This document shows, piece after piece, positions 1 to 64,000 of a stretch of 64,000 nt of DNA (position 1 is its first letter; the number at the start of each line of letters is the position of its first letter). Under the pieces are notes generated by a model. That model did not search any database. It saw only the letters and a program-made list of their open reading frames with translations, and was not told the DNA's origin. Location of the stretch: assembly GCA_025965315.1 (NCBI GenBank), contig JAOPXD010000029.1:1-64000 (forward strand), in the 5' to 3' direction. The position numbers and the translations under genes were made by a program. Origin of the DNA: Marmoricola sp. (GTDB taxonomy: Bacteria > Actinomycetota > Actinomycetes > Propionibacteriales > Nocardioidaceae).

Positions 1-1846
<1,846 letters not shown>

Positions 1847-1850
<4 letters not shown>

Positions 1851-2497
1851 GCCGCGGCTCCCTGGGTAAACAACGGATGGGCCGGTCGGTAGAAGCGATT
1901 GGCTTGAGTCTCGGTCGGTTGTCGCGGGTGGCTACAGCGCGTAGTCGGGTCGGTGAGGCCGACCTGCGCCAAGCGCACCTCGACAGCTCGCACTGAGGCG
2001 CCGAACAGGTGCGCCAGCTTGGCTGGCGACTGGACACCGCTGTACCAAGCTCGTTGTAACTGGACCTTCGGCACGAGAACGCAGCCCGCGAAGTAGTCGG
2101 CCGCTGCCTCACCTTGGTCCCAGCCGGACTGCTGATGACCGTCCTGATAGAGCTGGTCGTACTTCGAGTGGTCAACGATGTGTTTGTACTCGTGCATAAG
2201 AGTGAACCGCTGGCGTGCGACCGGCTCGTTCTCGTTCAGAACAATCAGCCAATGGTCACCGTTCCAGTAGCTCAGCCCGGACGTCGGAATAGAGCGCTGC
2301 GTAACGCGAATGCGAGGTAGCTCGACGACGACAGAGGCCTGCAGGGCCGGCGCATCGCTCGCGGTCAGGCGGCGAAAGAGGTTGGCCTGGCGCTCTGCGA
2401 CTCGTCGGGCCTCGGCGGATGTCAAAGCGTGCTCCGGGGTTACGGCACGCAAGGCCGCCAGGACGCTCGTTCGGTGTATCTGTTGTTCGATGGTCAT
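1847..2497 (-). CDS. immA: ImmA/IrrE-family metallo-endopeptidase
   Basis: This is a 216-residue protein with the zinc-protease motif HEYKH (HExxH) in LMHEYKHIVDH near residue 102 and a downstream acidic segment (GEAAADYFAGCVLVP) that supplies the third ligand in this family. ImmA proteases cleave XRE repressors such as ImmR to induce integrative elements. The gene lies 27 bp after such a repressor, and its stop overlaps the integrase start, so the three genes are probably co-transcribed. The C-terminal 50 residues are not conserved in a way I recognise. Family assignment is firm; the induction role is inferred from ICEBs1-type systems. Confidence 0.88.
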
Positions 2498-2524
2498 GTT
2501 GGCCTCCTTCCGTTTTAAATCGTT

Positions 2525-2905
2525 CTACTGCTCGTCCTCGCCGTTCCTCGGACCAGATGTGTCCTGGATGCCGAGGTCGCGCTGGATGATGGCTTCAATC
2601 TCGTTGCGTGCCTCGGCCGATAGCTGCCCGTCGTACTTAGTACGTAGGTAGGGGCGTATGTTCGGCAGGCCGCGCGGCGTCGGGTAGCCGGCTAAGACGT
2701 AGAGGTCGGCAACGGGTACGCCCAGCGTCTTGGCAATCTGTCCGAGGACTTCGGCCCGCGGGCTACTCACCTGGCCAGCCTCCAGGCGCACAATCTGGGC
2801 CATGTTGACGTCAACCGCGGCCGCCAGGGCTCGAGTGCTCAGCCCCAGTTCTTGGCGGCGTGCACGGAGGTAGTCGCCGAGGTCCTTTGCTTGCGTGTCG
2901 TCCAT
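2525..2905 (-). CDS. immR: XRE-family repressor, ImmR-like
   Basis: This 126-residue protein starts at ATG 2905, chosen because GGAG stands five bases upstream; the track's longer start (2974) has no such site. An N-terminal XRE helix-turn-helix occupies about residues 10-65 (LGLSTRALAAAVDVNMAQIVRLEAG). A short acidic C-terminal half follows. It precedes immA and the integrase on the same strand. A good -10 (TACAAT, 2931-2936 on the minus strand) and a palindrome over the -35 region suggest autoregulation. It likely holds the element quiescent until ImmA cleaves it. Confidence 0.85.
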   Translation of the reverse strand: MDDTQAKDLGDYLRARRQELGLSTRALAAAVDVNMAQIVRLEAGQVSSPRAEVLGQIAKTLGVPVADLYVLAGYPTPRGLPNIRPYLRTKYDGQLSAEARNEIEAIIQRDLGIQDTSGPRNGEDEQ

Positions 2906-2930
2906 TGAAGCTCCGTCAGTTAGTACTCTT

Positions 2931-2960
2931 ATTGTACCTGAAGCGATGCGAGAACGCATC
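2931..2960 (-). promoter_or_regulatory. Promoter and palindromic operator of the immR-immA-int operon
   Basis: On the minus strand a -10 hexamer TACAAT (2931-2936) lies about 25 bases before the immR start codon. The 16-bp palindrome GATGCG-AGAA-CGCATC (2945-2960, plus-strand reading) covers the expected -35 position. The same half-sites occur twice before the conjugation operon at 6728-6778. This arrangement fits repression by the ImmR-like protein, although binding is inferred. Confidence 0.65.
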
Positions 2961-2992
2961 ACTTCGTTGTGCATTCCACACCGCTCAGGCTG

Positions 2993-3367
2993 TTACATCT
3001 GCGGTCGAGGTTCATCGGGGTCTTGCTCGGTGCGCCACTGCTCGACAGTGTTACTAGCCTCGGACAACGGGAGCCATTCCGGGCGGTCGAATGGCGGAAC
3101 GCGGTCCCTGATTCCGTGTTCGTAGCTCAGCCACGACCGGGCGCGCTCTATCTCCGGTATCGACATGCCCGCGATGATGCCGCGAGCCGGCAGACGCGGC
3201 ATGACCAGCGTCTGGTCGACACAATCGACCAGCACCACGCAGTTCTCGCAGATGGCCTTCGCGACCTTCGCTCGGAACGGTTCGAGCCGGGTGTTGCAGT
3301 CGAAGTATTTGTCCACGACGAAGGCGGGGAGGTCGGCGCAGTTGGCCCCCTCAAGCGAGGACCTCAT
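2993..3367 (-). CDS. WhiB-like (Wbl) iron-sulfur protein
   Basis: This 124-residue protein has four cysteines spaced as in Wbl proteins: Cys10, Cys40, Cys43 and Cys49 (C-x29-C-x2-C-x5-C, with CENCVVLVDC readable). They are followed by GIIAGMS, which corresponds to the G[VI]WGG turn of the family, here with the tryptophan lost. Wbl proteins bind a 4Fe-4S cluster and modulate transcription through the primary sigma factor. The start overlaps the stop of the replication-relaxation gene (ATGA), so it is the last gene of the conjugation operon. An extra cysteine at 24 and the divergent turn make it an atypical member. It may link element transfer to redox state. Confidence 0.8.
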   Translation of the reverse strand: MRSSLEGANCADLPAFVVDKYFDCNTRLEPFRAKVAKAICENCVVLVDCVDQTLVMPRLPARGIIAGMSIPEIERARSWLSYEHGIRDRVPPFDRPEWLPLSEASNTVEQWRTEQDPDEPRPQM

Positions 3368-4356
3368 GCGTCGCCTCGCAGCCAGTCACCCCCTTCGCCT
3401 CGCAGGCACGACAACAGCTCAGCATCGGTCGTCACGCGGTAGTTGGCCGCCTTGAGATGGCGGGCGTTGGTAATGCGCTCGGCAAGCTTGCTGGCCCGCC
3501 GCTCGTCCGGCACCACCCACACGATGAGTGGGAAGACACCGTGCTCGGCCTCGGCCTGGCCGCTGCGGCGGTAAGCCTCGTAGCGGTCGCATTGCTTCAG
3601 TACAGTCGGCAGACTTTCGGTTCCCCTATCGACCTCGATGAACCAATGCTCTTCAAAGTCAGCGTCGTCGGGAGTCACGGTGATGGCGAACAGGTCGGGC
3701 TTGAGGACTTCGGTTCCGCCGAAACTGGTGAAGCGGCGCCAGGCTCGCGGCTCAATCACGCACTGCAAGACAGAGATACTGCCGCCGGCTCGTTCGGCCT
3801 GAACCAGCGCCAAGCGGACGTCTGCAATGGCGAGGTAGTGCGCGATAAAGCGCTCGCCGGGTTCGCGGACCGTGCCGGTGGCACCACGGCCGCTGCGCAG
3901 GTTGCGGAGCCGCTGACCAACGGATGTCAGCATCCAAGTGCTCGACGTCGAGCCCGCGTGAAGGCCACCGATATGTCGCCGCGTGCGCTCGATGAGCTGG
4001 TCTCGCTCGAGGCGCGCCAGGACCCGGCGGGCGACTCTTGCTCCTGAACCTTCTGAACTGTGGTCATAGAAGCAAAAGGATTCGATGTGCTTGCCCGTCA
4101 GGAAACGGTGCTCGGCTACCAGGTCGAGAACAGCGACGTCGCGAGGGCTGAGCCGAGAAAGGACATCGGTGAGCCCAGCTTGCCCGGGACCCCGGGCCCG
4201 GCGTTTGCGAACTGACGAGGACGGATTAGGAACAGACAGTCTTTCGTGTCCGCTAAATCGCTCGACGGGCTGCTGACCTGCGTCTCCGCCTTCGCGGTGG
4301 TCGTTTCGGCTGGTACGGCGACCGGTACAGCTGGAGTCAGGTCGGGTGCCGCTCAT
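3364..4356 (-). CDS. Replication-relaxation family protein
   Basis: This 330-residue protein has a basic, low-complexity N-terminus (about 1-60), a winged-helix-like segment (LSPRDVAVLDLVAEHRFLT...) and a C-terminal region with FIEVDRGTESLPTVLKQ, the hallmark of the actinobacterial Replic_Relax family (PF13814). Members are found on conjugative plasmids and integrative elements and are thought to act in plasmid relaxation or replication; biochemistry is limited. It overlaps both neighbours by 4 nt, downstream of the coupling ATPase and upstream of the WhiB-like gene, so the genes form one transfer operon. Confidence 0.8.
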   Translation of the reverse strand: MSGTRPDSSCTGRRTSRNDHREGGDAGQQPVERFSGHERLSVPNPSSSVRKRRARGPGQAGLTDVLSRLSPRDVAVLDLVAEHRFLTGKHIESFCFYDHSSEGSGARVARRVLARLERDQLIERTRRHIGGLHAGSTSSTWMLTSVGQRLRNLRSGRGATGTVREPGERFIAHYLAIADVRLALVQAERAGGSISVLQCVIEPRAWRRFTSFGGTEVLKPDLFAITVTPDDADFEEHWFIEVDRGTESLPTVLKQCDRYEAYRRSGQAEAEHGVFPLIVWVVPDERRASKLAERITNARHLKAANYRVTTDAELLSCLRGEGGDWLRGDA

Positions 4357-6515
4357 ACTTGCCTCCGGCGGCGTCCCGTTGTGCCGAGTTGGTCAGCCGG
4401 GGCCAAACCGTCGACCAGACTCTGGAAACCACGTTCAACCTCGTCAAGCGACCGACCGTAGCGTTCACGACTCATCCGGCGCAGCGCTTCTGGGTCCGAA
4501 ATGGCGGGGCTTGGCGGGAGAGTGCGGCCTGATGCGTAGGGATTGACCTTTCCGTTCGCGAACAGGCTGGCGTAGACCTCGTACTGCCCAAGCGACGTCA
4601 GGTCCTCGGGTGAAATCTCGGGGTGGCCCTTGCTGAATGTGACGGCGTCCTCATGACTCATCTGAAAAAGCACTCTGCTGCGGCAGTTGGCCAAAACGGC
4701 ACTCTTGAGCTCAGTGCCATATTGGGCGGCGAACTGATTTCCGAGCGTCCAAGAAGCGCCGAATCCCCTCGATTGGGCCAGCGCTTCGCCGATGTCGCCC
4801 AGGTGGAGGTAGTCCTGGGCCTCGTCAATGGTCACCATGATGGGGTGACGACGTTCTTGAGGGATGGCGGCGCGGGATTGGATGGCCTGCCACAACTGAG
4901 CGACCACCAACGACCCGAGCAACTTGCTGGTCTCGTTCCCGATGACGCCCCGGCGCAGCGGCACCAGCAAAATCTTGCGTTCGGTCAGCACTTGGCGCAT
5001 ATCGAATCGTGGCTCGACTTGGCCGACCACGGCTCGCAGACCTGGGTCGAGGAACCACTGGCGAAGACGATTCATGACCGGCGCGATGGCGGCACTGCGT
5101 TCCGCTTCCGACAACTTCTCGTACCAAGCCCAAAACGGGCCGAGCGCGATTGGGTCGTTGATGTGCTGGGTGAGCGACCGGCGAAAGCCGGTGTTGGTCA
5201 GTAGCAGCGGCAACATGACCAGCGAGGTGTTCGGGTGACGCGCCAATGTGAGGAGTGAACAGTTGAGGATGTCGTGCATCCGCGGGCCCCAAGCATCGGC
5301 ACCGTACATCGCCCTGAATACGGCGAGGACGCCATCGGCCACAACCTCAGCTGATTGACCCGGCGCGACATGAACGACGTTGAGCCCGACTGGTCTGGTC
5401 TCAGTTGGGTCTAGGACGACCACATCCCTGTGACGGTGTTCGGGGACGTGCTGCAGGACGTCTGCGAGGACGAGGTCACCTTTCGGCTCTATGACGCATA
5501 CCGCGCGGCCGTCAGCAATGTCTTGAGCTATGAGCCGTCCGAGCAAGGTCGACTTCCCGGCGTTCGTGGGAGATGTTACGAGCAGGTGCTGCAACGCGTT
5601 TCGCGCCGACAAACGAAGCGGCACGTCAACTCGTCCTGGCGCAGTACTGACCGCCACGACGCGGCCGGAGGTCGTACCGGGCGCCGGCTGTAGCAGCCGC
5701 GGGTGCAGCGGAGGCTGACCGGGCATGGCGGCATCGCCGACAGGCCACGCCGTCGCGACAGCCAAGACCTCGGCGATGTTCAGGCGCAATGGCCAGCCCC
5801 ATGGCGGCCGGGCTCCGACGTTGATACGGGTCGAAGACTCGCGGCGAAGCTTTAGCTGAACCCCAGGGCCCTCGTTCGTCCGCAGGGCACTCAGGACGTC
5901 GTGAGCAAGGTTACGACGGCGTGATGGCGACGGGGCGCTCACTCCGATGCGCACTGCGCAGGCGAAGCCATGGTCCGATGTCTTGGTTCGCAGCGCGGCA
6001 CGCTTCTCTCCATCCACGGGCCCACCGTTGCCGCGCCACAGCACAGCCCACCATGGGGCGGCGACCGACGACGGGCTGTTGTTGGGCACGGACAACGGCA
6101 CGCGCCCCGGACCAAGGACCACTTGCAGGACGAGGCACTCGTCCTCACCGGCTCCTGCGAGTGCTGTGTGAATGACCCGGGCACTATCTTCGATGCCAGC
6201 CGTCCGGAAGCTGCGGTGACGCGTTGTTGCCTTGACCTGACGAGCCACCGCGACCGGCGCGCGCTGACGGGCGCTGGTCACGACGGTTCCGGCGGTCAGT
6301 GTTGTGAGGAGGTTCGCTACCGCCGAAGCCTGGGGCGGCGGGCAGCCCACCCAGAACGTGACGACCCCGTTGCTACCGCGCGTTTCAAAGACCAACCGAG
6401 TTCCGCGCTGGTCACTCGATAGCCGTCGCAAAAGTGCCAAGCACGCCGTCTCGTCGAGGGGACGATGCCAGTGAATTTGGCGCCAGACCATGCGAGGGTC
6501 CGTCTGAGCACTCAT
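4353..6515 (-). CDS. Type IV secretion coupling-type ATPase (VirD4/TcpA/TraD-like)
   Basis: This 720-residue protein has a Walker A motif TNAGKSTLL at about 316-325, followed by CVIEPKGDLV as in coupling proteins, and a Walker B IMVTIDEAQDYL at about 557-568. The region with the QSRGFGASWTLGNQFAAQ segment matches the TraM-recognition/TraD C-terminal fold. The 300-residue N-terminal extension lacks clear membrane helices, unlike classical VirD4. Such ATPases bring DNA to a mating channel. No VirB4, lytic transglycosylase or relaxase gene was found in the window, so transfer may rely on a helper or on an unrecognised relaxase. Its start overlaps the stop of the small gene upstream. Confidence 0.85.
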   Translation of the reverse strand: MSAQTDPRMVWRQIHWHRPLDETACLALLRRLSSDQRGTRLVFETRGSNGVVTFWVGCPPPQASAVANLLTTLTAGTVVTSARQRAPVAVARQVKATTRHRSFRTAGIEDSARVIHTALAGAGEDECLVLQVVLGPGRVPLSVPNNSPSSVAAPWWAVLWRGNGGPVDGEKRAALRTKTSDHGFACAVRIGVSAPSPSRRRNLAHDVLSALRTNEGPGVQLKLRRESSTRINVGARPPWGWPLRLNIAEVLAVATAWPVGDAAMPGQPPLHPRLLQPAPGTTSGRVVAVSTAPGRVDVPLRLSARNALQHLLVTSPTNAGKSTLLGRLIAQDIADGRAVCVIEPKGDLVLADVLQHVPEHRHRDVVVLDPTETRPVGLNVVHVAPGQSAEVVADGVLAVFRAMYGADAWGPRMHDILNCSLLTLARHPNTSLVMLPLLLTNTGFRRSLTQHINDPIALGPFWAWYEKLSEAERSAAIAPVMNRLRQWFLDPGLRAVVGQVEPRFDMRQVLTERKILLVPLRRGVIGNETSKLLGSLVVAQLWQAIQSRAAIPQERRHPIMVTIDEAQDYLHLGDIGEALAQSRGFGASWTLGNQFAAQYGTELKSAVLANCRSRVLFQMSHEDAVTFSKGHPEISPEDLTSLGQYEVYASLFANGKVNPYASGRTLPPSPAISDPEALRRMSRERYGRSLDEVERGFQSLVDGLAPADQLGTTGRRRRQV

Positions 6516-6703
6516 TTGGAGCCCTCTGCCGTGCTCTTCTTCTCGCTTGCCTCAGCGTCGGCCTCCATCTGTGCCTGAGCCAGTGCGATGGCTGCGCGCG
6601 ACAGCCGACGCAGGTCAACCGGGTCGCGCTGAACGCTGCGGACCGAGATGCGGTGCGGGCGCCGAGAACTGCGACCGCGTGAGTACTTGTACGTACGTGC
6701 CAT
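6512..6703 (-). CDS. Small basic hypothetical protein, first gene of the transfer operon
   Basis: The ORF track begins this frame at 6784, but ATG 6703 (MARTYKYSRG) is preferred: AAGGAAG lies upstream and two operator-like palindromes occupy the region before it. The 63-residue product is very basic at the N-terminus (RTYKYSRGRSSRRPHRIS) and acidic and alanine-rich at the C-terminus. I recognise no family. The stop overlaps the coupling-ATPase start by 4 nt. A DNA-binding accessory role is possible but unsupported beyond charge and position. Confidence 0.65.
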   Translation of the reverse strand: MARTYKYSRGRSSRRPHRISVRSVQRDPVDLRRLSRAAIALAQAQMEADAEASEKKSTAEGSK

Positions 6704-6727
6704 TGATACCCCCTTCCTTGGTTGTCT

Positions 6728-6743
6728 GATGCACTTTCGCATC
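6728..6743. promoter_or_regulatory. Operator-like palindrome 1 before the transfer operon
   Basis: GATGCA-CTTT-CGCATC is an imperfect copy of the palindrome in the immR promoter (one mismatch in the left half). It lies 25-40 bases upstream of the small basic gene. Its centre is 35 bp from that of the second copy. Confidence 0.6.
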
Positions 6744-6762
6744 ATTGAACCTTTGAGTATGT

Positions 6763-6778
6763 GATGCGAATTCGCATC
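6763..6778. promoter_or_regulatory. Operator-like palindrome 2 before the transfer operon
   Basis: GATGCGAATTCGCATC is a perfect 16-bp palindrome with the same half-sites as the one at 2945-2960. Together with the copy at 6728-6743 it brackets the probable promoter of the transfer operon, as expected for joint control by the ImmR-like repressor. An oriT-related role is the alternative. Confidence 0.65.
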
Positions 6779-6869
6779 AGTCAACAGGCAGGTGCGCCCG
6801 TCCCGCTGGCGACCGGAACAAGGTCAACAGAGGTGGGACGGACACGATTTCGTTGTCGATTCCACGTCG

Positions 6870-7076
6870 CTACCAGCCGTTGTCTCGGCCCCGCAGCCAG
6901 CGCACGAGGACGCACGCGCCACCGGCTAGCCCAGCGATGATGATGAGCGGCACGGCGAGATGCTCAATGACCTGGACAGCCCACTGGAGCACGAGCACGC
7001 CGACGAGCAGGCAGACCGCAGCCCCCAGGAGGCGCGCGATGAAGGAGCGGCCGCCTGGGGGCTGGTAGGGGCTCAT
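6870..7076 (-). CDS. Small membrane protein (two helices)
   Basis: Translation from ATG 7076 (MSPYQPPGGRSF) gives 68 residues with two hydrophobic helices (LLGAAVCLLVGVLVLQWAV and LAVPLIIIAGLAGGACVLV) and a basic tail ending RWLRGRDNGW. The start overlaps the stop of the next upstream gene by 4 nt, which supports this start over the longer track frame. Small membrane proteins of this type are frequent next to transfer genes of actinobacterial integrative elements. No specific function can be assigned. Confidence 0.65.
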   Translation of the reverse strand: MSPYQPPGGRSFIARLLGAAVCLLVGVLVLQWAVQVIEHLAVPLIIIAGLAGGACVLVRWLRGRDNGW

Positions 7077-7273
7077 CGGATGTTGCGAGCCGAGCGGTGC
7101 GCGGCATCGAGCGCCGCTCGTGTTACCGCTTCCATCTGCGACTGGGTGTCGCGCTGAACCTGCCGGAGCTGCTTGGCTGCATTCTTCTGCCCGTCGTCGT
7201 GGCCCCACATGAATGCTGCGAGAGCTGTGGCGCAAAGGGCGACGACGACGAGGAACAAGACCAGGCCGACCAC
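7073..7273 (-). CDS. Small single-pass membrane protein with cytoplasmic helix
   Basis: This 66-residue ORF starts with GTG 7273. Residues 2-22 form a strong hydrophobic helix (VGLVLFLVVVALCATALAAF). A charged amphipathic segment rich in Gln, Arg and Lys follows. It overlaps the downstream small membrane protein (ATGA), so the two are probably translated together and may form a complex. The start codon is uncertain because no strong ribosome-binding site precedes it. Confidence 0.55.
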   Translation of the reverse strand: MVGLVLFLVVVALCATALAAFMWGHDDGQKNAAKQLRQVQRDTQSQMEAVTRAALDAAHRSARNIR

Positions 7274-7278
7274 GACGG

Positions 7279-7611
7279 CTACCTGTACCTAAGAGCTCGC
7301 TCAAGCGAACTGAGCTCTGAGATGAGGAAATGCGCATGGGCAGATTTGATGGCGTTCAGCTCGTTGGTCGCGTCGGGGCACTCCAGCTGCAAACTCTGGA
7401 CGAGGCGAGCGACCCTTGCGACATGGCCGGCTGCTGCACCGCACGCCGCTGACGCCACGTCGAGCTTGGCGAGCGCGACCTGCTCATCGTTGAAGGCGCG
7501 GCTGATGCGCAGCTCGGTCGAGGCTCGACCTGCGGAGATGCTGCGTTCCAGGCGTTTGCTGTCACGACGGGCGAGCCCGCCGCCTCCGCTGTAGGGGACT
7601 ACGTCGCTCAT
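7279..7611 (-). CDS. Hypothetical protein, helical
   Basis: This 110-residue protein starts at ATG 7611, shortly after GGAAG. The N-terminus is glycine-rich (YSGGGGLARRDSKRLER). The remainder is predicted helical with many Ala, Leu and charged residues. It lies five bases from the next small membrane gene in a run of minus-strand genes. No family recognised. It resembles the small accessory proteins that accompany transfer genes only in size and position. Confidence 0.6.
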   Translation of the reverse strand: MSDVVPYSGGGGLARRDSKRLERSISAGRASTELRISRAFNDEQVALAKLDVASAACGAAAGHVARVARLVQSLQLECPDATNELNAIKSAHAHFLISELSSLERALRYR

Positions 7612-7662
7612 TTCATTTCCTTCCTGTTGGATGGGGCACCGGCGGACTGCCGACGACTTGGT

Positions 7663-7926
7663 CTACGCGCAGCTGCGCAGGAGCGCTTCGAGCTCGGCGG
7701 CGTAGCGCGCATCCAGTTCTGCGGTGGCGGCCCGACAACTCGGGTGTCGAACCAGCTGGTCATGAAGAGCGTCGATGCGCTCCCACGAACTGGTCGGCGA
7801 CGGTCCGGTTGCGGTCGCGGCGCCGAAGCCCTTGATGATTCCGGCGACTTTGGCATGGTTCCGGAGGCACCACAGCGGGTCCATCCAGGGTGTGTCTTCT
7901 GGTTCGTACTCGGCGAAGGTGTTCAC
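7663..7926 (-). CDS. Hypothetical protein
   Basis: This 87-residue ORF starts at GTG 7926 with AAGGAG six bases upstream, a convincing translation start. The sequence is acidic at the N-terminus (EYEPEDTPWMDP) and helical at the C-terminus. It appears to be the first gene of the 7926-6870 minus-strand run, divergent from the genes at 8096. No family recognised. Confidence 0.55.
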   Translation of the reverse strand: MNTFAEYEPEDTPWMDPLWCLRNHAKVAGIIKGFGAATATGPSPTSSWERIDALHDQLVRHPSCRAATAELDARYAAELEALLRSCA

Positions 7927-8053
7927 AGGAGGCTCCTTGGTAGCGGTACTACCTCAGATGTTCCGGGCGCCGAGCGGGGTATGTCTGTCCGTGAGTTCTC
8001 CCCAAACCGGACCTGGAGGGGGAACCTCCTGAGGGTGCAACCGAAGGGCAGCA

Positions 8054-8082
8054 TTGCAATATAACGCGATATATCGTACAAT
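8054..8082 (+). promoter_or_regulatory. Strong sigma-70-type promoter with palindromic spacer, near-leaderless
   Basis: TTGCAA (8054-8059) and TACAAT (8077-8082) are separated by exactly 17 bp. The spacer holds the 10-bp palindrome CGATATATCG (8067-8076), a possible operator. Transcription should begin about 6-8 bases before ATG 8096, so the mRNA has almost no leader. This also shows that the track start at 8054 is wrong, because it lies inside the -35 box. Confidence 0.7.
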
Positions 8083-8095
8083 AGTTGTCGTAACA

Positions 8096-8632
8096 ATGAC
8101 CGCCGAGCAACACACACCGGAACAGGTACCACAGCAGGAGCAAGCGCCGCTCCTGTTCGACTTGGAGCGGATGCCGCAGGCACAGATTCGATATCTTGGT
8201 CGAGCGCTATCTCGGCAGGCCATCGAGCTACTCGAGCCCGACACCGATTGGTCAACCCGACAGCAGATACTGCGGCAAGCGCACCAGGGCGCACCGTACG
8301 CCGTCTACGAGGCCTTCAGTGGCGCGTTGGCTGCGTACTTCAACGCAGACCCCGTCGCCCGTTTCCCGTTCTTCAGTCGCCTCATTTGGAGTGGCCGAAA
8401 ATACGAAGCCCTTGCTGCCTACGAAGCGGTACGTGGTTTCCTGGGCACCCCCGTGGAGGAGCTGGCGATAGCCACTCTGGCGGCTGTCGATGCCGAGCTG
8501 TGGAGCCTTCCCGGGTGGCCGTCCGAGCACGCCGACGAGGCCCTGCCAGCGGAATACAGAGCGCGCTTCGACGCGTGGTCCGAAGCGATGGACAAGGACT
8601 GTCCTACGAGCCCCGGCAGGCCTGCGGAATAG
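8096..8632 (+). CDS. Hypothetical protein upstream of the STAND-type NTPase
   Basis: This 178-residue protein starts at ATG 8096 (MTAEQHTPEQVPQQEQ), dictated by the promoter position. After a Gln/Glu-rich N-terminus it contains predicted helices and conserved-looking aromatic clusters (YNF-type, RFPFFSRLIWSGRKYEALAAYEAV). I recognise no domain. The NTPase gene begins 42 bp downstream on the same strand, so the two probably share the 8054 promoter. It could be a regulator, sensor or partner of that NTPase. Confidence 0.65.
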   Translation: MTAEQHTPEQVPQQEQAPLLFDLERMPQAQIRYLGRALSRQAIELLEPDTDWSTRQQILRQAHQGAPYAVYEAFSGALAAYFNADPVARFPFFSRLIWSGRKYEALAAYEAVRGFLGTPVEELAIATLAAVDAELWSLPGWPSEHADEALPAEYRARFDAWSEAMDKDCPTSPGRPAE

Positions 8633-8674
8633 ACGCGAGAGGACCCAGGTCCAAGCGAGCCTCATAATCTGAGT

Positions 8675-11296
8675 ATGAGTGGCGACGTTGTGCGAGGCGA
8701 CTTGGCCAAGGAGATTGGTAGGGCAATTCGCAGTGGTATGGACGTGGCATTCACGACGGCCCACCTGAACGCGGACAACTCTGTCTACGGCCCGCTCCTG
8801 GCTTCAATCTTGGCGCAAGTCTTTCCGCGTACGTGGTCGAAGAACCAGAACGAAGCTTTTCAGACTGCCATGCGGCTTGCTGCTGAAGCCTTGCCTGGGG
8901 AGTCTGAGTACCAGTTCGCTGATGGCCGCGTAGACCGTCACTTGCGCCGACACGTCACCTACCGCGAGCTCGCGCAGCTGATGACGGCTAGTGGTGTGGA
9001 CGACTTCAATCCGCGGAGGTGGAAGGGTGTCCTGGAAGCGGGCCGAACGCTTATGTTCGGTACTACCGGCGACGGTCGGCTTGAATCTGCGAAGGAGTCC
9101 GAGTTTCGCCGGAATCGTGAGCGGGTGTTCCAGGCAATGTCGGAGGAACTGGCCGCGATGCCCCAGTTGGAGCCGAAGCCTGGAGAACGCGGCATCGGAA
9201 ACTATTCCAACGAGGTGCGTCGGTCCGACATCGAAGACAGAGTGCTCTCGTTTATCAATGATGCTGGCGGGCCAATCGCGCTCGTGGGGGAGTCTGGTAA
9301 CGGTAAGTCTTTCGTAGCTCGTCAGTTGATTCGCGAGGCCTTCAGTGCCCATCGGGTCGCTGAAGTCCACGAAGGACGTGGCGACGAGTCGCTATTCGCG
9401 ACTGACTTGTCGGGTCTCCTGCGGCGCGCGGGATGGGACCAACCTCACCAGTCAGTTGCAGACAAGGTCGACGCCGTACGTGAGGTACTTAAGAATCCGG
9501 CCGCTTTTGACCTTGTGCTCTTCGACAACGTCGACCTATGGGTACTTGAGGCAGTGTTGCCCGATGCCCAAGTCCCCATCCTCATCACGTCGCGTGAGAG
9601 GCTCGGCGACCTAGTTGCTGAAGATGTCATCGTTCCTGAGTTCACCAAGTCTCAGGCTCTCGAGGCTTCGCGCTATCTCCTCCCTGGCCGTGAAGACATC
9701 GAACTCGAAGCGTTGTGTTCGGACGTTGGAAATCGGCCGGTAGTGATTCACATCGCCTGTCACCTCATTTCTGAGGAGCACCTCACGGTGGAGAACTTCA
9801 GGCGGAGCATGGCAGAGAACTCAGCAAAAGTTCTGCGTTCGATGGCAGCGGAGCTGGGCAGACACCACGACCATTTCGGCAACCCAATCAACGGGAACAT
9901 CGTCGGCGTGTATCAGCACACGCTGAATCACATATTTGACGCAGAGAGTGATGGCCGAGGCGGCGACCCGCCCGTAGCAGACGTACTCGATGCGATTTTG
10001 TGGCTAACCGAGTCTGCGGATATTGAATTTATATATGCACTCGCAAGCGACACACTGACGGAGGCTGAGTTCCAACGTGTCCGTGGCGCGGTGAGCGTTC
10101 TTGCTCGCTTTGGCCTGATTACCCACCGCGGTACCTCCATTGAAATCAACACGCTGACTCTTGACGTCCTGCGGCATTTGCAAGGAGACAGAGCTCCCGG
10201 AACGGTGGGGCGTACTCTTAGTCGCTTGAGACAAGCGGCTGTGACTTTTCGGGACCGTGACGCGGACTGGAGAACGTTGACTGCACACGAGCGAGCGGCT
10301 GCATATCGAACTGGCTTCTTTCTTGCGATAGTCCACGTCGATGGAGTTTACGAGTCCATGTTCCCGAACCTCCCAGGGCGCGTGTATCCGCTCCTGAACA
10401 CGATGGTGGCGTATCAAGATTCCGCCTTCTTCGAACCGGACGACGAGCGCCGCTACGGAGTCTTGACTGCCGAGATATCGACGGGAGAGTTGCGCTGGCT
10501 CTGGACCTCCACGAGGTCGAAGGTCGGAGTTCTTGACGGTGACCAAGACGGCGGAATACTCGCGATGGCCTGGTTGGCGCACTGTACTCAGCGGTCGGAC
10601 TACCCAGACGCGTTTGAAAGCTCGGGACACGTTGGAGAGATGTTCCTCGGTCTCACTCGACGAGCACAAACCCAATTTCGCCACGTCTCAATGTCGGTCG
10701 TGCCAGACCCGATAGCGGCCCACTATGGTTCCGAGTGTTGGACCCTGTGCGGAGAATGGCAGGTTCCAAGCATCGACTACGAATTACGTCTTTGCACGCG
10801 ATGTGCTGATTTGGTTCGTCCAGAGAGACGGCTTCTGCGGCTCCGTCTAGGCGCACGACTCATATCGCTAGAAAAGATTGCGGAGAACTACGGTTCTCCC
10901 TGGAATATGCGCCTAATGTTGATGAACGTGCTCTACTATGTTATCGATTCGGAAACTGGGTTCCTGGGCTTTTCGAGATTCTTGGAAGAGATGGATGAGC
11001 AAGAAGTCGCGATGACGCGTGACTTGTATCTGTTCTCCTTGGCTTTAAGCGATGCGGTTCGCCGGATGCGAATGGGTGAGATTGAAGAACTTAGGGTTTT
11101 GGCGGAGTGGGTTGCGGGGAGAATAATTGCCGACCCAATTCCCGCTATGAATCGTGACGTCGCGCTGTTCATTCTCGACGGAATAGCAGAATTGTGCACG
11201 GCGGCTAACCTGTTGGAGAGCGCGGATAACGCGCGAGCGTCCCAGCGCGTCATCGAATCAATGCCGAATGTGGCGCCCGCAGATGGGACGGCATAG
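8675..11296 (+). CDS. STAND/NB-ARC-like P-loop NTPase, candidate defence protein
   Basis: This 873-residue protein has an N-terminal helical region without a recognised effector (1-190). Its P-loop NTPase has Walker A GESGNGKSF at about 205-213, Walker B FDLVLFDNVD at about 278-287 and a sensor-like strand ILITSRE at about 302-308, the NB-ARC/STAND order. A long helical C-terminal half follows, with a possible zinc ribbon (CWTLC ... CTRCADL, about 690-720). STAND proteins act as oligomerising switches in immunity, often against phage proteins. Neighbours are an unknown 178-residue protein upstream and a two-helix membrane protein downstream, which could be the killing effector. The defence role is inferred from architecture and from position in a mobile element. 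Confidence 0.75.
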   Translation: MSGDVVRGDLAKEIGRAIRSGMDVAFTTAHLNADNSVYGPLLASILAQVFPRTWSKNQNEAFQTAMRLAAEALPGESEYQFADGRVDRHLRRHVTYRELAQLMTASGVDDFNPRRWKGVLEAGRTLMFGTTGDGRLESAKESEFRRNRERVFQAMSEELAAMPQLEPKPGERGIGNYSNEVRRSDIEDRVLSFINDAGGPIALVGESGNGKSFVARQLIREAFSAHRVAEVHEGRGDESLFATDLSGLLRRAGWDQPHQSVADKVDAVREVLKNPAAFDLVLFDNVDLWVLEAVLPDAQVPILITSRERLGDLVAEDVIVPEFTKSQALEASRYLLPGREDIELEALCSDVGNRPVVIHIACHLISEEHLTVENFRRSMAENSAKVLRSMAAELGRHHDHFGNPINGNIVGVYQHTLNHIFDAESDGRGGDPPVADVLDAILWLTESADIEFIYALASDTLTEAEFQRVRGAVSVLARFGLITHRGTSIEINTLTLDVLRHLQGDRAPGTVGRTLSRLRQAAVTFRDRDADWRTLTAHERAAAYRTGFFLAIVHVDGVYESMFPNLPGRVYPLLNTMVAYQDSAFFEPDDERRYGVLTAEISTGELRWLWTSTRSKVGVLDGDQDGGILAMAWLAHCTQRSDYPDAFESSGHVGEMFLGLTRRAQTQFRHVSMSVVPDPIAAHYGSECWTLCGEWQVPSIDYELRLCTRCADLVRPERRLLRLRLGARLISLEKIAENYGSPWNMRLMLMNVLYYVIDSETGFLGFSRFLEEMDEQEVAMTRDLYLFSLALSDAVRRMRMGEIEELRVLAEWVAGRIIADPIPAMNRDVALFILDGIAELCTAANLLESADNARASQRVIESMPNVAPADGTA

Positions 11297-11348
11297 ATTG
11301 TCCGTATTCTGAACCTGAATTTCTCGCACTTGTTCCAAATTGATTGCG

Positions 11349-11361
11349 ACAATGATATTGT
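11349..11361. promoter_or_regulatory. Small inverted repeat in an AT-rich promoter region
   Basis: ACAAT-GAT-ATTGT forms a 5-bp inverted repeat in the AT-rich 74 bases between the NTPase stop and GTG 11371. It may be a promoter element or operator for the membrane protein gene. The evidence is only sequence symmetry. Confidence 0.3.
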
Positions 11362-11370
11362 GTTTAGTAA

Positions 11371-12519
11371 GTGAATCACGATTCTTCAGACAGTCGAATA
11401 TTTAAACTAAAGACCTCCTTGGTCTCAGTCCTCATGGTCTTCATCGGCCTGGCGTTCATGCTTTTCTCCAAGTACGCGGCCACTGTCTCCAGACTCCACT
11501 GGACGACCTATTGGCCCTTCTTCGAACTCGGCTCAACGCTCTTCGTCACTGGTGCCCTGGTTAACGTTTGGGACTACGTGGATGGCCGCGACAAGGAACA
11601 CCGTGAGAACGACCGCATCCGTCGGCTGCTCAAGGAAGCTGCGCCCGAGTTCCGTGATGCTGTCGTCGAGGGTTTCGCGGTCTCACCTGAGGACCTAGCT
11701 CGCGTTGCTACTCCCGAGCTGCTCGACAGCATCGCGACGAACGTGCTGAGCCTGAGACTCGGTGACCGGCAGTTCGCCAGCGAGTTGTATGCCGACCTCC
11801 GCGACCTAGCGATTCGTTCACCGGAGAGATGGCACAACGTGCAGGTACGGGTACGTCTCTCTACTGCAGTAGAGAGGAGCGCCAAAGGCGCTCCTCTGTT
11901 CGACGTGCTCGTTGAGTGGGAGTACACAACAATCCCCACGCATCCGATTCAGCGCTTCGCCTGTGTCTCGGACCGTGATGACTTCCAGGAACTTGTCAGT
12001 GATGTGCCGGCCACCCTGACCTGGCTCATGACCGACCGCGATGGCCTCGATGCTCGCGAGCAGAAGAACTACGAGTTACTGGCGTTCTCGGTGGACGGCG
12101 AAGAGCGTTCCATCCGACGTGCGAAGCGAGCCTCAGGCCAGGTGTACAGCGCGTCTATTGGCGAGGAAGCCGTGCGGGAGGCCAAGCCCGTACGGATTCG
12201 TCAGCTCTATCGAGTCGTCACGCCGCAGAGCGGACACCGGCTCTACTTCGAGGTTGGCCAGCCAACCCGCGGCTTCTCGCTCGAGGTCGACTACACCGAC
12301 ACAGACATCGCGCACATGAGTGTTACTGAACTGGTGAGCAGCAGCCACCCATCGCAAGTGTCTTCAATGCCAAGGCAGGTCGACGCCCGCATCTTGGGTA
12401 TCGACCTGCCCGGTTGGCTCTTGCCGAAGTCCGGCTTCGCCTTTGTGTGGACGCTCAGGAGCGAGCGCTCCGGAGGGTCGTCAGGCGAGAACGAACTCGT
12501 TCCAGCCAAGTCGGCCTGA
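11371..12519 (+). CDS. Two-helix membrane protein with large cytoplasmic domain, unknown
   Basis: This 382-residue protein starts at GTG 11371. Two hydrophobic helices lie at about 16-33 (SVLMVFIGLAFMLFSKY) and 47-66 (FFELGSTLFVTGALVNVW), followed by a soluble domain of about 300 residues with alternating strands and helices. I do not recognise the domain. Its layout (membrane hairpin plus cytoplasmic domain) is common for effectors in bacterial conflict systems, and it follows the STAND-type NTPase by 74 bp. A link to that gene is plausible but unproved. Confidence 0.65.
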   Translation: MNHDSSDSRIFKLKTSLVSVLMVFIGLAFMLFSKYAATVSRLHWTTYWPFFELGSTLFVTGALVNVWDYVDGRDKEHRENDRIRRLLKEAAPEFRDAVVEGFAVSPEDLARVATPELLDSIATNVLSLRLGDRQFASELYADLRDLAIRSPERWHNVQVRVRLSTAVERSAKGAPLFDVLVEWEYTTIPTHPIQRFACVSDRDDFQELVSDVPATLTWLMTDRDGLDAREQKNYELLAFSVDGEERSIRRAKRASGQVYSASIGEEAVREAKPVRIRQLYRVVTPQSGHRLYFEVGQPTRGFSLEVDYTDTDIAHMSVTELVSSSHPSQVSSMPRQVDARILGIDLPGWLLPKSGFAFVWTLRSERSGGSSGENELVPAKSA

Positions 12520-12604
12520 TGTGAACCTGCGTGAAGTCGCCACCGCTCATGGGTCTGTCTCCTTAAGTCGTTGCGTGGACCAGTCGCCAAGCCAACTGAA
12601 AATA

Positions 12605-12618
12605 GCATGTATACATGC
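12605..12618. promoter_or_regulatory. 14-bp palindrome overlapping the XRE start codon
   Basis: GCATGTATACATGC is a perfect palindrome whose third base begins ATG 12607. An operator over the start codon would suit autoregulation of the XRE gene, perhaps of a leaderless message. Confidence 0.45.
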
Positions 12619-12939
12619 GCATGTGACGGCACCTTTGCGACAACGCTCGGACCTGTGTCTGCGCGCCGAGCTTCTGAGGAGCCGTGGCGCGCCTATGCCC
12701 GCGAGCTCGGTGTTCGACTGCATCGAGAGCGGATTCAGCGCGGGCTAACGCAGGAGCGGCTCGCCGTAGCCGCCGGGATTTCGACGTTTACCTATCGCAA
12801 GTTGGAGAAGGGCGAGTCAAACCCAGGCACGCCGGCTAACCCACGTCTTCACACGCTTGTTGCGCTGGCCGAGGTCATGGATGTGGACATCTCGGCCCTG
12901 TTACCGCCCGCCCCGGGCGGCATAGCCATCGGGCGGTAG
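12607..12939 (+). CDS. XRE-family transcriptional regulator
   Basis: Translation from ATG 12607 gives 110 residues (the track prefers GTG 12571). A helix-turn-helix of the XRE type spans about residues 35-95 (RIQRGLTQERLAVAAGISTFTYRKLEKGE), ending in a short Pro/Gly tail. A variable loop (SNPGTPANPRLHT) interrupts the fourth helix, as in a subgroup of actinobacterial XRE proteins. It stands alone between two unknown genes. Its target is unknown, but the palindrome over its start codon suggests self-control. Confidence 0.75.
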   Translation: MYTCACDGTFATTLGPVSARRASEEPWRAYARELGVRLHRERIQRGLTQERLAVAAGISTFTYRKLEKGESNPGTPANPRLHTLVALAEVMDVDISALLPPAPGGIAIGR

Positions 12940-13269
12940 GCAGCCGGAGCCCGCGCCACATGTTGGGCGAGCGTCCCGCTTGTCCGCACGAAGCCATATG
13001 CATAAGGCGCGGGAGTGAACTTACAAACGGCGTGTTTGCGGGAGGCCCCGCGGCTGCTGTGTAACTCTCGCTAGGCAGTCGGCATGTTGATTCACGCTCT
13101 TCCCGGGGCCTCGGCGTGTTGAACCGTCGACGCTGCGCGACGCATTGGTCGGTTGCGTTCGTGGAGTCACATGCGATTTGGTGGCGCGCGAACTGAGTCA
13201 GATTGGCAAGGTATGAGCCCCGTTTGCATCCCTCCGCTGGCGTGTCAGTACGTAGTGGTTCACGTACAC
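12940..13269. other. No gene recognised
   Basis: This 330-base stretch lies between the XRE gene and the DUF4760-like gene. Open frames exist on both strands, but none has a credible start or protein-like composition. The downstream gene may begin earlier (ATG 13213 or 13171) and take up part of it. Confidence 0.4.
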
Positions 13270-13893
13270 ATGTCGCCAACTCCTGTCCACGTTTCCACTG
13301 GTCACCTGTGGGTCACGGTGCTCGCCGCTGTTGCGACATCCGCCAGCGCCTTCTTCGCGCTCCTTGGCGTACATGCCGCGCGGAAGAGCGCGGAGACGGG
13401 TAAGGCGGCGCTGGAGAACACCCTTGCAATCCAGGAGCAAGCGCGGGAGTCGCAGCGCAAGACCGCGACCATCGACTACTGGCGAAACACGTACGGTGAC
13501 AGGGTCCGGCTGCGCGCCGCCCTTGGCTACGAACACGGCGTGTCGTTCACGGAACGTGTGCGGAAGCTGACTGAGTTCTACCAAGGCAACTCGCTAAGAG
13601 AGATTCCGCCACGTCGACGCCCTCTCAACCGCGACGACCGCAACCTGCGTGAATACCTCAGCATCTTCGAGACGCTGGGTGCGGGCGTGTGTGAAGACGC
13701 CTTCGACCTAGAGGTTCTCTACGGACTCGATGGCCCACGAATCATTGCTCTCGGAGAGTGCGTAGATGACTACCTCAAAGCCCGGCGACCACACGTTCGC
13801 GAACTGCAAGAAGCTACCTTCTACGGGTATTTCGCGAAGCTTGTTGCTCGGCTCCGGGCGCACGCAGCAGCGAGGGCCACAACAGGCAGTTGA
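13270..13893 (+). CDS. DUF4760-like membrane-anchored protein
   Basis: From ATG 13270 the product is 207 residues (upstream in-frame starts give up to 246). An N-terminal helix (LWVTVLAAVATSASAFFALLGVHAA) is followed by a coiled-coil-like stretch and then a domain with DYWRNTYGDRVRLRAA and LREYLSIFETLGAGVCEDAFDLEVLYGLDG, which resembles DUF4760. Such proteins have unknown function and are frequent in accessory regions. The start is uncertain because no candidate has a clear ribosome-binding site. Family assignment is moderate. Confidence 0.6.
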   Translation: MSPTPVHVSTGHLWVTVLAAVATSASAFFALLGVHAARKSAETGKAALENTLAIQEQARESQRKTATIDYWRNTYGDRVRLRAALGYEHGVSFTERVRKLTEFYQGNSLREIPPRRRPLNRDDRNLREYLSIFETLGAGVCEDAFDLEVLYGLDGPRIIALGECVDDYLKARRPHVRELQEATFYGYFAKLVARLRAHAAARATTGS

Positions 13894-13919
13894 GGCGACG
13901 ACAGGTCGCTCCGCCGAGG

Positions 13920-14048
13920 CTACTCCCGCTTAGTGACCCGGAACGGGACCGCGTCGATGCCTCCTTCGGGCATGGGCGGAAGCTGCAACGTCCCGCCGGC
14001 TTCGACTGGCGCGACGTCGGCGACTGCTGGGGACTGAGGCTGGCTCAC
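13920..14048 (-). CDS. Possible 42-residue protein, too short for the ORF track
   Basis: On the minus strand GTG 14048 opens MSQPQSPAVADVAP and runs to TAG 13920-13922, with a protein-like proline- and glycine-rich sequence (LQLPPMPEGGIDAVPFRV). It fills the otherwise empty gap between the DUF4760-like gene and the gene at 14138. It may also be the relic of a longer gene, since an in-frame stop lies a short way upstream. No ribosome-binding site is obvious. Confidence 0.25.
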   Translation of the reverse strand: MSQPQSPAVADVAPVEAGGTLQLPPMPEGGIDAVPFRVTKRE

Positions 14049-14137
14049 AAAGACATCCAACCAAGGCGGCCCGTGCGTCGCGTCAAGTTACGAGTGAGGG
14101 CGCACACGTTCGCTCGAACACATGTTCTAATGGCGCT

Positions 14138-14398
14138 ATGACGAAGGCTCCGCCGGCTGGACCCCGAGTACATCCGCTGGAGACTCCCGTGGTCGAACCA
14201 AAGGTGCGCCACGTTTGGTTACACGGTCAACCCCACAGCGGGTTGCCGGGCAAGCCGGCCTTTCTGCTCGGTTGGGTCCGTGAACCTACGCGCGGGGAGT
14301 GGTATGGCCAGGTAGTCACGGTCGACGAGGTGAGCACAACGTTTCAAATCCATTGGGCGCATGCCGACATGATTAGTGACCAGGAGCGAGTCACGTAG
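14138..14398 (+). CDS. Small hypothetical protein before the restriction-like cassette
   Basis: This 86-residue ORF starts at ATG 14138. The second half looks like a small beta-barrel domain (KPAFLLGWVREPTRGEWYGQVVTVDE...TFQIHWAHADMI). I do not recognise the family. It ends 101 bp before the methyltransferase start and could be a regulatory or accessory gene of that cassette. Confidence 0.6.
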   Translation: MTKAPPAGPRVHPLETPVVEPKVRHVWLHGQPHSGLPGKPAFLLGWVREPTRGEWYGQVVTVDEVSTTFQIHWAHADMISDQERVT

Positions 14399-14499
14399 GA
14401 GGTCCACAGGCACGCGTGGACCGATGTGTGTGCCCCAGACCCGGGATGGGTACCTCGCGCCTACTGCTTTGTGTCGGTCGCTCCCCATAGAATCCACAC

Positions 14500-16188
14500 G
14501 TGCTCACCGGGGACTCCGCAGAACTACGCAAAGCGCGTGGTGCGTTTTTCACCCCCTACGCGATTGCGGAGTATCTAGCGGACTGGGCGCTCCGCGGCGA
14601 CGGCAACGAAGGCATGATTCTCGACCCGACTTGCGGTGAGGGAGTCTTCCTACTTGCGGCAGCCGACCGCTCTGTGGCGGACGAGCGTCTCCCGCCGGCT
14701 CGGTTGTTTGGTGTCGACATTCATACGGACTCCTTGGACGAAACCGCTCGACTCCTGCGGACTGCAGGGCACGAGCAGCCAGCCACACTTCTGACTGGAA
14801 ACTTCTTCGAAGAGCCGCATCCGGGCCAGCTTGGTGCTCGCATTCCATACGTGGACGCAGTCGTCGGAAATCCGCCGTTCGTTCGCTACCACGAGCACCG
14901 TGGCGAGGCGCGTCGTCGGGCTTCGGCAGCCGCGCTCGCCCAAGGCGTCCGCTTGTCAGGTCTTGCATCGTCGTGGGCCGCGCTACTGGTTCATGCCTCC
15001 AGCTTCCTGAAGCCAGATGGCCGTATCGCCATGGTTGTCCCGGCGGAGTTGCTCTCGGTTGGGTACGCGGAGCCCATCCGTCAATGGCTCCGCCGACGCT
15101 TCAAGGCAGTGCACCTCGTCTTGTTCGACCAGCTCCAGTTCGCTGACGCAGAGGAGCAAGTAGTGCTCCTTGTTGCTCGAGGAACTGGTGGCTGTAGTGC
15201 CTTCACCCTCCACGAAGTCAGCGACGCTGACGAGCTGATGAGACTGCACATCTTCGACTCGGATGCATTCGCTCCGAGTGATAGCGGCAAGTGGACCGAG
15301 CTACTCGTGCCTGATGACGTCCGGGGCATCCTGCGACGTTCGATGACCGAAGAGTTCACAACGCTCTCCAAGTACGGGCGAGTTGAACTCGGGACGGTCA
15401 CGGGCGCCAATAACTTCTTCACCCTTACTGAGGCGACTCGGCAGGAGTTCAACCTGCTACCTGACAAACACGTCATCAAGACGCTGCCACCCGGAAGTCG
15501 TCACCTGGCTGGGCTGCACTTCACAGCTGGTCAGTGGGAGCAACTCAAGCTCGACGGCCAGCGAGTTTGGATGCTCAGCCCAACCGTTCAGAAGCCCTCA
15601 CCCGGTAGCGGACTTCAGCGATACATCGACCTCGGCGTTGCCAACGAAGTCGACCGCGGCTATAAGTGCTCGATTCGCACGCCATGGTGGCGTGCGCCCG
15701 CACAGCCACCACCGGACATGTTCTTCACCTACATGAGTCACGTTTGCCCACGCCTCGTGAGCAACGACGCGGGCACGACGTTTGTGAATTCACTGCATGG
15801 CCTGACGCTTAACTCAGACTTGAGTGAAGACGAGCGCACGGCGCTGCCATTCGTCATGTTCAGCACAATCAGCATGCTGAACGCAGAGCTTGTGGGTCGT
15901 GCCTACGGCGGCGGCATCCTCAAGATGGAGCCGCGCGAAGCAGACGTATTGGCTCTCCCGCGTCGCGACCACCTCCTGCGCACCTGGGCTGAACTGCGCG
16001 GTCGACGACACGAGCTGGACCAACTCGTGCGAGCGAAGAGTTGGCAGCAAGTCACCGAAATCGTCGACGAAGCGTTGCTAACCAATACGCTCATGGTCAC
16101 CAGTGACGACTTGCGCAAGCTCCGAGCCGCGCTTCGGCGTCAACGAGCACGCAGGCAACGTCGGGAGGGACATGGCAGCGCCGACTGA
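14500..16188 (+). CDS. N6-adenine DNA methyltransferase (TaqI/Eco57I-like)
   Basis: This 562-residue protein starts at GTG 14500, with a -10-like TAGAAT about 8-13 bases upstream that suggests a leaderless message. Motif X is GAFFTPYAIAEYL (about 14-26), motif I ILDPTCGEGVFLLAA (about 45-59) and catalytic motif IV GNPPFVRYH (about 127-135). The order is that of gamma-class N6-adenine methyltransferases. The C-terminal half would carry target recognition. No nuclease domain is fused to it. The putative nuclease gene overlaps its last 17 bases. The enzyme should protect host DNA for the cassette. Confidence 0.88.
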   Translation: MLTGDSAELRKARGAFFTPYAIAEYLADWALRGDGNEGMILDPTCGEGVFLLAAADRSVADERLPPARLFGVDIHTDSLDETARLLRTAGHEQPATLLTGNFFEEPHPGQLGARIPYVDAVVGNPPFVRYHEHRGEARRRASAAALAQGVRLSGLASSWAALLVHASSFLKPDGRIAMVVPAELLSVGYAEPIRQWLRRRFKAVHLVLFDQLQFADAEEQVVLLVARGTGGCSAFTLHEVSDADELMRLHIFDSDAFAPSDSGKWTELLVPDDVRGILRRSMTEEFTTLSKYGRVELGTVTGANNFFTLTEATRQEFNLLPDKHVIKTLPPGSRHLAGLHFTAGQWEQLKLDGQRVWMLSPTVQKPSPGSGLQRYIDLGVANEVDRGYKCSIRTPWWRAPAQPPPDMFFTYMSHVCPRLVSNDAGTTFVNSLHGLTLNSDLSEDERTALPFVMFSTISMLNAELVGRAYGGGILKMEPREADVLALPRRDHLLRTWAELRGRRHELDQLVRAKSWQQVTEIVDEALLTNTLMVTSDDLRKLRAALRRQRARRQRREGHGSAD

Positions 16189-17122
16189 GGACGGCTTCGC
16201 CCAGTTTGATGGGCTGCTGAGCGCTGCAGACACATCCCACAGTCCGTGGACCGACAGTACCTACATTCCAAATCTCGACCTGCTCCAGCAGATGCTGAGC
16301 CTGCCAATTTCTCAGGGCGACAAGCAGGAGTCGGGTCGCCCTGCCAAGGCCTTCGACGCTTGGGTTGCGCATGAGCTGCGGCGTTCAGGATTTCCAGCGG
16401 ACGCTGTGTTTCCTCGGATGCGGCGACCGCGGGTTCTGTTTGAGGGGCTGGGCTCGCTCGAAGCCAAAATTGAGGAGCTCGCCGCTGCCCTCGAGTCTGC
16501 CGAGCCAGGTGACGAGAAGGTCAAGCCGGCTCCGTTGCGCCGCGCGATTCGAGCCGTCACTGGTCACAACGTTGGGCAGTCGACGGCCTACATCCTTGGT
16601 GACTTTTACGCGAAGCAGATTGATGTTGGTCTGTCGACCTGGGAACGAGGGCCGGACATCCTCATCTCGACTAAGACGATGTTCTCGGCCTTCGGCAAGA
16701 ACCTGAAGAATCGCCATGAGGAAGCGGTCGGTGAGGTTAGTAGCTTGCGCCGCCGACACCCGATGGCGGCGATGGGCTACTGCTACCTCGTCCGTGAAGA
16801 CATTGTTCGCCAGCCGAATGCCTACGCGACCCTTTACGACATCCTTCACAGGCTCCGGCGCCCGGGAGAGGCTTTCGATGCGACACTGCTTCTTGCGGCC
16901 AACTGGGATGACAACGACCCTTCAGCTGGCGTGCAGTTGCTTGACGAGCCAGCCGCTGAGCTGTCGGCCTCGCGCTTCTTCAAGGACATAGTCGAAGCGG
17001 TCATGGACCGCTCACCAAACCGGATTCACCAGGAGGTGCGCCGCCGTCGCGGCGGTACGCCGTTCGAGCGTTTGGACATCTCGTGGACCGACGACATCGA
17101 ACTGGGCGAGGATGTCGAATGA
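16172..17122 (+). CDS. Putative restriction endonuclease partner of the methyltransferase
   Basis: ATG 16172 (MAAPTEDGF) is preferred over the track start 16103 because GGGAGGG precedes it. The product is 316 residues. A central segment, ERGPDILISTKTMFSAF (about 160-176), has the D-x(n)-[ES]xK look of a PD-(D/E)XK nuclease core, followed by a helical RHEEAVGEVSSLRRRHP stretch and a strand GYCYLVRE. The acidic residue expected before the lysine is Ser, so the catalytic assignment is tentative. It overlaps the methyltransferase by 17 nt, the usual layout of a type II restriction-modification pair. Confidence 0.65.
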   Translation: MAAPTEDGFAQFDGLLSAADTSHSPWTDSTYIPNLDLLQQMLSLPISQGDKQESGRPAKAFDAWVAHELRRSGFPADAVFPRMRRPRVLFEGLGSLEAKIEELAAALESAEPGDEKVKPAPLRRAIRAVTGHNVGQSTAYILGDFYAKQIDVGLSTWERGPDILISTKTMFSAFGKNLKNRHEEAVGEVSSLRRRHPMAAMGYCYLVREDIVRQPNAYATLYDILHRLRRPGEAFDATLLLAANWDDNDPSAGVQLLDEPAAELSASRFFKDIVEAVMDRSPNRIHQEVRRRRGGTPFERLDISWTDDIELGEDVE

Positions 17123-17188
17123 CGGCGACTGTATCGCTGACTCTGGAGACGAATACGCTCGGCGACCCCGGGACGGAGGTTTAGCGAC

Positions 17189-18346
17189 GTGGAAGCGCGC
17201 CCCTCGGACGTTGACGTTGAGGTGATGGTCAATCGCATCGCGAGCGGTGAGCTTGACCTGCAGCCAGAGTTTCAGCGCGGCGAGGTTTGGGACATCAAGC
17301 GGCGGCAGAGGCTCATCGACACGTTGCTCCGCGAGTGGTACGTGCCGGCCGTTCATATTGTCCAAGATGACGACCGCCGTTCGTCGGTGCTGGACGGCCA
17401 GCAGCGGCTTGTCGCTATTCGCGACTTCTTCGCTGGAGAGTTCCCCGTAGATGGCTTCGTAGAGCCGCTCGACCCAAAGATTCAGGACCTGCACGGCAAG
17501 TATTTCGGTGACCTCCCACAGGAAGTCACCCGTGCTCTGAAGACCTATCCACTGGCCGTGGTCTACCTACGTGAGTACACGCCCGGGGAGCCCAATGAGT
17601 TGTTCTTCCGATTGAATCAGTCGTACAACCTAACGCCCCCGGAGAAGCGAAATGCCCTGCATGGCCCGGCACGAAATCAGGTCCGCGACCTTGTCGAAGA
17701 CTTGCAGTCTCATGGACTGCTGAATCGCGACCTCATTGGTTTTTCGAATCAACGCCTGGCCTACGACGATGTCGTGGCGCGCGCCTGCGTAGCTATCGAG
17801 CAAGGGACGCTGCGTAAGCACATTAACAACACGACTGTTGAGCAGTACTACCGCAGTATGGACGACTTCTCAGGCACCACTGTCGAGGGCATTCGGATAG
17901 CTGGCCGCGAGCTCTACGACCAAGTCATGGGTGCAGGTCGAGTGAAGTTCAACAAGGGGACCCTACAAACTTGGCTGTTGTACTGCCATTGGGCCTCGGA
18001 GTTAACGGGACCACTACCGAGCAGTCTGTTAGAGCGCTTTGAGATTGACCGGCAGCATGTGAAGCGACGTGAGTTCGACCAAGACACTTCTCAACGACAG
18101 CGGCTTCTGTCGGTGGTCGGCGTGTACGACGACCGTGCGTCCTATCGTGTAACTGACGTGAGTTCGGTTGTTGCGCGCGACCTCGCCATCCATCTGTATT
18201 CGGTGGCAACGTTCGGCACTGAAGGCCGCAGACGCTCGCTCGAACTCGTCGACCGTCTCGAACACGACCGACGAGCAGACCCCACGACCTTGATGTTCGA
18301 CTACATGGAGCAAGTGCAGTGGGGCGAACCGCTGGATTCGGATTAA
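17189..18346 (+). CDS. DUF262 (ParB/GmrS-like) protein
   Basis: This 385-residue protein starts at GTG 17189, with GGAGG about ten bases upstream. The DUF262 signature is clear: LQPEFQRGEVWDIKRRQRLIDTLL (about 28-51) and VLDGQQRL (about 70-77), the nucleotide-binding DGQQR motif of the ParB/Srx-like fold. DUF262 proteins include the GmrS half of the modification-dependent enzyme GmrSD and parts of several defence systems. No DUF1524 HNH nuclease domain is visible here. It sits between the putative nuclease and the ATPase-TOPRIM gene, and a degenerate copy of its N-terminus follows at 19741. Confidence 0.82.
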   Translation: MEARPSDVDVEVMVNRIASGELDLQPEFQRGEVWDIKRRQRLIDTLLREWYVPAVHIVQDDDRRSSVLDGQQRLVAIRDFFAGEFPVDGFVEPLDPKIQDLHGKYFGDLPQEVTRALKTYPLAVVYLREYTPGEPNELFFRLNQSYNLTPPEKRNALHGPARNQVRDLVEDLQSHGLLNRDLIGFSNQRLAYDDVVARACVAIEQGTLRKHINNTTVEQYYRSMDDFSGTTVEGIRIAGRELYDQVMGAGRVKFNKGTLQTWLLYCHWASELTGPLPSSLLERFEIDRQHVKRREFDQDTSQRQRLLSVVGVYDDRASYRVTDVSSVVARDLAIHLYSVATFGTEGRRRSLELVDRLEHDRRADPTTLMFDYMEQVQWGEPLDSD

Positions 18347-18349
18347 TCC

Positions 18350-19678
18350 GTGCGCAAAGCGAGAGAACTAGATGTACTCCGGCCACTCAAGAGCCGAGAC
18401 CTCACCGTCGTTGAAGCCTTCGCGTTAAGCGAAGGGTCTGTTCTTGACCTTGCTGCGCCATGCACGGTGATTGGCGGACGCAACGGCACTGGGAAGAGCC
18501 GACTAATACGCGAGATTGCTTCGCAAAAGGGCGATGAAGCGTTGCTCATCGACCTCCACTATCTCGCCGAGCATGCGCTGACGGTGCTTCGAAATCGGTT
18601 CGACTACAACTCCATGGCCGACGAAGCCGGGCCGTTCGGTCCCAACCCGGACATCGGTGACTACGTCGAAGCCATCGTCAAGCGCGACTACGACTCGATT
18701 GAGTGGTTCGCATTGGAGCTTGAGACCGAAAACGGTGAGGTGGACGAGCGCTTCCGGTGGACGGGTGAACCTGGTGACCCTGCCTTGTTCCCATACTTCC
18801 GAGCCACCTACCGAGGAATCGGTTATACGTCGCCGCACATGGGCCTTGGCGAGTTTTCGGTGCACTTCTTGTTCTGGATTCTCGAGCACTATAAGGACAA
18901 GAAGGGTCTGCTCGTACTCCTAGATGAACCTGACGCATTCCTTCCTCCCGTTGGTGTGGCTTCACTGTTGCCCCACCTGTTCAAGCTATGTACCGACCGA
19001 GGGTGGCGCCTCGTTGTGAGCACACACTCTGAGGAGATGATTGCTCTCGCAGCCGAGCACCAGTCATTTACGTTGCTCAGTGTCAACGACTTCGGCGAGT
19101 CGTTTGCGACTCACTCGTCAGCTGACCCGAGCGTCCTGTTGGAAGTCCTGTCCCGGCCACCTGTCGATACCGTTCTTTTCGCCGAGGACGAGGCCGCGGT
19201 TGCTTTGGCCTCAGCGCTCATCGAGCACGTCGACCCGATGCTGAGGAGACGCATGTCTATCGTCTGGGGCGGTGGCAGCGGATACATGCAGACGTTGCAA
19301 CAGAAGCTGCCCCGCACTCCGGGAGCGCGGATTCGATTCGGCTATCTGTACGACGGGGACCAGCGTGACAACATCGCAAAGTCGCCAGCTGACAAGTGGC
19401 CAGCGCTCTTTCTTCCGACTCACAACGACCCAGACATCTTGTTGCGGGAGCTGGGCGACGACCCGGAACGTTTGGGGGAGCGACTCGGCGTCACGGCGGA
19501 CCGGGTACGGCGAGTTCTGGACAGGCTCGAGGGCAAGGACAAGCACGACTGGTTCAATGAATTTTGTGCGGAGTTCGGCCGACCACAGGTCTTGGCAGTG
19601 ATGACGTCGGAATGGGCGAAGAGAAACACTGAACATGCAACGTCATTCGTCGATGACTTGGTCAAAGCCATTCGATAG
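18350..19678 (+). CDS. ABC-type ATPase with TOPRIM-like domain (OLD-like)
   Basis: This 442-residue protein starts at GTG 18350, three bases after the DUF262 stop. Walker A GGRNGTGKSRL lies at about 42-52, a signature-like MGLGEFSVHF at about 164-173, Walker B LLVLLDEPDAFL at about 184-195 and the switch histidine VVSTHS at about 222-227. The C-terminal third has VLFAEDEAAVALA and YLYDGDQ, matching the Glu and DxD metal sites of TOPRIM domains, as in OLD-family nucleases. OLD proteins cut DNA and work in phage defence with partners such as GajB. Here the partner may be the DUF262 protein or the restriction pair. Confidence 0.82.
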   Translation: MRKARELDVLRPLKSRDLTVVEAFALSEGSVLDLAAPCTVIGGRNGTGKSRLIREIASQKGDEALLIDLHYLAEHALTVLRNRFDYNSMADEAGPFGPNPDIGDYVEAIVKRDYDSIEWFALELETENGEVDERFRWTGEPGDPALFPYFRATYRGIGYTSPHMGLGEFSVHFLFWILEHYKDKKGLLVLLDEPDAFLPPVGVASLLPHLFKLCTDRGWRLVVSTHSEEMIALAAEHQSFTLLSVNDFGESFATHSSADPSVLLEVLSRPPVDTVLFAEDEAAVALASALIEHVDPMLRRRMSIVWGGGSGYMQTLQQKLPRTPGARIRFGYLYDGDQRDNIAKSPADKWPALFLPTHNDPDILLRELGDDPERLGERLGVTADRVRRVLDRLEGKDKHDWFNEFCAEFGRPQVLAVMTSEWAKRNTEHATSFVDDLVKAIR

Positions 19679-19740
19679 ACGTTCAAGATTTATTGGGTTG
19701 CGAGCGACATCCTGCGCTGTTCGAAGTTCGCTCAGGCTCA

Positions 19741-19944
19741 ATGACTGGAAAGCCCGACGAAGTTCCGTCCAAGCGCTTGCTTGCTTGGATACCGCCCTAT
19801 GAGCTCTGGGACGTCAAGCGGCGACACCGGCTCATCGCGATGCGGTTCATGGCAGTGCCTTTCGTTAGAGAAGTCAAAAACTACGCCCGACCCCCGACAA
19901 GTGAGATGCGCCGCGTCGGGTGGTCATGCGAGCGGGTGAGCTGA
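19741..19944 (+). pseudogene. DUF262 remnant
   Basis: The frame beginning at ATG 19741 contains PPYELWDVKRRHRLIAMRF, which aligns with GEVWDIKRRQRLIDTLL of the intact DUF262 gene at 17189. The similarity extends to the DNA (GGGAC-TCAAGCGGCG). The rest of the domain, including DGQQR, is missing. It is therefore a decayed fragment, not a functional DUF262 protein. Its stop overlaps the start of the next small gene (TGATG), so it may be translated and pass ribosomes to that gene. Confidence 0.6.
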
Positions 19945-20201
19945 TGGACAACTCGCCCGCTGACGGAGTACTACTTGAACCCAGGAAGTTGGCGGACCAG
20001 AAGGAGGCCAACGTGTTGCTCAGGACACTTGCGACCATTCGTGAATCCAGCGGAGCACAACCCACCGTGCGATACGACGAGACCCAGAAGATGAGTTACG
20101 TTCAGGAAGGTGGCGCGTGGGTCCCAAGCTTTGAGTCACATGCGTTCAGTGGGACAAAAAAGGCGGACCTTGAGACGGGCGAGGACCAAAAGGGTCAATG
20201 A
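19944..20201 (+). CDS. Small protein, candidate substrate peptide of the ATP-grasp ligase
   Basis: ATG 19944 is preceded by GGTGAG. The 85-residue product begins MDNSPADGVLLEPRKLAD, has a helical leader-like part, and ends in a Ser/Thr/Lys- and Asp/Glu-rich tail (FSGTKKADLETGEDQKGQ). Its stop overlaps the ATP-grasp start by 4 nt. A short gene with a hydroxyl/Lys- and acid-rich tail directly before a MvdD/TgmB-like ATP-grasp gene matches graspetide precursors, whose side chains are joined by ester or amide bonds. I see no repeated core motif, so this role is inferred from context and composition. Confidence 0.6.
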   Translation: MDNSPADGVLLEPRKLADQKEANVLLRTLATIRESSGAQPTVRYDETQKMSYVQEGGAWVPSFESHAFSGTKKADLETGEDQKGQ

Positions 20202-21103
20202 CCCAAGCCGAGTCCGGCACAGTTCTGGTTGTCACAAACGAGCGTGACTTCGCAGCCGACACAGTCATTGCCTCGGTTCTGGCCCGAGGTTGGAACGTCG
20301 AGCGGTGGAACACCGAAACGCATGCAGCCGTCAGCTGGAGACCGCAGGCCGTGCACGCCACAGACGACTACTCAGCGGTGTGGCTACGACAGTTTCTTGC
20401 CGACCCGCTGCCGACTACATCGGTCCGGGAGGTCGATGACTTCCTAGTGTCGCGTGAACAGTGGCGGACGTGGTTGACCGACCTCGCAGAGGGTCATGCC
20501 CGATGGATGAATCCGCTATGGGCTTCCCGTCGAGCTGAGAACAAGCTCGTACAGCTACGCACCGCCGGTGACGTCGGACTCGCAGTCCCGCCAACACTCG
20601 TGACGACCTCGCGTGTTGAGGCCGCCGAGCACCAGCGGCGCGTGGGTGACTGCGTCGTGAAGGCCCTCGCCAGTGCCTACTTCCCCTTCTCGGACTCAGC
20701 ATTCATGTTCACTAGGGACCTCGACGCGGCCCTTAGTCTGGCCGCGGATGAGTGGTCGGACCCAGTCATCGTGCAACGCAAGGTCATGCCTCGTGTCGAC
20801 GTACGAGTCTTTGTCGTCGGCGGCTTCGTGACTGGGGCGCGCACGGTGGTTTCGGGCACCGATTGGCGAACTAGCGCCGGTGAAGCGACCTGGGAGCGGC
20901 TCCTTGTCCCTGACGACCTTGCGTCCGCTTGCAAGTCATTGCTCCAACAGCTCGGGCTGGCATACGGCGCGATTGACTTTGCATACGACGGAAGGACGAT
21001 GTGGTTCCTGGAGTGCAACCAGGCCGGCGAGTTCGGGTTCGTGGACCGACCGTTAAAACTTGGTGTATCCAACGCGATTGCTGGCTGGCTATGCGCCCGT
21101 TGA
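20198..21103 (+). CDS. ATP-grasp peptide ligase (RimK/MvdD/TgmB-like)
   Basis: This 301-residue protein resembles the ATP-grasp maturases of graspetides. After an N-terminal domain (TVLVVTNERDFAADTVIASVLARG) come a central domain with the ATP-binding lysine in CVVKALASAYF (about 154-164), the strand PVIVQRKVMPRVDVRVFVVGG (about 189-208) and the metal-binding segment YGAIDFAYDGRTMWFLECNQAGEFGFVD (about 255-282), where MvdD-type enzymes have GAIDL...FLEINPNGQW. It overlaps the small peptide gene upstream and the membrane protein gene downstream, so the three genes form one translationally coupled unit. The likely reaction is ATP-dependent side-chain ester or amide formation on the peptide. Confidence 0.8.
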   Translation: MTQAESGTVLVVTNERDFAADTVIASVLARGWNVERWNTETHAAVSWRPQAVHATDDYSAVWLRQFLADPLPTTSVREVDDFLVSREQWRTWLTDLAEGHARWMNPLWASRRAENKLVQLRTAGDVGLAVPPTLVTTSRVEAAEHQRRVGDCVVKALASAYFPFSDSAFMFTRDLDAALSLAADEWSDPVIVQRKVMPRVDVRVFVVGGFVTGARTVVSGTDWRTSAGEATWERLLVPDDLASACKSLLQQLGLAYGAIDFAYDGRTMWFLECNQAGEFGFVDRPLKLGVSNAIAGWLCAR

Positions 21104-21735
21104 CCGCACTCACGCGATTCGGAGCATCGGTCTGGGGACGGGTGGTCGCAGTCACAAGTTGGACGGTCCACCGTCTGCGTTCGTTGTGGGGCTGGGTCGA
21201 GAGCATCGGAACCAAAGCACTCATCCTGCTTCCCCAGACGCCAATCGCACTGCTCAAAAACCGCACGGTCCGTCGCAACAACGGCGGGAGAAGTGACTCA
21301 GCAATAGCAGCGGCCGCAGTCGCTGAGTCGGTGGATATTGATGCGGCGACGGCGTTGTGGCAGTCCGAAACGGACCGCCTCACCGGGCTGGCAACCAAGG
21401 GCGCAGCAGTCTTGGCTGCAGATGCCTTGGTGCTGACCGGCGTTGTTCAGTTGTCTTCGGATAAGGGCGTGGTGCGAATCATCTTCGTTCTTGCCATCGC
21501 CTATCTCCTGTTCGCGATTGTGGCAGCTTGCTTGGCGCAGCGTCCGATGCCACGTCACGGCGTCACATCGCAGGATGTGCTCGATGGGATAGGCGCGCGA
21601 GAGATGGTCATCGCAGTCGAGAAGAACGTGCCCCTGACCGGCATTATGAACAACCTGGTGAGCGCGAGCTTGAGCGACACACTCGTCTCGCTTTTACTCC
21701 TGTTAGCAGCAGTGGTCGTCAAGGTGACGTGTTGA
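21091..21735 (+). CDS. Membrane protein of the ATP-grasp cassette
   Basis: ATG 21091 (MRPLTALTRFG) overlaps the ATP-grasp stop by 13 nt, so it is preferred over the track start 21001. The 214-residue product has a basic, partly amphipathic N-terminus, a helical stretch (IAAAAVAESVDIDAATALWQSE) and three hydrophobic segments (about 110-125, 130-155 and 190-212, ending SLLLLLAAVVVKVTC). It could be an exporter, a target of the modified peptide or a membrane-damaging effector. No family recognised. Confidence 0.65.
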   Translation: MRPLTALTRFGASVWGRVVAVTSWTVHRLRSLWGWVESIGTKALILLPQTPIALLKNRTVRRNNGGRSDSAIAAAAVAESVDIDAATALWQSETDRLTGLATKGAAVLAADALVLTGVVQLSSDKGVVRIIFVLAIAYLLFAIVAACLAQRPMPRHGVTSQDVLDGIGAREMVIAVEKNVPLTGIMNNLVSASLSDTLVSLLLLLAAVVVKVTC

Positions 21736-21820
21736 GTCAGACATCGCGTTACTTGGCCCGAGCGCGGTTCAGGCTCCTGACTCTCACTTGAACTAGGAAG
21801 CCTACGGAGTCTTACTGACA

Positions 21821-22379
21821 ATGACGCCTGCGCTGTGGAAGCGAAATCCGAATGACGTAGCCACAGGGTTTGCGGGCCGGCATCCCGCTGATGTGTTGCC
21901 TGGCCTCTTTGTATGGGCAGTGTGGACGGCCGGAGGCTCTGACTTTCTGATACAGGTCGATGACAGGTATGGGGGCGCGGTGGTGCCGGGGTCCCACCAT
22001 CCTGACCTCGTCGACATCAGCCACGTTCGCTGGGCGACGGGCAACGCCATCACTGCGGTCGACCTCTGCGCTGCAACACTTGGTCGTCCGTTCTGCGGGA
22101 ACATAGGTGGGCGTCGAGTTCAGCTTGCGGCACTTCGACCCTCAGCCGGGCATTCGGTACCTCAACTCTGTGCAGCATCGTCGCAGCCTTCTCCCACACG
22201 ACTTCCTCATCTGGGTCGACGACACCCTTGCCGACCAGCGCTACCAAGTCCTCCGCAATGCACGAAACCCCTTCACGCACTCATGGCTGACACGCCACCT
22301 TCGAGCCCACATTGGTAACCCCGACCCGGCCATGCGGGACGAGGGTCGTTTACCGGCCGCGGCACGACTGCGCCGATGA
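21821..22379 (+). pseudogene. Hypothetical gene split by a frameshift
   Basis: The frame from ATG 21821 encodes a protein-like start (GFAGRHPADVLPGLFVWAVWTAGGSDF...WATGNAITAVDLCAATLGRPFCG) that degenerates after about base 22100. A second frame, open from 22107, continues with equally protein-like sequence (FSLRHFDPQPGIRYLNSVQ...LRNARNPFTHSWLTRHL) to 22379. Together they would make one protein of about 185 residues, so I read this as one gene broken by a frameshift, or a sequencing error. Function unknown. Confidence 0.45.
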
Positions 22380-22602
22380 ACTCTCGCGATATAGTCGTGG
22401 CCTCTGCTGGGCTCGCGATTGACCGCGTCCAACCCCTCATCGACGCAATCGAGTCACTGAGACTGTTCGCCTGGCCTGGAAGACTGGCGTGACCTCAGCT
22501 CGCGATAGAAGTCCACGTGCGAGCCGTCTTGCCCGTGAACTCGTCGGTGCTATGGGCAGGCCTTCCCCAGGTCGAGGCTGGTGTGATGGGCGCATGAGCC
22601 TC

Positions 22603-25011
22603 TCAAGTTTGTGTTGAGTCGTCAGAGGCAAGAGTCTCAGCCGGGCGGGCATAGATGAACTCGTCGAGCCCGACGATGACGTTGTACCAATACGCGCGGC
22701 CAGCGTTTGGGTACGCGTAAAGGAGGGCCGTCAGTTCTTCAATGGTCTGACGGGTCTTCAAGCTGTCGAGGGCGGCAATCCGTAGTGCCGTGTCATCGTC
22801 ATACAAGGCCTCGTGTAGCTCTTCGGTGGTCCGCTCTGGCTGGCCCGCCCACCACTTCTTCGCCGAACTCGCCATGGAGTCAAGCTCGCTCGCCATCAAC
22901 GCGTCAGCGACGGCGGGACCAAGCGGTCCGTCGAGGCTATTGATTGCATACATGAATCCCAAGTCATCGCCGGCGGCGCGCAGAGTCTGCGCAATTCGCG
23001 GTAGATGTTGGGAAGACGACCCCAGCCGGTCAAGCATCGTCCACAACTCTTGGCTCAGGAATGGCTGCCGCTCGATGAAGCTCAGCACTCGCTCGACGTC
23101 CGCTCCAGTCAACGCGGCCGACCGCGTCAGGAGGTCCGCAGCGATGCGACACCGCTCGTTGGCAAGAAAGTCTGCGACCTTCTCATTGCCGTCGAGCTGT
23201 TCCAACCAAGCTGCTCTCGAAGCTGCGGCCTCCGTATCGAGCACATCTCGTGCCTCGTCGAGCATCGCCGCAGGAACGCGGTACGTCAGCGCCTCCCACG
23301 CCAGGTTCGAAAGCGCGCTCACCCGGTCGTAGCCGCGAAGGGTGTCTTCATCGGTAAGCAGAGCCGTCAACTCGGCCTTGTGCCATGACTTCGCTTTGAG
23401 CTCTTTATTCTCGTTCAGGATTGCCAGGTATCCGGCGGCACGCTGCCGGTCTGACCGGGCATCTGTCATGAGCGCTGTGGTGACCTCGGCATTGCCATCA
23501 GCGAAAAGGACTCGGACAGTTGCGTCACTCAAAGTGCCGGCCTCAAGGCCATGACGTACTGCAGCGAGCCGCGCTGCCTTGTTCGACTTCTGGGCAGCGA
23601 GCCCGTTGAGGCCGGCTGGGCTGAGATTCGACAACCTGGCTTCCAAAACCGCGTTCAGCTGGCTGGCGTGAGTCCCGCTTTCCACCAGACGTGCCAACTG
23701 GTCCGGTGCGCCATCGAGTGCATCTCGAACGCTTTCAAGGATGTCTCGGGTCGCCTCGTTCAGGTCCTCCCCATGGTCCTCGACACGAACTTCGAGGATT
23801 GCTCGGATGAGGCGAGTCACCTCGTCGCTGTCGGGCCCGACGCCAGCGGCGCTTGCGAAAGGTTCTAAGAAGTAGTCGAGAGCGTCGCCTCGGCCTGGTT
23901 CGGCATTAAGAACCTCTACCCAAATTACCGGCGGCAGCGGCCGTTCACCCATGGGCTCGGCGTCGTCGAACTTCCGCCATAATTCTGAAGGATGGATTCC
24001 GAGCCGCAGCATCGTTCGAGTCGCCCCGCGCGCGACTGATGTGTCGGACGAACGGGCGGCATCCATGAGCAACGTCTCGAGGGATTCGCGAATGGGCCCA
24101 ATCACTGCCCAGCCTGGAATTGTGCGCTGGTGGAGACTCAAACTACTTCCAACGTCGAACAGAAGCGTGTTCAGCCAGCAGCCGTACTCGGCCTGAACCA
24201 AGTCAAGGTCTCCGCGACGTTTGTAGAGGCGGTTGGCGAGGTGGGCCTGAAGGAAATCGCCATCTTGATTGGCGGCTAACCCAACCAGCGTGAATCGGTC
24301 CCAGTCGATTGGCTTCTGAGGCATGTTGCCACGGACGACGGCCAGGATGTCTTCAAGAACCGTTGCCAGTTGGGTCGACCCTTCCTCAGCGGAAGCGCCG
24401 CCATCTGCCACGGCAGTGGGCGTTGGTGCTTGTGCCGGTTCTGATGGCCCTGCATCAGTGGTGCCCTTGGGTCCACTGTCGCGCTGACCCGAGCTCCGCG
24501 CCAACAGCTCACGTACGACAACCATTTGCACTTTGCGGGCGAGGCTGTCCGTGCTCTCAAACTGGCGAAACATGGCCGACTGCTGGTCCATGATTTTCTG
24601 GCGAAACTCCATAACCTGCAGAAGACCTGGCGCTCCCTCATCGACTACCGCTTTCGGGACGTCGGCGAAAAACAGGCAAATCTTTGGATTTGTGCCGTCA
24701 TTGGTCCGACGCGCGACCGCGCTCTCGAACTCTTCTTCGAACCCCGAGGTGAACCCTCCTGTCGGCGTGCCCCAGCGCCGGCTTAGGACCCCGATGAACA
24801 TGTCGCAGCGCTCGACCATCGGGTTGATGTGCTCTTGTGGCCGTCCAAAGTCTGGAGGGGTCGTCTCCCACCCGGTAGAGCGAACTCGGATGCCCTTCGA
24901 CCCAAAGGTGTCGTTGAGTTCTGACTCAAGCGCGAAGATGGCCTTTCGCTCTGCTAAGACGTCACTCGGTGAAGCTATGAAGACTTCGAGTTCGACGACG
25001 TCGCTGGCCAA
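22603..25011 (-). CDS. DUF4062 protein with long helical repeat region
   Basis: This 802-residue protein begins with a DUF4062 domain (about 6-150): VEVFIASPSDV-type strand (LEVFIASPSDVLAERKAIF), then CDMFIGVLSRRWGTPTG and FEEEFESA, the conserved features of this TIR-like fold. A Pro/Ala/Gly-rich linker (about 185-215) leads into more than 500 residues of helical, HEAT-like repeats. DUF4062 domains often stand at the N-terminus of STAND or repeat-containing proteins in animal and bacterial immunity. No NTPase motif is present here. It is alone on the minus strand, divergent from the RHS gene. A sensor/effector role in defence is inferred. Confidence 0.72.
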   Translation of the reverse strand: MASDVVELEVFIASPSDVLAERKAIFALESELNDTFGSKGIRVRSTGWETTPPDFGRPQEHINPMVERCDMFIGVLSRRWGTPTGGFTSGFEEEFESAVARRTNDGTNPKICLFFADVPKAVVDEGAPGLLQVMEFRQKIMDQQSAMFRQFESTDSLARKVQMVVVRELLARSSGQRDSGPKGTTDAGPSEPAQAPTPTAVADGGASAEEGSTQLATVLEDILAVVRGNMPQKPIDWDRFTLVGLAANQDGDFLQAHLANRLYKRRGDLDLVQAEYGCWLNTLLFDVGSSLSLHQRTIPGWAVIGPIRESLETLLMDAARSSDTSVARGATRTMLRLGIHPSELWRKFDDAEPMGERPLPPVIWVEVLNAEPGRGDALDYFLEPFASAAGVGPDSDEVTRLIRAILEVRVEDHGEDLNEATRDILESVRDALDGAPDQLARLVESGTHASQLNAVLEARLSNLSPAGLNGLAAQKSNKAARLAAVRHGLEAGTLSDATVRVLFADGNAEVTTALMTDARSDRQRAAGYLAILNENKELKAKSWHKAELTALLTDEDTLRGYDRVSALSNLAWEALTYRVPAAMLDEARDVLDTEAAASRAAWLEQLDGNEKVADFLANERCRIAADLLTRSAALTGADVERVLSFIERQPFLSQELWTMLDRLGSSSQHLPRIAQTLRAAGDDLGFMYAINSLDGPLGPAVADALMASELDSMASSAKKWWAGQPERTTEELHEALYDDDTALRIAALDSLKTRQTIEELTALLYAYPNAGRAYWYNVIVGLDEFIYARPAETLASDDSTQT

Positions 25012-25122
25012 GTTCGATACCCCTCTGGGTCGGCGCCCCGCGGCCCCAGTGAGTGAGCGGTGGCTTTCTCGAAGTGAGGCTAGCGAAGCTGGGCGCTCAG
25101 TGACATACCGGGCGTAACTGCT

Positions 25123-25142
25123 GGTCTAGTTCTAGTTAGACC
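25123..25142. repeat. Inverted repeat in the divergent DUF4062/RHS intergenic region
   Basis: GGTCTA-GTTCTAGT-TAGACC is a 6-bp inverted repeat around an inner CTAGTTCTAG. It lies 112 bases before the DUF4062 start and 84 before the RHS start, in the 214-base divergent gap. It could be an operator acting on both promoters. Confidence 0.4.
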
Positions 25143-25225
25143 TTTCGGACAGCCTGTGAAAAACCTGATATTCCTTACCCCGCGCTCAGGCCACTCGGGT
25201 CCGGTGCAGGGGAGGGAAACCCGCT

Positions 25226-28200
25226 ATGCGGCGTTCGCACGCGTTGATGCTGCCCGTTCTGTCGGTGCTGCTCGTCCTTGGGACCGGGGTCGTGATTCCG
25301 GCAAGTCTGCCAGCTGCTACGGCGAGCTCCGCCAAGCCCGCGGTGTCGTCGCGACCCGACGGTGTGTCAGCAATGGAGACGGCGCAGCTGCAAGGTTCGC
25401 GCGTCGAGGACGAGTCCCAGCGGACACCTACCACTGCCACATATGCGAATCCGGACGGTTCGTGGACGACCATGGCGTACTCAGGAGTGGTTCGCGCCAA
25501 GGGTGACGACGACTCGTGGGTGCCAATCGACGCGTCGGTAACGAAGGACAAGGGTTCGTACGAGCCAAGTGCGACTCCCTTCGACGTCAAGTTCTCGGAC
25601 GGCGGCGATAAGACAGTCGGCACGGTGAACACGACCTCCGACACGTCGGTTGAAGTCGGCTGGCCGACGAAGTTGCCTACACCGGTCGCGAGCGGCGACA
25701 CCCTCACCTACCCGAATGCCGCCGCGGACTCTAGCGACCTCGTCGTCACATCCAAGGCCGACGGCTTCGACTACTCGATGGTCCTCGGCAAGGCGCCGGC
25801 CGCCGATGACACGCAGGTGGAGTACCGCATCCCGCTGACCTTCAACGGTGCCGACGTAGCGACGAACGACGACGGGTCGATTGTGCTCAAGGACGGCCGT
25901 AACCGGGTCGCGACGTTGACTGCGCCGGTAATGTGGGACGGGACGGCTGCCAACGCAAACGGAGCCGGTGATACGAAGCCCGTCGACGCAACCGTCGAGG
26001 GAACTGGCGATGACCGCACGCTCGTCCTGAAGCCCAACATGGACTACCTGCGCGACCCGAACACCACCTACCCCGTGACGGTCGACCCGAGCATCGTTAT
26101 CAACACCGCTGGTGACACGTGGATTCAGTCGTCGGGGGATACCTCGAGTCAGTACACGTCGCCCGAACTGCACATCGGCTCGAACGACGGCGGGACCACG
26201 GTTGCGCGCTCGTTCATCTACTTCGACCTGACCGGTGTCAGCGCACCGACCGGCACGGTCTTCTCCAGCGCTCAGATGAAGCTGTCGAACTTCGAAACCG
26301 GAGCCTGCGCCGGCGCCTCGGTAACTGCTTCGCGCATTACCAGTGGTTGGACGGTCCCCAGCATCACCTGGGCGACACAGCCGACCGTAATTGCGACTCA
26401 TGCGGCGTCCAGCACTGACAGTTTCGGCACGACGGGTTGTAGTTCTGAAGGAACGATGGCCTTCGACATGACCGGCATGGTCAACGACTGGGGCGGTGGC
26501 GCATGGAACGTCGGTGTCCAGGTGAAGGCCGACAACGAGACGGCTGCCTCGGGCTACCGCAAGGTCCGCTCGCTTGAGAACGGCGACCTTTCGAAGGTTC
26601 CGCAGCTGGTCCTGAACTACAACTCAACGCCTAGCGTTCCAGCGGCGACGGTTCAGGTTGCGCCGGGCATCACGAATGGCAGCACGGTGTACTCGAACGC
26701 GCACCAGCCGGCATTCACGACGTCAGTCAGCGACCCAGACGGCGGCAGCGTGACGGCCCAATTCCAGCTCCTGCAGGGCGCAACGGTGGTCGACGACTGG
26801 ACCAGCGCTTCGGTGCCCTCCGGCAGTGGTGTGACGCACACTCCCAGCGCTTCCGTGGCAGATGGCACTTACACGGCCAAGTGGCGCGTCAGTGACGGCA
26901 CCCTGACGTCGGCTTGGTCGTCCGGACAAGCAGTCGTCATCGACACTGTCGCGCCAACCGCGCCGTCCATCGACTGCAACGGCGGAACCGGTTACGCCAA
27001 TAACAGCTGGTCCGGCAGCGGCCCAGCATCAGCGACGTGCGTGGTGACTACCTCCAGTGACACCGTCTCAATCTCGGCCACCAAGAACGGGGTCGACGCT
27101 GGCTTCCCGGCGTTGTCGGGCAATAGCACTTCGAAGAACTTCAACATCGCTACCAGCGACTACTTCGACATGAGAATGACCGCGTACGACGCGGCCGGCA
27201 ACAGCAGCTCGACCGTCAAGTACCAGTTCGGGGTAGCAGGCGGGCTCCTGAACTCGCCGGCGGTCGGTGCGACATCGACGGGGACCTTCCCTTTGAACGC
27301 AACGGAACAGTCCGGGGCAACCAACGCAGTTGCACAGTGGCGCTTGGCCGGCTCCACAGGGGCCTTCACGACCGCCACGAAGGTCACCAAGGATGGGTCA
27401 ACCTGGACGGGCTTGCCGACCGATGCAGGAGTTCTGGGTCAAACTGGCGACCTCGTTTGGGACGCTGCCGCGGAGCCCGGCATTACCGCGCCGTCTAATC
27501 TTGAGGTGCGGATTTGCTACAACTACGCGGGGCCGACGCAGCGCTGCACACCAGCCCGTCAGGTTGGCCTCATCCAGCATGCTTTCGGGGCGAGTTATCC
27601 CACCGCAGATGTCGGGCCGGCTTCTGTTGCACTCATGACCGGCGAGTTTGACATTGACTCAACCGACGTCAACGTACCCGGGTACGCCGATACGTTGAGC
27701 ATTTCTCGGACCGCTGAGTCCTTCAGCGGGACCGCTGCATCGCCCGCGCAAGCAGTCTTTGGTCCTGGTTGGATTGCAAACTTTGACGGGCCGAGCATCG
27801 GTGCCGCAGCGTCCCAGGTCATCGATAGGTCCGCGACCAACGGCAGCATCATTTTGGTCGGCCCCGACGGGCAGTCCACGGTCTACAAGACTTCGGGCAC
27901 GCCAAGCGCTCAAAAGGTCGGGGTCTATGCCGCGCAAGGTATCGGCGCCAGCTACGACGAGCATCTCGAAATCGTCTCGGGGAGTCCGCTCACCTTGGTC
28001 CTAACAGAAGAAGATGGCACTCAGACGACGTGGAACTACGCGGGGTCGGGAGTATGGAACGTCAAGAACGTGGCTGACTCGTCGGCAGGCGCAGTCCCGG
28101 CAATCCGCTACGCGTACACCGGCTCATACCTGACCGGAATCTTCTCCCAGGCGCCCAGCATTACTGACGCTAACTGCTCAGCAACGGTCCAGGTCGCAGG

Positions 28201-31200
28201 TTGCCGTGCACTCATTTTGAGTTACACCGGCACCGGTAGCTCAACTCGCCTGACAGGGGTCGACTTGAAGACATACGACCCGAAGCCTCGTGCCACCGAT
28301 GGCGGAGTGGCCGGCCAGGAGGCTGGGACCCCCGGCAGCGGTGCCGGAATGACCAGTGTCCCGGTCGCGAGGTACAGCTACGACACTTCAAACAATCTGG
28401 CGAGTGCCTGGGACCCGCGGCTGGACTACAACGCCGGGGCTAACCATGTCTCGACCAACTACACGTATCAAGGTCCAGCCAGCAAGACGATGCTCGCGTC
28501 GCTCACGCCTCCCGGCCAGAAGACCTGGAATTTCAATGTCGACGGCTCGGGCAGGCTTGACACAGTCACCCGACCTGAAGATGACGCTGTCGGGGGCACC
28601 GCGACCTGGAAGGTTAAGTACGGCGTGCCGCTTTCAGGTACCAGCCTTCCGACTATGACTGCGGCACAGGTTGCCACGTGGGGCGAGACGCAGGTCCCAA
28701 CGCAGGCTGTCGCCGTTTTCGGGCCGGACGCACCGAACTACACGGACTACACCTACGCGGACTTGACCTATTTCAACACCAACGGTCAGACCTTAAACGC
28801 TGCCCAGTACGGCGCAGGCGCCTGGCAAATCGACACCACGCAGTACGACCCGACCTACGGAAACGTCTCGTGGACCTTGGATGCGACTAACCGCGCTCTC
28901 GGCCTGACTAGCTATAACTGGACGGCCTCGGAAATCAGCAATGACCTGACAACTCGCTATACCTACAGCTCGGCGGGCGACCGTGTAGAGCAGTTCGTCG
29001 GCCCCAATGCCACTGTCGTGTCGAACAACGGAACGACGGTGTATGGGCGCAAGCGCGTCGTCTACGACTATGACGACGAGGAGACGGGGAACCCGAGTCT
29101 GATTCCTGGACGCCCAGCAACAGACGCGGTACCGCGACGGAACCTCGTGGTTCAGCAAACGCAATCGCTCGTCGAGCGCACGACTGGCAACGTGTTCGAC
29201 TCCAAGCAGACCCGCTACTTTTACGACCCAGTTGTTGCCGGCGATGGAAACGGCTGGACACTGCAGATACCCACACGAATCTCGGTGGGTCTCGCAGGTG
29301 GCTGGTCGACCACGGTCAACCGATTCGACGCGCAGGGCCGCACCATCATGACTCGCTCGCCAGAGGGTGTTGGGGTGAATACCTACACCGCGAACGACAC
29401 GCGGTCTACCTTCACGACGTACTACGCGTCTGGAGCGACTGGTCCATCGGTCTGTCAAAACAAGCCTCAGTGGGTCGATGAGGTATGCCAGACGGGACCA
29501 GGCGACGGCACTTCTGCGCTTGCATCGACGACGGCGCCCACCACGAGCGTTACCGGGTACGACTACCTCGGGGACGAAACGCGGTCAGTAGACGTAACTG
29601 GTGCAGTCGCAAGGGCGAGCGTGTCGCTGACTGACCTTGCTGGTCGGACAACGAAGGAAGCAACCAGCACCACCAACGCCCCGACCGGCGAAACCCCGAT
29701 TCCTGATACCAGGTACACCTATTACGACAACACGGGTCAGTTGTCGACTACCTCGAACGGAACGGCAACTGAAACGAACACGTATGACACGTGGGGGCGC
29801 GACCTGACTCAAACGGATGGCAATGGCAACACAGGAACGACCACGTACGACTCTGCCGACCGGGTCAGAACCTTCAACGATGGCAAGGGCACTTACACCT
29901 ATACATACGACGGCAATGACGCAGCTGGAAATGCCGAGCGTCGCGGTCTTGTGACGCAGGTTGATGTCGGCCTCGCGTCCGGCCCGGACGTCTTCCAAGC
30001 GGCATATGATGCCGCCGGGGACCAATCCAAGCTCGTGTATCCCAACGGTGTGTCAGCGAGCAGCGTGTACGACGGCCTGGGGAACCAAATCACCGAGACC
30101 TACGCGAGCCCGTCTGGAAGCGCGTTCATGGGCTTCATTCGGTACTACGACATCGATGGTCGAGCCAAGACGTCTCTGACACCGCTCTCGTACGACACCT
30201 ATGGCTATGACGAGCGTGGTCGCCTGACTCAGACGAATGACCAGGTTTATGGCCAGTGCACCACGCGGGTGTACACCTTCAGCCTTGACTCCGACCGGAG
30301 TCAGATGAAGTCCTACGCCCCTGGAAACAACGGCACCTGTTCAACCGGCACAACAGCGTCAACGACGACTGGCACATTCGATGCCGACGACAAGAAGGCC
30401 GGCGATACATATGACGCGACAGGTCGCACCACGACTCTGCAAGCTTCGGACACCGCTTCTCCGAGTGATGGTTCGGTCAACATCAGTTACTACGCCAACG
30501 ACATGGTCGCTAGTCTTTCGCAGCCAAGCGCTACCGGTGGGGCGGCTGCAAAGTCTTACGGTCTCGACGTTTCGGGCCGATTGTCGACGATGAGTTCGAC
30601 GACCGCGGGAGTCGAGCTGCGAAAGACTGTCAACCATTACGTGGACGACTCGGATTCGCCGGCTTGGTCGAGCGAGGACACCCGTCCGAACGGAAGTGCA
30701 GGATGGACCTCCAAATGGTCCCGGTATGTCGAGGACCCTTCTGGTGACCTGGGCCTGATTCAAAGTTCAGACGGGACGAGCCAGTTGCAACTCACCAACA
30801 TGCACGGGGACGTGGTGGCAACCCTGCCAAACACGACCACATTCAACGGATTGCAGAACTACAGCGAATCGACCGAATACGGCTCCGCCCGTACGACGAC
30901 GCCTGCCCTAAATCAGTCGTATACCTGGCTCGGGGCGAAGCGACGGTCGAGCGATTCACTCGATTCCATCGTGCTAATGGGGTCCCGGCTGTACAACCCG
31001 ACGACAGGGCGATTCTTGAGTCGCGACCCGATTCCTTGCGGGAACGACAACACCTACACCTACCCCGTCGACCCGATAAACCTTTACGACACGAGCGGCC
31101 AGAACACGAGTATGGGCGATGGGGGAGGGGTTGCGCCGCCTCCAAGGAGGAGTCACTCGAGTCGCAGTAAGGCCAAGAGTATTGCTTGCGGAGCTGTGGG

Positions 31201-31483
31201 CGCCCTCTCATACAGGGGAGACATTCGCGCCTTGAATGAAGCGGCTCACGGACACATCAAGAGGGCGCTGAGGGACGAGGTAGGCGCGGCGGCCGAGAAC
31301 AAGGGCAAGCAGGTTGCTGTGAAAGGCATCGTGAAAACCCACCACCGCTTCTTTGGCGGTGGTCTGCATACCCTGCTGAAAAGGAGTGCCAGGCTTTCGA
31401 AGCTCGCGGCGAAGGGTGCTGAAAAGTTGGGCTCATCTGAGGCGTCACTGTTCGCGACCGCATTGGACTACGGGTTCTGTTGA
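25226..31483 (+). CDS. Secreted RHS/YD-repeat polymorphic toxin
   Basis: This 2085-residue protein starts at ATG 25226 after GGAGGG. A signal peptide (about 1-35, LPVLSVLLVLGTGVV) is followed by a DNRLRE-like beta domain (about 290-450, DTWIQSSGD...ARSFIYFDLTG), Ig-like segments and YD repeats (about 800-1900). The RHS core ends with YNPTTGRFLSRDPI and PINLYDTSGQ (about 1920-1955). The last 130 residues are a variable C-terminal domain, Lys/Ala-rich (KQVAVKGIVKTHHRF...), presumably the toxin; I do not recognise its family. A small membrane protein gene follows directly and may give immunity. The carrier shows a slightly lower GC than the chromosome to its right. Confidence 0.88.
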   Translation: MRRSHALMLPVLSVLLVLGTGVVIPASLPAATASSAKPAVSSRPDGVSAMETAQLQGSRVEDESQRTPTTATYANPDGSWTTMAYSGVVRAKGDDDSWVPIDASVTKDKGSYEPSATPFDVKFSDGGDKTVGTVNTTSDTSVEVGWPTKLPTPVASGDTLTYPNAAADSSDLVVTSKADGFDYSMVLGKAPAADDTQVEYRIPLTFNGADVATNDDGSIVLKDGRNRVATLTAPVMWDGTAANANGAGDTKPVDATVEGTGDDRTLVLKPNMDYLRDPNTTYPVTVDPSIVINTAGDTWIQSSGDTSSQYTSPELHIGSNDGGTTVARSFIYFDLTGVSAPTGTVFSSAQMKLSNFETGACAGASVTASRITSGWTVPSITWATQPTVIATHAASSTDSFGTTGCSSEGTMAFDMTGMVNDWGGGAWNVGVQVKADNETAASGYRKVRSLENGDLSKVPQLVLNYNSTPSVPAATVQVAPGITNGSTVYSNAHQPAFTTSVSDPDGGSVTAQFQLLQGATVVDDWTSASVPSGSGVTHTPSASVADGTYTAKWRVSDGTLTSAWSSGQAVVIDTVAPTAPSIDCNGGTGYANNSWSGSGPASATCVVTTSSDTVSISATKNGVDAGFPALSGNSTSKNFNIATSDYFDMRMTAYDAAGNSSSTVKYQFGVAGGLLNSPAVGATSTGTFPLNATEQSGATNAVAQWRLAGSTGAFTTATKVTKDGSTWTGLPTDAGVLGQTGDLVWDAAAEPGITAPSNLEVRICYNYAGPTQRCTPARQVGLIQHAFGASYPTADVGPASVALMTGEFDIDSTDVNVPGYADTLSISRTAESFSGTAASPAQAVFGPGWIANFDGPSIGAAASQVIDRSATNGSIILVGPDGQSTVYKTSGTPSAQKVGVYAAQGIGASYDEHLEIVSGSPLTLVLTEEDGTQTTWNYAGSGVWNVKNVADSSAGAVPAIRYAYTGSYLTGIFSQAPSITDANCSATVQVAGCRALILSYTGTGSSTRLTGVDLKTYDPKPRATDGGVAGQEAGTPGSGAGMTSVPVARYSYDTSNNLASAWDPRLDYNAGANHVSTNYTYQGPASKTMLASLTPPGQKTWNFNVDGSGRLDTVTRPEDDAVGGTATWKVKYGVPLSGTSLPTMTAAQVATWGETQVPTQAVAVFGPDAPNYTDYTYADLTYFNTNGQTLNAAQYGAGAWQIDTTQYDPTYGNVSWTLDATNRALGLTSYNWTASEISNDLTTRYTYSSAGDRVEQFVGPNATVVSNNGTTVYGRKRVVYDYDDEETGNPSLIPGRPATDAVPRRNLVVQQTQSLVERTTGNVFDSKQTRYFYDPVVAGDGNGWTLQIPTRISVGLAGGWSTTVNRFDAQGRTIMTRSPEGVGVNTYTANDTRSTFTTYYASGATGPSVCQNKPQWVDEVCQTGPGDGTSALASTTAPTTSVTGYDYLGDETRSVDVTGAVARASVSLTDLAGRTTKEATSTTNAPTGETPIPDTRYTYYDNTGQLSTTSNGTATETNTYDTWGRDLTQTDGNGNTGTTTYDSADRVRTFNDGKGTYTYTYDGNDAAGNAERRGLVTQVDVGLASGPDVFQAAYDAAGDQSKLVYPNGVSASSVYDGLGNQITETYASPSGSAFMGFIRYYDIDGRAKTSLTPLSYDTYGYDERGRLTQTNDQVYGQCTTRVYTFSLDSDRSQMKSYAPGNNGTCSTGTTASTTTGTFDADDKKAGDTYDATGRTTTLQASDTASPSDGSVNISYYANDMVASLSQPSATGGAAAKSYGLDVSGRLSTMSSTTAGVELRKTVNHYVDDSDSPAWSSEDTRPNGSAGWTSKWSRYVEDPSGDLGLIQSSDGTSQLQLTNMHGDVVATLPNTTTFNGLQNYSESTEYGSARTTTPALNQSYTWLGAKRRSSDSLDSIVLMGSRLYNPTTGRFLSRDPIPCGNDNTYTYPVDPINLYDTSGQNTSMGDGGGVAPPPRRSHSSRSKAKSIACGAVGALSYRGDIRALNEAAHGHIKRALRDEVGAAAENKGKQVAVKGIVKTHHRFFGGGLHTLLKRSARLSKLAAKGAEKLGSSEASLFATALDYGFC

Positions 31484-31509
31484 CCTTCCCACATGACGAC
31501 GATGACAGC

Positions 31510-31776
31510 ATGACCTTCTGGGGTCGAATTCGAGCCTACGCCCGCTGGCGTTGGGATTCAGAAAACATGGTCACCAGTCTCCGTGGTTCGATTCTGATAA
31601 TTACCCTGACCGGCCTGGTTGTGATTGGGCGAGGCCTAGTCAAGGGCGAGCCCGGCAGTGTTGGCGCGGGATTCTTGTTCTTCGCAATCGCTGCTTGGTT
31701 GTTTTTCGGTGACTGGGGCCTGACCTACTGGTTCCCCACCGTACGTAAATGGTGGCACGATAGACGCCGCCACTGA
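31510..31776 (+). CDS. Small membrane protein, candidate immunity protein of the RHS toxin
   Basis: ATG 31510 gives 88 residues; an in-frame TTG at 31480 overlaps the RHS stop and would add ten. Two hydrophobic helices (SILIITLTGLVVIGRGLV and SVGAGFLFFAIAAWLFFGDWGL) are followed by a basic tail (RKWWHDRRRH). Its place directly behind the RHS C-terminal domain is the classic immunity-gene position. A membrane-embedded immunity protein would suggest that the toxin acts at the membrane. Sequence alone does not prove the pairing. Confidence 0.6.
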   Translation: MTFWGRIRAYARWRWDSENMVTSLRGSILIITLTGLVVIGRGLVKGEPGSVGAGFLFFAIAAWLFFGDWGLTYWFPTVRKWWHDRRRH

Positions 31777-32003
31777 GCGCCGAAGTCCGCCCGTACTGGT
31801 CGGGTTCGTAGCCAGCTAGCTGGTCGAATGCCGCAAGGCCATCTCACCGAACGACCAAGCCTGCCTCTGCAAGCTGGCCGAGCTCTGGCCAACGTCCGCA
31901 CTCAGTCACTAGCTCTGGCTCGTGAGCAAGCTGCACCTAAGGCGTACTGCTTGGTGGTGCTCGCAAGCGGCCAAAGCGTGGCGTTATCCAGGTGTATGGA
32001 ATA
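31777..32003. other. Intergenic region with a 12-bp palindrome
   Basis: No gene is supported here. The palindrome CCAGCTAGCTGG occurs at about 31812-31823, shortly after the candidate immunity gene. It is not followed by a T-run, so it is not an obvious terminator. Confidence 0.35.
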
Positions 32004-32159
32004 GTGCGCCCGGAGATTGATGTAGTCCAACTAGTCCGAGCTGCCACCGCAAAGCACCGCGCCCACAATGCTGAGCTCCAAGCCCACTTGGAGCAGGCTG
32101 ACGCACTCATCAAGGAGCTTGATGAGTGGATAGACGAGCAACGTAGTCAGGCGTCGTAG
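32004..32159 (+). CDS. Possible 51-residue coiled-coil protein, too short for the ORF track
   Basis: GTG 32004 opens a frame to TAG 32157-32159 encoding MRPEIDVVQLVRAATAKHR followed by heptad-like AELQAHLEQADALIKELDEWIDEQ. GGAATA lies just upstream. Its end overlaps the end of the convergent HTH gene by 13 bp. Composition is protein-like and coiled-coil. Function unknown. Confidence 0.4.
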   Translation: MRPEIDVVQLVRAATAKHRAHNAELQAHLEQADALIKELDEWIDEQRSQAS

Positions 32160-32599
32160 TTCCATCCCGGCCGCGGCCGCATTTGCACGCCAACACTAAG
32201 AAGATGGCTGCGGACGTGCTTCGCACTCACCTTGTATCTATCTGCCAGGGACTGCAGTGATGCACCTGCCTCATAGCGGCGGGCAGCGTCTTCGACTTGA
32301 GAAGCACCGAGTCCCTGGTTGCGAATCGTGACGCCAGCTTCACGGAGCGTTCGCAGCACGGTTCCTTTGCCCAGGTTGTAGTCCTGCATGAGTTGGTTGC
32401 TGGAAGTGCCGGCTTCGTAGTCGGCAACCATCTGGGCTCGTACCTCAGGAGTGAACCGTTGGTCCAGCTTGTGACGAATCGGTCCTTCTGTAGCTACTTC
32501 TAGGAGTCGAACCTGACTCTGACTAACTGCCCGGATGGCTCGACGGAGGTCATCCCAAGCGCTTGCTTGTTTCCTATAGCGTCCTATGAGCTCCACCAA
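32147..32599 (-). CDS. HTH protein beginning inside attR: likely severed C-terminal part of the serine integrase
   Basis: This 150-residue frame holds two helix-turn-helix units (RFTPEVRAQMVADYEAGTSS...GKGTVLRTLREAGVTIRN and QVEDAARRYEAGASLQSLADRYKVSAKHVRSHL), as found at or near serine recombinases. It has no ATG start: the first codons, TTG GTG GAG CT, lie in the att core, and the frame continues upstream into the chromosome. The integrase reads GTG GTG GAG CT in the same phase at its own att core (118-127). Excision would therefore fuse the two in frame into a protein of about 726 residues. In the integrated state a chance GGAGG in the terminator could still start translation at TTG. Confidence 0.65.
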   Translation of the reverse strand: MVELIGRYRKQASAWDDLRRAIRAVSQSQVRLLEVATEGPIRHKLDQRFTPEVRAQMVADYEAGTSSNQLMQDYNLGKGTVLRTLREAGVTIRNQGLGASQVEDAARRYEAGASLQSLADRYKVSAKHVRSHLLSVGVQMRPRPGWNYDA

Positions 32600-32628
32600 G
32601 GGCCGCCCTCCGGGGCGGCTTTCTGGTT
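32589..32628 (+). repeat. Right copy of the 40-bp repeat; attR core at 32589-32598
   Basis: It is identical to 18-57. Its first ten bases AGCTCCACCA also match 118-127, the likely attL core. Element sequence (CGTCCTATG) lies to the left and ordinary chromosome to the right, so this is the right end of the mobile element. Confidence 0.85.
32602..32622 (+). terminator. tRNA terminator (right copy)
   Basis: The stem GCCGCCC/GGGCGGC, loop TCCG and TTT are identical to 31-51. Before integration this hairpin would have followed a tRNA tail directly. Confidence 0.7.
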
Positions 32629-32644
32629 TCAGCCCGGCACCGGC

Positions 32645-32809
32645 TCAGTGCGGGAGGTGCACCACCCCGGTCTCGATCTGGCTCAGGTCTCCGTCTCCAC
32701 CGATCTCCTCGGGGGTCGGACCGGTGGTCCCTGCCGCCTTGTCGGCCGAGGCCGGTGCGTCGGGGGTCTCGTCCTGCTCGTCACGGTGGCCAGATGATTC
32801 AGTGCTCAT
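32645..32809 (-). CDS. Small acidic hypothetical protein
   Basis: The last part of the track's 32645-33808 frame is protein-like from ATG 32809: 54 residues starting MSTESSGHRDEQDETPDAP and ending DLSQIETGVVHLPH. AGGA lies upstream. The rest of the track frame is a shadow of the lipoprotein gene. It ends only 17 bp from attR, so the element stopped just short of it. Function unknown. Confidence 0.5.
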   Translation of the reverse strand: MSTESSGHRDEQDETPDAPASADKAAGTTGPTPEEIGGDGDLSQIETGVVHLPH

Positions 32810-32964
32810 GGCGCCGCATCCTGGGGGTCGGCGGACTGAAATTGCTCGCAGAGGGTCCACGACTGGTCCAGTCGCCCACCCGAAACTTGGGAGGATGGGG
32901 TGGGCGACCAGGATGGAGTGTGGACCACCGACCGACCTGTACCCCGGGCCCGGCTCCCTATTCA

Positions 32965-33717
32965 TCAAGCTGCCGGCGTCACCAGGTCGCTGCTGGTCGG
33001 AACGGCAATCGAGACCGGCTTGCCCCACCGCGTCAGGTTGACGATCGTGTGCTGGCCGTCGACGGTCGCGGTGATCCGGCGGAGCAGGTTGCCGGAGTCG
33101 ACGTAGAACTCGAAGGTCATCAGTTCTGAGATTCCGCTGCTGCCCATCAGCACTCGGAAGGCTCCGGTTGCTTTCGTCGGATCGACCACCAGCCGGTACG
33201 CCGACAGCCCGTTGCTGTTCTTCGCCTTGTCCTTGGTCGCCGACACGATGCCCTTGCCGAATCCGGCCACCGAGTCGTGCGGGCCGATGTTGGTGAAGGT
33301 GCGCAGCAGGCTTCCGTAGCTCGGGTCGTTCTTGCCGATCATCAGGAACTTCCCGCCCGGACCCTGCTGGACGTAGACGATGCCGCGCGCCACGACGAAC
33401 ATCGTGCGGTGCCGGTTCTCGGTCCCGCGAGCCTCGATCGTGGTCGGCCCGGCGCCGTAGCTGATGTCGGCGGCGCCCGAACCCATCGGGCCGGAACTGA
33501 CCGTGATGTGCACGCTGGTCTTGCTGTCGATCGCCGACAGCAGGTTCCGGACGAAGGTGGCCTTCGTCGTACCGGACTGGGTTCCCGCGGTTACCGACAC
33601 GGAGGTCGGCGAGCCCGACGGCTTGTCCAGCGCGGCGGGCTGGTGAGCACCGCACCCGGCGACGAACAGGAGCGATCCCGTTGCGGCGACGACAGCAACA
33701 CGGCGGAAGTGGGTCAT
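32965..33717 (-). CDS. Secreted lipoprotein (LppX/LprG-like)
   Basis: ATG 33717 (MTHFRRVAVVAATGS) follows a GGAG site; the track start 33780 is earlier. The 250-residue product has a lipobox LLFVAGC, so the mature protein begins at Cys22 and is anchored in the membrane. The body has alternating beta strands (TTIEARGTENRHRTMFVVARGIVYVQQ, SAYRLVVDPTKATGAF) and a closing NLTRWGKPVSIAVP, which resembles LppX/LprAFG-type lipid-binding lipoproteins. The substrate is unknown. Confidence 0.75.
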   Translation of the reverse strand: MTHFRRVAVVAATGSLLFVAGCGAHQPAALDKPSGSPTSVSVTAGTQSGTTKATFVRNLLSAIDSKTSVHITVSSGPMGSGAADISYGAGPTTIEARGTENRHRTMFVVARGIVYVQQGPGGKFLMIGKNDPSYGSLLRTFTNIGPHDSVAGFGKGIVSATKDKAKNSNGLSAYRLVVDPTKATGAFRVLMGSSGISELMTFEFYVDSGNLLRRITATVDGQHTIVNLTRWGKPVSIAVPTSSDLVTPAA

Positions 33718-33962
33718 GACGGGCTCCGGCTCGGCGAATCGGATAAGCGGGACCAACAGGGACCGAGGAAGGTGATACACAGCGACCGCTGAGGTCTCGG
33801 GTCCTCAACGGTCGCTGCAGTCACCATTCTGCCCGAAGATCCACCAATCTGCAATGACATCTTGAACTATTAGTACAGAATTCCAGTACGAGGTTTTTGG
33901 GCTGTTCTGGGCAGTTCGCGACCTTGAGGCGGCTCACTGCACCGACACCCTGGCCAATCGCC

Positions 33963-33976
33963 TAGAACACGTTCTA
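33963..33976. promoter_or_regulatory. KstR-type operator upstream of the EthD-like gene
   Basis: TAGAACACGTTCTA matches TnnAACnnGTTnnA, the published consensus of KstR, the TetR-family repressor of sterol catabolism genes in mycobacteria and rhodococci. It lies 47 bases before GTG 34023. Binding is inferred from the sequence match. Confidence 0.6.
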
Positions 33977-34022
33977 GTGTGGCGAGCCAGTACTGCCCCG
34001 CCCCCTGACGAAGGAACTCGCC

Positions 34023-34625
34023 GTGGAGAAGATCGACCTGCTGCTCTGGGATGACGACGCCGTCATCGCTGCCTCGAACGTGAAGGTCGCCGGTCTCCGG
34101 TCGGTCGCTGTGTCTGCCGCCGCCGATCTTCCAGCCGCGCCGCTGCTGATGGGGAGCGGATCCTTGCTGCGCGGGTTCGCGGAGTTCTGGGTCGACTCGG
34201 TCGATGTCTGGCCCGAGATCGTCGCGCAGGCCCAGGGCGACGCCTACCTCGTCACCGAGTCGATCCCGCAGCCCGTCGACCAAGGCGTGCTGCTGACGCA
34301 CTTCACCTGGTTCCCCAAGCCCGAGCGGCTCTCGGACGAAGCCTTCTTCCACGGCTGGCACGCCATTCACACGCCTTCGTCGGCGAGACTGCACCCGCTG
34401 CGTCAGGGCTACGTCCGCGACGCCGTCTCCCGGACGCTGACCCCGGGCTCGGCGCCGATCCGCGCGATCGTGAGCGAGTTCTTCACCGAGGACGTCTACC
34501 TCGACCCGGCGCGCCTCTTCGGGAGCAAGGACGAGCTGATGGCCACCATGGACGAGCTGCCGCTGTACGCCGACCAGCAGGACATCTCGAGCTGCCCGCT
34601 GCGCAAGGTCCCGTCAGCCGGCTGA
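34023..34625 (+). CDS. EthD-like domain protein
   Basis: GTG 34023 is preceded by AAGGAAC. The 200-residue product ends with a domain of EthD/dimeric alpha-beta-barrel appearance (TWFPKPERLSDEAFFHGWHAIHTPSSARLHPLRQGYVRDAV...), in which a conserved His and the strand order fit. EthD proteins assist ring-cleavage or ether-degrading systems. The KstR-like box upstream suggests control with steroid or related catabolism. The gene is convergent with the acyl-CoA dehydrogenase operon. Confidence 0.65.
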   Translation: MEKIDLLLWDDDAVIAASNVKVAGLRSVAVSAAADLPAAPLLMGSGSLLRGFAEFWVDSVDVWPEIVAQAQGDAYLVTESIPQPVDQGVLLTHFTWFPKPERLSDEAFFHGWHAIHTPSSARLHPLRQGYVRDAVSRTLTPGSAPIRAIVSEFFTEDVYLDPARLFGSKDELMATMDELPLYADQQDISSCPLRKVPSAG

Positions 34626-34635
34626 GCCGGCCCGA

Positions 34636-35922
34636 TCAGCTGTCAGGTGCGAACGAGAACTTCTCGCGGGCTGCCGCCTGCCGGGTCGGGACGTGCTCGG
34701 TCGGGACGTGATCCGCAGGGGCCTCGTACCCCTTGAGGATCTGCCGAGCGACTGATTGGCGGTGCACCTCGTCGGGGCCGTCGTAGATACGGGCAGCCCG
34801 CGCCCAGCGGTACATCGCCTCCAGCGGCAGGTCGCTGGAGTACCCGAGCGATCCGTGTGCCTGCAGCGCGCGGTCGATGACGTCGTGCAGCACCTTGGCG
34901 CCGAAGTACTTGATCATCGCGATGTCGGTGCGGGCCGCGGACGAGCCCTGCGTGTCCATCACCCAGGCGGCGTGCAGGGTCATCAGCCGCGCGGCCTGCA
35001 TCTCTGCGGCGGAGTCGGCGATCCAGTTCTGGATGGTCTGCTTCTCCGCGAGGATGCTGCCGTGGGCGTACCGGTACGTGGCACGCTCGCACAGCATGTC
35101 GAAGGCCCGCTGGGCCTGGCCGAGCCAGCGCATCGCATGGTGGATGCGCCCGGGCCCGAGCCGGTGCTGGGCGATCACGAAGGCATTGCCGACACCGCCG
35201 AGCACGGCGTCCGCAGGAACCCGGACGTCGTCGTACCTGATCTCGGCGTGGTTGCCGTACCGGCCGAACCGGGCGGACGGGTCGTCCATGCTGCCGACGT
35301 CGCGGACGATCGTGATGCCGGGCGTGGCCGCAGGGACGATGAACATGGTGGCGCGGGCATGGCTCACGGCTTCCGGGTCCGTCACCGCCATCACGATCAG
35401 GAAATCGGCCACCGAGGCGTTGGACGAGTACCACTTGTGGCCGTTGATGACCCACTCGTCGCCGTCCTGGACGGCACGGGTCACGAGCAGGGTCGGGTCC
35501 GAGCCGGCAGTGTCCGGCTCGGTCATCGAGAAGGCCGAACGGATCTCGCCGGCGAGCAGCGGTTCCAGCCAGCGCTCCTTCTGCTCCGGCGATCCCACCA
35601 GCGCCAGGATCTCGCTGTTCCCGCTGTCGGGCGCCGCGCAGCCGAAGGCCGCTGGCGCCAGCACGCACCTACCGAGGATCTCGTGCATCAGGCCGAGCCT
35701 GACCTGCCCGAAGCCCTGACCGCCGTGCTCGGGGTCGAGGTGCGCCGCCCAGAGCCCCTGCTGCTTGACCTGCTCCTTCATCGGCTTCAGGGCGTGGTCG
35801 ATCGCGTCGATGTCGAGCTCGTCGAGGAGCGACTCGAGCGGCAGCAGCTCGGTGCGGACGAAGTCCCGCATCCACTCGAGCTTGGCCTCGAACTCGGGTT
35901 CGGTACTGAAATCCCAGCTCAT
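34636..35922 (-). CDS. Acyl-CoA dehydrogenase
   Basis: This 428-residue flavoprotein has the family pattern: an N-terminal helical domain (LESLLDELDIDAIDHALKPM), AFSMTEPDTAGSDPTLLVTRA and a substrate-flavin loop with HKWYSSNASVADFLIVM, then a C-terminal four-helix bundle (ALQAHGSLGYSSDLPLEAMYRWARAARIYDGPDEVHRQSVARQIL). Acyl-CoA dehydrogenases oxidise acyl-CoA esters to enoyl-CoA with electron transfer to ETF. Its start overlaps the stop of the phosphotransferase gene (ATGA), and such pairs resemble ACAD10/FadE36-type modules, possibly for 4-hydroxy acids. Confidence 0.92.
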   Translation of the reverse strand: MSWDFSTEPEFEAKLEWMRDFVRTELLPLESLLDELDIDAIDHALKPMKEQVKQQGLWAAHLDPEHGGQGFGQVRLGLMHEILGRCVLAPAAFGCAAPDSGNSEILALVGSPEQKERWLEPLLAGEIRSAFSMTEPDTAGSDPTLLVTRAVQDGDEWVINGHKWYSSNASVADFLIVMAVTDPEAVSHARATMFIVPAATPGITIVRDVGSMDDPSARFGRYGNHAEIRYDDVRVPADAVLGGVGNAFVIAQHRLGPGRIHHAMRWLGQAQRAFDMLCERATYRYAHGSILAEKQTIQNWIADSAAEMQAARLMTLHAAWVMDTQGSSAARTDIAMIKYFGAKVLHDVIDRALQAHGSLGYSSDLPLEAMYRWARAARIYDGPDEVHRQSVARQILKGYEAPADHVPTEHVPTRQAAAREKFSFAPDS

Positions 35923-37010
35923 CTGGTGCCTCCGTCTGGTTGCAGGGTCACGTCGGTGGTGAAGTCCTGGGCGCGCTCGATCAGCGAGCAGGCGACCACG
36001 TGAAACATCTCGCCGAGCGCGAGGTCCGCCTTGCCGGCGCAGGCACGGGCGTAGGTGCCCTCGAGCACGATGCCGAGCTTGAAGCCGGCCAGCGCGGCGT
36101 ACCAGTGGATCGCACCGAGGTCGCGCGTCGAGTGCTCGGCGTACCGGGCGACCAGCTCGGCACGGGACGCGAGCCCGCCTTCTCCGGCGAACTTCTGGGC
36201 GAGCACGTCCACCGGCGAACCGTCACCGGACGGCCAGGTCACCAGCAGCCAGCCGAGGTCGAGCAGCGGGTCGCCGATGGTGGCCATCTCCCAGTCCAGG
36301 ATGGCGGCCAGCTCGGGCCCCTCGGTGTCGAAGAGCAGGTTGGCCACGTGGAAGTCGCCGTGCAGGATGCCCGGCCGGTACGTCGTCGGCAGCCGGGCGG
36401 TCAACCAGTCGGCAAGGTCGTGGACGCCGGGCAACCCGGTGGCTGGGTAGCCGTCGAGTGCGGCGTAGGACTCGAGCTCGCCGAGCCATCGCGGGACCTG
36501 CCGCTCGAGGAACCCGTCTGGTTGTCCGAAGTCCGCCAGCCCGACCGCCTCGGGGTCCACCGCGCCAAGAGCAGCCAGGGCCTCGACCGCGCTCAACCCC
36601 ATCCGGTGCCGGGTGGCGGCATCTCCGGCATGCAGCGCAGGTAACCCGTTGGAAGGATTGAACCCGTCGATCGACTCCATCAGGAAGAACGCCGATCCGC
36701 CCATCACCGATTCGTCGTCGCAGGCCGCGATCAGGGCGGGGGAGCGCACCTCGCGTCCCGTCAGCGCGGTGAGGATCCGAGCCTCGCGACGCAGGTTGTC
36801 GTTGCTCCTGGGGCGCAGGTGCCGCGGTGGTCGGCGTAGGACGTAGGTGTGGCCGCCCCGGTTGAAGCGGACCAGCAGGTTCTGGGTACCGCCCGTGAGG
36901 ACGGCGACCTCGTCGAACGACCCGGTCGGCAGTCCTTGCCCGTCCATCCAGGCACCGAGGGCCGGGAGGTCCACCAGGCCACGCATGGCTGGGTCGAGGT
37001 CAGGTTCCAC
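35919..37010 (-). CDS. Phosphotransferase (APH/ChoK-like) of the ACAD10 type
   Basis: This 363-residue kinase-like protein has VLRRPPRHLRPRSNDNLRREARIL, the catalytic ILHGDFHVANLLF (HGDxxxxN) near residue 215 and the metal-binding ILDWEMATIGDPLLDL (DWE) near 240. In animals and bacteria such kinases are fused or linked to acyl-CoA dehydrogenases and can phosphorylate hydroxyacyl-CoA before dehydration. Here it precedes the dehydrogenase in the same operon. The specific substrate is unknown. Confidence 0.85.
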   Translation of the reverse strand: MEPDLDPAMRGLVDLPALGAWMDGQGLPTGSFDEVAVLTGGTQNLLVRFNRGGHTYVLRRPPRHLRPRSNDNLRREARILTALTGREVRSPALIAACDDESVMGGSAFFLMESIDGFNPSNGLPALHAGDAATRHRMGLSAVEALAALGAVDPEAVGLADFGQPDGFLERQVPRWLGELESYAALDGYPATGLPGVHDLADWLTARLPTTYRPGILHGDFHVANLLFDTEGPELAAILDWEMATIGDPLLDLGWLLVTWPSGDGSPVDVLAQKFAGEGGLASRAELVARYAEHSTRDLGAIHWYAALAGFKLGIVLEGTYARACAGKADLALGEMFHVVACSLIERAQDFTTDVTLQPDGGTR

Positions 37011-37047
37011 GAAGTCAGTCCTCCTGCTGGTCGGGGGGATGAGCGGC

Positions 37048-37455
37048 TCAGCGCAGCACGCCGACGATCAGGAGCACGGTGGCTGCGACCATCACCGGAG
37101 CCAGGGTGACCAGCAGCAGGTCGACGGCGTGCTCCTTGGTCGGCGACGCCCGGTGCTCGCCCGTCGCGCCGGGGGCGAACTGGTGGCCCGCTCCCCAGAG
37201 TGCGCCGAGCTGGGTGGCGAGCCAGTTGGCGTAGCTGCTGTACGCGAGGAGTACGACGGTGACCACCTCCCAGGCGTGGGACAGGTTCAGCTTCGGCCAC
37301 AGCAGACCGACGACGATCAGGAACGGTCCGTTGGTCATTCCCACCAGGTGGCTGGAGACGCCCATCCGGGGGTTCTTGAGGACCGGGATGGCCAGGCCCG
37401 TGAGCAGGCCGAGCAGGAAGAGGACCAGGCCGAGGGTGAAGAGGAGATCCTGCAT
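37048..37455 (-). CDS. Hydroxylaminobenzene mutase-like membrane protein
   Basis: ATG 37455 gives 135 residues with four hydrophobic helices. The N-terminal stretch LFLLGLLTGLAIPVLKNPRMGVSSHLVGMTNGPFLIVVGLLWP closely resembles hydroxylaminobenzene mutases (HabA/HabB), which rearrange hydroxylaminobenzene to 2-aminophenol. Many such homologues have other or unknown roles. A GTG at 37464 would add three residues. It lies 37 bases upstream of the phosphotransferase gene on the same strand. Confidence 0.65.
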   Translation of the reverse strand: MQDLLFTLGLVLFLLGLLTGLAIPVLKNPRMGVSSHLVGMTNGPFLIVVGLLWPKLNLSHAWEVVTVVLLAYSSYANWLATQLGALWGAGHQFAPGATGEHRASPTKEHAVDLLLVTLAPVMVAATVLLIVGVLR

Positions 37456-37480
37456 CCCGGTCACGCTAGCCCTGGAACGC

Positions 37481-37669
37481 CTACGCCGTCACTGGTGGAG
37501 CAGGTGGTGCCGGGCTAGCGTGCCCGAGGATGTGCTCGCGGGTCGGGACGTGCGTCCCGTGGGCGCCGCCGTGATCGCGGGCGTGCGCCTGGACCTGGGC
37601 GACCAGGTCGTCCTCGTCGGTGGCGATGATGGGTTCGCGGCAGCGTTTGCAGATCGTGGTCACAGTCAT
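37481..37669 (-). CDS. DUF1059-like small protein
   Basis: ATG 37669 (MTVTTICKRCREPIIA) yields 62 residues. A CxxC zinc-ribbon-like pair (CKRC) is followed by ATDEDDLVAQVQAHARDHGG, which resembles the DUF1059 core, and a Pro/Ala tail. The track's longer minus-strand frame to 38287 is a shadow of the TetR gene. It is the first gene of the minus-strand operon and diverges from TetR, so the TetR protein may control it. Confidence 0.6.
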   Translation of the reverse strand: MTVTTICKRCREPIIATDEDDLVAQVQAHARDHGGAHGTHVPTREHILGHASPAPPAPPVTA

Positions 37670-37682
37670 GGATTTTACGATA

Positions 37683-37717
37683 CATAGTGTCGTGGTCCAT
37701 GCATAGTGTCCTATACT
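37683..37717 (+). promoter_or_regulatory. Direct repeats and -10 of a leaderless tetR promoter
   Basis: CATAGTGTC occurs at 37683-37691 and again at 37702-37710, 19 bp apart, in the 54-base gap between the divergent genes. TATACT (37712-37717) follows and is 7 bases before GTG 37724, so the tetR message probably starts at or next to its GTG. The repeats are candidate TetR operators. Confidence 0.55.
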
Positions 37718-37723
37718 GGCATC

Positions 37724-38296
37724 GTGCCCAAGCTGTGGAGCCAGACCATCGAAGGCCATCGGGCCGCCGTCCGGGACGCGACCTTGGACGCGACCGCCGC
37801 GCTCGTCGCCGAGCGGGGTCTGTCGTCGGTCACCATGTCCGAGGTGGCGAGCAGTGCCGGGATCGGTCGCGCCACGCTCTACAAGTACTTCCCGGACGTC
37901 GACTCGATCCTCACTGCCTGGCACGAGCGTCAGGTCGGCGAGCACCTCGCGCGGCTCACCGAGATCCGGGAGCGCGGGACCGACGTGCACGGGCAGCTCG
38001 TCGAGGTCCTGACTGCGTTCGCCTTCATGAACCGCGGTCCGCACGACGACGAGGTCTCGGCGCTGCTCCACCAGGGCCGATACGTCACCACCGCGCACCA
38101 ACGGCTGCACGGCCTCATCGAGGACCTGATCGTCGGTGGTGTGGGTGCTGGTGACCTGCGCGCCGATGTCCCGCCGACCGAGCTCGCCAGCTACTGCCTG
38201 CACGCGCTCGCGTCCGCAGGCAGTCTGTCCTCGAAGGCGGCGGTCCACCGGCTGGTCGGCGTCACTCTGGCCGGTATCACGGCGCAACGGTCCTGA
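37724..38296 (+). CDS. TetR-family transcriptional regulator
   Basis: GTG 37724 (MPKLWSQTIEGHR) is chosen because a -10 box overlaps the track start 37706. The 190-residue protein has the TetR helix-turn-helix (ATAALVAERGLSSVTMSEVASSAGIGRATLYKYFPDVDSIL) at about 20-60 and a C-terminal ligand-binding helical domain. It diverges from the DUF1059 / mutase / phosphotransferase / acyl-CoA dehydrogenase genes and probably represses them. Confidence 0.88.
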   Translation: MPKLWSQTIEGHRAAVRDATLDATAALVAERGLSSVTMSEVASSAGIGRATLYKYFPDVDSILTAWHERQVGEHLARLTEIRERGTDVHGQLVEVLTAFAFMNRGPHDDEVSALLHQGRYVTTAHQRLHGLIEDLIVGGVGAGDLRADVPPTELASYCLHALASAGSLSSKAAVHRLVGVTLAGITAQRS

Positions 38297-38305
38297 ATCC
38301 TGCGG

Positions 38306-39385
38306 TCAGCCTGTCGCCTGGTTCATGGGCTGGAGCAGCCGCGGCATCCTCGTCGCACTCACGAGCACCGTGAACTCGACCACCGCCGGCGGCGTGAGCG
38401 GTAGCCGCGAGCCGGCTGCCGTCACCACGATGGTTTCGCTGGCGAGGAACTCACCGGTCCTGGGGTCGGCGAAGATGACCAGCTGTCTCCCGGATGTCAG
38501 ACCAGGAGCAACGAACGCCGCGGCGGGTCGGCCGAGGCGATCAGCAGTGGTGCCGAGGTACTCGATGCCCTGGGTGGCGGCGAGCGAACGCCAGAGCGCA
38601 GCAGCCAGGCGAGGCGAGACCACCTGGTGCTGGTAGCGGCTGACGATGTCGGCCGCGACGCAGGAGGACGAGCTCGGACAGTCCTTCGCGGTGCCCGTCG
38701 GCGCAGGCAGTTCCGTGCTGGTCGACCGGGACCCTTCGAGCGGAAGGCTGAGCCGCCCGTCCCCGTCCAGCGCGCGGCCGTGACCCCGGACCAGGATCAC
38801 CGTGCCGTCGGGGCGCACGTAGCGGCGGGTGATCGTCGGCACGAAACGGGTCGACGTCCGGTGAGTGGTCGCGCTGCCCGGCAAGGTCCAGCTGTCGGTC
38901 TGGATCAGCTGGAAGTGCCCCGTTCCCGATGCTGGTTGTCGAGCGATCGCACGAGCGAGCCGGATCAGCCAGGGGCCGGCAGCCGTGCCCGTGAGGGTCG
39001 GGGTCGTGGCGCTGGCCAACGTGAACGTCGCCATCCGCGGCGTCGGAACGGTCGCGCCGACGGCTTCCTGGTGCGGCGGGCTGACCGGACTGCGCGAGCC
39101 GACCACGACGAGAGTTGCACCCACGACGCTGACCGCGACGACGCTTCCGACCGTCAGGACCCGGCGCCAGGGCAGTCGCTGCCGAGCGCCCGTGCTCGTC
39201 GGCGTGGTTCTTGCGGCGGGCGGCGTCGCGACGATCCGGTGAAGGGCGTCCGACGCGGCGGCGTCCGTACGGCGCTGCTCCTCCTCGGTCAGGGTCTGGT
39301 CCGGGTGCAGCCCGAGCTCGGCGAGGAGGTCGCGCACCTCGCGTTCCAGATCGCTGTCCGCAGGGTCGTTGGTGGGGTCAGTCAT
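38306..39385 (-). CDS. Anti-sigma-like membrane protein (CU044_5270-like)
   Basis: ATG 39385 (MTDPTNDPADSDLER) overlaps the sigma factor stop by 8 nt and gives 359 residues. A cytoplasmic N-terminus of about 85 residues with a basic RQRLPWRR segment precedes a single hydrophobic helix (VLTVGSVVAVSVVGATLVVV). A large extracytoplasmic domain follows, with two Cys residues (DCPSSSSC) that may form a disulfide. The layout matches proteins encoded beside actinobacterial sigma factors. It probably restrains the sigma factor, but no zinc anti-sigma motif is present. Confidence 0.7.
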   Translation of the reverse strand: MTDPTNDPADSDLEREVRDLLAELGLHPDQTLTEEEQRRTDAAASDALHRIVATPPAARTTPTSTGARQRLPWRRVLTVGSVVAVSVVGATLVVVGSRSPVSPPHQEAVGATVPTPRMATFTLASATTPTLTGTAAGPWLIRLARAIARQPASGTGHFQLIQTDSWTLPGSATTHRTSTRFVPTITRRYVRPDGTVILVRGHGRALDGDGRLSLPLEGSRSTSTELPAPTGTAKDCPSSSSCVAADIVSRYQHQVVSPRLAAALWRSLAATQGIEYLGTTADRLGRPAAAFVAPGLTSGRQLVIFADPRTGEFLASETIVVTAAGSRLPLTPPAVVEFTVLVSATRMPRLLQPMNQATG

Positions 39386-39890
39386 CGCTGGCTCCCTCGA
39401 CCAGTCTGCGGAGCGACGTGCGTGCACGTCTGAGTCGCATGCTGACGGCTCCCGGGGTGGTCTCCAGGATCTCGGCGATTTCCGCGATCGTGTACCCGCA
39501 GATGAGCAACGAGATTACCTCCCGCTCCTTCTCGGGCAGCTTCGCGAGGGCGTCGCGCACCCTGGCGGACTGCTCGTTGCGTTCTTCCGGCGACTCGACC
39601 ACCGTGGGCCGGACGTCGTGGTCGGCCTGGACCGCGTGGGCCAACCGCAGGCGGCGACGGTGACCGCGCTGGGCGTTGCGCAGCAGACCCTCGCAGATCC
39701 GGTACGCCAGGCTCTCGAGCTGCCGTTGCTCGCGGGCGTTCCCGGGAGCAGGAAGGTCCTTGTCCCAGATGGAACGAAGGGCCTCGACGGCGATCTCGTT
39801 GGCGGCGTCGACGTCGACCCACCTCTGGTTGAAGCGCATCAGTCGCGGGCGCATCTGGTGGAAGAACTCCTCGAACCTGCCGACGTCCAC
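39378..39890 (-). CDS. ECF-type RNA polymerase sigma factor
   Basis: This 170-residue protein starts at GTG 39890. Region 2 is divergent (FEEFFHQMRPRLMRFNQRWVDVDAANEIAVEALRSIW). Region 4 is clear (LAKLPEKEREVISLLICGYTIAEIAEILETTPGAVSMRLRRARTSLRRL). It is followed by the overlapping membrane protein gene, a normal sigma/anti-sigma arrangement. Confidence 0.85.
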   Translation of the reverse strand: MDVGRFEEFFHQMRPRLMRFNQRWVDVDAANEIAVEALRSIWDKDLPAPGNAREQRQLESLAYRICEGLLRNAQRGHRRRLRLAHAVQADHDVRPTVVESPEERNEQSARVRDALAKLPEKEREVISLLICGYTIAEIAEILETTPGAVSMRLRRARTSLRRLVEGASDD

Positions 39891-40004
39891 CTAGCCAGTC
39901 CTTGCCGTCGGTCCGAATCGTCGCCGTCACGCTAACGGACCGACAGGGGGTGGTGGCGACGTTGGAGGGGTTATCCACAGGGGCAAATTCGCACAGGGTC
40001 GGTG

Positions 40005-41219
40005 CTACCGCCTCAGTGCCTCGGTGGGCTCGATCCTCGCCGCCCGGGAAGCCGGGTAGAGGCCTGCGATCGAGCCGACGCCGAGGCCGATCGCCGGGGC
40101 GAGGAGCGCCAGCTGCGGTGACATCACCGCTGTCCAGTGCCGCGCCAACGAGACCGCGAGGATCACCAGGATCCCGGCACTGGTTCCGACCAGACCCCCG
40201 ACACCGCCGAGCACGGCTGACTCACCCATGATCTGCGCGCCGATGTGCCGGGGCCGCGCTCCGAGCGCGCGACGAAGGCCGATCTCGGCAGTTCGTTCGA
40301 CGACACCGACCAGGGTGGTGTTGGCGATCCCGACAGCGCCGACCGCGAGGCAGATGAGGGCCAGGACGACCAGCAGAGCATTCAGGTCGTTACCGACCTG
40401 GTCCCGCAGCGACCGCGGGTCCGGGGGAGGAGTCACCGAGATCGCGTGCTCGTCGGTCGGGTCGAGCGCAGCCGGGATCTCACCGGCGACCTGGGACGCA
40501 GCGCCGTTCCTGGTGGCGACGACGACCGTTGCCGCCGTCTTGGCGCCCGGACTACCCCAGAGAGCCTGCGCGGTGCCGCGCGGGATGCTGACCGACAGCA
40601 GCAGCTCAGGATCCCTGACCGAGCTGCTGATCACGCCCACGACGGTGAACGGCACGTCCTGGATGGTGATCGCTGGTTGCGTGGTCAGGGTGGTGATCCC
40701 GAGCCGTTTCGCCAGGGCGGCGCCGATCACGGCCACCCGTTGCCGGGCTCGGTCGGCGAAGGCGTCGTAGAACCGTCCCTGGGTCACCCGTGGCTGGACG
40801 GCTCGCCAGGCTCCGGCGGACACGGCGTACACGTCCGCGGTGCTGAGGGTCTCGGCCGTGGGACCGGCCCCGACCTGGTCCGGACTGACGTCGAGATGCC
40901 AGATCGTGCCGGCGCCGACGATGCCGTGGAGGCGTGCCAGCCGCGCGTCGGTGTCGGACGGGTAGGGAAACGGACCGGAGTCACTGACCCGTGCGTCGGT
41001 AGCAGTGACGGTGGTCGCGCTGAGCGCGTCGAAGGCGCTGCTGATCTGCCCCGACGCCGTGTTCGCCAGTCCCACGACGGTGACGAACGTCCCGACCCCG
41101 AGAACGACGCCGAGCGCCGTCAACGCTGATCGGCCCGGTCTGGCGACGAGCGAGGAAGCGCATTCGGCGATCAGCTGGCGCAGCGTCAACCGGGACGGCT
41201 CGATCGCCCAGGGCCGCAT
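40005..41219 (-). CDS. ABC transporter permease, MacB/FtsX type
   Basis: This 404-residue protein has an N-terminal helix ([25 protein letters not shown]), a large extracytoplasmic domain (about 45-270) and three C-terminal helices, the MacB/FtsX topology; the last parts contain [30 protein letters not shown], a motif typical of the family. It overlaps the ATPase stop by one base (TGATG). With the ATPase and the adaptor it should form an exporter that acts from the outer face of the membrane. Confidence 0.88.
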
Positions 41220-41911
41220 CAGTCGACCTCGGTGAGGTTGCCGTCGGTGATGGCGACGCGTCGCTGCGCGTGTGCGGCGACCTCGGGATCGTGGGTGATG
41301 ACCACCACCGTCTGTCCTGTCGCGTGGACGTTGTCGAGGAGTCCGAGCACGGTGGCGGTGTTCCCGGAGTCGAGGTTCCCGGTGGGCTCGTCGCAGAGCA
41401 GCAGCTCCGGGTGGTTGATCAGGGCGCGGGCGATGGCGACGCGCTGTCGCTCGCCGCCGGAGAGCCGTGACGGCGGTGCCTCGAGCCGATGGGCGAGCCC
41501 GACGCTGGTCAGCGTCCGCGCTGCTCGCGCGGCGAGCTCGGCGGTGGGCTCCGTGCGGTGCTGGTAGAGCGCCCCGAGCATCACGTTCTCCAGCGAGCTG
41601 CGCTGGTCGAGGAGGTGGAAGGACTGGAAGACGAACCCGATCAGCTGCGCGCGACAGGCCGCCCGGTCGCGTTCGGCGAGGCCGGAGACGTCGACCCCGG
41701 CTAGTCGGTAGGTACCGGCGCTGGGGCGATCGAGCAGGCCCAGCAGGTTGAGCAGGGTCGACTTCCCCGAGCCCGACGGGCCGATGATCGCCAGGTACTC
41801 ACCGCGGGGGATGCGCAGGTCGATCTGCTTCAGCGCTCGCACCGGCGGTGGTCCCGGGTAGGTGCGCTCGACGTCGATCAGCTCGACAGCCGCTGGCTGC
41901 GTCGTCGTCAC
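41219..41911 (-). CDS. ABC transporter ATP-binding protein, MacB/LolD type
   Basis: This 230-residue ATPase has Walker [17 protein letters not shown] (about 38-53), signature [15 protein letters not shown] (about 145-159) and Walker [14 protein letters not shown] (about 165-177). EPTGNLDS is characteristic of the LolD/MacB/FtsE group. It overlaps the adaptor gene upstream by 4 nt and the permease gene downstream by 1 nt. Confidence 0.93.
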
Positions 41912-43011
41912 CGGGTCCCCACGATGACGTTGTCCCCGGGTCGGACCGCGCCGGCATGGGCCGGCCGGATCTCGGCGTACCCGCCTCCGGTGGTCCCGAT
42001 GGTGACCGTGACGTCGTCAGAACGCCCGTGGCGGTAGACCACGACCTTGGCGTTGCCGTCGCCACCCATCGAGATCGCGCTCACCGGCACCGCCAGCACG
42101 GCGCCGTTGCTGGAGCTCGCCGTGATCGCGACCCGTACGTCCTGGCCGGCCCACGAGGACGGCAGCGGCTTGTCCGGGGTGATGATCGCCTGCCCGGCGT
42201 TGCCGTCCGTGGCCGGGACGAGCTTGGTGATGGTGCCTCGCGCCGTGCGGTCGAGCAGCTCGGCGGTCAGCTCGACGTCGGCGCCGAGCCGGATCAGATC
42301 CGTCGCCGCCGGCTGCCGCTCGACGAACACGACCAGCTTCCCGGCGGCGATCTCGGCCGTCGCCTTGCTGGCGTCCTGGCCGAGGCTGGCGTCCATCGCC
42401 ACCACGGTCGAGGTCGCCGCATTCACGTAGTCGACGGCTGACATCGGCAGTCCGCCGCCGGTGGGGTGGTAGCCGTGGCTGGAGTACAGGGTCCGTACGC
42501 CGGCAGCGGTGGCGTCGCCGTACGCGCCGACCGGGTCGGTGTCGCCGTACCCGGTGCGCCTCAGCGCACGTTGGAGCTGCGTGACATCGGGACCGACGTC
42601 GCCGGGATGGAGATCGCGGTAGGCCGGGATCCGGCCAGGCAGGTAGAAGACAGGTTGACCGGAGACCTCCAGGACGACGTCGCCCGGCGCGAGCTCGGAG
42701 CCCGCCCGGTTCGGAAGCCTGGTGATCAGTGCTTCGGTGACGCCGGCCGGTGGTTGTGCAGGAACGGCGTTGACGGTGGAGAGCGACCCCACGTTCCCAC
42801 GGGTGATCATGCCGGAGGAGACCACCCGCATCTCGGCCGGCGCCGTGATCACACTGGGCGGCGGAGCGGAGGATGCTGCGGCCACCTCGGCAGGCGATCT
42901 GATCCAGTGCGATGCCAGGAATCCGCCGGCGGCAGCGATCACGGCGACAGCGACGATCACCGCGAGTCCGCGCGTCCGGGGAGCGATCGGCTCAGGTTCA
43001 GCCCTTGCCAT
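41908..43011 (-). CDS. Adaptor (HlyD-like) protein with peptidoglycan-binding domain
   Basis: This 367-residue protein has an N-terminal membrane helix (LAVIVAVAVIAAAGGFLAS), an outer domain with VLEVSGQPVFYLPGRIPAYRDLHPGDVGPDVTQLQRALRRTGY (PG_binding_1 repeat at about 120-170), and strands typical of a periplasmic adaptor. In actinobacteria such proteins accompany MacB-like ABC pairs. It probably links the exporter to the cell wall. Overlaps both neighbours. Confidence 0.8.
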   Translation of the reverse strand: MARAEPEPIAPRTRGLAVIVAVAVIAAAGGFLASHWIRSPAEVAAASSAPPPSVITAPAEMRVVSSGMITRGNVGSLSTVNAVPAQPPAGVTEALITRLPNRAGSELAPGDVVLEVSGQPVFYLPGRIPAYRDLHPGDVGPDVTQLQRALRRTGYGDTDPVGAYGDATAAGVRTLYSSHGYHPTGGGLPMSAVDYVNAATSTVVAMDASLGQDASKATAEIAAGKLVVFVERQPAATDLIRLGADVELTAELLDRTARGTITKLVPATDGNAGQAIITPDKPLPSSWAGQDVRVAITASSSNGAVLAVPVSAISMGGDGNAKVVVYRHGRSDDVTVTIGTTGGGYAEIRPAHAGAVRPGDNVIVGTR

Positions 43012-43960
43012 GGAGCACCGCCGTGGCCTTCTTCAGCGCGGCCCGGATCTTGTTGCTCTCCTCGGTCAGCGCGAGCTGGTTCTTCTCGATCGCGTCGTGC
43101 TGGTAGTCGACGTCGACCTGGTGCCACTGCGGGACGAGGTCGATCTTGTCCTTGCATCCGATGTCTGCGACCGCGGTCCTGATCTCGGTCGAGGACGCAG
43201 CTGATCCTGGCGAGCGGTCGAACGACGGGTCCACCGGCGTCTGGTACTGGTAGCCCTGCTTCGCCATGCAGGTCGACCACCGGACGAAGAGCCGCTGGAC
43301 CCGGGGGTCGGCCTTCGCGTGCTCGTACGCCGCGATCCTCAGGCCCTGCGCCAGCTCGTCCTTGACCTGGGCGTCCGGGCTTCCCCACAGCCTCGAGCGT
43401 GCGTCGCCGAGACAGCCTCCGGGCGGGATGGTGAGTCCGCCGAGAGTGCCGGGCGACGTCCAACCACCCGGCGGCGGTACGACGGAGCCGTCCTTGTTGC
43501 CGGTGTAGACGAACTCGTACGTCCTGCTCCCGCTGGGCATCGCGCTTGCCTGGCTGCTGCCCGGGACGACCTCGGGCAGGTAACCGTTCGCCCGGGCCTC
43601 GGTCAGGTCGTCGACCCCGTACAGGTGCGCGTCCGACTCCTGCTGCTCGGCGATCATCTCGTCGCGGTTGAGCGCCGGGGTCGACCTGGGGAAGCCGAAC
43701 CTGACCATGCAGTCGCCGGCGAGCTGGAACTGCGCCTCCTCCATCGTGTACAGGTTCGATCCACTCAGCTCGTAGGCGACGAGCGGCGAGGTGAACGACG
43801 GCAGGTCCGACGGCAGCCGGGTGGGCGTCCTCCTCGGGGGCGCCGCCGAGGGGCTGCCGTTGGACGAAGGCGCCGGCCCCGCCGGTGCGCAGCCGGAGAC
43901 GAGGACGGCACCGAGGACGACGAGGGTCGCAGCGGCGACGCGGCGTGTCACCGAAGCCAC
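42998..43960 (-). CDS. Lipoprotein of the exporter operon, unknown
   Basis: This 320-residue protein has a signal peptide and lipobox VLVSGC (about residues 19-24), a Pro/Ser-rich linker and an extracytoplasmic domain with several Cys residues. No family recognised. It overlaps the genes on both sides by 13-14 nt, which ties it to the sigma factor and the exporter. It could be a substrate-binding or sensor component. Confidence 0.72.
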   Translation of the reverse strand: MASVTRRVAAATLVVLGAVLVSGCAPAGPAPSSNGSPSAAPPRRTPTRLPSDLPSFTSPLVAYELSGSNLYTMEEAQFQLAGDCMVRFGFPRSTPALNRDEMIAEQQESDAHLYGVDDLTEARANGYLPEVVPGSSQASAMPSGSRTYEFVYTGNKDGSVVPPPGGWTSPGTLGGLTIPPGGCLGDARSRLWGSPDAQVKDELAQGLRIAAYEHAKADPRVQRLFVRWSTCMAKQGYQYQTPVDPSFDRSPGSAASSTEIRTAVADIGCKDKIDLVPQWHQVDVDYQHDAIEKNQLALTEESNKIRAALKKATAVLHGKG

Positions 43961-44778
43961 CGCGGGCTCGTGGCGATCGCGGCCAGCTGCCCGGTGCTCA
44001 TCGGCGGGTTGGTCCGTGTCACGACCCCGTCCTTCTCCGCCGTCGCGTTGTACGCCGTGACGGTGGTCGACCAGCCGTCGGTCTCGTAGATGGCGGTCGA
44101 GCTCATCACCGGGTCGCCATGGGGCACGTGCCGGCCGGTGTACTCGGGCACGGGTCCTTCAGTGATCAGCGTTCCGCCGTTCACGGTGCTGCAGGTGACA
44201 CCGGGTTGCTGGCAGAGCGCTGACGAATCGTCCTCCCGGGACGGGCTCGTCGTCCTGCGGAGATCGGGTGCCTGCACCGACAGCTGGATCAACGCGCTCC
44301 CGTGGCCGTCGTCGAACAGCAGGCTGCCGGAACGGTGCGCGGCGGAGGCCTGCGACACGATGCTGTGCAGCGGTTGGGCGCCATCCACGGACAAGGTCCG
44401 CGGCGGAGATGACGGTGATCCAGCACTCTGGTTCACCAGGTCCCGCGTGGACCCAGCGGGAAGCAGCGCTGCGAGTGTCCGGGCGGTCTGATCAGCCGGC
44501 ACTGCGAAGTGATGGGTCGCCACCGGGGTGTTGCTCGGTTGGGCCGCCGGTCCTGCCGGCGCCTGCGGAGCCGCGTGCGCACCGAGGGTCCCGACCAGGA
44601 CCGCAGCCGCTGCACCGACACTCGCGAGCGCTCCGCCTGCGGTAGCGATGCGCAGGGTGGCCCGACGCCGGCGCAGCCGGCGACCGCGAGCGAGCCCTCC
44701 GGCCACGATCCGATCCACCGGCACGGGCTCCCCGTGAACCCGGTCGCGCATCACCCGGGCAAGGTCGGTCTCGTTCAT
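43948..44778 (-). CDS. Membrane protein following the SigE-family sigma gene (anti-sigma-like)
   Basis: This 276-residue protein has a cytoplasmic N-terminus (NETDLARVMRDRVHGEPVPVDRIVAGGLARGRRLRRRRATL), a helix (IATAGGALASVGAAAAVLVGTL) and an extracytoplasmic domain. Its start overlaps the sigma factor stop (ATGA). Similar proteins behind SigE-family genes are thought to bind the sigma factor. No zinc-binding anti-sigma motif is visible. Confidence 0.7.
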   Translation of the reverse strand: MNETDLARVMRDRVHGEPVPVDRIVAGGLARGRRLRRRRATLRIATAGGALASVGAAAAVLVGTLGAHAAPQAPAGPAAQPSNTPVATHHFAVPADQTARTLAALLPAGSTRDLVNQSAGSPSSPPRTLSVDGAQPLHSIVSQASAAHRSGSLLFDDGHGSALIQLSVQAPDLRRTTSPSREDDSSALCQQPGVTCSTVNGGTLITEGPVPEYTGRHVPHGDPVMSSTAIYETDGWSTTVTAYNATAEKDGVVTRTNPPMSTGQLAAIATSPRWLR

Positions 44779-45284
44779 CGCAGCTCTCCTTCTAGGGCGA
44801 AATCGGGTCCGAGTACCAGACGCAGCCGCTCCAGCGCCCGTGAGGCCTGGCGGCGGGTTGCGGCGGAGGTCTTGCCCAGGGCGGCGGCGATCACGTCGAT
44901 CGTGCAGTCGTCGAAGTACCGCGCGACGAGCACCGCTCGATCCGGTGCCGAGAGCTTGTCCAGCGCCGCCATCAGGTCGATCCGCAGCTCCACGTCACCG
45001 CTGTGGGACCTGGTCTCGACGCTGGTTTCGGGGATGACCGCGATCGGACGCTCCGACGTCATCCGCCGTCGTCGCAGCGACACGAAGGTGCGCATCAGCG
45101 TGACGTGGGCATATCCCGCCGGGTTGTCGATCCGGCGGCTGCCCCAGGCGAGATAGACCTTGGCCAGGGTCTCCTGGACGAGGTCCTCGGCGGTGTGGGC
45201 GTCGCCGCACATCAGCCAAGCCGTGCGGAACAGCGGAGTCGTCCGCGCCACGGCGAACTCCTGAAAATCGACGAGATCACGCAT
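44775..45284 (-). CDS. SigE-family RNA polymerase sigma factor
   Basis: This 169-residue protein has region 2 (FQEFAVARTTPLFRTAWLMCGDAHTAEDLVQETLAKVYLAWGSRR) and region 4 (LSAPDRAVLVARYFDDCTIDVIAAALGKTSAATRRQASRALERLR), the pattern of the actinobacterial SigE-like ECF group. It leads an operon that runs 45284-40005 through an anti-sigma-like protein, a lipoprotein, an adaptor, an ABC ATPase and a permease, all overlapping. It is therefore likely to switch on its own exporter. Confidence 0.9.
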   Translation of the reverse strand: MRDLVDFQEFAVARTTPLFRTAWLMCGDAHTAEDLVQETLAKVYLAWGSRRIDNPAGYAHVTLMRTFVSLRRRRMTSERPIAVIPETSVETRSHSGDVELRIDLMAALDKLSAPDRAVLVARYFDDCTIDVIAAALGKTSAATRRQASRALERLRLVLGPDFALEGELR

Positions 45285-45447
45285 CGGATCGACTGGCTTC
45301 CTGTTGTTGGGGGCCTCTCGTAGGGAAGACGCATCGAGAGCCGTGAATTGGGACAGGGCTGGAGAGCCCGACCTGTGGCGCTGTGGTGCACCCGGCGTCC
45401 CGGCTGCATCACAGGAACCGCTCAGACCGGGTGATCCGGCCGGTCGA

Positions 45448-45840
45448 TCAGATCCACTTGAAGGAGGCGTTCTCGTTGTACGTGTTCGAGAGGTTGCCGT
45501 ACTCGCCTGCGGGGATGAGGTCGTTCACCCCCTGGTAACCGGAGTTGTAGTAGACCCGCAGGTTGGCGGTGAGTCGCGCGTTCGCCACGCACGCAGTGTT
45601 GTTCTTCACGGCCTGGCCCTTGCCTGCTCCCGAGCTGAGGAACTCGTAGCCGGCGAGGTTGGACCTGGCCGTGGCGAAGTCCGACATCGAGTTGACGCAG
45701 CCGCTGTTGTAGTAGAAACCGGCCTCGCCGTCGTTGAGGACGCCGTCCTGGCCTGCGGCGAGGGCTGAGCCCGCCGTCGCTGCGAGGATTCCTCCGCTCA
45801 GTACACCGGCAAGGGCCGCGATCGTGGTCAACCTGGACAT
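45448..45840 (-). CDS. Secreted peptidase inhibitor I36-like protein
   Basis: ATG 45840 (MSRLTTIAALAGVLSG) after AAGGGATAGG gives 130 residues; the track start 45876 is earlier. A signal peptide ends near TAGSALA-A. The mature part of about 100 residues has GEAGFYYNSGCVNSMSDF and GYQGVNDLIPAGEYGNLSNTYNENASFKW, resembling the small beta-gamma-crystallin-like I36 inhibitors of actinobacteria. Two cysteines may form a disulfide. The sigE gene lies downstream on the same strand. Confidence 0.7.
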   Translation of the reverse strand: MSRLTTIAALAGVLSGGILAATAGSALAAGQDGVLNDGEAGFYYNSGCVNSMSDFATARSNLAGYEFLSSGAGKGQAVKNNTACVANARLTANLRVYYNSGYQGVNDLIPAGEYGNLSNTYNENASFKWI

Positions 45841-46040
45841 ACACCTATCCCTTCGTAAGGTCGCTGGGCGCGACACCTACAGATGTCCGGCGTTCGCGGG
45901 AATCTCACGTCCACAAGCAGCGCTGGGCGCGGCTGGGAAGATGCTGTGAACTGCGCGAATGCACTGGACGTCCGTGCCTCCGGGGTGATGATGGATGCTG
46001 GCGGGCGTGGGGTTCGCCGGGGGATCGCACCAGGAGTGGC

Positions 46041-47705
46041 ATGAGTCGTCGAGTCCTTGCAGCGTTCGCGGTCGCCACCCTGGGTCTGGCAGTGCTGACC
46101 CTTCCCGGCATCGCGACAGCCGGTACGCCGCAGATCACTGCCGCGTGCGACCAGAACGTCGCCGTGGGTCACTTCACCTGCTTCGCCGAACGCCTGGTCA
46201 CGCCGAACGCACGAGCTGCCGCAGGGGCCGCCGCGGCGCCGAAGGGCTACGGCCCGCGCGACCTGGCGTCGGCGTACGGGTTGGGGTCGGCGCCGTCGGG
46301 CGCAGGGCGGCGCGTCTTCGTCGTCGACGCGTACGACGACGCCCACGCAGCGGCCGATCTGGCGACGTACCGCCGCCACTACGGACTGCCGGCCTGCACG
46401 GTCGCCAACGGCTGCTTCCGGAAGCTCAACCAGGTCGGCGCGACGAAGCCGTTGCCCAAGGTCGACACGGGGTGGGCGACCGAGACGTCCCTCGACCTGG
46501 ACATGGTCTCCGCAGCCTGCCCGGCATGCTCGATCACGCTGATCGAGGCCAAGGACCCCTCCGACAACCTGCTCGTCGCGGCGCGCGAAGCTGCTACCCG
46601 CGGCGGGAAGTACGTGTCGATGAGCTGGGGCGGCAACGACAACGCCTCGGATGCCGCCTCCGACACGAAGTACCTGAAGAAGAGCGGGGTCTTCTACTCG
46701 GTGGCGAGCGGCGACCAGGGCCAGGGCCTGCTCGCCCGTTCGGGTATCAGCTACCCGGCGACCTCGCCGTACGTGATCGCGGTCGGCGGTACCTCGCTCA
46801 CCCGGGCCTCATCGACGAGCAGGGGCTGGTCCGAGACGACCTGGTCCGACACGATCTCCGGGTGCAGCTCCCACGAGCCCGTCCCGGCCTGGCAGGCGTC
46901 GGTGGCGACCCAGTGCAACGGCCGGGCTGATGCCGACGTGTCTGCTGTGGGCGACCCCGCCACCGGAGTGGCGGTCTACGACACCTACGACCACGGCTGG
47001 GAGGTCGTCGGCGGAACCAGCGCCGGCGCTCCGTTGATCTCCGGGATCGCGGCACGGGCAGGTGCCGCGAGCGGCACGCCGAGTGCGTTCCCGTACGCGC
47101 ACGCGAGCGCGTTCAACGACGTGACGACCGGCACCGACGCCGGGCTCTGCCTCGGCAACGTGCGGTGCCAGGCCGGTCCCGGATGGGATGGTCCGACCGG
47201 GCTGGGCACGCCGCGCGGCATCAGAGGGTTCGGTACCGGCACGCCGGCCGCTACGTCGTGCACCGGGAGCCTGGTGAGCAACGCCGGGTTCGAGTCAGGT
47301 GCTGCCGGCTGGTCGGTCGCTGCAGCGCGGGTGCACCAGAGCGCTGCCCTCGCTCATACGGGGGCTCGGTACGTGCTCCTCGACGGCACCGGGCGCGCCC
47401 GCACGGATCGGCTCGCCCGGACCGTGACGATCCCGAAGGGTTGCTCGGCCACGCTGAGCTACTACGTGCGCGTCGCGAGTGCCGACCACGGTCGTACGGC
47501 GCACGACAAGCTCGCGGTCCGGGTGAACGGTACGACCCGGCAGAGCCGTAGCAACCTGAGCCGCGGCGCGCACTACCAGCGGGTCACCCTCAGCCTCAGC
47601 CGGTACGCCGGCACCCGGATCACGGTGGCCTGGGTCGGCAGCGAGAACGCGAGCCTCGCGACCGGGTTCTACCTCGACGACCTCCAGGTGACGCTCTCCC
47701 GCTAG
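46041..47705 (+). CDS. Secreted sedolisin-family (S53) serine protease
   Basis: This 554-residue protein starts at ATG 46041 after GGAG and has a signal peptide (AFAVATLGLAVLTLPGIATA). The S53 catalytic Glu and Asp lie in ETSLDLDMVSAACPACS (about 148-164), a further Asp lies in the GGTS region strand, and the serine is in VVGGTSAGAPLISGIAAR (about 325-342). The C-terminal 150 residues form a beta-sandwich, CBM-like domain (GSLVSNAGFESGAAGWSV ... TGFYLDDLQVTL). It lacks an obvious long activation prosegment. It probably degrades extracellular protein. It converges with the acyltransferase gene, overlapping by 4 nt. Confidence 0.83.
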   Translation: MSRRVLAAFAVATLGLAVLTLPGIATAGTPQITAACDQNVAVGHFTCFAERLVTPNARAAAGAAAAPKGYGPRDLASAYGLGSAPSGAGRRVFVVDAYDDAHAAADLATYRRHYGLPACTVANGCFRKLNQVGATKPLPKVDTGWATETSLDLDMVSAACPACSITLIEAKDPSDNLLVAAREAATRGGKYVSMSWGGNDNASDAASDTKYLKKSGVFYSVASGDQGQGLLARSGISYPATSPYVIAVGGTSLTRASSTSRGWSETTWSDTISGCSSHEPVPAWQASVATQCNGRADADVSAVGDPATGVAVYDTYDHGWEVVGGTSAGAPLISGIAARAGAASGTPSAFPYAHASAFNDVTTGTDAGLCLGNVRCQAGPGWDGPTGLGTPRGIRGFGTGTPAATSCTGSLVSNAGFESGAAGWSVAAARVHQSAALAHTGARYVLLDGTGRARTDRLARTVTIPKGCSATLSYYVRVASADHGRTAHDKLAVRVNGTTRQSRSNLSRGAHYQRVTLSLSRYAGTRITVAWVGSENASLATGFYLDDLQVTLSR

Positions 47706-48295
47706 CTCGTGGGCGAGTCCTCGGTCTCCTCGCGCAGGCGCGGTTCGGTCCGGTTCTCCGGACGGATGCCGGCCTTGTCGGCGTAGAAGGCACGCACGAA
47801 ATCCATGTCGGCGACGACGTCCCCGGTCGGGTGGAAGGTCGGGCCGATGCCCAGGGTGCGGGTCGGACCGTCGACGAAGCCGAGGCTGATCGGGAGGCCG
47901 GTCTGCTCGGCGATCCGGTAGAAACCGGGCTTCCAGTACTCGCCCTTGCCGCGGGTTCCTTCAGGCGCGATGGTGAGCAGGAACGCGTTCGGGCCGTCGG
48001 CTTCCTCGAGCAGTGCCCGGATTGCCGCACCGGGATCGGCGCGGTCGAGCGGGACGCCGCCGGTCTTGCGAAGGACCCACCCCACCACGCCCTTGAAGTA
48101 GGTGTGGCTGATCAGTGCCTGCGGGCGGGCGCCGTGCGACCAGGCGATCGACAGCATCACGGCCCAGTCCCACTCGGAGGTGTGCGGAGCGCCGACGAGG
48201 ATCCCGCTGGTCGGCACGTTGCCGACCAGCCGCCACCGCGTCAGCCGGAGGGTGCCTCGGGCGAGCGCGCGTCGGACCCTCATCGTGTGTGCCAT
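47702..48295 (-). CDS. Lysophospholipid acyltransferase (PlsC-like)
   Basis: This 197-residue protein has the acyltransferase motif in GAPHTSEWDWAVML (H-x4-D, about 36-49) and the second motif TIAPEGTRGKGEYWKPGFYRIA (about 108-129), the pattern of the PlsC family. It is shorter than PlsC enzymes with membrane helices and resembles the small actinobacterial type. It probably acylates a lysolipid or glycerol-phosphate derivative. Confidence 0.82.
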   Translation of the reverse strand: MAHTMRVRRALARGTLRLTRWRLVGNVPTSGILVGAPHTSEWDWAVMLSIAWSHGARPQALISHTYFKGVVGWVLRKTGGVPLDRADPGAAIRALLEEADGPNAFLLTIAPEGTRGKGEYWKPGFYRIAEQTGLPISLGFVDGPTRTLGIGPTFHPTGDVVADMDFVRAFYADKAGIRPENRTEPRLREETEDSPTS

Positions 48296-48395
48296 GCCGT
48301 GACGCTAGCCCAGGGCGCGGAGCAAGCTGATCCTTCCGTCTCCGGTGAAGCGCACCATGTACGGGCTCGGTGCGACGTGGGCCGCGGCCGTCAGG

Positions 48396-48646
48396 GCAAG
48401 AACGATGCTGCCTGAGCTTGAGGGAGGTGATCTGGGTGCGTCCCGTGAGGTTCAGGAGAGGTTCTCGACCTGATCGCCCAGCACGTCACCAATGCGGAGA
48501 TCGCCGAGCGGCTGTTCCTCTCCGAGCGCACGGTCGAGCACCACGTCTCGTCGGTGCTCGGCAAGCTGGGAGTCGGCTCCCGGGTCGAGGCTAGGAAGGA
48601 AGCGTCCGCCGAGGGATCCTGGACTGATCGTGCGCTGTTAGTCTGA
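48396..48646 (+). pseudogene. Remnant of a LuxR-family regulator
   Basis: A frame open from just after a stop at about 48446 to TGA 48644-48646 encodes the classic LuxR helix-turn-helix (EVLDLIAQHVTNAEIAERLFLSERTVEHHVSSVLGKLGV). An in-frame stop lies directly before it, and the upstream part (LGASREVQE) continues in another frame. No start codon or sensor domain remains. It is therefore a broken 3' end, not a gene. The ORF track reports only other frames here. Confidence 0.65.
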
Positions 48647-48692
48647 ATTGTTCCTGTTCGGGAACCAGCCGGTCAATCCACAGGGGCCCCCG

Positions 48693-50366
48693 ATGCGCCA
48701 CAGTTCTGTCCTGGGCGTTGTCGCCTTCCTGGCCGTCGGTCTGTTGGTCCCGGCGGCCCACGCGCAGGACTTCAGCCCGGTGCCGCACCTGGTCCGGGAC
48801 CTCCGGCCGGGTGCGACCGGCTCGAACATCGTCACCGGCACGCGGGGAGGCGCCTCCCTCGGTTCGGTGGTGGTCTTCGGTGCCAACGCGACCGGGACGA
48901 ACGACGGGATGCCGTGGGCGAGCGACGGCACGGCCAAGGGCACCAAGCTGCTGAGCACGGTGGCCAACGACCCGCAGGACTTCGTCGCGTTCAAGGGCGC
49001 CGTGTACTTCTCCGCCGACGACGCGGACGGACGCGAGCTCTGGAAGACGGACGGGACGCCTGCCGGGACCAAGCTCTTCGCGAACATCAACGCCGGAGCC
49101 GGGGTCGGTTCCGGGCCGGCGGATCTGACCGTCGTCGGCAGCAACCTGTACTTCGTGGCGACGCCGTCGGGCAGCGCCCAGCAGCTGTTCAGCCTGAGCG
49201 CTCCGCCTGCGGTCGGCCCGGCGTTCCTGCACCAGGTCACCAGCTTCACCGGAACCACGCAGATCAACGCCTTGGCCGCCTGGGGCTCCAAGATCGTGTT
49301 CGCGAGCTCGGCGACGGCCGGCACGGGCCTGGAGCCCTGGATCAGCGACGGGACCTCGAACGGGACCAAGATCCTGATGAACATCGCCCCGGGCGCGGCC
49401 AGCTCGAGCCCGAACGAGTTCACGCCGGTCGGCTCCTACGTCTACTTCCGGGCCGACACCGCGGCGTCCGGGGAGGAGCTCTGGCGCAGCGACGGCACCG
49501 GCAACGCCGGCGCGACCACCCAGGTCGCCGATCTCTGGCCGGGTTCGAGCGGCTCCAACCCGACCGACCTCTACGCCTTCGGCAACGAGCTGCTGTTCAG
49601 CGCGACGATCGCGAACGGCGACATGCTCTGGTCGACGACCGGTGCCAACCCCCAGGTCCTGGTACCCGGCCTCCGCGGCGGGGGCACCGACGACAACCCG
49701 ACGGGCTGGACGCTCTACCGGGGATACGTGTACTTCAGCGGGTCGACTCCGCAGCTCGGTGCCGAGCTGTACCGGACGATGGGCTCGCCCGCGACCACCA
49801 CGATGGTCAAGAACATCAACACCGGTACGTCGAACAGCTCACCGCAGGGCTTCCGGATCGTTGCCGGAGAGCTGCTCTTCAACGCGGAAGACGCGACCCA
49901 CGGGTCCGAGCTCTGGCGCTCGAACGGGACCTCGACCGGCACCGCCCTGGTGGGCGACCTCAACCCCGGCAGCGCGAGCAGCTACCCGACCATGATCGGG
50001 GTCGTCGGCAACACCCTGTTCTTCGAGGCCCTCGACGTCGCGCACGGCCGTGAGCTGTGGTCGTACACGGCTGCGGCCTCGACGACGAAGGCCTCCCCGA
50101 AGGCGTCGTACACGAAGGCGAACGCCAAGGCCAAGCACATCCACGTGACCGTCAAGGTCACGGCGAGCGGCTTCACGCCGACCGGGACCGTCGTCCTCAA
50201 GAAGGGCTCGACGACGATCGGCACCGGGACGCTGGCGAACGGCAAGGTCTCGATCCGGATCACGATCAAGCTGCCCCACGGCAGGACCCGGGTGCGGGCG
50301 TACTACGGCGGGTCGTCCCGGGCGAGCACCTCGTCGTCGGCCGTGTTCACCGTCAAGGTGACGTGA
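48693..50366 (+). CDS. Secreted ELW-repeat protein with Ig-like domain
   Basis: ATG 48693 (MRHSSVLGVVAFLAVG) gives 557 residues with a signal peptide ending AAHA-QD. The body is a series of repeats of about 45-50 residues with the signature GRELWKTDGTPAGT, GEELWRSDGT, GSELWRSNGTSTGT and GRELWSYT, typical of ELWxxDGT beta-propeller-like repeats. A C-terminal Ig-like domain (TVKVTASGFTPTGTVVLKKGSTTIGTGTL...) follows. It is probably a surface or secreted binding protein. No function beyond architecture is known. Confidence 0.82.
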   Translation: MRHSSVLGVVAFLAVGLLVPAAHAQDFSPVPHLVRDLRPGATGSNIVTGTRGGASLGSVVVFGANATGTNDGMPWASDGTAKGTKLLSTVANDPQDFVAFKGAVYFSADDADGRELWKTDGTPAGTKLFANINAGAGVGSGPADLTVVGSNLYFVATPSGSAQQLFSLSAPPAVGPAFLHQVTSFTGTTQINALAAWGSKIVFASSATAGTGLEPWISDGTSNGTKILMNIAPGAASSSPNEFTPVGSYVYFRADTAASGEELWRSDGTGNAGATTQVADLWPGSSGSNPTDLYAFGNELLFSATIANGDMLWSTTGANPQVLVPGLRGGGTDDNPTGWTLYRGYVYFSGSTPQLGAELYRTMGSPATTTMVKNINTGTSNSSPQGFRIVAGELLFNAEDATHGSELWRSNGTSTGTALVGDLNPGSASSYPTMIGVVGNTLFFEALDVAHGRELWSYTAAASTTKASPKASYTKANAKAKHIHVTVKVTASGFTPTGTVVLKKGSTTIGTGTLANGKVSIRITIKLPHGRTRVRAYYGGSSRASTSSSAVFTVKVT

Positions 50367-50390
50367 CCGATCCGGACGACCCGCGCTGCC

Positions 50391-50406
50391 GGGACCTTCG
50401 CCTCTG
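50391..50406. promoter_or_regulatory. DosR-box-like sequence before the coiled-coil/P-type ATPase genes
   Basis: GGGACCTTCGCCTCTG resembles the DosR consensus (GGGACTTTNGKCCC) with a few mismatches. It lies 34 bases before ATG 50440. The genes it would control (a metal-type ATPase, later universal stress proteins) have counterparts in the mycobacterial DosR regulon. Binding is inferred. Confidence 0.45.
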
Positions 50407-50439
50407 AGATCCTTCGTCGGCGTCCCCGACGCTGGAGGC

Positions 50440-50781
50440 ATGACTACAGACGAACGAATCGCCACCCTCGAATCCCGGATCGATCACCTCCAGGAAGCGC
50501 ACCGCATCGTCGTCGGGCAGCTGGCCCAGGCGCACATCGACCAGTGGCAGGGCCGTATCGACGACCTCGAGCTGCAGGTGCGCCTCGGCACCGCTGATGC
50601 CACCGACCGGATCGCGGTGCTGACCACCGAGCTCAACACCCGGTGGCGCCAGGCCAGGGCGCAGCTCGCCAGCGCGTCGGCCACCACGACCGAGGTCACG
50701 GACACGATCAGGACCGGCCTGGAGAGCGCGTACAAGGACGTTCGCGATGCCGTGGTCGAGTCGCGCAAACAGCTCACCTGA
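50440..50781 (+). CDS. Small coiled-coil protein
   Basis: This 113-residue protein starts at ATG 50440 and is almost entirely helical: IATLESRIDHLQEAHRIVVGQLAQAHIDQWQGRIDDLELQVRLG and a second half with Thr/Ala-rich heptads. No family recognised. It is separated by five bases from the GTG of the P-type ATPase, so the two are probably co-transcribed. It might be a regulator of the pump, but this is conjecture. Confidence 0.7.
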   Translation: MTTDERIATLESRIDHLQEAHRIVVGQLAQAHIDQWQGRIDDLELQVRLGTADATDRIAVLTTELNTRWRQARAQLASASATTTEVTDTIRTGLESAYKDVRDAVVESRKQLT

Positions 50782-50786
50782 TCGGC

Positions 50787-53384
50787 GTGGACACCGTCGC
50801 CTCTGCGGCCGGCAAGGACGCGACCCAGGTCATGGCGGCGCTCGGCGTCACCGACGCCGACGGGCTGTCGACCGCAGAGGCCTCTGTCCGCGCGCAGACC
50901 TACGGGCCCAATGCTGTCTCCACCAACGGCGCCCGGTTCTTCCCGGTGCTGCTGCGTCAGGTGCGCTCGCCCCTGCTCGGGCTCCTGCTCGCTGCGGCCG
51001 GTGCGTCGTTCGTGGTCGGGCAGCACAGCGACGCGATCATCATCGGTGCCATCGTGGCGATGTCGGTCGGACTCGGTTTCGTGAACGAGTACCGCGCCGA
51101 GAAGGCAGCCCAGGCGCTGCACTCCCAGATCAGCCACCAGGCCGTCGTGCTCCGGGACGGCGCGCGGGTCTCCGTCGACGTCGCAGCGCTGGTTCCGGGC
51201 GATGTCGTGTTCCTGGAGCTCGGTGACGTCGTGCCGGCGGACCTCCGGCTGCTCGAGGTCAACGGACTCGAGTGCGACGAGTCGATGATGACCGGCGAGT
51301 CCCAGCCGGTCGAGAAGGGTACGTCCCCAGTTACGTCGGGCACTGCCCTGGCCGAGCTGAGCTGTGGTGCCCTGATGGGCACGGTCGTCCATGCCGGCAG
51401 CGGGCGCGGGGTCGTGGTCGCCACCGGTGCCGCTGCGCAGTTCGGATCGATCGCTGCCGGCCTCAGCACCCATCAGCTCGACACGACGTTCCAGTCCGGG
51501 CTGCGCCGCTTCTCGATGATGCTGGTCTACGTGGCCGGCGCCCTGACCACCTTGATCTTCGTGGCGAACCTGATCCTGCAGCGACCGTTCCTGGACTCGT
51601 TGCTCTTCTCGCTCGCCATCGCCGTCGGGATCACTCCGCAGCTCCTTCCTGCCGTCGTCTCGACCAGCCTCGCTGCCGGCTCCCGCCGGATGCTGCTCCG
51701 CCGGGTCCTGGTCAAGCGGCTCGTCTGCATCGAGGACCTGGGGGACGTCGGCACGCTCTTCACGGACAAGACCGGAACGCTCACGCTCGGGCGGCTGACC
51801 TATGCGCGGGCGGTTGCGAGCGGAGAAGCCCGAACCGCTGACGTCCTGCGCTGGGGACTGCTCTGCGCTGAAGCCCCGCCCATGAAGGCCTTCGCCGACG
51901 GGCACGCGGTGGGAGGCAACGCCCTCGACCGAGCGCTCGCGGACTCGCCGGCAGCCGAGCAGATCTGGGACCAGCTCGGTTCCTTCTCGCGCGAGTCGGT
52001 GCTGCCGTTCGACCACGACCGTCGAATGGCGTCGGTCGTCGTACGCGATCGGGTCGGGGTGACGACCCTGGTGACCAAAGGCGCACCGGAGACCGTTCTG
52101 GAACGATGCGTCGACGTACCGGAGTCAGCCCGGCGAGCACTCGCCGCCGAATTCGACGCCGGCAACCGGGTGGTCGCCGTGGCCACCCGGGCGACGGCAC
52201 GGACGCAGCTGAGCGCCGACTGCGAGAGCGATCTCCACCTCGTCGGCCTGCTGGTGTTCCTCGACCCACCCAAGACCGACGCCGCCGATGCGCTCGCACG
52301 GCTGGCACGCCTGGGCATCACGACCAAGGTGGTCACCGGCGACAACCCGGCGGTCGCGGTCAAGGTGTGTCGCGACCTCGGGCTGGGCGGGGCGGCCGTC
52401 CTCACCGGGGTCGACCTCGACGCCCTGTCCGACCAGGAGCTCCCGGCCGCGGTCGCGGCGACCACGGTGTTCGCCCGGGTCTCGCCGGCGCACAAGGCCC
52501 GGATCGTGACGGCTGGCCGCGTCGGTGGCGGAGGCGTTGCCTTCCTCGGCGACGGGGTCAACGACGCCCTGGCCCTGCACGCCGCCGACGTCGGTATCTC
52601 GGTCGACTCGGGCACCGATGTCGCCAAGGACGCCGCCGACGTGATCCTGCTCGACAAGGATCTCGACGTCCTCGCGGACGGGGTCGCCGAGGGACGCCGG
52701 ATCTTCGCGAACACGATCAAGTACGTCCTGATGGGCACTTCGAGCAATTTCGGCAACATGTTCTCGGCGGCGACGGCGTCGCTGTTCCTGTCGTTCCTGC
52801 CGATGCTGCCCTCGCAGATCCTGCTCAACAACCTGCTCTACGACACCAGCCAGCTGGCGATCCCCACCGACAACGTCGACGAGGAGCAGCTGCGCCGGCC
52901 CTCGCACTGGGACCTCGCCTTCATCCGCCGCTTCATGTTCGTGTTCGGTCCGTTGAGCTCCGTGTTCGACTTCGCGACCTTCGCCGTGATGCTCGGCGTC
53001 TTCCATGCCGGTACGGCGGAGTTCCGGTCCGGGTGGTTCGTCGAGTCGCTGGCGACCCAGTCGTTGGTCATCTTCGCCATCCGGACCCGGCGGGTGCCGT
53101 TCTTCCGGAGCCGTCCGAGCCTGGAGGTCACCCTGGCTGCCCTCACCGTCGTCGCCGTGGGTGCGGTGCTGCCGGCGTCGCCGCTGGCGCACGCGCTGGG
53201 GTTCGCGCCGCTGCCGGGGGCGTTCTTCGCTGCCCTGGTCGGCATGGTGTGCGCGTACCTCGCCCTGATCGAGATCGGCAAGCGCTGGTTCTACCGGCTC
53301 TCCCAGGAGCCGGCGCCCGTCCCGGTCGTGCACGGCAGGCTGCTGCGCCGTCGGGTGCGACGGTTCACCGTTGCCAGCAGATGA
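50787..53384 (+). CDS. mgtA: P-type ATPase, MgtA-like (magnesium/cation transport)
   Basis: The start is taken as GTG 50787, giving 865 residues (the track begins in the previous gene). The phosphorylation site LFTDKTGTLT, the transmembrane motif GITPQLLPAVV, KGAPE in the nucleotide domain and GDGVNDALALHAADVGISVDSGTDVAKDAADVILLDKD are present. The segment LPSQILLNNLLYDTSQLAIPTDNVDEE is the hallmark of MgtA/MgtB (type IIIB). The glutamate of the usual TPEMLP is Gln here, which may alter ion selectivity. It should transport Mg2+ or a related cation. The flippase-like gene overlaps its end by 4 nt. Confidence 0.85.
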   Translation: MDTVASAAGKDATQVMAALGVTDADGLSTAEASVRAQTYGPNAVSTNGARFFPVLLRQVRSPLLGLLLAAAGASFVVGQHSDAIIIGAIVAMSVGLGFVNEYRAEKAAQALHSQISHQAVVLRDGARVSVDVAALVPGDVVFLELGDVVPADLRLLEVNGLECDESMMTGESQPVEKGTSPVTSGTALAELSCGALMGTVVHAGSGRGVVVATGAAAQFGSIAAGLSTHQLDTTFQSGLRRFSMMLVYVAGALTTLIFVANLILQRPFLDSLLFSLAIAVGITPQLLPAVVSTSLAAGSRRMLLRRVLVKRLVCIEDLGDVGTLFTDKTGTLTLGRLTYARAVASGEARTADVLRWGLLCAEAPPMKAFADGHAVGGNALDRALADSPAAEQIWDQLGSFSRESVLPFDHDRRMASVVVRDRVGVTTLVTKGAPETVLERCVDVPESARRALAAEFDAGNRVVAVATRATARTQLSADCESDLHLVGLLVFLDPPKTDAADALARLARLGITTKVVTGDNPAVAVKVCRDLGLGGAAVLTGVDLDALSDQELPAAVAATTVFARVSPAHKARIVTAGRVGGGGVAFLGDGVNDALALHAADVGISVDSGTDVAKDAADVILLDKDLDVLADGVAEGRRIFANTIKYVLMGTSSNFGNMFSAATASLFLSFLPMLPSQILLNNLLYDTSQLAIPTDNVDEEQLRRPSHWDLAFIRRFMFVFGPLSSVFDFATFAVMLGVFHAGTAEFRSGWFVESLATQSLVIFAIRTRRVPFFRSRPSLEVTLAALTVVAVGAVLPASPLAHALGFAPLPGAFFAALVGMVCAYLALIEIGKRWFYRLSQEPAPVPVVHGRLLRRRVRRFTVASR

Positions 53385-54418
53385 CGTTCTGGGGCTGGGT
53401 ACGCCGGGTGGGGCTGACGGTGCTGGCCGTCGCCCTGGTGGAGTACCTCGCGGTGCCCCAGCTCGTCGAGGCGCGCAGCGAGCTGCGGCTCTTCGCCGAC
53501 GCCAAGGTCTGGCTGCTCCTGGGGGCGCTCGTGTTCGAGGCCGCCTCGCTGCTGTCCTACACCGCGCTGACCCGGGCGGTTCTGGCACCGGAGGTCCGTC
53601 CGTCCTTCTCCGTCCAGCTCCGGATCGACCTGACCGGTCTCGGGGCGAGCCACCTGCTGCCGGGCGGAACCGCGAGCGCCTCGGCGCTGCGGTACCGGCT
53701 GATGACCGCGCGCGGGGTCCCGGGGACGGATGCGCTCTCGACAGCCGCGGTCGAGACGGTCGTCGGATTCATCGGCCTGGTCGCCACCTTCACCGGCGGG
53801 GTCGTGCTGGCATCACCGGGCGTCTGGTCGCACCCGGGCTACGTCCTGGCCGGGCTCGCCGGGGCGGCTGTGCTCGCTGCGGCGTACGCAGCAGTCGCGA
53901 CGGGCCGACTGAGCCCCCGGTCCTGGCCGGCGCACCGGGACCGTCGGGTCCGGGAGACCCGTGCCGGTCGCTGGTTCGCCGCTCAGAGCGCGCGCGCCGT
54001 CGTCACCTCACGTCGCGTGGCCGAGCGCGCGGACACCCTCCTGCGGACGCGCCGGCAACGCCGCCGGCTGCTCGGCTGGGCTGCCGGGAACTGGCTGTTC
54101 GACGCGGTCAGCCTCTGGCTGTGCCTGGCGGCGTACGGCGTCGATGTCCGCCCCGGAGCACTCCTGGTCGCCTACGGGGCGGCCAACCTGGCCGGGTTGC
54201 TCCCGTTCACCCCCGGCGGACTCGGCATCGTCGAGGGGGTGCTGATCCCCGCGCTGGCCGTTCTCAGCGGAGCGGCAGGACCGGTCGTGCTCGGCGTCCT
54301 GACCTGGCGCGCGCTGGAGTTCTGGCTGCCGATCCCGGTCTCCGGGCTGGCGTACCTCAGCCTCCGCCCCTGGAGCACCCGCAGGCTTCGTCAGGCGAGC
54401 GCCCACTCAGCGCGGTAG
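53381..54418 (+). CDS. Lysylphosphatidylglycerol synthase TM region/AglD-like membrane protein
   Basis: ATG 53381 overlaps the ATPase stop (ATGA) and gives 345 residues; the track's 770-residue frame is mostly a shadow. Several hydrophobic helices and the segments ASHLLPGGTASASALRYRLM and LLPFTPGGLGIVEGVLIPAL match the UPF0104/LPG-synthase TM (flippase) family. The family flips or modifies lipids. The coupling to an ion pump is unusual. Confidence 0.8.
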   Translation: MTFWGWVRRVGLTVLAVALVEYLAVPQLVEARSELRLFADAKVWLLLGALVFEAASLLSYTALTRAVLAPEVRPSFSVQLRIDLTGLGASHLLPGGTASASALRYRLMTARGVPGTDALSTAAVETVVGFIGLVATFTGGVVLASPGVWSHPGYVLAGLAGAAVLAAAYAAVATGRLSPRSWPAHRDRRVRETRAGRWFAAQSARAVVTSRRVAERADTLLRTRRQRRRLLGWAAGNWLFDAVSLWLCLAAYGVDVRPGALLVAYGAANLAGLLPFTPGGLGIVEGVLIPALAVLSGAAGPVVLGVLTWRALEFWLPIPVSGLAYLSLRPWSTRRLRQASAHSAR

Positions 54419-54690
54419 GCAGGATGCTGCGCGTACGGCAGGGCGAGCAGCCTGAGCGCCCGACAAGGTTGGCCGTCCTCCTTCGGGCAGCACCCGCACC
54501 GGGTGATCGTCTCGGTCCCGACCCGCGACACGATCGTCATCGAGTGGTCGTTGTGCCGCTCGATCTCGGCGCGCAGCTCGGTGTGCCGGGCCGGCGGGTG
54601 GTGGCGGGTCGACGGCCGTCCCTGTCGCGCGTCCGACTCGGCTTCGTCCTGCATCGCGCGGGAGAGAAGGAAGTCCTTGATTGCTGTCAT
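54391..54690 (-). CDS. DUF6221-like protein
   Basis: This 99-residue protein has a TAIKDFLLSRAMQDEAESDA start and a C-terminal CGCCPKEDGQPCRALRLLALPYAQHPAYRAEWAL segment with four Cys residues, as in the actinobacterial DUF6221 family (unknown function). It ends inside the convergent flippase-like gene (28-bp overlap). Confidence 0.7.
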   Translation of the reverse strand: MTAIKDFLLSRAMQDEAESDARQGRPSTRHHPPARHTELRAEIERHNDHSMTIVSRVGTETITRCGCCPKEDGQPCRALRLLALPYAQHPAYRAEWALA

Positions 54691-54765
54691 GGCGCCTGCC
54701 GATCAGCGACGGACACGGTGCGATCCGAGTACGCACAGTTGTCCGACTTGTACGATACGCCGGTT

Positions 54766-55278
54766 TCAGCGGTTTGGGGTGACGAGCGCCGGGACCATCG
54801 CGTCGTGCGGGACCAGCACCACCGGGCAGCCCGCGCGCAGCCGCACCTCGGCCGTCAGACGCGTGCCGACGGCGCCCTCGCCGGCGCCGGGATCGGGTTC
54901 GTCCGTGCCGAGGACGAGGACGCTCGCCCCCTCGGCCGCGCTGAGGAGCAGGTCGCGGACGCTTCCGTTCTCGAGTCGCACCGAGTAGGTCGGCACCGAC
55001 TCGACCCGGGCGAGTGCCTCCGCCACGGTCCTCGCCTGGGTCCGTGCCGCGTTCCAGCGCGGTTCGCAGAAGTGGCCCGCCACGCCGTGGACCACGACCG
55101 GTGCGTGCATCGGCCAGACGGTCACGATCTCGAGGGCCCAGCTGTTCTGGTACGCCGTGCGCATCGCCCACAGCAGCGCGTCGTAGCTCGCGGCTGATCC
55201 GTCCACGCCGACGACGGCGACGAAGCGGTGCTCGGCCGGCGTCCGCTGCGCAGGTACCTGGGGATCGCTCATCGTCAC
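54766..55278 (-). CDS. Universal stress protein (single domain)
   Basis: This 170-residue protein carries the UspA fold: VAVVGVDGSAASYDALLWAM, and the C-terminal nucleotide loop ASVLVLGTDEPDPGAGEGAVGTRLTAEVRLRAGCPVVLV in which the usual G-x2-G-x9-G-S/T is altered. It overlaps the tandem USP upstream by 4 nt. USPs of this kind are strongly induced in dormancy and hypoxia. Confidence 0.85.
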   Translation of the reverse strand: MTMSDPQVPAQRTPAEHRFVAVVGVDGSAASYDALLWAMRTAYQNSWALEIVTVWPMHAPVVVHGVAGHFCEPRWNAARTQARTVAEALARVESVPTYSVRLENGSVRDLLLSAAEGASVLVLGTDEPDPGAGEGAVGTRLTAEVRLRAGCPVVLVPHDAMVPALVTPNR

Positions 55279-56225
55279 AGGCCCGTCGCCGCGACGCCGG
55301 CGTCGATGCAGGCGTCAGGGACCACGACGACGACGCACGGCGCACGTCCCACGACCTGCCTGCTGACCTCGTCGGTCAGCAGGTCGTAGAACGCGTTGGT
55401 CGGATGGGTGCCGATGACGACCAGCTCGGCCCTCTCGGCGGCCCGCAGCAGCGCGACGTGCGGAAGGTCGTGCACCGCCTGCAGGCTGACCCGTACGTCG
55501 GGGAACTTCTCGGCCATCCCGGCGACGACCTCTGCGACAAGGACGTGCTGGTCCTCGATGTTCGCCTGGACCAGGGACCGTGCCCGGGACGGGTAGCCAG
55601 CGGTCTGCTCGTCCCAGTAGGCGTGCAGCACGGTGAGCGGCAGCGATCGCACCGAGGCGATCCGGTACGCGAACTCGAGCGCCGCCGAGGACCGCTTCGT
55701 GCCGTCCACGCCGACGAGCACCCCCGACCTCAGATCCCGGTCCTGACCGGTCGAGTCCGGGGTGAACTCACGCCCCTCACGGAGTACGACGACGGGGCAG
55801 GCGGCGTGCTGGGTGACCGCAAGACTGACGGAGCCGAGGAACAGGCTCGCCATCGGCCCACGACCGCGTGAGCCGAGCACGACCATCGAGGCATCCTCGG
55901 CCAGCTCGAGCAGGGCGTCCCGGGGGTCGGACTCGGTGAGCACCTGGTGCAGCACCACGGAGGCGTCCTGATCGGTCGCCACGTCGACGGCGTGCGTCAG
56001 CTCGGCCGCGCCCGCGGTCCGGCAGGCGTCGAGCACGAACGTCGGGTCGAATCCTGGCTCGATCATCCAGGAGCTGACGGCGACCGGGCTGATCGCGTGC
56101 GCGAGCACCAGCGGCCGGCGCTCCAGGGCCGCCTGGTCCACCGCCCACAGCACGGCCCGGTTGCTGCCGGTCGACCCGTCCACTCCGACGACGATGGCAC
56201 CCAGCGGAATCTCTTTCGTATCCAT
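55275..56225 (-). CDS. Universal stress protein (two USP domains)
   Basis: This 316-residue protein has two UspA domains. The first begins IVVGVDGSTGSNRAVLWAVDQA and ends SMVVLGSRGRGPMASLFLGSVSLAVTQHAACPVVVL (intact ATP-binding GxxGxxxxxxxxGS). The second begins SGVLVGVDGTKRSSAALEFAY and ends ELVVIGTHPTN...VVVV. It is divergent from the ADI operon, with three DosR-box-like sequences between them. Confidence 0.9.
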   Translation of the reverse strand: MDTKEIPLGAIVVGVDGSTGSNRAVLWAVDQAALERRPLVLAHAISPVAVSSWMIEPGFDPTFVLDACRTAGAAELTHAVDVATDQDASVVLHQVLTESDPRDALLELAEDASMVVLGSRGRGPMASLFLGSVSLAVTQHAACPVVVLREGREFTPDSTGQDRDLRSGVLVGVDGTKRSSAALEFAYRIASVRSLPLTVLHAYWDEQTAGYPSRARSLVQANIEDQHVLVAEVVAGMAEKFPDVRVSLQAVHDLPHVALLRAAERAELVVIGTHPTNAFYDLLTDEVSRQVVGRAPCVVVVVPDACIDAGVAATGL

Positions 56226-56282
56226 GGTGCGAGCCTCGCCCGACCCGACCCGCCGGCGGCAGTGTCCGGTGGCCCGGATCGC

Positions 56283-56346
56283 AGGGACGAACGTCCTACG
56301 ACGTCCGGGGGACTTTCACTCTGCGCCCGATGACCTTCGGCCCTGA
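56283..56346. promoter_or_regulatory. Cluster of three DosR-box-like sequences between divergent stress and ADI genes
   Basis: AGGGACGAACGTCCT (56283-56297), GGGGGACTTTCACTCTG (about 56306-56323) and TGACCTTCGGCCCTGA (56331-56346) each resemble part or all of the palindromic DosR consensus. They lie between the divergent USP gene and the antiporter gene. The cluster fits bidirectional hypoxia control. It is inferred from consensus similarity alone. Confidence 0.5.
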
Positions 56347-56415
56347 TCCGGCGGTGCGCCCCGATGGTTGCGTGGACCCGGAGGCACCGGAGTCGCCGGT
56401 GCCGGAGGAGACCTG

Positions 56416-57822
56416 ATGACGCAGCTCGAGAATCGACCGGCCGTGGTGATGCCGGCCCTGAGCTCGGACCGGCTGGGTCTGTCCCAGTCCACCGCGCTCG
56501 TGATGGGAAGCATCATCGGGGTGGGCATCTTCAGCCTCCCGTACGCGATCGCCTCGTACGGGCCGATCAGTCTGGTCGCGATGGGGATCGCGACCGTCGG
56601 TGCGATCGCGCTGGCGATGATGTTCGCGGTGATGTCGCGCCGCTACCCGGCGCAGGGCGGTCCCTACGCCTATGCGCGTGCCGCGTTCGGCAACGGCCTC
56701 GGGTTCAGCAACGCCTGGTCCTACTGGATCACCGCTTGGGCCGGGAATGCCGCGATCGCCGTCGGCTGGGTGTTCTACGTCGAGATCTTCGTCAACAAGG
56801 GGAACGCTGTGGGCTGGTCGATCCTGATCGCGCTCTCCGGCCTGTGGATCCCCGCCGTGGTGAACCTCGCCGGCGTCCGGAGCATGGCGTCGTTCCAGGT
56901 CTGGACGACGGTGCTCAAGTTCGTCCCGCTGGCACTGATGTCGACCCTCGGACTGTTCTTCGTCAGCGCAGGAAACTTCACGCCCTGGAACACCAGCGGC
57001 GACAGCAACGTCTCGGCCATCGGGGGCGCGATGGCGATCTGCCTGTTCAGCTACCTCGGTGTCGAGACCGCGTCCGTCGCGGCAGCCAAGGTGCGTGACC
57101 CCGCTCGCAACGTCGGACGCTCGACCATCTACGGAACGCTGGCCAGCGGGGTGGTGTACCTGTTCTCGCTGATCGCAGTCTTCGGGATCCTCCCGGCGAG
57201 CGCGCTGGCGCTGGACGGCAACAAGGCCTCCTACTCCGCAGCCGCCAACGCGATCGTCGGGAGCGGGTCCTGGGCCGGCAACCTGGTGGCGCTCGCCGTG
57301 ATCGTCTCCGGCATCGGGGCCCTGAACGGCTGGACGATGATCGTCGCCGAGATGCCGTTGGCGGCGGCCAAGGACGGGTTGTTCCCCAAGCGCTTCGCCG
57401 AGCTGTCCGGGCGCGGGGTTCCCGCCTACGGAATCGTCGTCTCGACCGGCCTCGCCTCACTGGCCGTCATCCTGAGCTACCTCGGGGCGAACGGCGCCAC
57501 GGTGTTCACCACCCTGGTACTGATGACCGGGATCACCTCGGCCGTCCCGTACGCGTTCTCGGCCCTGGCCCAGATCAGCTGGCGTCTGCGCGACCACCAG
57601 CACGGACACACGCCCAGGTTGTACCTCGACCTCGCGGTGGCCGCCGTGTCCCTGGCCGTCTCGATCGCCTTCATCTACTACTCCCGCAACACCGATGCCT
57701 CCTGGTACGTCGTCTGGGGCCCGTTCCTGATGGCAGGCGGCGCGTCGCTGCTCGGAATCCCCGTCTACCTGCGGATGCGGCCCTCGATGACGGCGCCCGA
57801 GCCCGTCCCTGCGTACCGATGA
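56416..57822 (+). CDS. APC-family amino acid permease, probable arginine/ornithine antiporter
   Basis: ATG 56416 follows GGAGGAG and gives 468 residues; the track start 56368 is earlier. Twelve or so hydrophobic helices and the N-terminal [19 protein letters not shown] (the GxG(I/V) substrate-binding loop of APC transporters) are present. Because it leads the arginine deiminase operon, it should exchange arginine for ornithine. Its stop overlaps the ArcA frame start. Confidence 0.85.
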
Positions 57823-57854
57823 TCACTCCGCTCACCACCCACCGAAAGGTCACC

Positions 57855-59084
57855 ATGAACTTCCACGTCGATTCCGAGGTAGGCCAGCTCAAGCAGGCGA
57901 TCGTCCATCGTCCCGGCCTCGAGCTCAGCCGGCTCACTCCGGCGAACGTCGACGAGCTGCTGTTCGACGACGTCATGTGGGCCGACCGGGCCCGCGAGGA
58001 GCACGACGCCTTCGTCGAGCAGCTCCAGGCCGGCGGCGTCCGGGTCCACGAGTTCGGGACCTTGCTCGCCGAGGCGCTCGACGCCCCGGGTGCCCGGGAG
58101 TTCCTGCAGGAGCGGCTGACCACCGCCACCAGGTTCGGCCCCGGACTGGACGCACCGCTCGACGAGTTCGTCGCTGCCACTCCCGCCCACAAGCTGGCCG
58201 AGCTGCTGATCGGGGGTGTCCTGAAGCGCGACCTCGCTGCCCAGCTGAACGCTCCCAGCCTGTTGATGGAGTACCTGGCGCCGGACGACTTCTTGATGCG
58301 CCCGCTTCCCAACCACCTGTTCCAGCGGGACAACTCGGCCTGGGTCTACAGCGGGGTCTCGGTCAACCCGATGGCGAAGCGCGCCCGCCAGGGGGAGACG
58401 ATCAACTCGCGGGTCGTCTACAACTTCCATCCGATGTTCACCAGCACCCAGATGCGGTTCCTCTACGGCAACGATTCGTCGGCCCACGAGTCGGCAACCG
58501 TCGAAGGCGGTGACATCACCGTCATCGGCAACCGCGCCGTGATGATCGGGATGGGGGAGCGCTCCACCCCGCAAGGGGTGGAGATCCTGTCGCGGAGCCT
58601 GTTCCGCTCCGGCGACGTCGACACCGTGATCGTGGTCGAGCTGCCCAAGGAGCGGGCGTTCATGCACCTGGACACGGTGATGACGATGGTCGACCGGGAC
58701 GCATTCTGCGTCTACCCCTACCTGCCCGACGAGCTCCGCTCGTTCACCCTGAAGGCCGTCGGGGACGGTGGTGACTTCAAGATCGAGGAGAACGCCGAGC
58801 TGTTCCCGGTCGTCGCCGAGGCCCTGGGCGTCAGCGACCTGCGCATCCTGACGACCCCGATCGACAAGAGGGGGGCGGAGCGCGAGCAGTGGGACGACGG
58901 CACCAACTTCTTGGCGATCGCGCCGGGCGTGGTGATGGGGTACGAGCGCAACACGACCACCAACGAGTACCTCGCCGACCAGGGCATCACGGTGGTCCCG
59001 GTCGTCGGTGAGGAGCTCGGCCGCGGCCGCGGCGGCCCGCGCTGCATGACCTGCCCGATCGAGCGCGACGCGGTGCCGGCATGA
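57855..59084 (+). CDS. arcA: Arginine deiminase
   Basis: ATG 57855 ([24 protein letters not shown]) gives 409 residues, the usual length; the track's 57819 start overlaps the permease stop but lacks conservation. Conserved features are [35 protein letters not shown] and the catalytic cysteine region [17 protein letters not shown]. It hydrolyses arginine to citrulline and ammonia. Confidence 0.95.
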
Positions 59085-60118
59085 ACGGGGCCGGCATGAG
59101 CGCCGTCGATCTCCGGGGCCGCAGCTTCCTCAAGGAGCTCGACTTCACCGCGACCGAGTGGCGGTACCTGCTGGACCTCGCCGTCCAGCTCAAGGCCGAC
59201 AAGGCGAGCCGGACCGAGATCCCGACGCTGGTCGGTCGGAACATCGCGCTGATCTTCGAGAAGGCCTCGACCCGTACCCGCTGTGCCTTCGAGGTCGCGG
59301 CGTACGATCAGGGTGCTCACGTCACCTACCTCGACCCGAACGGGTCCCACCTCGGCTACAAGGAGTCCGCGGCGGACACGGCGCGGGTGCTCGGTCGGAT
59401 GTACGACGGCATCGAGTACCGGGGCTTCAAGCAGACGACGGCCGAGACCCTGGCCCTCCACGCCGGCGTACCGGTGTGGAACGGGCTCACCGACGAGTGG
59501 CACCCGACGCAGTCCCTGTGCGACATGCTCACGATGCGCGAGCACGCGAACAAGCCCGACAGCGAGATCTCGTTCGCGTTCGTCGGCGATGCTCGCGACA
59601 ACACGGCCAACTCGCTGCTGATCGCCGGCGCGATGCTCGGCATGGACGTACGGATGGTGTCGCCGGCCTCGCTCGGCAACCCGGACGACGTCGTGAAGGC
59701 AGCGACCCTGATCGCGGACCAGACCGGGGCGAGGATCACCTGCACCAGCGACGTCGGTCCGGGGGTCGCGGGGGTCGACTTCGTCTACACCGACGTCTGG
59801 GTGTCGATGGGCGAACCGGTGGAGACCTGGTCGAGCCGGATCGATCTGCTGATGCCGTACCGGATCACCGGTGAGCTGCTGCGGCGGACCGGCAACCCGG
59901 ACGTGAAGTTCATGCACTGCCTGCCGGCGTTCCACGACCGCGCCACCGAGGTGGGCGAGCAGCTGTTCGGTCAGACCGGGATGACGGCGCTCGAGGTCAC
60001 CGACGAGGTGTTCGAGTCGGCCGCCTCGATCGTCTTCGACCAGGCGGAGAACCGGTTGCACACGATCAAGGCGGTCCTCGTCGCGACGCTGGCGAACACC
60101 TCGGGAGCGACGTCATGA
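59081..60118 (+). CDS. arcB: Ornithine carbamoyltransferase, catabolic
   Basis: This 345-residue protein has the carbamoyl-phosphate motif [20 protein letters not shown], the [15 protein letters not shown] motif and the ornithine motif FMHCLPAF. It overlaps arcA and arcC by 4 nt. In this operon it phosphorolyses citrulline to ornithine and carbamoyl phosphate. Confidence 0.95.
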
Positions 60119-61020
60119 GGATCGTGGTGGCTCTGGGCGGGAACGCGCTGCTGCGCCGCGGTGAGCCCCCGGAGTCGGCGATCCAGCTCGGTCACGTCGC
60201 GGAGGCGGCGCCGGCGCTGGCGAAGACAGCCACCGAGCACCAGGTCATCCTCGTCCACGGCAACGGGCCCCAGGTCGGCATGCTCGCGCTGGAGAGCGCG
60301 GCGGATCCGACGCTGTCGGTGGCCTACCCGTTCAGCGAGCTCGTCGCCGAGACCCAGGGCGTCATCGGCTACTGGCTCCAGCAGGCGCTGACCAACGCCG
60401 GGCTGGTCACGCCGGTCGTCACCCTGGTGACCCAGACGGTGGTGGATGCCGACGACCCGGCCTTCGGCGCGCCGACCAAGTTCGTCGGAGCGGCGTACGA
60501 CGAGGAGCAGGCGCACGCACTCGCCGCCTCGAACGGCTGGACCGTGCGGGCCGACGGCAGCGGCTGGCGACGGGTGGTGCCGTCCCCGAGGCCCCTGCGG
60601 GTCGTCGAGACCGAGACCGCCCGGGTGCTCCTGGACGCCGGCACCACGGTCATCCTCGGCGGCGGAGGCGGGGTCCCCGTCGTCGAAGGCGCCGACGGGC
60701 TCCGTGGCGTGGACGCCGTCGTCGACAAGGACCTCGTCGCGGCACATCTGGCGATCGAGACGCACGCCGACCTGCTGGTGCTGCTCACCGACGTCGAGGG
60801 GGTGCTCACCGACTTCGGTCGGCCCGAGGAACGCCTGGTCCGCGCGGTCAGTACCGATGCGCTCCGGTCGATGTCCTTTCCCGAGGGCTCGATGGGCCCG
60901 AAGGTGGCGGCGGTGCTGCACTTCGTCGAGGAGACCGGCAGGCAGGCTGCGATCGGCTCGCTGACGGCAGCAGGCGACGTCATCGCCGGTGCTTCCGGAA
61001 CCCAGGTCCACCTGTCGTGA
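60115..61020 (+). CDS. arcC: Carbamate kinase
   Basis: This 301-residue protein begins [17 protein letters not shown], has the [14 protein letters not shown] motif and [29 protein letters not shown] at the C-terminus, all typical of carbamate kinase. It makes ATP from carbamoyl phosphate and ADP. It overlaps both neighbours. Confidence 0.95.
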
Positions 61021-63371
61021 TGCTGAGTCCGGAGGAGGTCGCCGAGGTCGATGCCTGGTGGCGCGCCGACATGTACCTCACGGTGGGCCAGATCTACCTG
61101 CGCGGGAACGCGCTCCTGCGCGAACCGCTCCGGGTCGAGCACATCAAGCCGCGGCTGCTCGGTCACTGGGGCACGAGTCCCGGCCTTGCGTTCATCTACG
61201 CACACGTCTCGCGGCTGATCAACCAGACCGGGCAGGAAGCGATCTACCTCGCCGGCCCGGGTCACGGCGGCCCGGCGCTGGTGGCGGCTTCCTGGCTGGA
61301 GGGCACCTACTCCGAGATCTATCCCGGGGTCTCTCGCGACGCGGCGGGCATGGAGCGGCTCTTCCGCCAGTTCTCGGCTCCCGGAGGGATCCCCAGCCAC
61401 GTGTCGGTGACGACCCCGGGCTCGATCCACGAGGGTGGCGAGCTCGGGTACGTCCTGGTGCACGCCTTCGGTGCCGTGATGGACAACCCGGACCTGATCG
61501 CCGTGGCAGTCGTCGGGGACGGCGAGGCGGAGACCGGACCGCTGGAGGGCTCGTGGAAGGGCATCTCGTTCCTCAACCCGGCGCGGGACGGCGCGGTGCT
61601 CCCGGTGCTGCACCTCAACGACGCCAAGATCAGCGGGCCGACCGTCCTGGGTCGCAAGGACCGCGACGAGGTTCGCGCACTCTTCAGCGGCCACGGGTAC
61701 GACGTGATCGAGGTGGAGGGCTCCGACCTTCCTGGCATGCACCACCGGTTCGCCGAAGCCCTGGTCGAGTGCTGGTCCCGCATCCGCGAGATCCAGGCGG
61801 TTGCCCGTTCAGGTTCCTGGGACGGGAAGCGCCCGCGCTGGCCGATGATCGTGCTGCGCAGCCCCAAGGGCTGGACCGGTCCGCACGAGGTCGACGGCGT
61901 GCTGGTCGAAGGCACCTTCCGTGCCCACCAGGTGCCGCTGGCGGGGGTGCGCGAGAACCCGGACCACCTCGCACTCCTGGAGCGTTGGATGCGGTCGTAC
62001 CGCCCGGACGAGCTCTTCGACTCCGGCGGCCGCCCGACCACGGACGCCCTCAACCCCGACGGGACGCTCCGGTTGAGCGGATCACCGCACACCGGTGCCG
62101 GCGCGAGGTCCGCAGAGCTCGTACGACGCGACTTTCGCCGGTACGCCGTTCCCGTCGGTGCGCCCGGCGGCGACCGTGCCGAGTCGACCCGGCGCCTGGG
62201 TCAGCTTCTCCGGGACGTCTACCTCGACAACCCGGACTCGTTCCGGCTCTTCTGCCCGGACGAGACCACCAGCAACCGGCTCGGTGACGTGTTCGCCGCG
62301 TCGGACCGCGCCTTCATGGAGCCGTCGACCGGGGCTGATGAGCACCTGTCCCGCGACGGCCGGGTGATGGAGGTGCTCTCCGAGCACAACTGCCACGGCT
62401 GGCTGGAGGGCTACACCCTGACCGGCAGGCACGGGATGTTCGCGTCGTACGAGGCCTTCGCGATGGTGAGTGCCTCCCAGACGGTCCAGCACAGCAAGTG
62501 GCTCGAGGAGTCGCTGGGACTTCCGTGGCGTGCCAAGGTCCCCAGCCTCAACGTCCTGCTGACCTCGACCGCCTGGCGCAACGACCACAACGGGTTCTCC
62601 CACCAGGGGCCGGGACTGATCCAGGTGATGCTCACCCATCGGGGCGAGGTGACCCGGGTCTACCTGCCGCCGGACGCCAACTGCCTGCTGTCGGTCGCCG
62701 ATCACTGCCTCCGGTCACGGTCCTACGTGAACCTCATCGTGATCGACAAGCAGCCGCAGCTCCAGTACCTCACGATCGACGAGGCCATCGCGCACTGCTC
62801 GGTCGGTGCGGGCACCTGGGACTGGGCCGGTAACGAGGCCGACGGCGCGACTCCGGACGTGGTCCTTGCCTGCGCCGGGGACACCCCGACCCAGGAGACC
62901 GTGGCCGCTGCCCAGATCCTGCGGGAGCGGGTACCGGACCTCCGGGTGCGGGTGGTGAACGTCGTCGACCTGATGACCCTGGTGCGACCGGGGGACCACC
63001 CGCACGGCATGTCCGCCGCTGCGTTCACCGGGCTGTTCACCGACTCGGTCGATGTCGTGTTCGCCTTCCACGGGTTTCCCGGTGCGGTCCACCAGCTGGT
63101 GCACGGCCGCCCGGACGCTGATCGGTTCCACGTGCGCGGCTTCATCGAGCAAGGCACCACCACCACCCCGTTCGACATGACGGTGCTGAACAGGATCTCG
63201 CGCTTCCACCTCGTCATGGATGCGCTCAACAACGCGGGGACGACACCACGCGGGGGTGCTGAGCTGATGGACTGGTGCCGCGCACAGCTGGGCCGGCACC
63301 GCGCCTACATCCGCGAGAACCTCGAGGATCTGCCCGAGATCCGCGACTGGAGGGTCGGCGCCGGAAGCTGA
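61017..63371 (+). CDS. xfp: Phosphoketolase
   Basis: This 784-residue thiamine-diphosphate enzyme has HIKPRLLGHWGTSPGLAFIYAH, GPGHGGPALVAASWLEGTYSEIYP, GDGEAETGPLEGSWKG (ThDP-binding) and HNGFSHQGPGLIQ, all typical of xylulose-5-phosphate/fructose-6-phosphate phosphoketolases of about 790 residues. It splits sugar phosphates to acetyl phosphate. GTG 61017 overlaps the arcC stop, an unusual coupling of phosphoketolase to the arginine deiminase pathway. Confidence 0.95.
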   Translation: MMLSPEEVAEVDAWWRADMYLTVGQIYLRGNALLREPLRVEHIKPRLLGHWGTSPGLAFIYAHVSRLINQTGQEAIYLAGPGHGGPALVAASWLEGTYSEIYPGVSRDAAGMERLFRQFSAPGGIPSHVSVTTPGSIHEGGELGYVLVHAFGAVMDNPDLIAVAVVGDGEAETGPLEGSWKGISFLNPARDGAVLPVLHLNDAKISGPTVLGRKDRDEVRALFSGHGYDVIEVEGSDLPGMHHRFAEALVECWSRIREIQAVARSGSWDGKRPRWPMIVLRSPKGWTGPHEVDGVLVEGTFRAHQVPLAGVRENPDHLALLERWMRSYRPDELFDSGGRPTTDALNPDGTLRLSGSPHTGAGARSAELVRRDFRRYAVPVGAPGGDRAESTRRLGQLLRDVYLDNPDSFRLFCPDETTSNRLGDVFAASDRAFMEPSTGADEHLSRDGRVMEVLSEHNCHGWLEGYTLTGRHGMFASYEAFAMVSASQTVQHSKWLEESLGLPWRAKVPSLNVLLTSTAWRNDHNGFSHQGPGLIQVMLTHRGEVTRVYLPPDANCLLSVADHCLRSRSYVNLIVIDKQPQLQYLTIDEAIAHCSVGAGTWDWAGNEADGATPDVVLACAGDTPTQETVAAAQILRERVPDLRVRVVNVVDLMTLVRPGDHPHGMSAAAFTGLFTDSVDVVFAFHGFPGAVHQLVHGRPDADRFHVRGFIEQGTTTTPFDMTVLNRISRFHLVMDALNNAGTTPRGGAELMDWCRAQLGRHRAYIRENLEDLPEIRDWRVGAGS

Positions 63372-63395
63372 CCGGCAGGAGTTCCGGTGGGATGG

Positions 63396-64000
63396 TCAGC
63401 GGGTCGGCGCGAGCTGTCGCGGTTCTGCGGGCTCGTCGTCGTGGATCGGGTCGTTGACGTCCGGGATCCGAAGCCACTCGGCGTACCTGAGGACCCTCGC
63501 GTACGCGCCGAGTGCGGCGTCGTACGACGGGAACCTGCTGACCCCGGGCAGCTCGACCTGGTGGACGTCGGGACCGCTGGTGACCGTCATCAGGACCGGG
63601 AGCTGCGGATTGCGTGCGCGTGCGGAGATCACGGCCTTCAGGAACGGCGCCGGGTCCGAGATCTGTGTCGGGATGAGGACGATCAACAGAGCGTCGATCT
63701 CGCCGGAGGCCAGCACGGTGTCGATGCAGGCTTCGAGATCAGCAGCTGTTGCGGCGGCACCGAGATCGACCGGATTGCTCACCCCTACGGTTCCGGACAC
63801 CTGAGTGCCGAGCAGCGCCTGGGTCGGGTCCGAGAGGCACGGGACCTCGAGCCCCAGGTCGTCGGCGGCGTCGGCGGCCAGGACGCCGAGTCCGCCGGCG
63901 TTGCTCATGATGGCGATCCGGCCGCCCCGGGGAAGCGGCTGCTCACCCAGCAGCAGGGCGGCTTCGGCGATGTCCGAAGCGCTCCGGCACGGGATCACGC
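63396..64000 (-). CDS. ADP-forming acyl-CoA synthetase-like protein, C-terminal part (cut by window)
   Basis: The frame enters from the right edge and ends at TGA 63396. It contains GGRIAIMSNAGGLGVLAADAADDLGLEVP and GVSNPVDLGAAATAADLEACIDTVLASGEIDALLIVLIP, the CoA-ligase-like domains of ADP-forming acetate-CoA ligases/Pat-type proteins. The N-terminal part lies outside the window. Convergent to xfp. It could turn acetyl-CoA into acetate and ATP, in line with the block's energy theme. Confidence 0.8.
   Translation of the reverse strand, partial: VIPCRSASDIAEAALLLGEQPLPRGGRIAIMSNAGGLGVLAADAADDLGLEVPCLSDPTQALLGTQVSGTVGVSNPVDLGAAATAADLEACIDTVLASGEIDALLIVLIPTQISDPAPFLKAVISARARNPQLPVLMTVTSGPDVHQVELPGVSRFPSYDAALGAYARVLRYAEWLRIPDVNDPIHDDEPAEPRQLAPTR

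Follow-up and report, generated by a model that had tools for sequence, protein, structure and literature searches.

Predicted control of two operons by one ImmR-like immunity repressor in an actinobacterial integrative element

Known immunity systems and the element in the window

The closest described counterpart of the locus analysed here is ICEBs1 of Bacillus subtilis, in which a small XRE repressor, ImmR, is encoded next to an M78 protease, ImmA, and the operon continues with the integrase gene (PMC8960796, PMC6957869, PMC9956884). All three genes, immR, immA and int, are expressed jointly from PimmR (PMC6957869, PMC8960796). ImmR acts at its own promoter and at the transfer promoter; the two promoters diverge, six ImmR binding sites lie in their regulatory regions, and besides a tyrosine integrase the element has Xis. 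Among actinobacteria, the AICEs are integrated mobile elements, some of which carry serine integrases (PMC3218068). AICEs of the pSAM2 type transfer via an FtsK/TraB-type protein, and pSAM2 itself is under pra/KorSA control. In temperate phages, as exemplified by the lambdoid cI and mycobacteriophage immunity repressors, the repressor and its operators diverge together, resulting in element-specific immunity.

The window, that is, the whole stretch of DNA analysed here, covers the initial 64 kb of a contig 83 kb long, one of 217 in the assembly. Judged from its end repeats, an integrative element of 32.5 kb is inserted there in a tRNA-Ala(CGC) gene. The contig starts inside this gene, a whole copy of which lies on neighbouring contig C200 with an overlap of 127 bp; two tandem copies of the tRNA-Ala 3' end occur here, and it is at this repeat that the contig is broken (window 1-127 and C200). 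The second copy of the 3' end stops at 127, right ahead of the integrase gene (which begins at 162), and its last 10 bp recur at 32589-32598, followed by the same 30-bp terminator-like sequence as is found after the tRNA gene, so the element spans about 118-32598. A direct repeat at a tRNA gene hence marks both ends, one of which has the integrase gene beside it. The ends and the genes of the module are as follows.

118..127, no strand: attL core AGCTCCACCA, end of the second tRNA-Ala 3' copy
162..1850, minus: large serine integrase (Pfam Resolvase, Recombinase, Zn_ribbon_recom); start overlaps the immA end by 4 bp
1847..2497, minus: ImmA-like M78/IrrE metallopeptidase with HEYKH motif (Pfam PF06114, Peptidase_M78, 8e-20)
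2525..2905, minus: ImmR-like XRE repressor, 126 aa, recognition helix NMAQIVRLEAG (Pfam HTH_3 4.8e-11, HTH_31)
2993..3367, minus: WhiB-like protein (PF02467, E 3.8e-4, 21.4 bits, below the cut-off of 23.6)
3364..4356, minus: Replic_Relax (replication-relaxation) protein (PF13814, 1.7e-40)
4353..6515, minus: TrwB/TraD-like coupling ATPase (PF10412, 1.1e-8), with relatives across Actinobacteria
6512..6703, minus: 63-aa ORF heading the transfer operon; profile matches in 35 of 53 loci
32589..32598, no strand: attR core AGCTCCACCA, a 10-bp core, then a 30-bp terminator-like sequence as after the tRNA

The module is thus encoded entirely on the minus strand in the order 63-aa ORF, ATPase, Replic_Relax, WhiB-like, ImmR-like, ImmA-like and serine integrase, and the ORF calls and Pfam matches agree with the gene identities originally proposed for the integrase, immunity and ATPase operons, the WhiB-like match being below threshold. 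The immR gene, encoding the XRE/HTH repressor, and the following immA gene, encoding the M78 metallopeptidase, are 27 bp apart; int follows on the same strand with a 4-bp overlap, the gene order is kept in relatives, and immR-immA-int is predicted to form one operon. The original prediction that this layout differs from that of ICEBs1, with the ICEBs1 integrase outside the immunity operon, has to be withdrawn given that int is co-expressed with immR and immA in ICEBs1 and the gene order is the same (PMC6957869, PMC8960796). Accordingly, the gene order is not a novelty. What is new compared with ICEBs1 are the co-directional promoters, the serine integrase and the tandem operator: both operons are on the minus strand, and their promoters, instead of diverging from one common regulatory region, are located 3.8 kb apart, with one site at the first and two at the second. 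No excision factor, Rap-Phr pair or RapI-like activator was recognised in the element.

The element resembles AICEs in being an integrated actinobacterial mobile element with a serine integrase, as found in some of them; however, its ATPase matches the Pfam families TrwB_AAD_bind and T4SS-DNA_transf rather than FtsK_SpoIIIE, is combined with Replic_Relax, and is accompanied by ImmR/ImmA in contrast to the pra/KorSA control of pSAM2. It thus departs from AICEs in the lack of an FtsK/SpoIIIE-type transfer protein. The main ORFs between 118 and 32598 show no Pfam match to mating-pore genes (VirB4 etc.) or to a recognised relaxase, the genes that define a self-transmissible ICE, and the name transfer operon, accordingly, derives from the ATPase and Replic_Relax families. 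The coupling-ATPase/Replic_Relax module takes the place of the phage genes found in temperate phages, and in the comparison of repressors the immunity repressor of PDB 8bny is a weak sequence match. A literature search of partial coverage found no published description of this element group.

The cargo genes at 8675-25011 include those for a STAND-like NTPase, an Eco57I-type methyltransferase, a GmrSD_N/NsnA-like protein, an AAA ATPase and a DUF4062 protein, which probably serve anti-phage defence; a second XRE (HTH_3) protein is also encoded in the cargo (12571-12939). Near the right end there is a gene for a 2085-aa RHS/YD-repeat-like secreted protein with a weak DUF6531 match (25226-31483), and a minus-strand ORF with helix-turn-helix-like repeats (32147-32599) that starts inside attR and may be what remains of a recombinase-like or excision-related gene.

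Palindromic sites and promoters

The palindrome GATGCG-N4-CGCATC is present with 0 mismatches at 2945-2960 (GATGCGAGAACGCATC) and at 6763-6778 (GATGCGAATTCGCATC), and with 1 mismatch at 6728-6743 (GATGCACTTTCGCATC). All three copies named in the original prediction are therefore found, its statement that the motif occurs twice before the transfer operon being slightly overstated. The looser form GATGCRNNNNYGCATC (GATGCRN4YGCATC) has 5 matches in the 4.07-Mb assembly, 3 of them within the window and one of the other two on contig C112. Taken from the window sequence alone, regardless of placement and relatives, the triplet is suggestive: when 60 windows of 64 kb were simulated with an order-1 Markov model, 14 contained three members of some 6-4-6 palindrome family inside 5 kb. 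Because such families are not rare, the case has to rest on position and on relatives.

A blind promoter scan of 8.2 kb yielded two sigma-70-like promoters, one of which is TTGACT-17-CATACT at 6784-6756, before the ATPase operon; its 17-bp spacer is occupied by one of the palindromes, denoted O1. With the immR start set at 2905, where relatives align, another palindrome, OR, is located 8 bp from the TACAAT -10 element and hence covers the -35 region of the immR promoter. The predicted elements are listed below.

2931..2936, minus: -10 of the immR-immA-int promoter, TACAAT (window sequence; register kept in relatives)
2945..2960, minus: operator OR, reading GATGCGTTCTCGCATC on this strand; covers the immR -35 region
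6728..6743, minus: operator O2, GATGCGAAAGTGCATC, 35 bp downstream of O1, about +6 to +21
6756..6761, minus: -10 of the transfer-operon promoter, CATACT (blind promoter scan)
6763..6778, minus: operator O1, GATGCGAATTCGCATC, filling the -35/-10 spacer
6779..6784, minus: -35 of the transfer-operon promoter, TTGACT (blind promoter scan)

This geometry recurs in relatives. In 23 elements, O1 directly follows the -35 element or starts within 2 bp of it and ends a few bases before the -10 element, and in most elements the immR -10 is about 8 bp downstream of OR; an operator over the immR -35 region is listed for 19 elements including that of the window. The distance between O1 and O2 is 34-38 bp in 21 elements and 39-40 bp in a few more, and this variation provides no fixed helical phase that would back looping or strict cooperativity. 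By position, occupancy of the sites should repress both promoters.

We put the probability that the two key operons of the 32.5-kb element are governed by one immunity repressor at roughly 0.85. In the proposed circuit, an ImmR-like dimer at O1, between the -35 and -10 elements, would exclude RNA polymerase, and O2 just downstream would add a second block, keeping the ATPase/relaxation operon tightly off. ImmR at OR would cover the -35 element of immR-immA-int, such that repressor, protease and integrase would be autoregulated and held at a low steady level. On a signal, by analogy with ICEBs1, ImmA would cleave ImmR and both promoters would open, after which the integrase and the transfer functions would rise; induction may proceed via ImmA cleavage of ImmR or via DNA damage. 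Since there is one site at the immR promoter versus two at the transfer promoter, different set points are expected, which would probably leave the immunity promoter leaky and self-limiting and keep the transfer promoter tightly shut. The proposal that the two operons respond together thus holds insofar as the operator set is common to both, and is too simple with respect to the unequal numbers of sites.

It is conceivable, albeit less likely, that only the transfer promoter is truly controlled and that autoregulation of immR is too weak to keep immR-immA-int from being in effect constitutive, as from PimmR of ICEBs1. The immR-immA-int operon of ICEBs1 has been described as constitutive (PMC6957869), the quiet state requires that repressor be made, and the single site at this promoter would fit weak control as well; on the other hand, occlusion is expected from the location of OR over the -35 region in all 19 elements mentioned above.

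Operators in relatives and the ImmR recognition helix

Relatives were collected with the ATPase as query against 298 genomes from the order, 395 from the class and 346 from the family, and 53 loci were annotated with profiles; plasmid and phage collections yielded distant ATPases only. In actinobacterial relatives with ATPases 34-51% identical to that of the window, the two-plus-one layout recurs with palindromes that differ between elements and match within each element. For the 24 loci that possess ATPase, ImmR and ImmA, the best palindromic 16-mer shared between the regions upstream of immR and of the ATPase gene was scored, and the true pairing was not equalled in any of 20,000 permutations; in 21 distinct elements the T-site pair score (two like palindromes 33-38 bp apart) exceeded that of all decoys from the same locus. 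In particular, the operators are of GTTGCA-N4-TGCAAC types in L040-L042, TTGAATTGATTCAA in L044, GTCC-N8-GGAC in L119 and GTACACAAATGTGTAC in L122, with one site on each side in the latter. Three loci (L111, L113 and L115) have an OR-like site only, and in five others that encode ImmR (L050, L053, L054, L114 and L116) no clear matching sites were found.

Across 19 elements, the more alike the ImmR recognition helices, the more alike the operators (rho 0.48, Mantel p = 0.0002), and the partial correlation given the rest of ImmR is 0.46; the operator lists behind these values are curated by hand and partly by eye, and the elements are related and not fully independent. The values for the rest of ImmR (0.13), ImmA (0.09) and the ATPase (0.05) are far lower, and the near-zero correlation with the ATPase argues against shared descent as the cause. 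When a window is slid along ImmR, the correlation with the operator peaks at MAQIVRLEAG, and GATGCG half-sites are found both in the element analysed here and in the distant L103 (MAG palsa_607), which have the helix M(A/S)QIVRLE in common. Together, the matching of sites within elements and the tracking of the helix indicate that one ImmR-like repressor very probably reads OR, O1 and O2. The comparative sequence data thus show the three palindromes as one predicted, element-specific operator set that varies with the ImmR-like recognition helix, in line with the original prediction of one ImmR-read set at the repressor-protease-integrase and ATPase/relaxation/WhiB operons, which the permutation, the pair score and the helix correlation bear out. 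The presence of sites at the repressor's own promoter and at the transfer promoter, predicted here by sequence comparison, is a feature shared with ICEBs1, and the joint divergence of repressor and operators is shared with the specificity groups of temperate phages.

That the palindromes are read by another regulator, such as the second HTH_3 protein of the cargo, the WhiB-like protein or a host factor, ImmR being merely nearby, is improbable given that the operator sequence follows the ImmR helix over 19 elements, that a WhiB-like gene is present in only 3 of the 53 annotated loci, and that a host factor is not expected to yield a different operator in each element. A role of the repeats as transcription terminators or RNA hairpins rather than operators is still harder to sustain: on the plus strand, the repeat at 2945-2960 does score like a terminator stem, but this reading of it was rejected. 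The genes on both sides of it are all on the minus strand, O1 lies within a promoter spacer ahead of the transcript start, and each stem has only 6 bp around an N4 and changes along with the ImmR helix. Finally, chance recurrence of a short palindrome in three copies across 4 kb, for all the frequency of such families in the simulated windows, is next to negligible, being already contradicted by the more than 20 other elements that repeat the layout with different sequences; on this comparison, the placement and conservation of the palindromes are not accidental.

A second conserved box and the reach of the regulatory code

In most relatives, both promoters are preceded by a family-wide box, GTTGTGGAATnnACAA / GTTGTGGAAT, that is conserved where the operators drift. 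In most of them the box starts 28-29 bp before O1 and 20-22 bp before OR, and its distance to the -10 element is about equal at the two promoters. In the window, the in-register box of the transfer promoter is lost and the flanking TTCCGGTCG is kept; two copies are present, of which the one at immR is intact.

2966..2982, minus: upstream box at the immR promoter, GGTGTGGAATGCACAAC, 14/15 to GTTGTGGAATnnACAAC; starts 22 bp before OR
6852..6868, minus: degenerate box copy, GACGTGGAATCGACAAC; 90 bp from O1, the usual distance being 28

A search of 257 Gb of genomes with the box + ATTGAC pattern, which uses no protein information, returned 27 places, of which 19 are located 240-560 bp upstream of this ATPase family, five precede a gene for a ribbon-helix-helix-like protein in Microbacteriaceae and in an Actinomycetes MAG, and three are apparent chance matches. 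The box-bearing ribbon-helix-helix loci (L136, L138, L146, L148 and L159) look unrelated to the element family. With one mismatch allowed, a search for a host regulon in this genome recovered only the window's own copy of the box.

No extra DNA-binding gene between Replic_Relax and immR is common to the relatives: many of them have methyltransferase-like genes in this interval, three have WhiB and some have nothing, which argues against a common element-encoded reader of the box. Several of the loci L042-L054 encode a DNA methyltransferase-like protein in the position of the WhiB-like gene of the window. PafBC/RecA-NDp was considered as a candidate reader. The box might, tentatively, be bound by an activator that is conserved in actinobacteria and turns on mobile elements, a proposal we regard as possible and far from assured; if it is true, both promoters would integrate two inputs, the removal of ImmR and a host signal.

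Across the element family, changes in the repressor go along with changes in its target sites, which points to the binding partner ahead of experiment. The three palindromes thus lead to a regulatory code that can be put to the test in a widespread group of integrative elements of actinobacteria, and the analysis also exposes a second conserved promoter box, which the pattern search located almost exclusively at such loci. From the ImmR recognition helix, one would predict the operator, the elements that share immunity and the location of both key promoters.

Follow-up and report, generated by a model that had tools for sequence, protein, structure and literature searches.

Genes and features of the locus

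The window analyzed here is a 64,000-nucleotide stretch from the start of a Marmoricola sp. contig (JAOPXD010000029.1). Between positions 8054 and 12519, it carries three consecutive genes, P0001, P0002, and P0003, with an XRE-family regulator gene just beyond (Table 1). The initial annotation had described this stretch as a three-gene unit, in which a strong near-leaderless promoter drives a 178-residue protein without a known family and a STAND-type NTPase, followed by a two-helix membrane protein. All three open reading frames are present where they had been placed, with 178 codons and no family match for P0001 and two long N-terminal helices in P0003. P0001 ends 42 bp before P0002, and a gap of 74 bp separates P0002 from P0003, all on the same strand. 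Codon scores of 0.13 (P0001) and 0.11 (P0002) per codon are like those of the island's other genes, and rival frames overlapping the two genes have lower or negative scores.

Table 1. Coordinates of the genes, motifs, and sites discussed in the text (window positions unless a locus is named).
Feature	Coordinates	Strand	Description
ImmA-like protease gene	1847-2497
XRE-like gene	2525-2974
Replic_Relax gene	3364-4356
TraD-like coupling gene	4353-6515
Promoter-like site	8054-8082	+	TTGCAA-17-TACAAT; consensus match only, 9/12 positions
P0001	8096-8632	+	178 aa; predicted soluble; no relatives or known domains
P0002	8675-11296	+	873 aa; STAND ATPase, AP-ATPase/NB-ARC clade (by sequence and model); orphan N-terminal region 1-180, NB-ARC 181-400, helical and winged-helix-like 407-504, orphan helical C-terminal region 505-873
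Walker A of P0002	9287-9310	+	GESGNGKS, residues 205-212; sequence and alignment
Walker B of P0002	9506-9535	+	FDLVLFDNVD, residues 278-287; sequence and alignment
hhTSR of P0002	9578-9598	+	ILITSRE, residues 302-308; T305 invariant, S306 and R307 nearly so in alignment
GxP of P0002	9728-9757	+	GNRPVVIHIA, residues 352-361; P355 invariant in alignment
Cysteine cluster of P0002	10730-10804	+	CX3C...CX2C, residues 686-710; from sequence; possible zinc site
P0003	11371-12519	+	382 aa; two N-terminal hydrophobic helices, helical linker, beta-rich domain 154-362
Palindrome GCATGTATACATGC	12605-12618		perfect, 14 bp; just upstream of XRE gene
XRE-family HTH regulator	12655-12939	+	near-constant partner of P0003 homologues
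DUF4760 protein	13153-13893		1.4e-10; N-terminal hydrophobic stretch; between XRE gene and methylase
Eco57I-type methylase	14500-16188
GmrSD N-domain protein	17189-18346		matches NsnA
AAA gene	18350-19678		similar to ATPase-TOPRIM defense models
DUF4062 protein	22603-25011		802 aa; matches defense candidate PDC-S60, 1.7e-20
NB-ARC protein of L067	L067:10646-13276	-	876 aa; Gordonia polyisoprenivorans

The locus lies in a region of reduced GC content, which extends from the window start to approximately position 33000 (55 to 65%, compared to 68 to 71% in most of the rest). This region looks like a mobilizable element based on its ImmA-like, XRE-like, Replic_Relax, and TraD-like genes, and the genes downstream of the locus appear to be defense cargo. 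Four genes in a row (14500 to 19678), consisting of the methylase, a 339-aa gene, the GmrSD-N gene, and the AAA/TOPRIM-like gene, may form one restriction-type system; the 339-aa gene, between the methylase and GmrSD-N genes, belongs to no family and is a possible restriction enzyme. Farther downstream, an ATP-grasp peptide maturase (19920 to 21103; TIGR04187, 1.3e-45) is preceded by a 93-aa open reading frame that could be its precursor, making this pair a candidate graspetide cluster. A 2,085-aa secreted protein that by eye is RHS/YD-repeat-like is encoded at the distal end of this island (25226 to 31483).

An orphan STAND ATPase

Judged by its complete switch motifs and the predicted fold of its ATPase core, P0002 is a STAND protein of the AP-ATPase/NB-ARC clade, in agreement with the initial annotation. 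The Walker A, Walker B, TSR, and GxP motifs are conserved in a 28-row alignment and occur in order in P0002. The NCBIfam model FxSxx_TPR matches residues 198 to 401 (7.6e-12) with 44.5 bits against a cutoff of 300, and no Pfam model, including NB-ARC and NACHT, reaches its cutoff (AAA_16, 19.6 bits; AAA_22, 17.6 bits; NACHT, 15.8 bits with a cutoff of 26.7). Despite these subthreshold Pfam matches, we placed P0002 in the clade on the features that properly define it, namely, the motifs, the profile alignment, and the fold. In the AlphaFold model, pLDDT is approximately 90 for residues 181 to 390 and around or below 50 for the N- and C-terminal parts, with the winged-helix-like segment (463 to 504) also modeled at lower confidence than the NB-ARC core. 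Among PDB structures, Apaf-1 and plant NRC NLRs match best, and CED-4 ranks lower. The fold of the NTPase and of the region following it, as well as the motif set, are common to P0002 and these eukaryotic proteins, whereas P0002 has bacterial orphan flanks in which no CARD, TIR, LRR, or WD40 domain was found.

Sequence relatives of P0002 are likewise confined to the switch. Actinobacterial NB-ARC proteins are approximately 22 to 33% identical to P0002, almost only over residues 180 to 390, and a 1,367-aa protein aligns with residues 181 to 507, through the winged-helix region. Several of the matches examined further are TPR-bearing FxsT proteins (NCBIfam NF040586), in which the NB-ARC core is approximately 25 to 30% identical over about 200 residues. 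Membership of FxsT entails a full-length match above the cutoff and C-terminal TPRs, neither of which P0002 has, and its N- and C-terminal regions are different. In 991 partly overlapping genome lookups across the family, order, and class, we found NB-ARC matches, mostly at 24 to 31% identity, and no full-length relative. None was recovered either from a pattern scan of 85,462 species, from viral contigs, plasmids, or phages, or from 10 records carrying P0003 relatives, a set without a positive control; pattern scans detect close relatives only. The N- and C-terminal regions queried separately had no relatives in the samples searched.

The STAND-type NTPase and the defense-like setting recall Avs5 (PMC12931631), bNACHT25 (PMC12169576), and the CARD-NLR-like LypABC (PMC13236601), but P0002 matches none of the models for these systems and has no recognized effector. 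PADLOC yielded no fitting model; its top hit, mad8 (E value of 0.013), is a generic P-loop match. The earlier observation that no known STAND effector domain is visible holds across family and defense models, the alignment, and structure matches. A possible zinc ribbon had also been noted, and although the CX3C...CX2C set is present, the ribbon was not confirmed in a part of the model where confidence is below 50.

P0001 and its promoter

No domain or profile model matches P0001, and no credible relative was detected among plasmids or the 298 genomes searched from the order. A lone match to a longer, unrelated-looking gene (E value of 6e-4 over 57 residues) was judged to be due to chance. Comparing P0001 with P0002 revealed no shared effector-associated domain. 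Judged from position alone, P0001 would be the partner of P0002, and the two genes are presumably cotranscribed. The promoter-like site contains the palindrome CGATATATCG in its spacer (8067 to 8076), and its -10 box lies 13 nt from the ATG, predicting a transcript start a few bases ahead of the P0001 start codon. The site, the spacer palindrome, and the near-leaderless distance are as first reported, but a site with 9 of 12 consensus positions is only modestly above chance, given a scan that found three sites compared to 1.2 expected in shuffled sequences.

A recurring P0003-XRE cassette

P0003 and its XRE partner constitute an unnamed recurring cassette (window, 11371 to 12939; loci L045, L049, and L053 to L083) in which the P0003 gene comes first. 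We collected 33 loci besides the window: 7 full-length relatives in the 298 genomes of the order and 30 loci in a species collection, some from the same genomes, plus a viral-contig locus (L083) that is a near copy of L065. An XRE gene follows downstream on the same strand at 28 of the 34 loci with the window included (27 of 33 without it), and in 26 of these 28 cases it lies 52 to 216 bp from the P0003 gene. Counting divergent upstream XRE genes as well, the numbers rise to 31 of 34 and 30 of 33, respectively, and no other neighbor is near-constant. A GNAT acetyltransferase gene occurs near the P0003 relative at 14 loci, and the cassette is often accompanied by such a gene together with another, divergent XRE gene. 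The XRE protein of the window is 57% identical to its P0003-partnered counterparts at L049 and L079; its longest open reading frame begins at 12571, but the GTG at 12655 agrees better with relatives. The palindrome GCATGTATACATGC has one match in the window, compared to 0.02 expected with up to two mismatches allowed, and is a candidate autoregulatory operator of the XRE gene.

In most P0003 relatives, a -10-like hexamer with no more than one mismatch lies approximately 9 to 14 nt ahead of the start codon, whereas that of the window is weaker, with two mismatches. Single hexamers are often not significant against their own shuffles, and the argument is their recurrence across relatives, which marks near-leaderless expression as characteristic of this cassette. 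The beta domain of P0003 bears a loose structural likeness to M1 aminopeptidase N-domains and an OST subunit (TM scores of 0.25 to 0.29); as the likeness is only loose, we claim no enzyme. A DnaJ match (E value of 0.02) was judged to be noise. P0003 may be anchored in the membrane and under the control of its XRE partner. In outline only, the pair is like the membrane-associated, two-gene EACC1/caspase-like system of actinobacteria, from which it differs in that the partner of P0003 is an XRE regulator instead of a caspase-like gene.

To survey the surroundings of the P0003 relatives, we selected ten large neighboring genes by eye rather than at random. Several match known or candidate defense models strongly, for example, GajA (L073 and L075), PDC-S06 (L045 and L079), and PDC-S28 (L049), and L045 also contains type I restriction sequence. 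That the P0003-XRE cassette may reside in defense islands is a lead. At L067, a different NB-ARC protein lies 1.5 kb from the P0003 relative on the opposite strand. This protein has no Pfam or PADLOC match at an E value of 1e-5 and is related to P0002 in the NB-ARC and following region, the rest not clearly so; we considered it as a bridge between P0003 and P0002 and rejected it on this limited relatedness. From this locus, there is a slight residual chance of a loose association of P0003 with STAND proteins.

One unit or two cassettes

The observations above bear on whether the stretch is a single system. In a three-gene STAND immune unit, P0002 would be the sensor, P0003 a membrane-damaging effector, and P0001 an adaptor. 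The common strand and 74-bp gap between P0002 and P0003, the weakness of the P0003 promoter in the window beside those of its relatives, and the NB-ARC protein at L067 all speak for such a unit. However, among genes called in the fetched flanks, none of the 33 other P0003 loci has a relative of P0002 or P0001, nearly all have the XRE gene as the only near-constant neighbor, and most P0003 relatives have a near-leaderless promoter of their own. The initial annotation had itself named a failure to co-occur in relatives as refuting, and this is what we observed for the third gene. The three-gene unit is therefore not supported, and we consider it quite improbable. Since P0003 recurs with XRE and without a STAND, mostly behind its own promoter, the stretch together with the XRE gene is better read as two adjacent cassettes: P0001-P0002, built around an orphan AP-ATPase-type STAND switch, and the independently recurring P0003-XRE. 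We regard this reading as probable, if by no means secure. P0003 is probably not a partner of P0002, and the suggestion that it might be the STAND effector loses ground because its relatives travel with an XRE regulator rather than with a STAND. The promoter layout of P0001 resembles that of the P0003 cassette, and this likeness could account for the impression of a single unit.

Possible functions of P0001-P0002

STAND proteins such as Apaf-1 and NLRs hold ADP at rest and oligomerize once triggered. By analogy, P0002 would hold ADP at rest, and an invader signal would be sensed by its C-terminal 370-residue helical and cysteine-containing region, leading to ATP binding and oligomerization. 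Relay of the signal to an action that arrests the cell or destroys the invader would fall to the N-terminal 180-residue region or to P0001. In this scheme, the putative sensor lies at the C terminus and the putative output runs through the N terminus or P0001. The mobilizable island, with its methylase, GmrSD-N, and AAA/TOPRIM-type genes, makes a defense setting plausible for the STAND, and antiphage or antiplasmid defense is our best guess for the role of P0001-P0002, a plausible one with a roughly even chance or somewhat better. Of the immunity variant first proposed, the defense setting is thereby retained and the three-gene form is not. The searches recovered no relatives for P0001 or for the two flanks of P0002, so that cooperation of P0001 with P0002 and an immune role have no evolutionary proof.

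Two nonimmune explanations deserve consideration. P0002 could be a STAND regulator serving the island, acting in transcription or in an FxsT-like peptide pathway, as its nearest named family is the TPR protein of the FxSxx-COOH system. We view this as unlikely, given that we found neither a DNA-binding domain nor TPRs in P0002, that the FxSxx_TPR match is far under its cutoff, and that no FxSxx peptide system was recognized nearby, the graspetide-type maturase being 9 kb away and not adjacent. Alternatively, P0002 could be an orphan STAND that is decaying or has recently recombined, and P0001 a small gene unrelated to it, with no functional pair at all. The absence of homologues of both proteins and the lowest GC content of the island would fit, but both open reading frames are intact with neighbor-like codon use and every ATPase motif of P0002 is preserved, so we hold little belief in such decay. 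The most far-reaching interpretation is also a doubtful one, although less so than either of these: that P0001-P0002 constitutes a two-gene immune STAND not described before, with both its output (the N-terminal region or P0001) and its sensor (the C-terminal cysteine and helical region) of a new type, and that P0003-XRE is a second undescribed cassette that acts in or regulates defense and recurs beside varied defense genes.

If P0002 does function in defense, it would add to the bacterial relatives of NLRs a STAND protein with unrecognized sensor and output regions. The P0003-XRE cassette may matter more than the STAND, as it recurs across Actinomyces, Gordonia, Nocardioides, Kribbella, and Tsukamurella and is directly testable.
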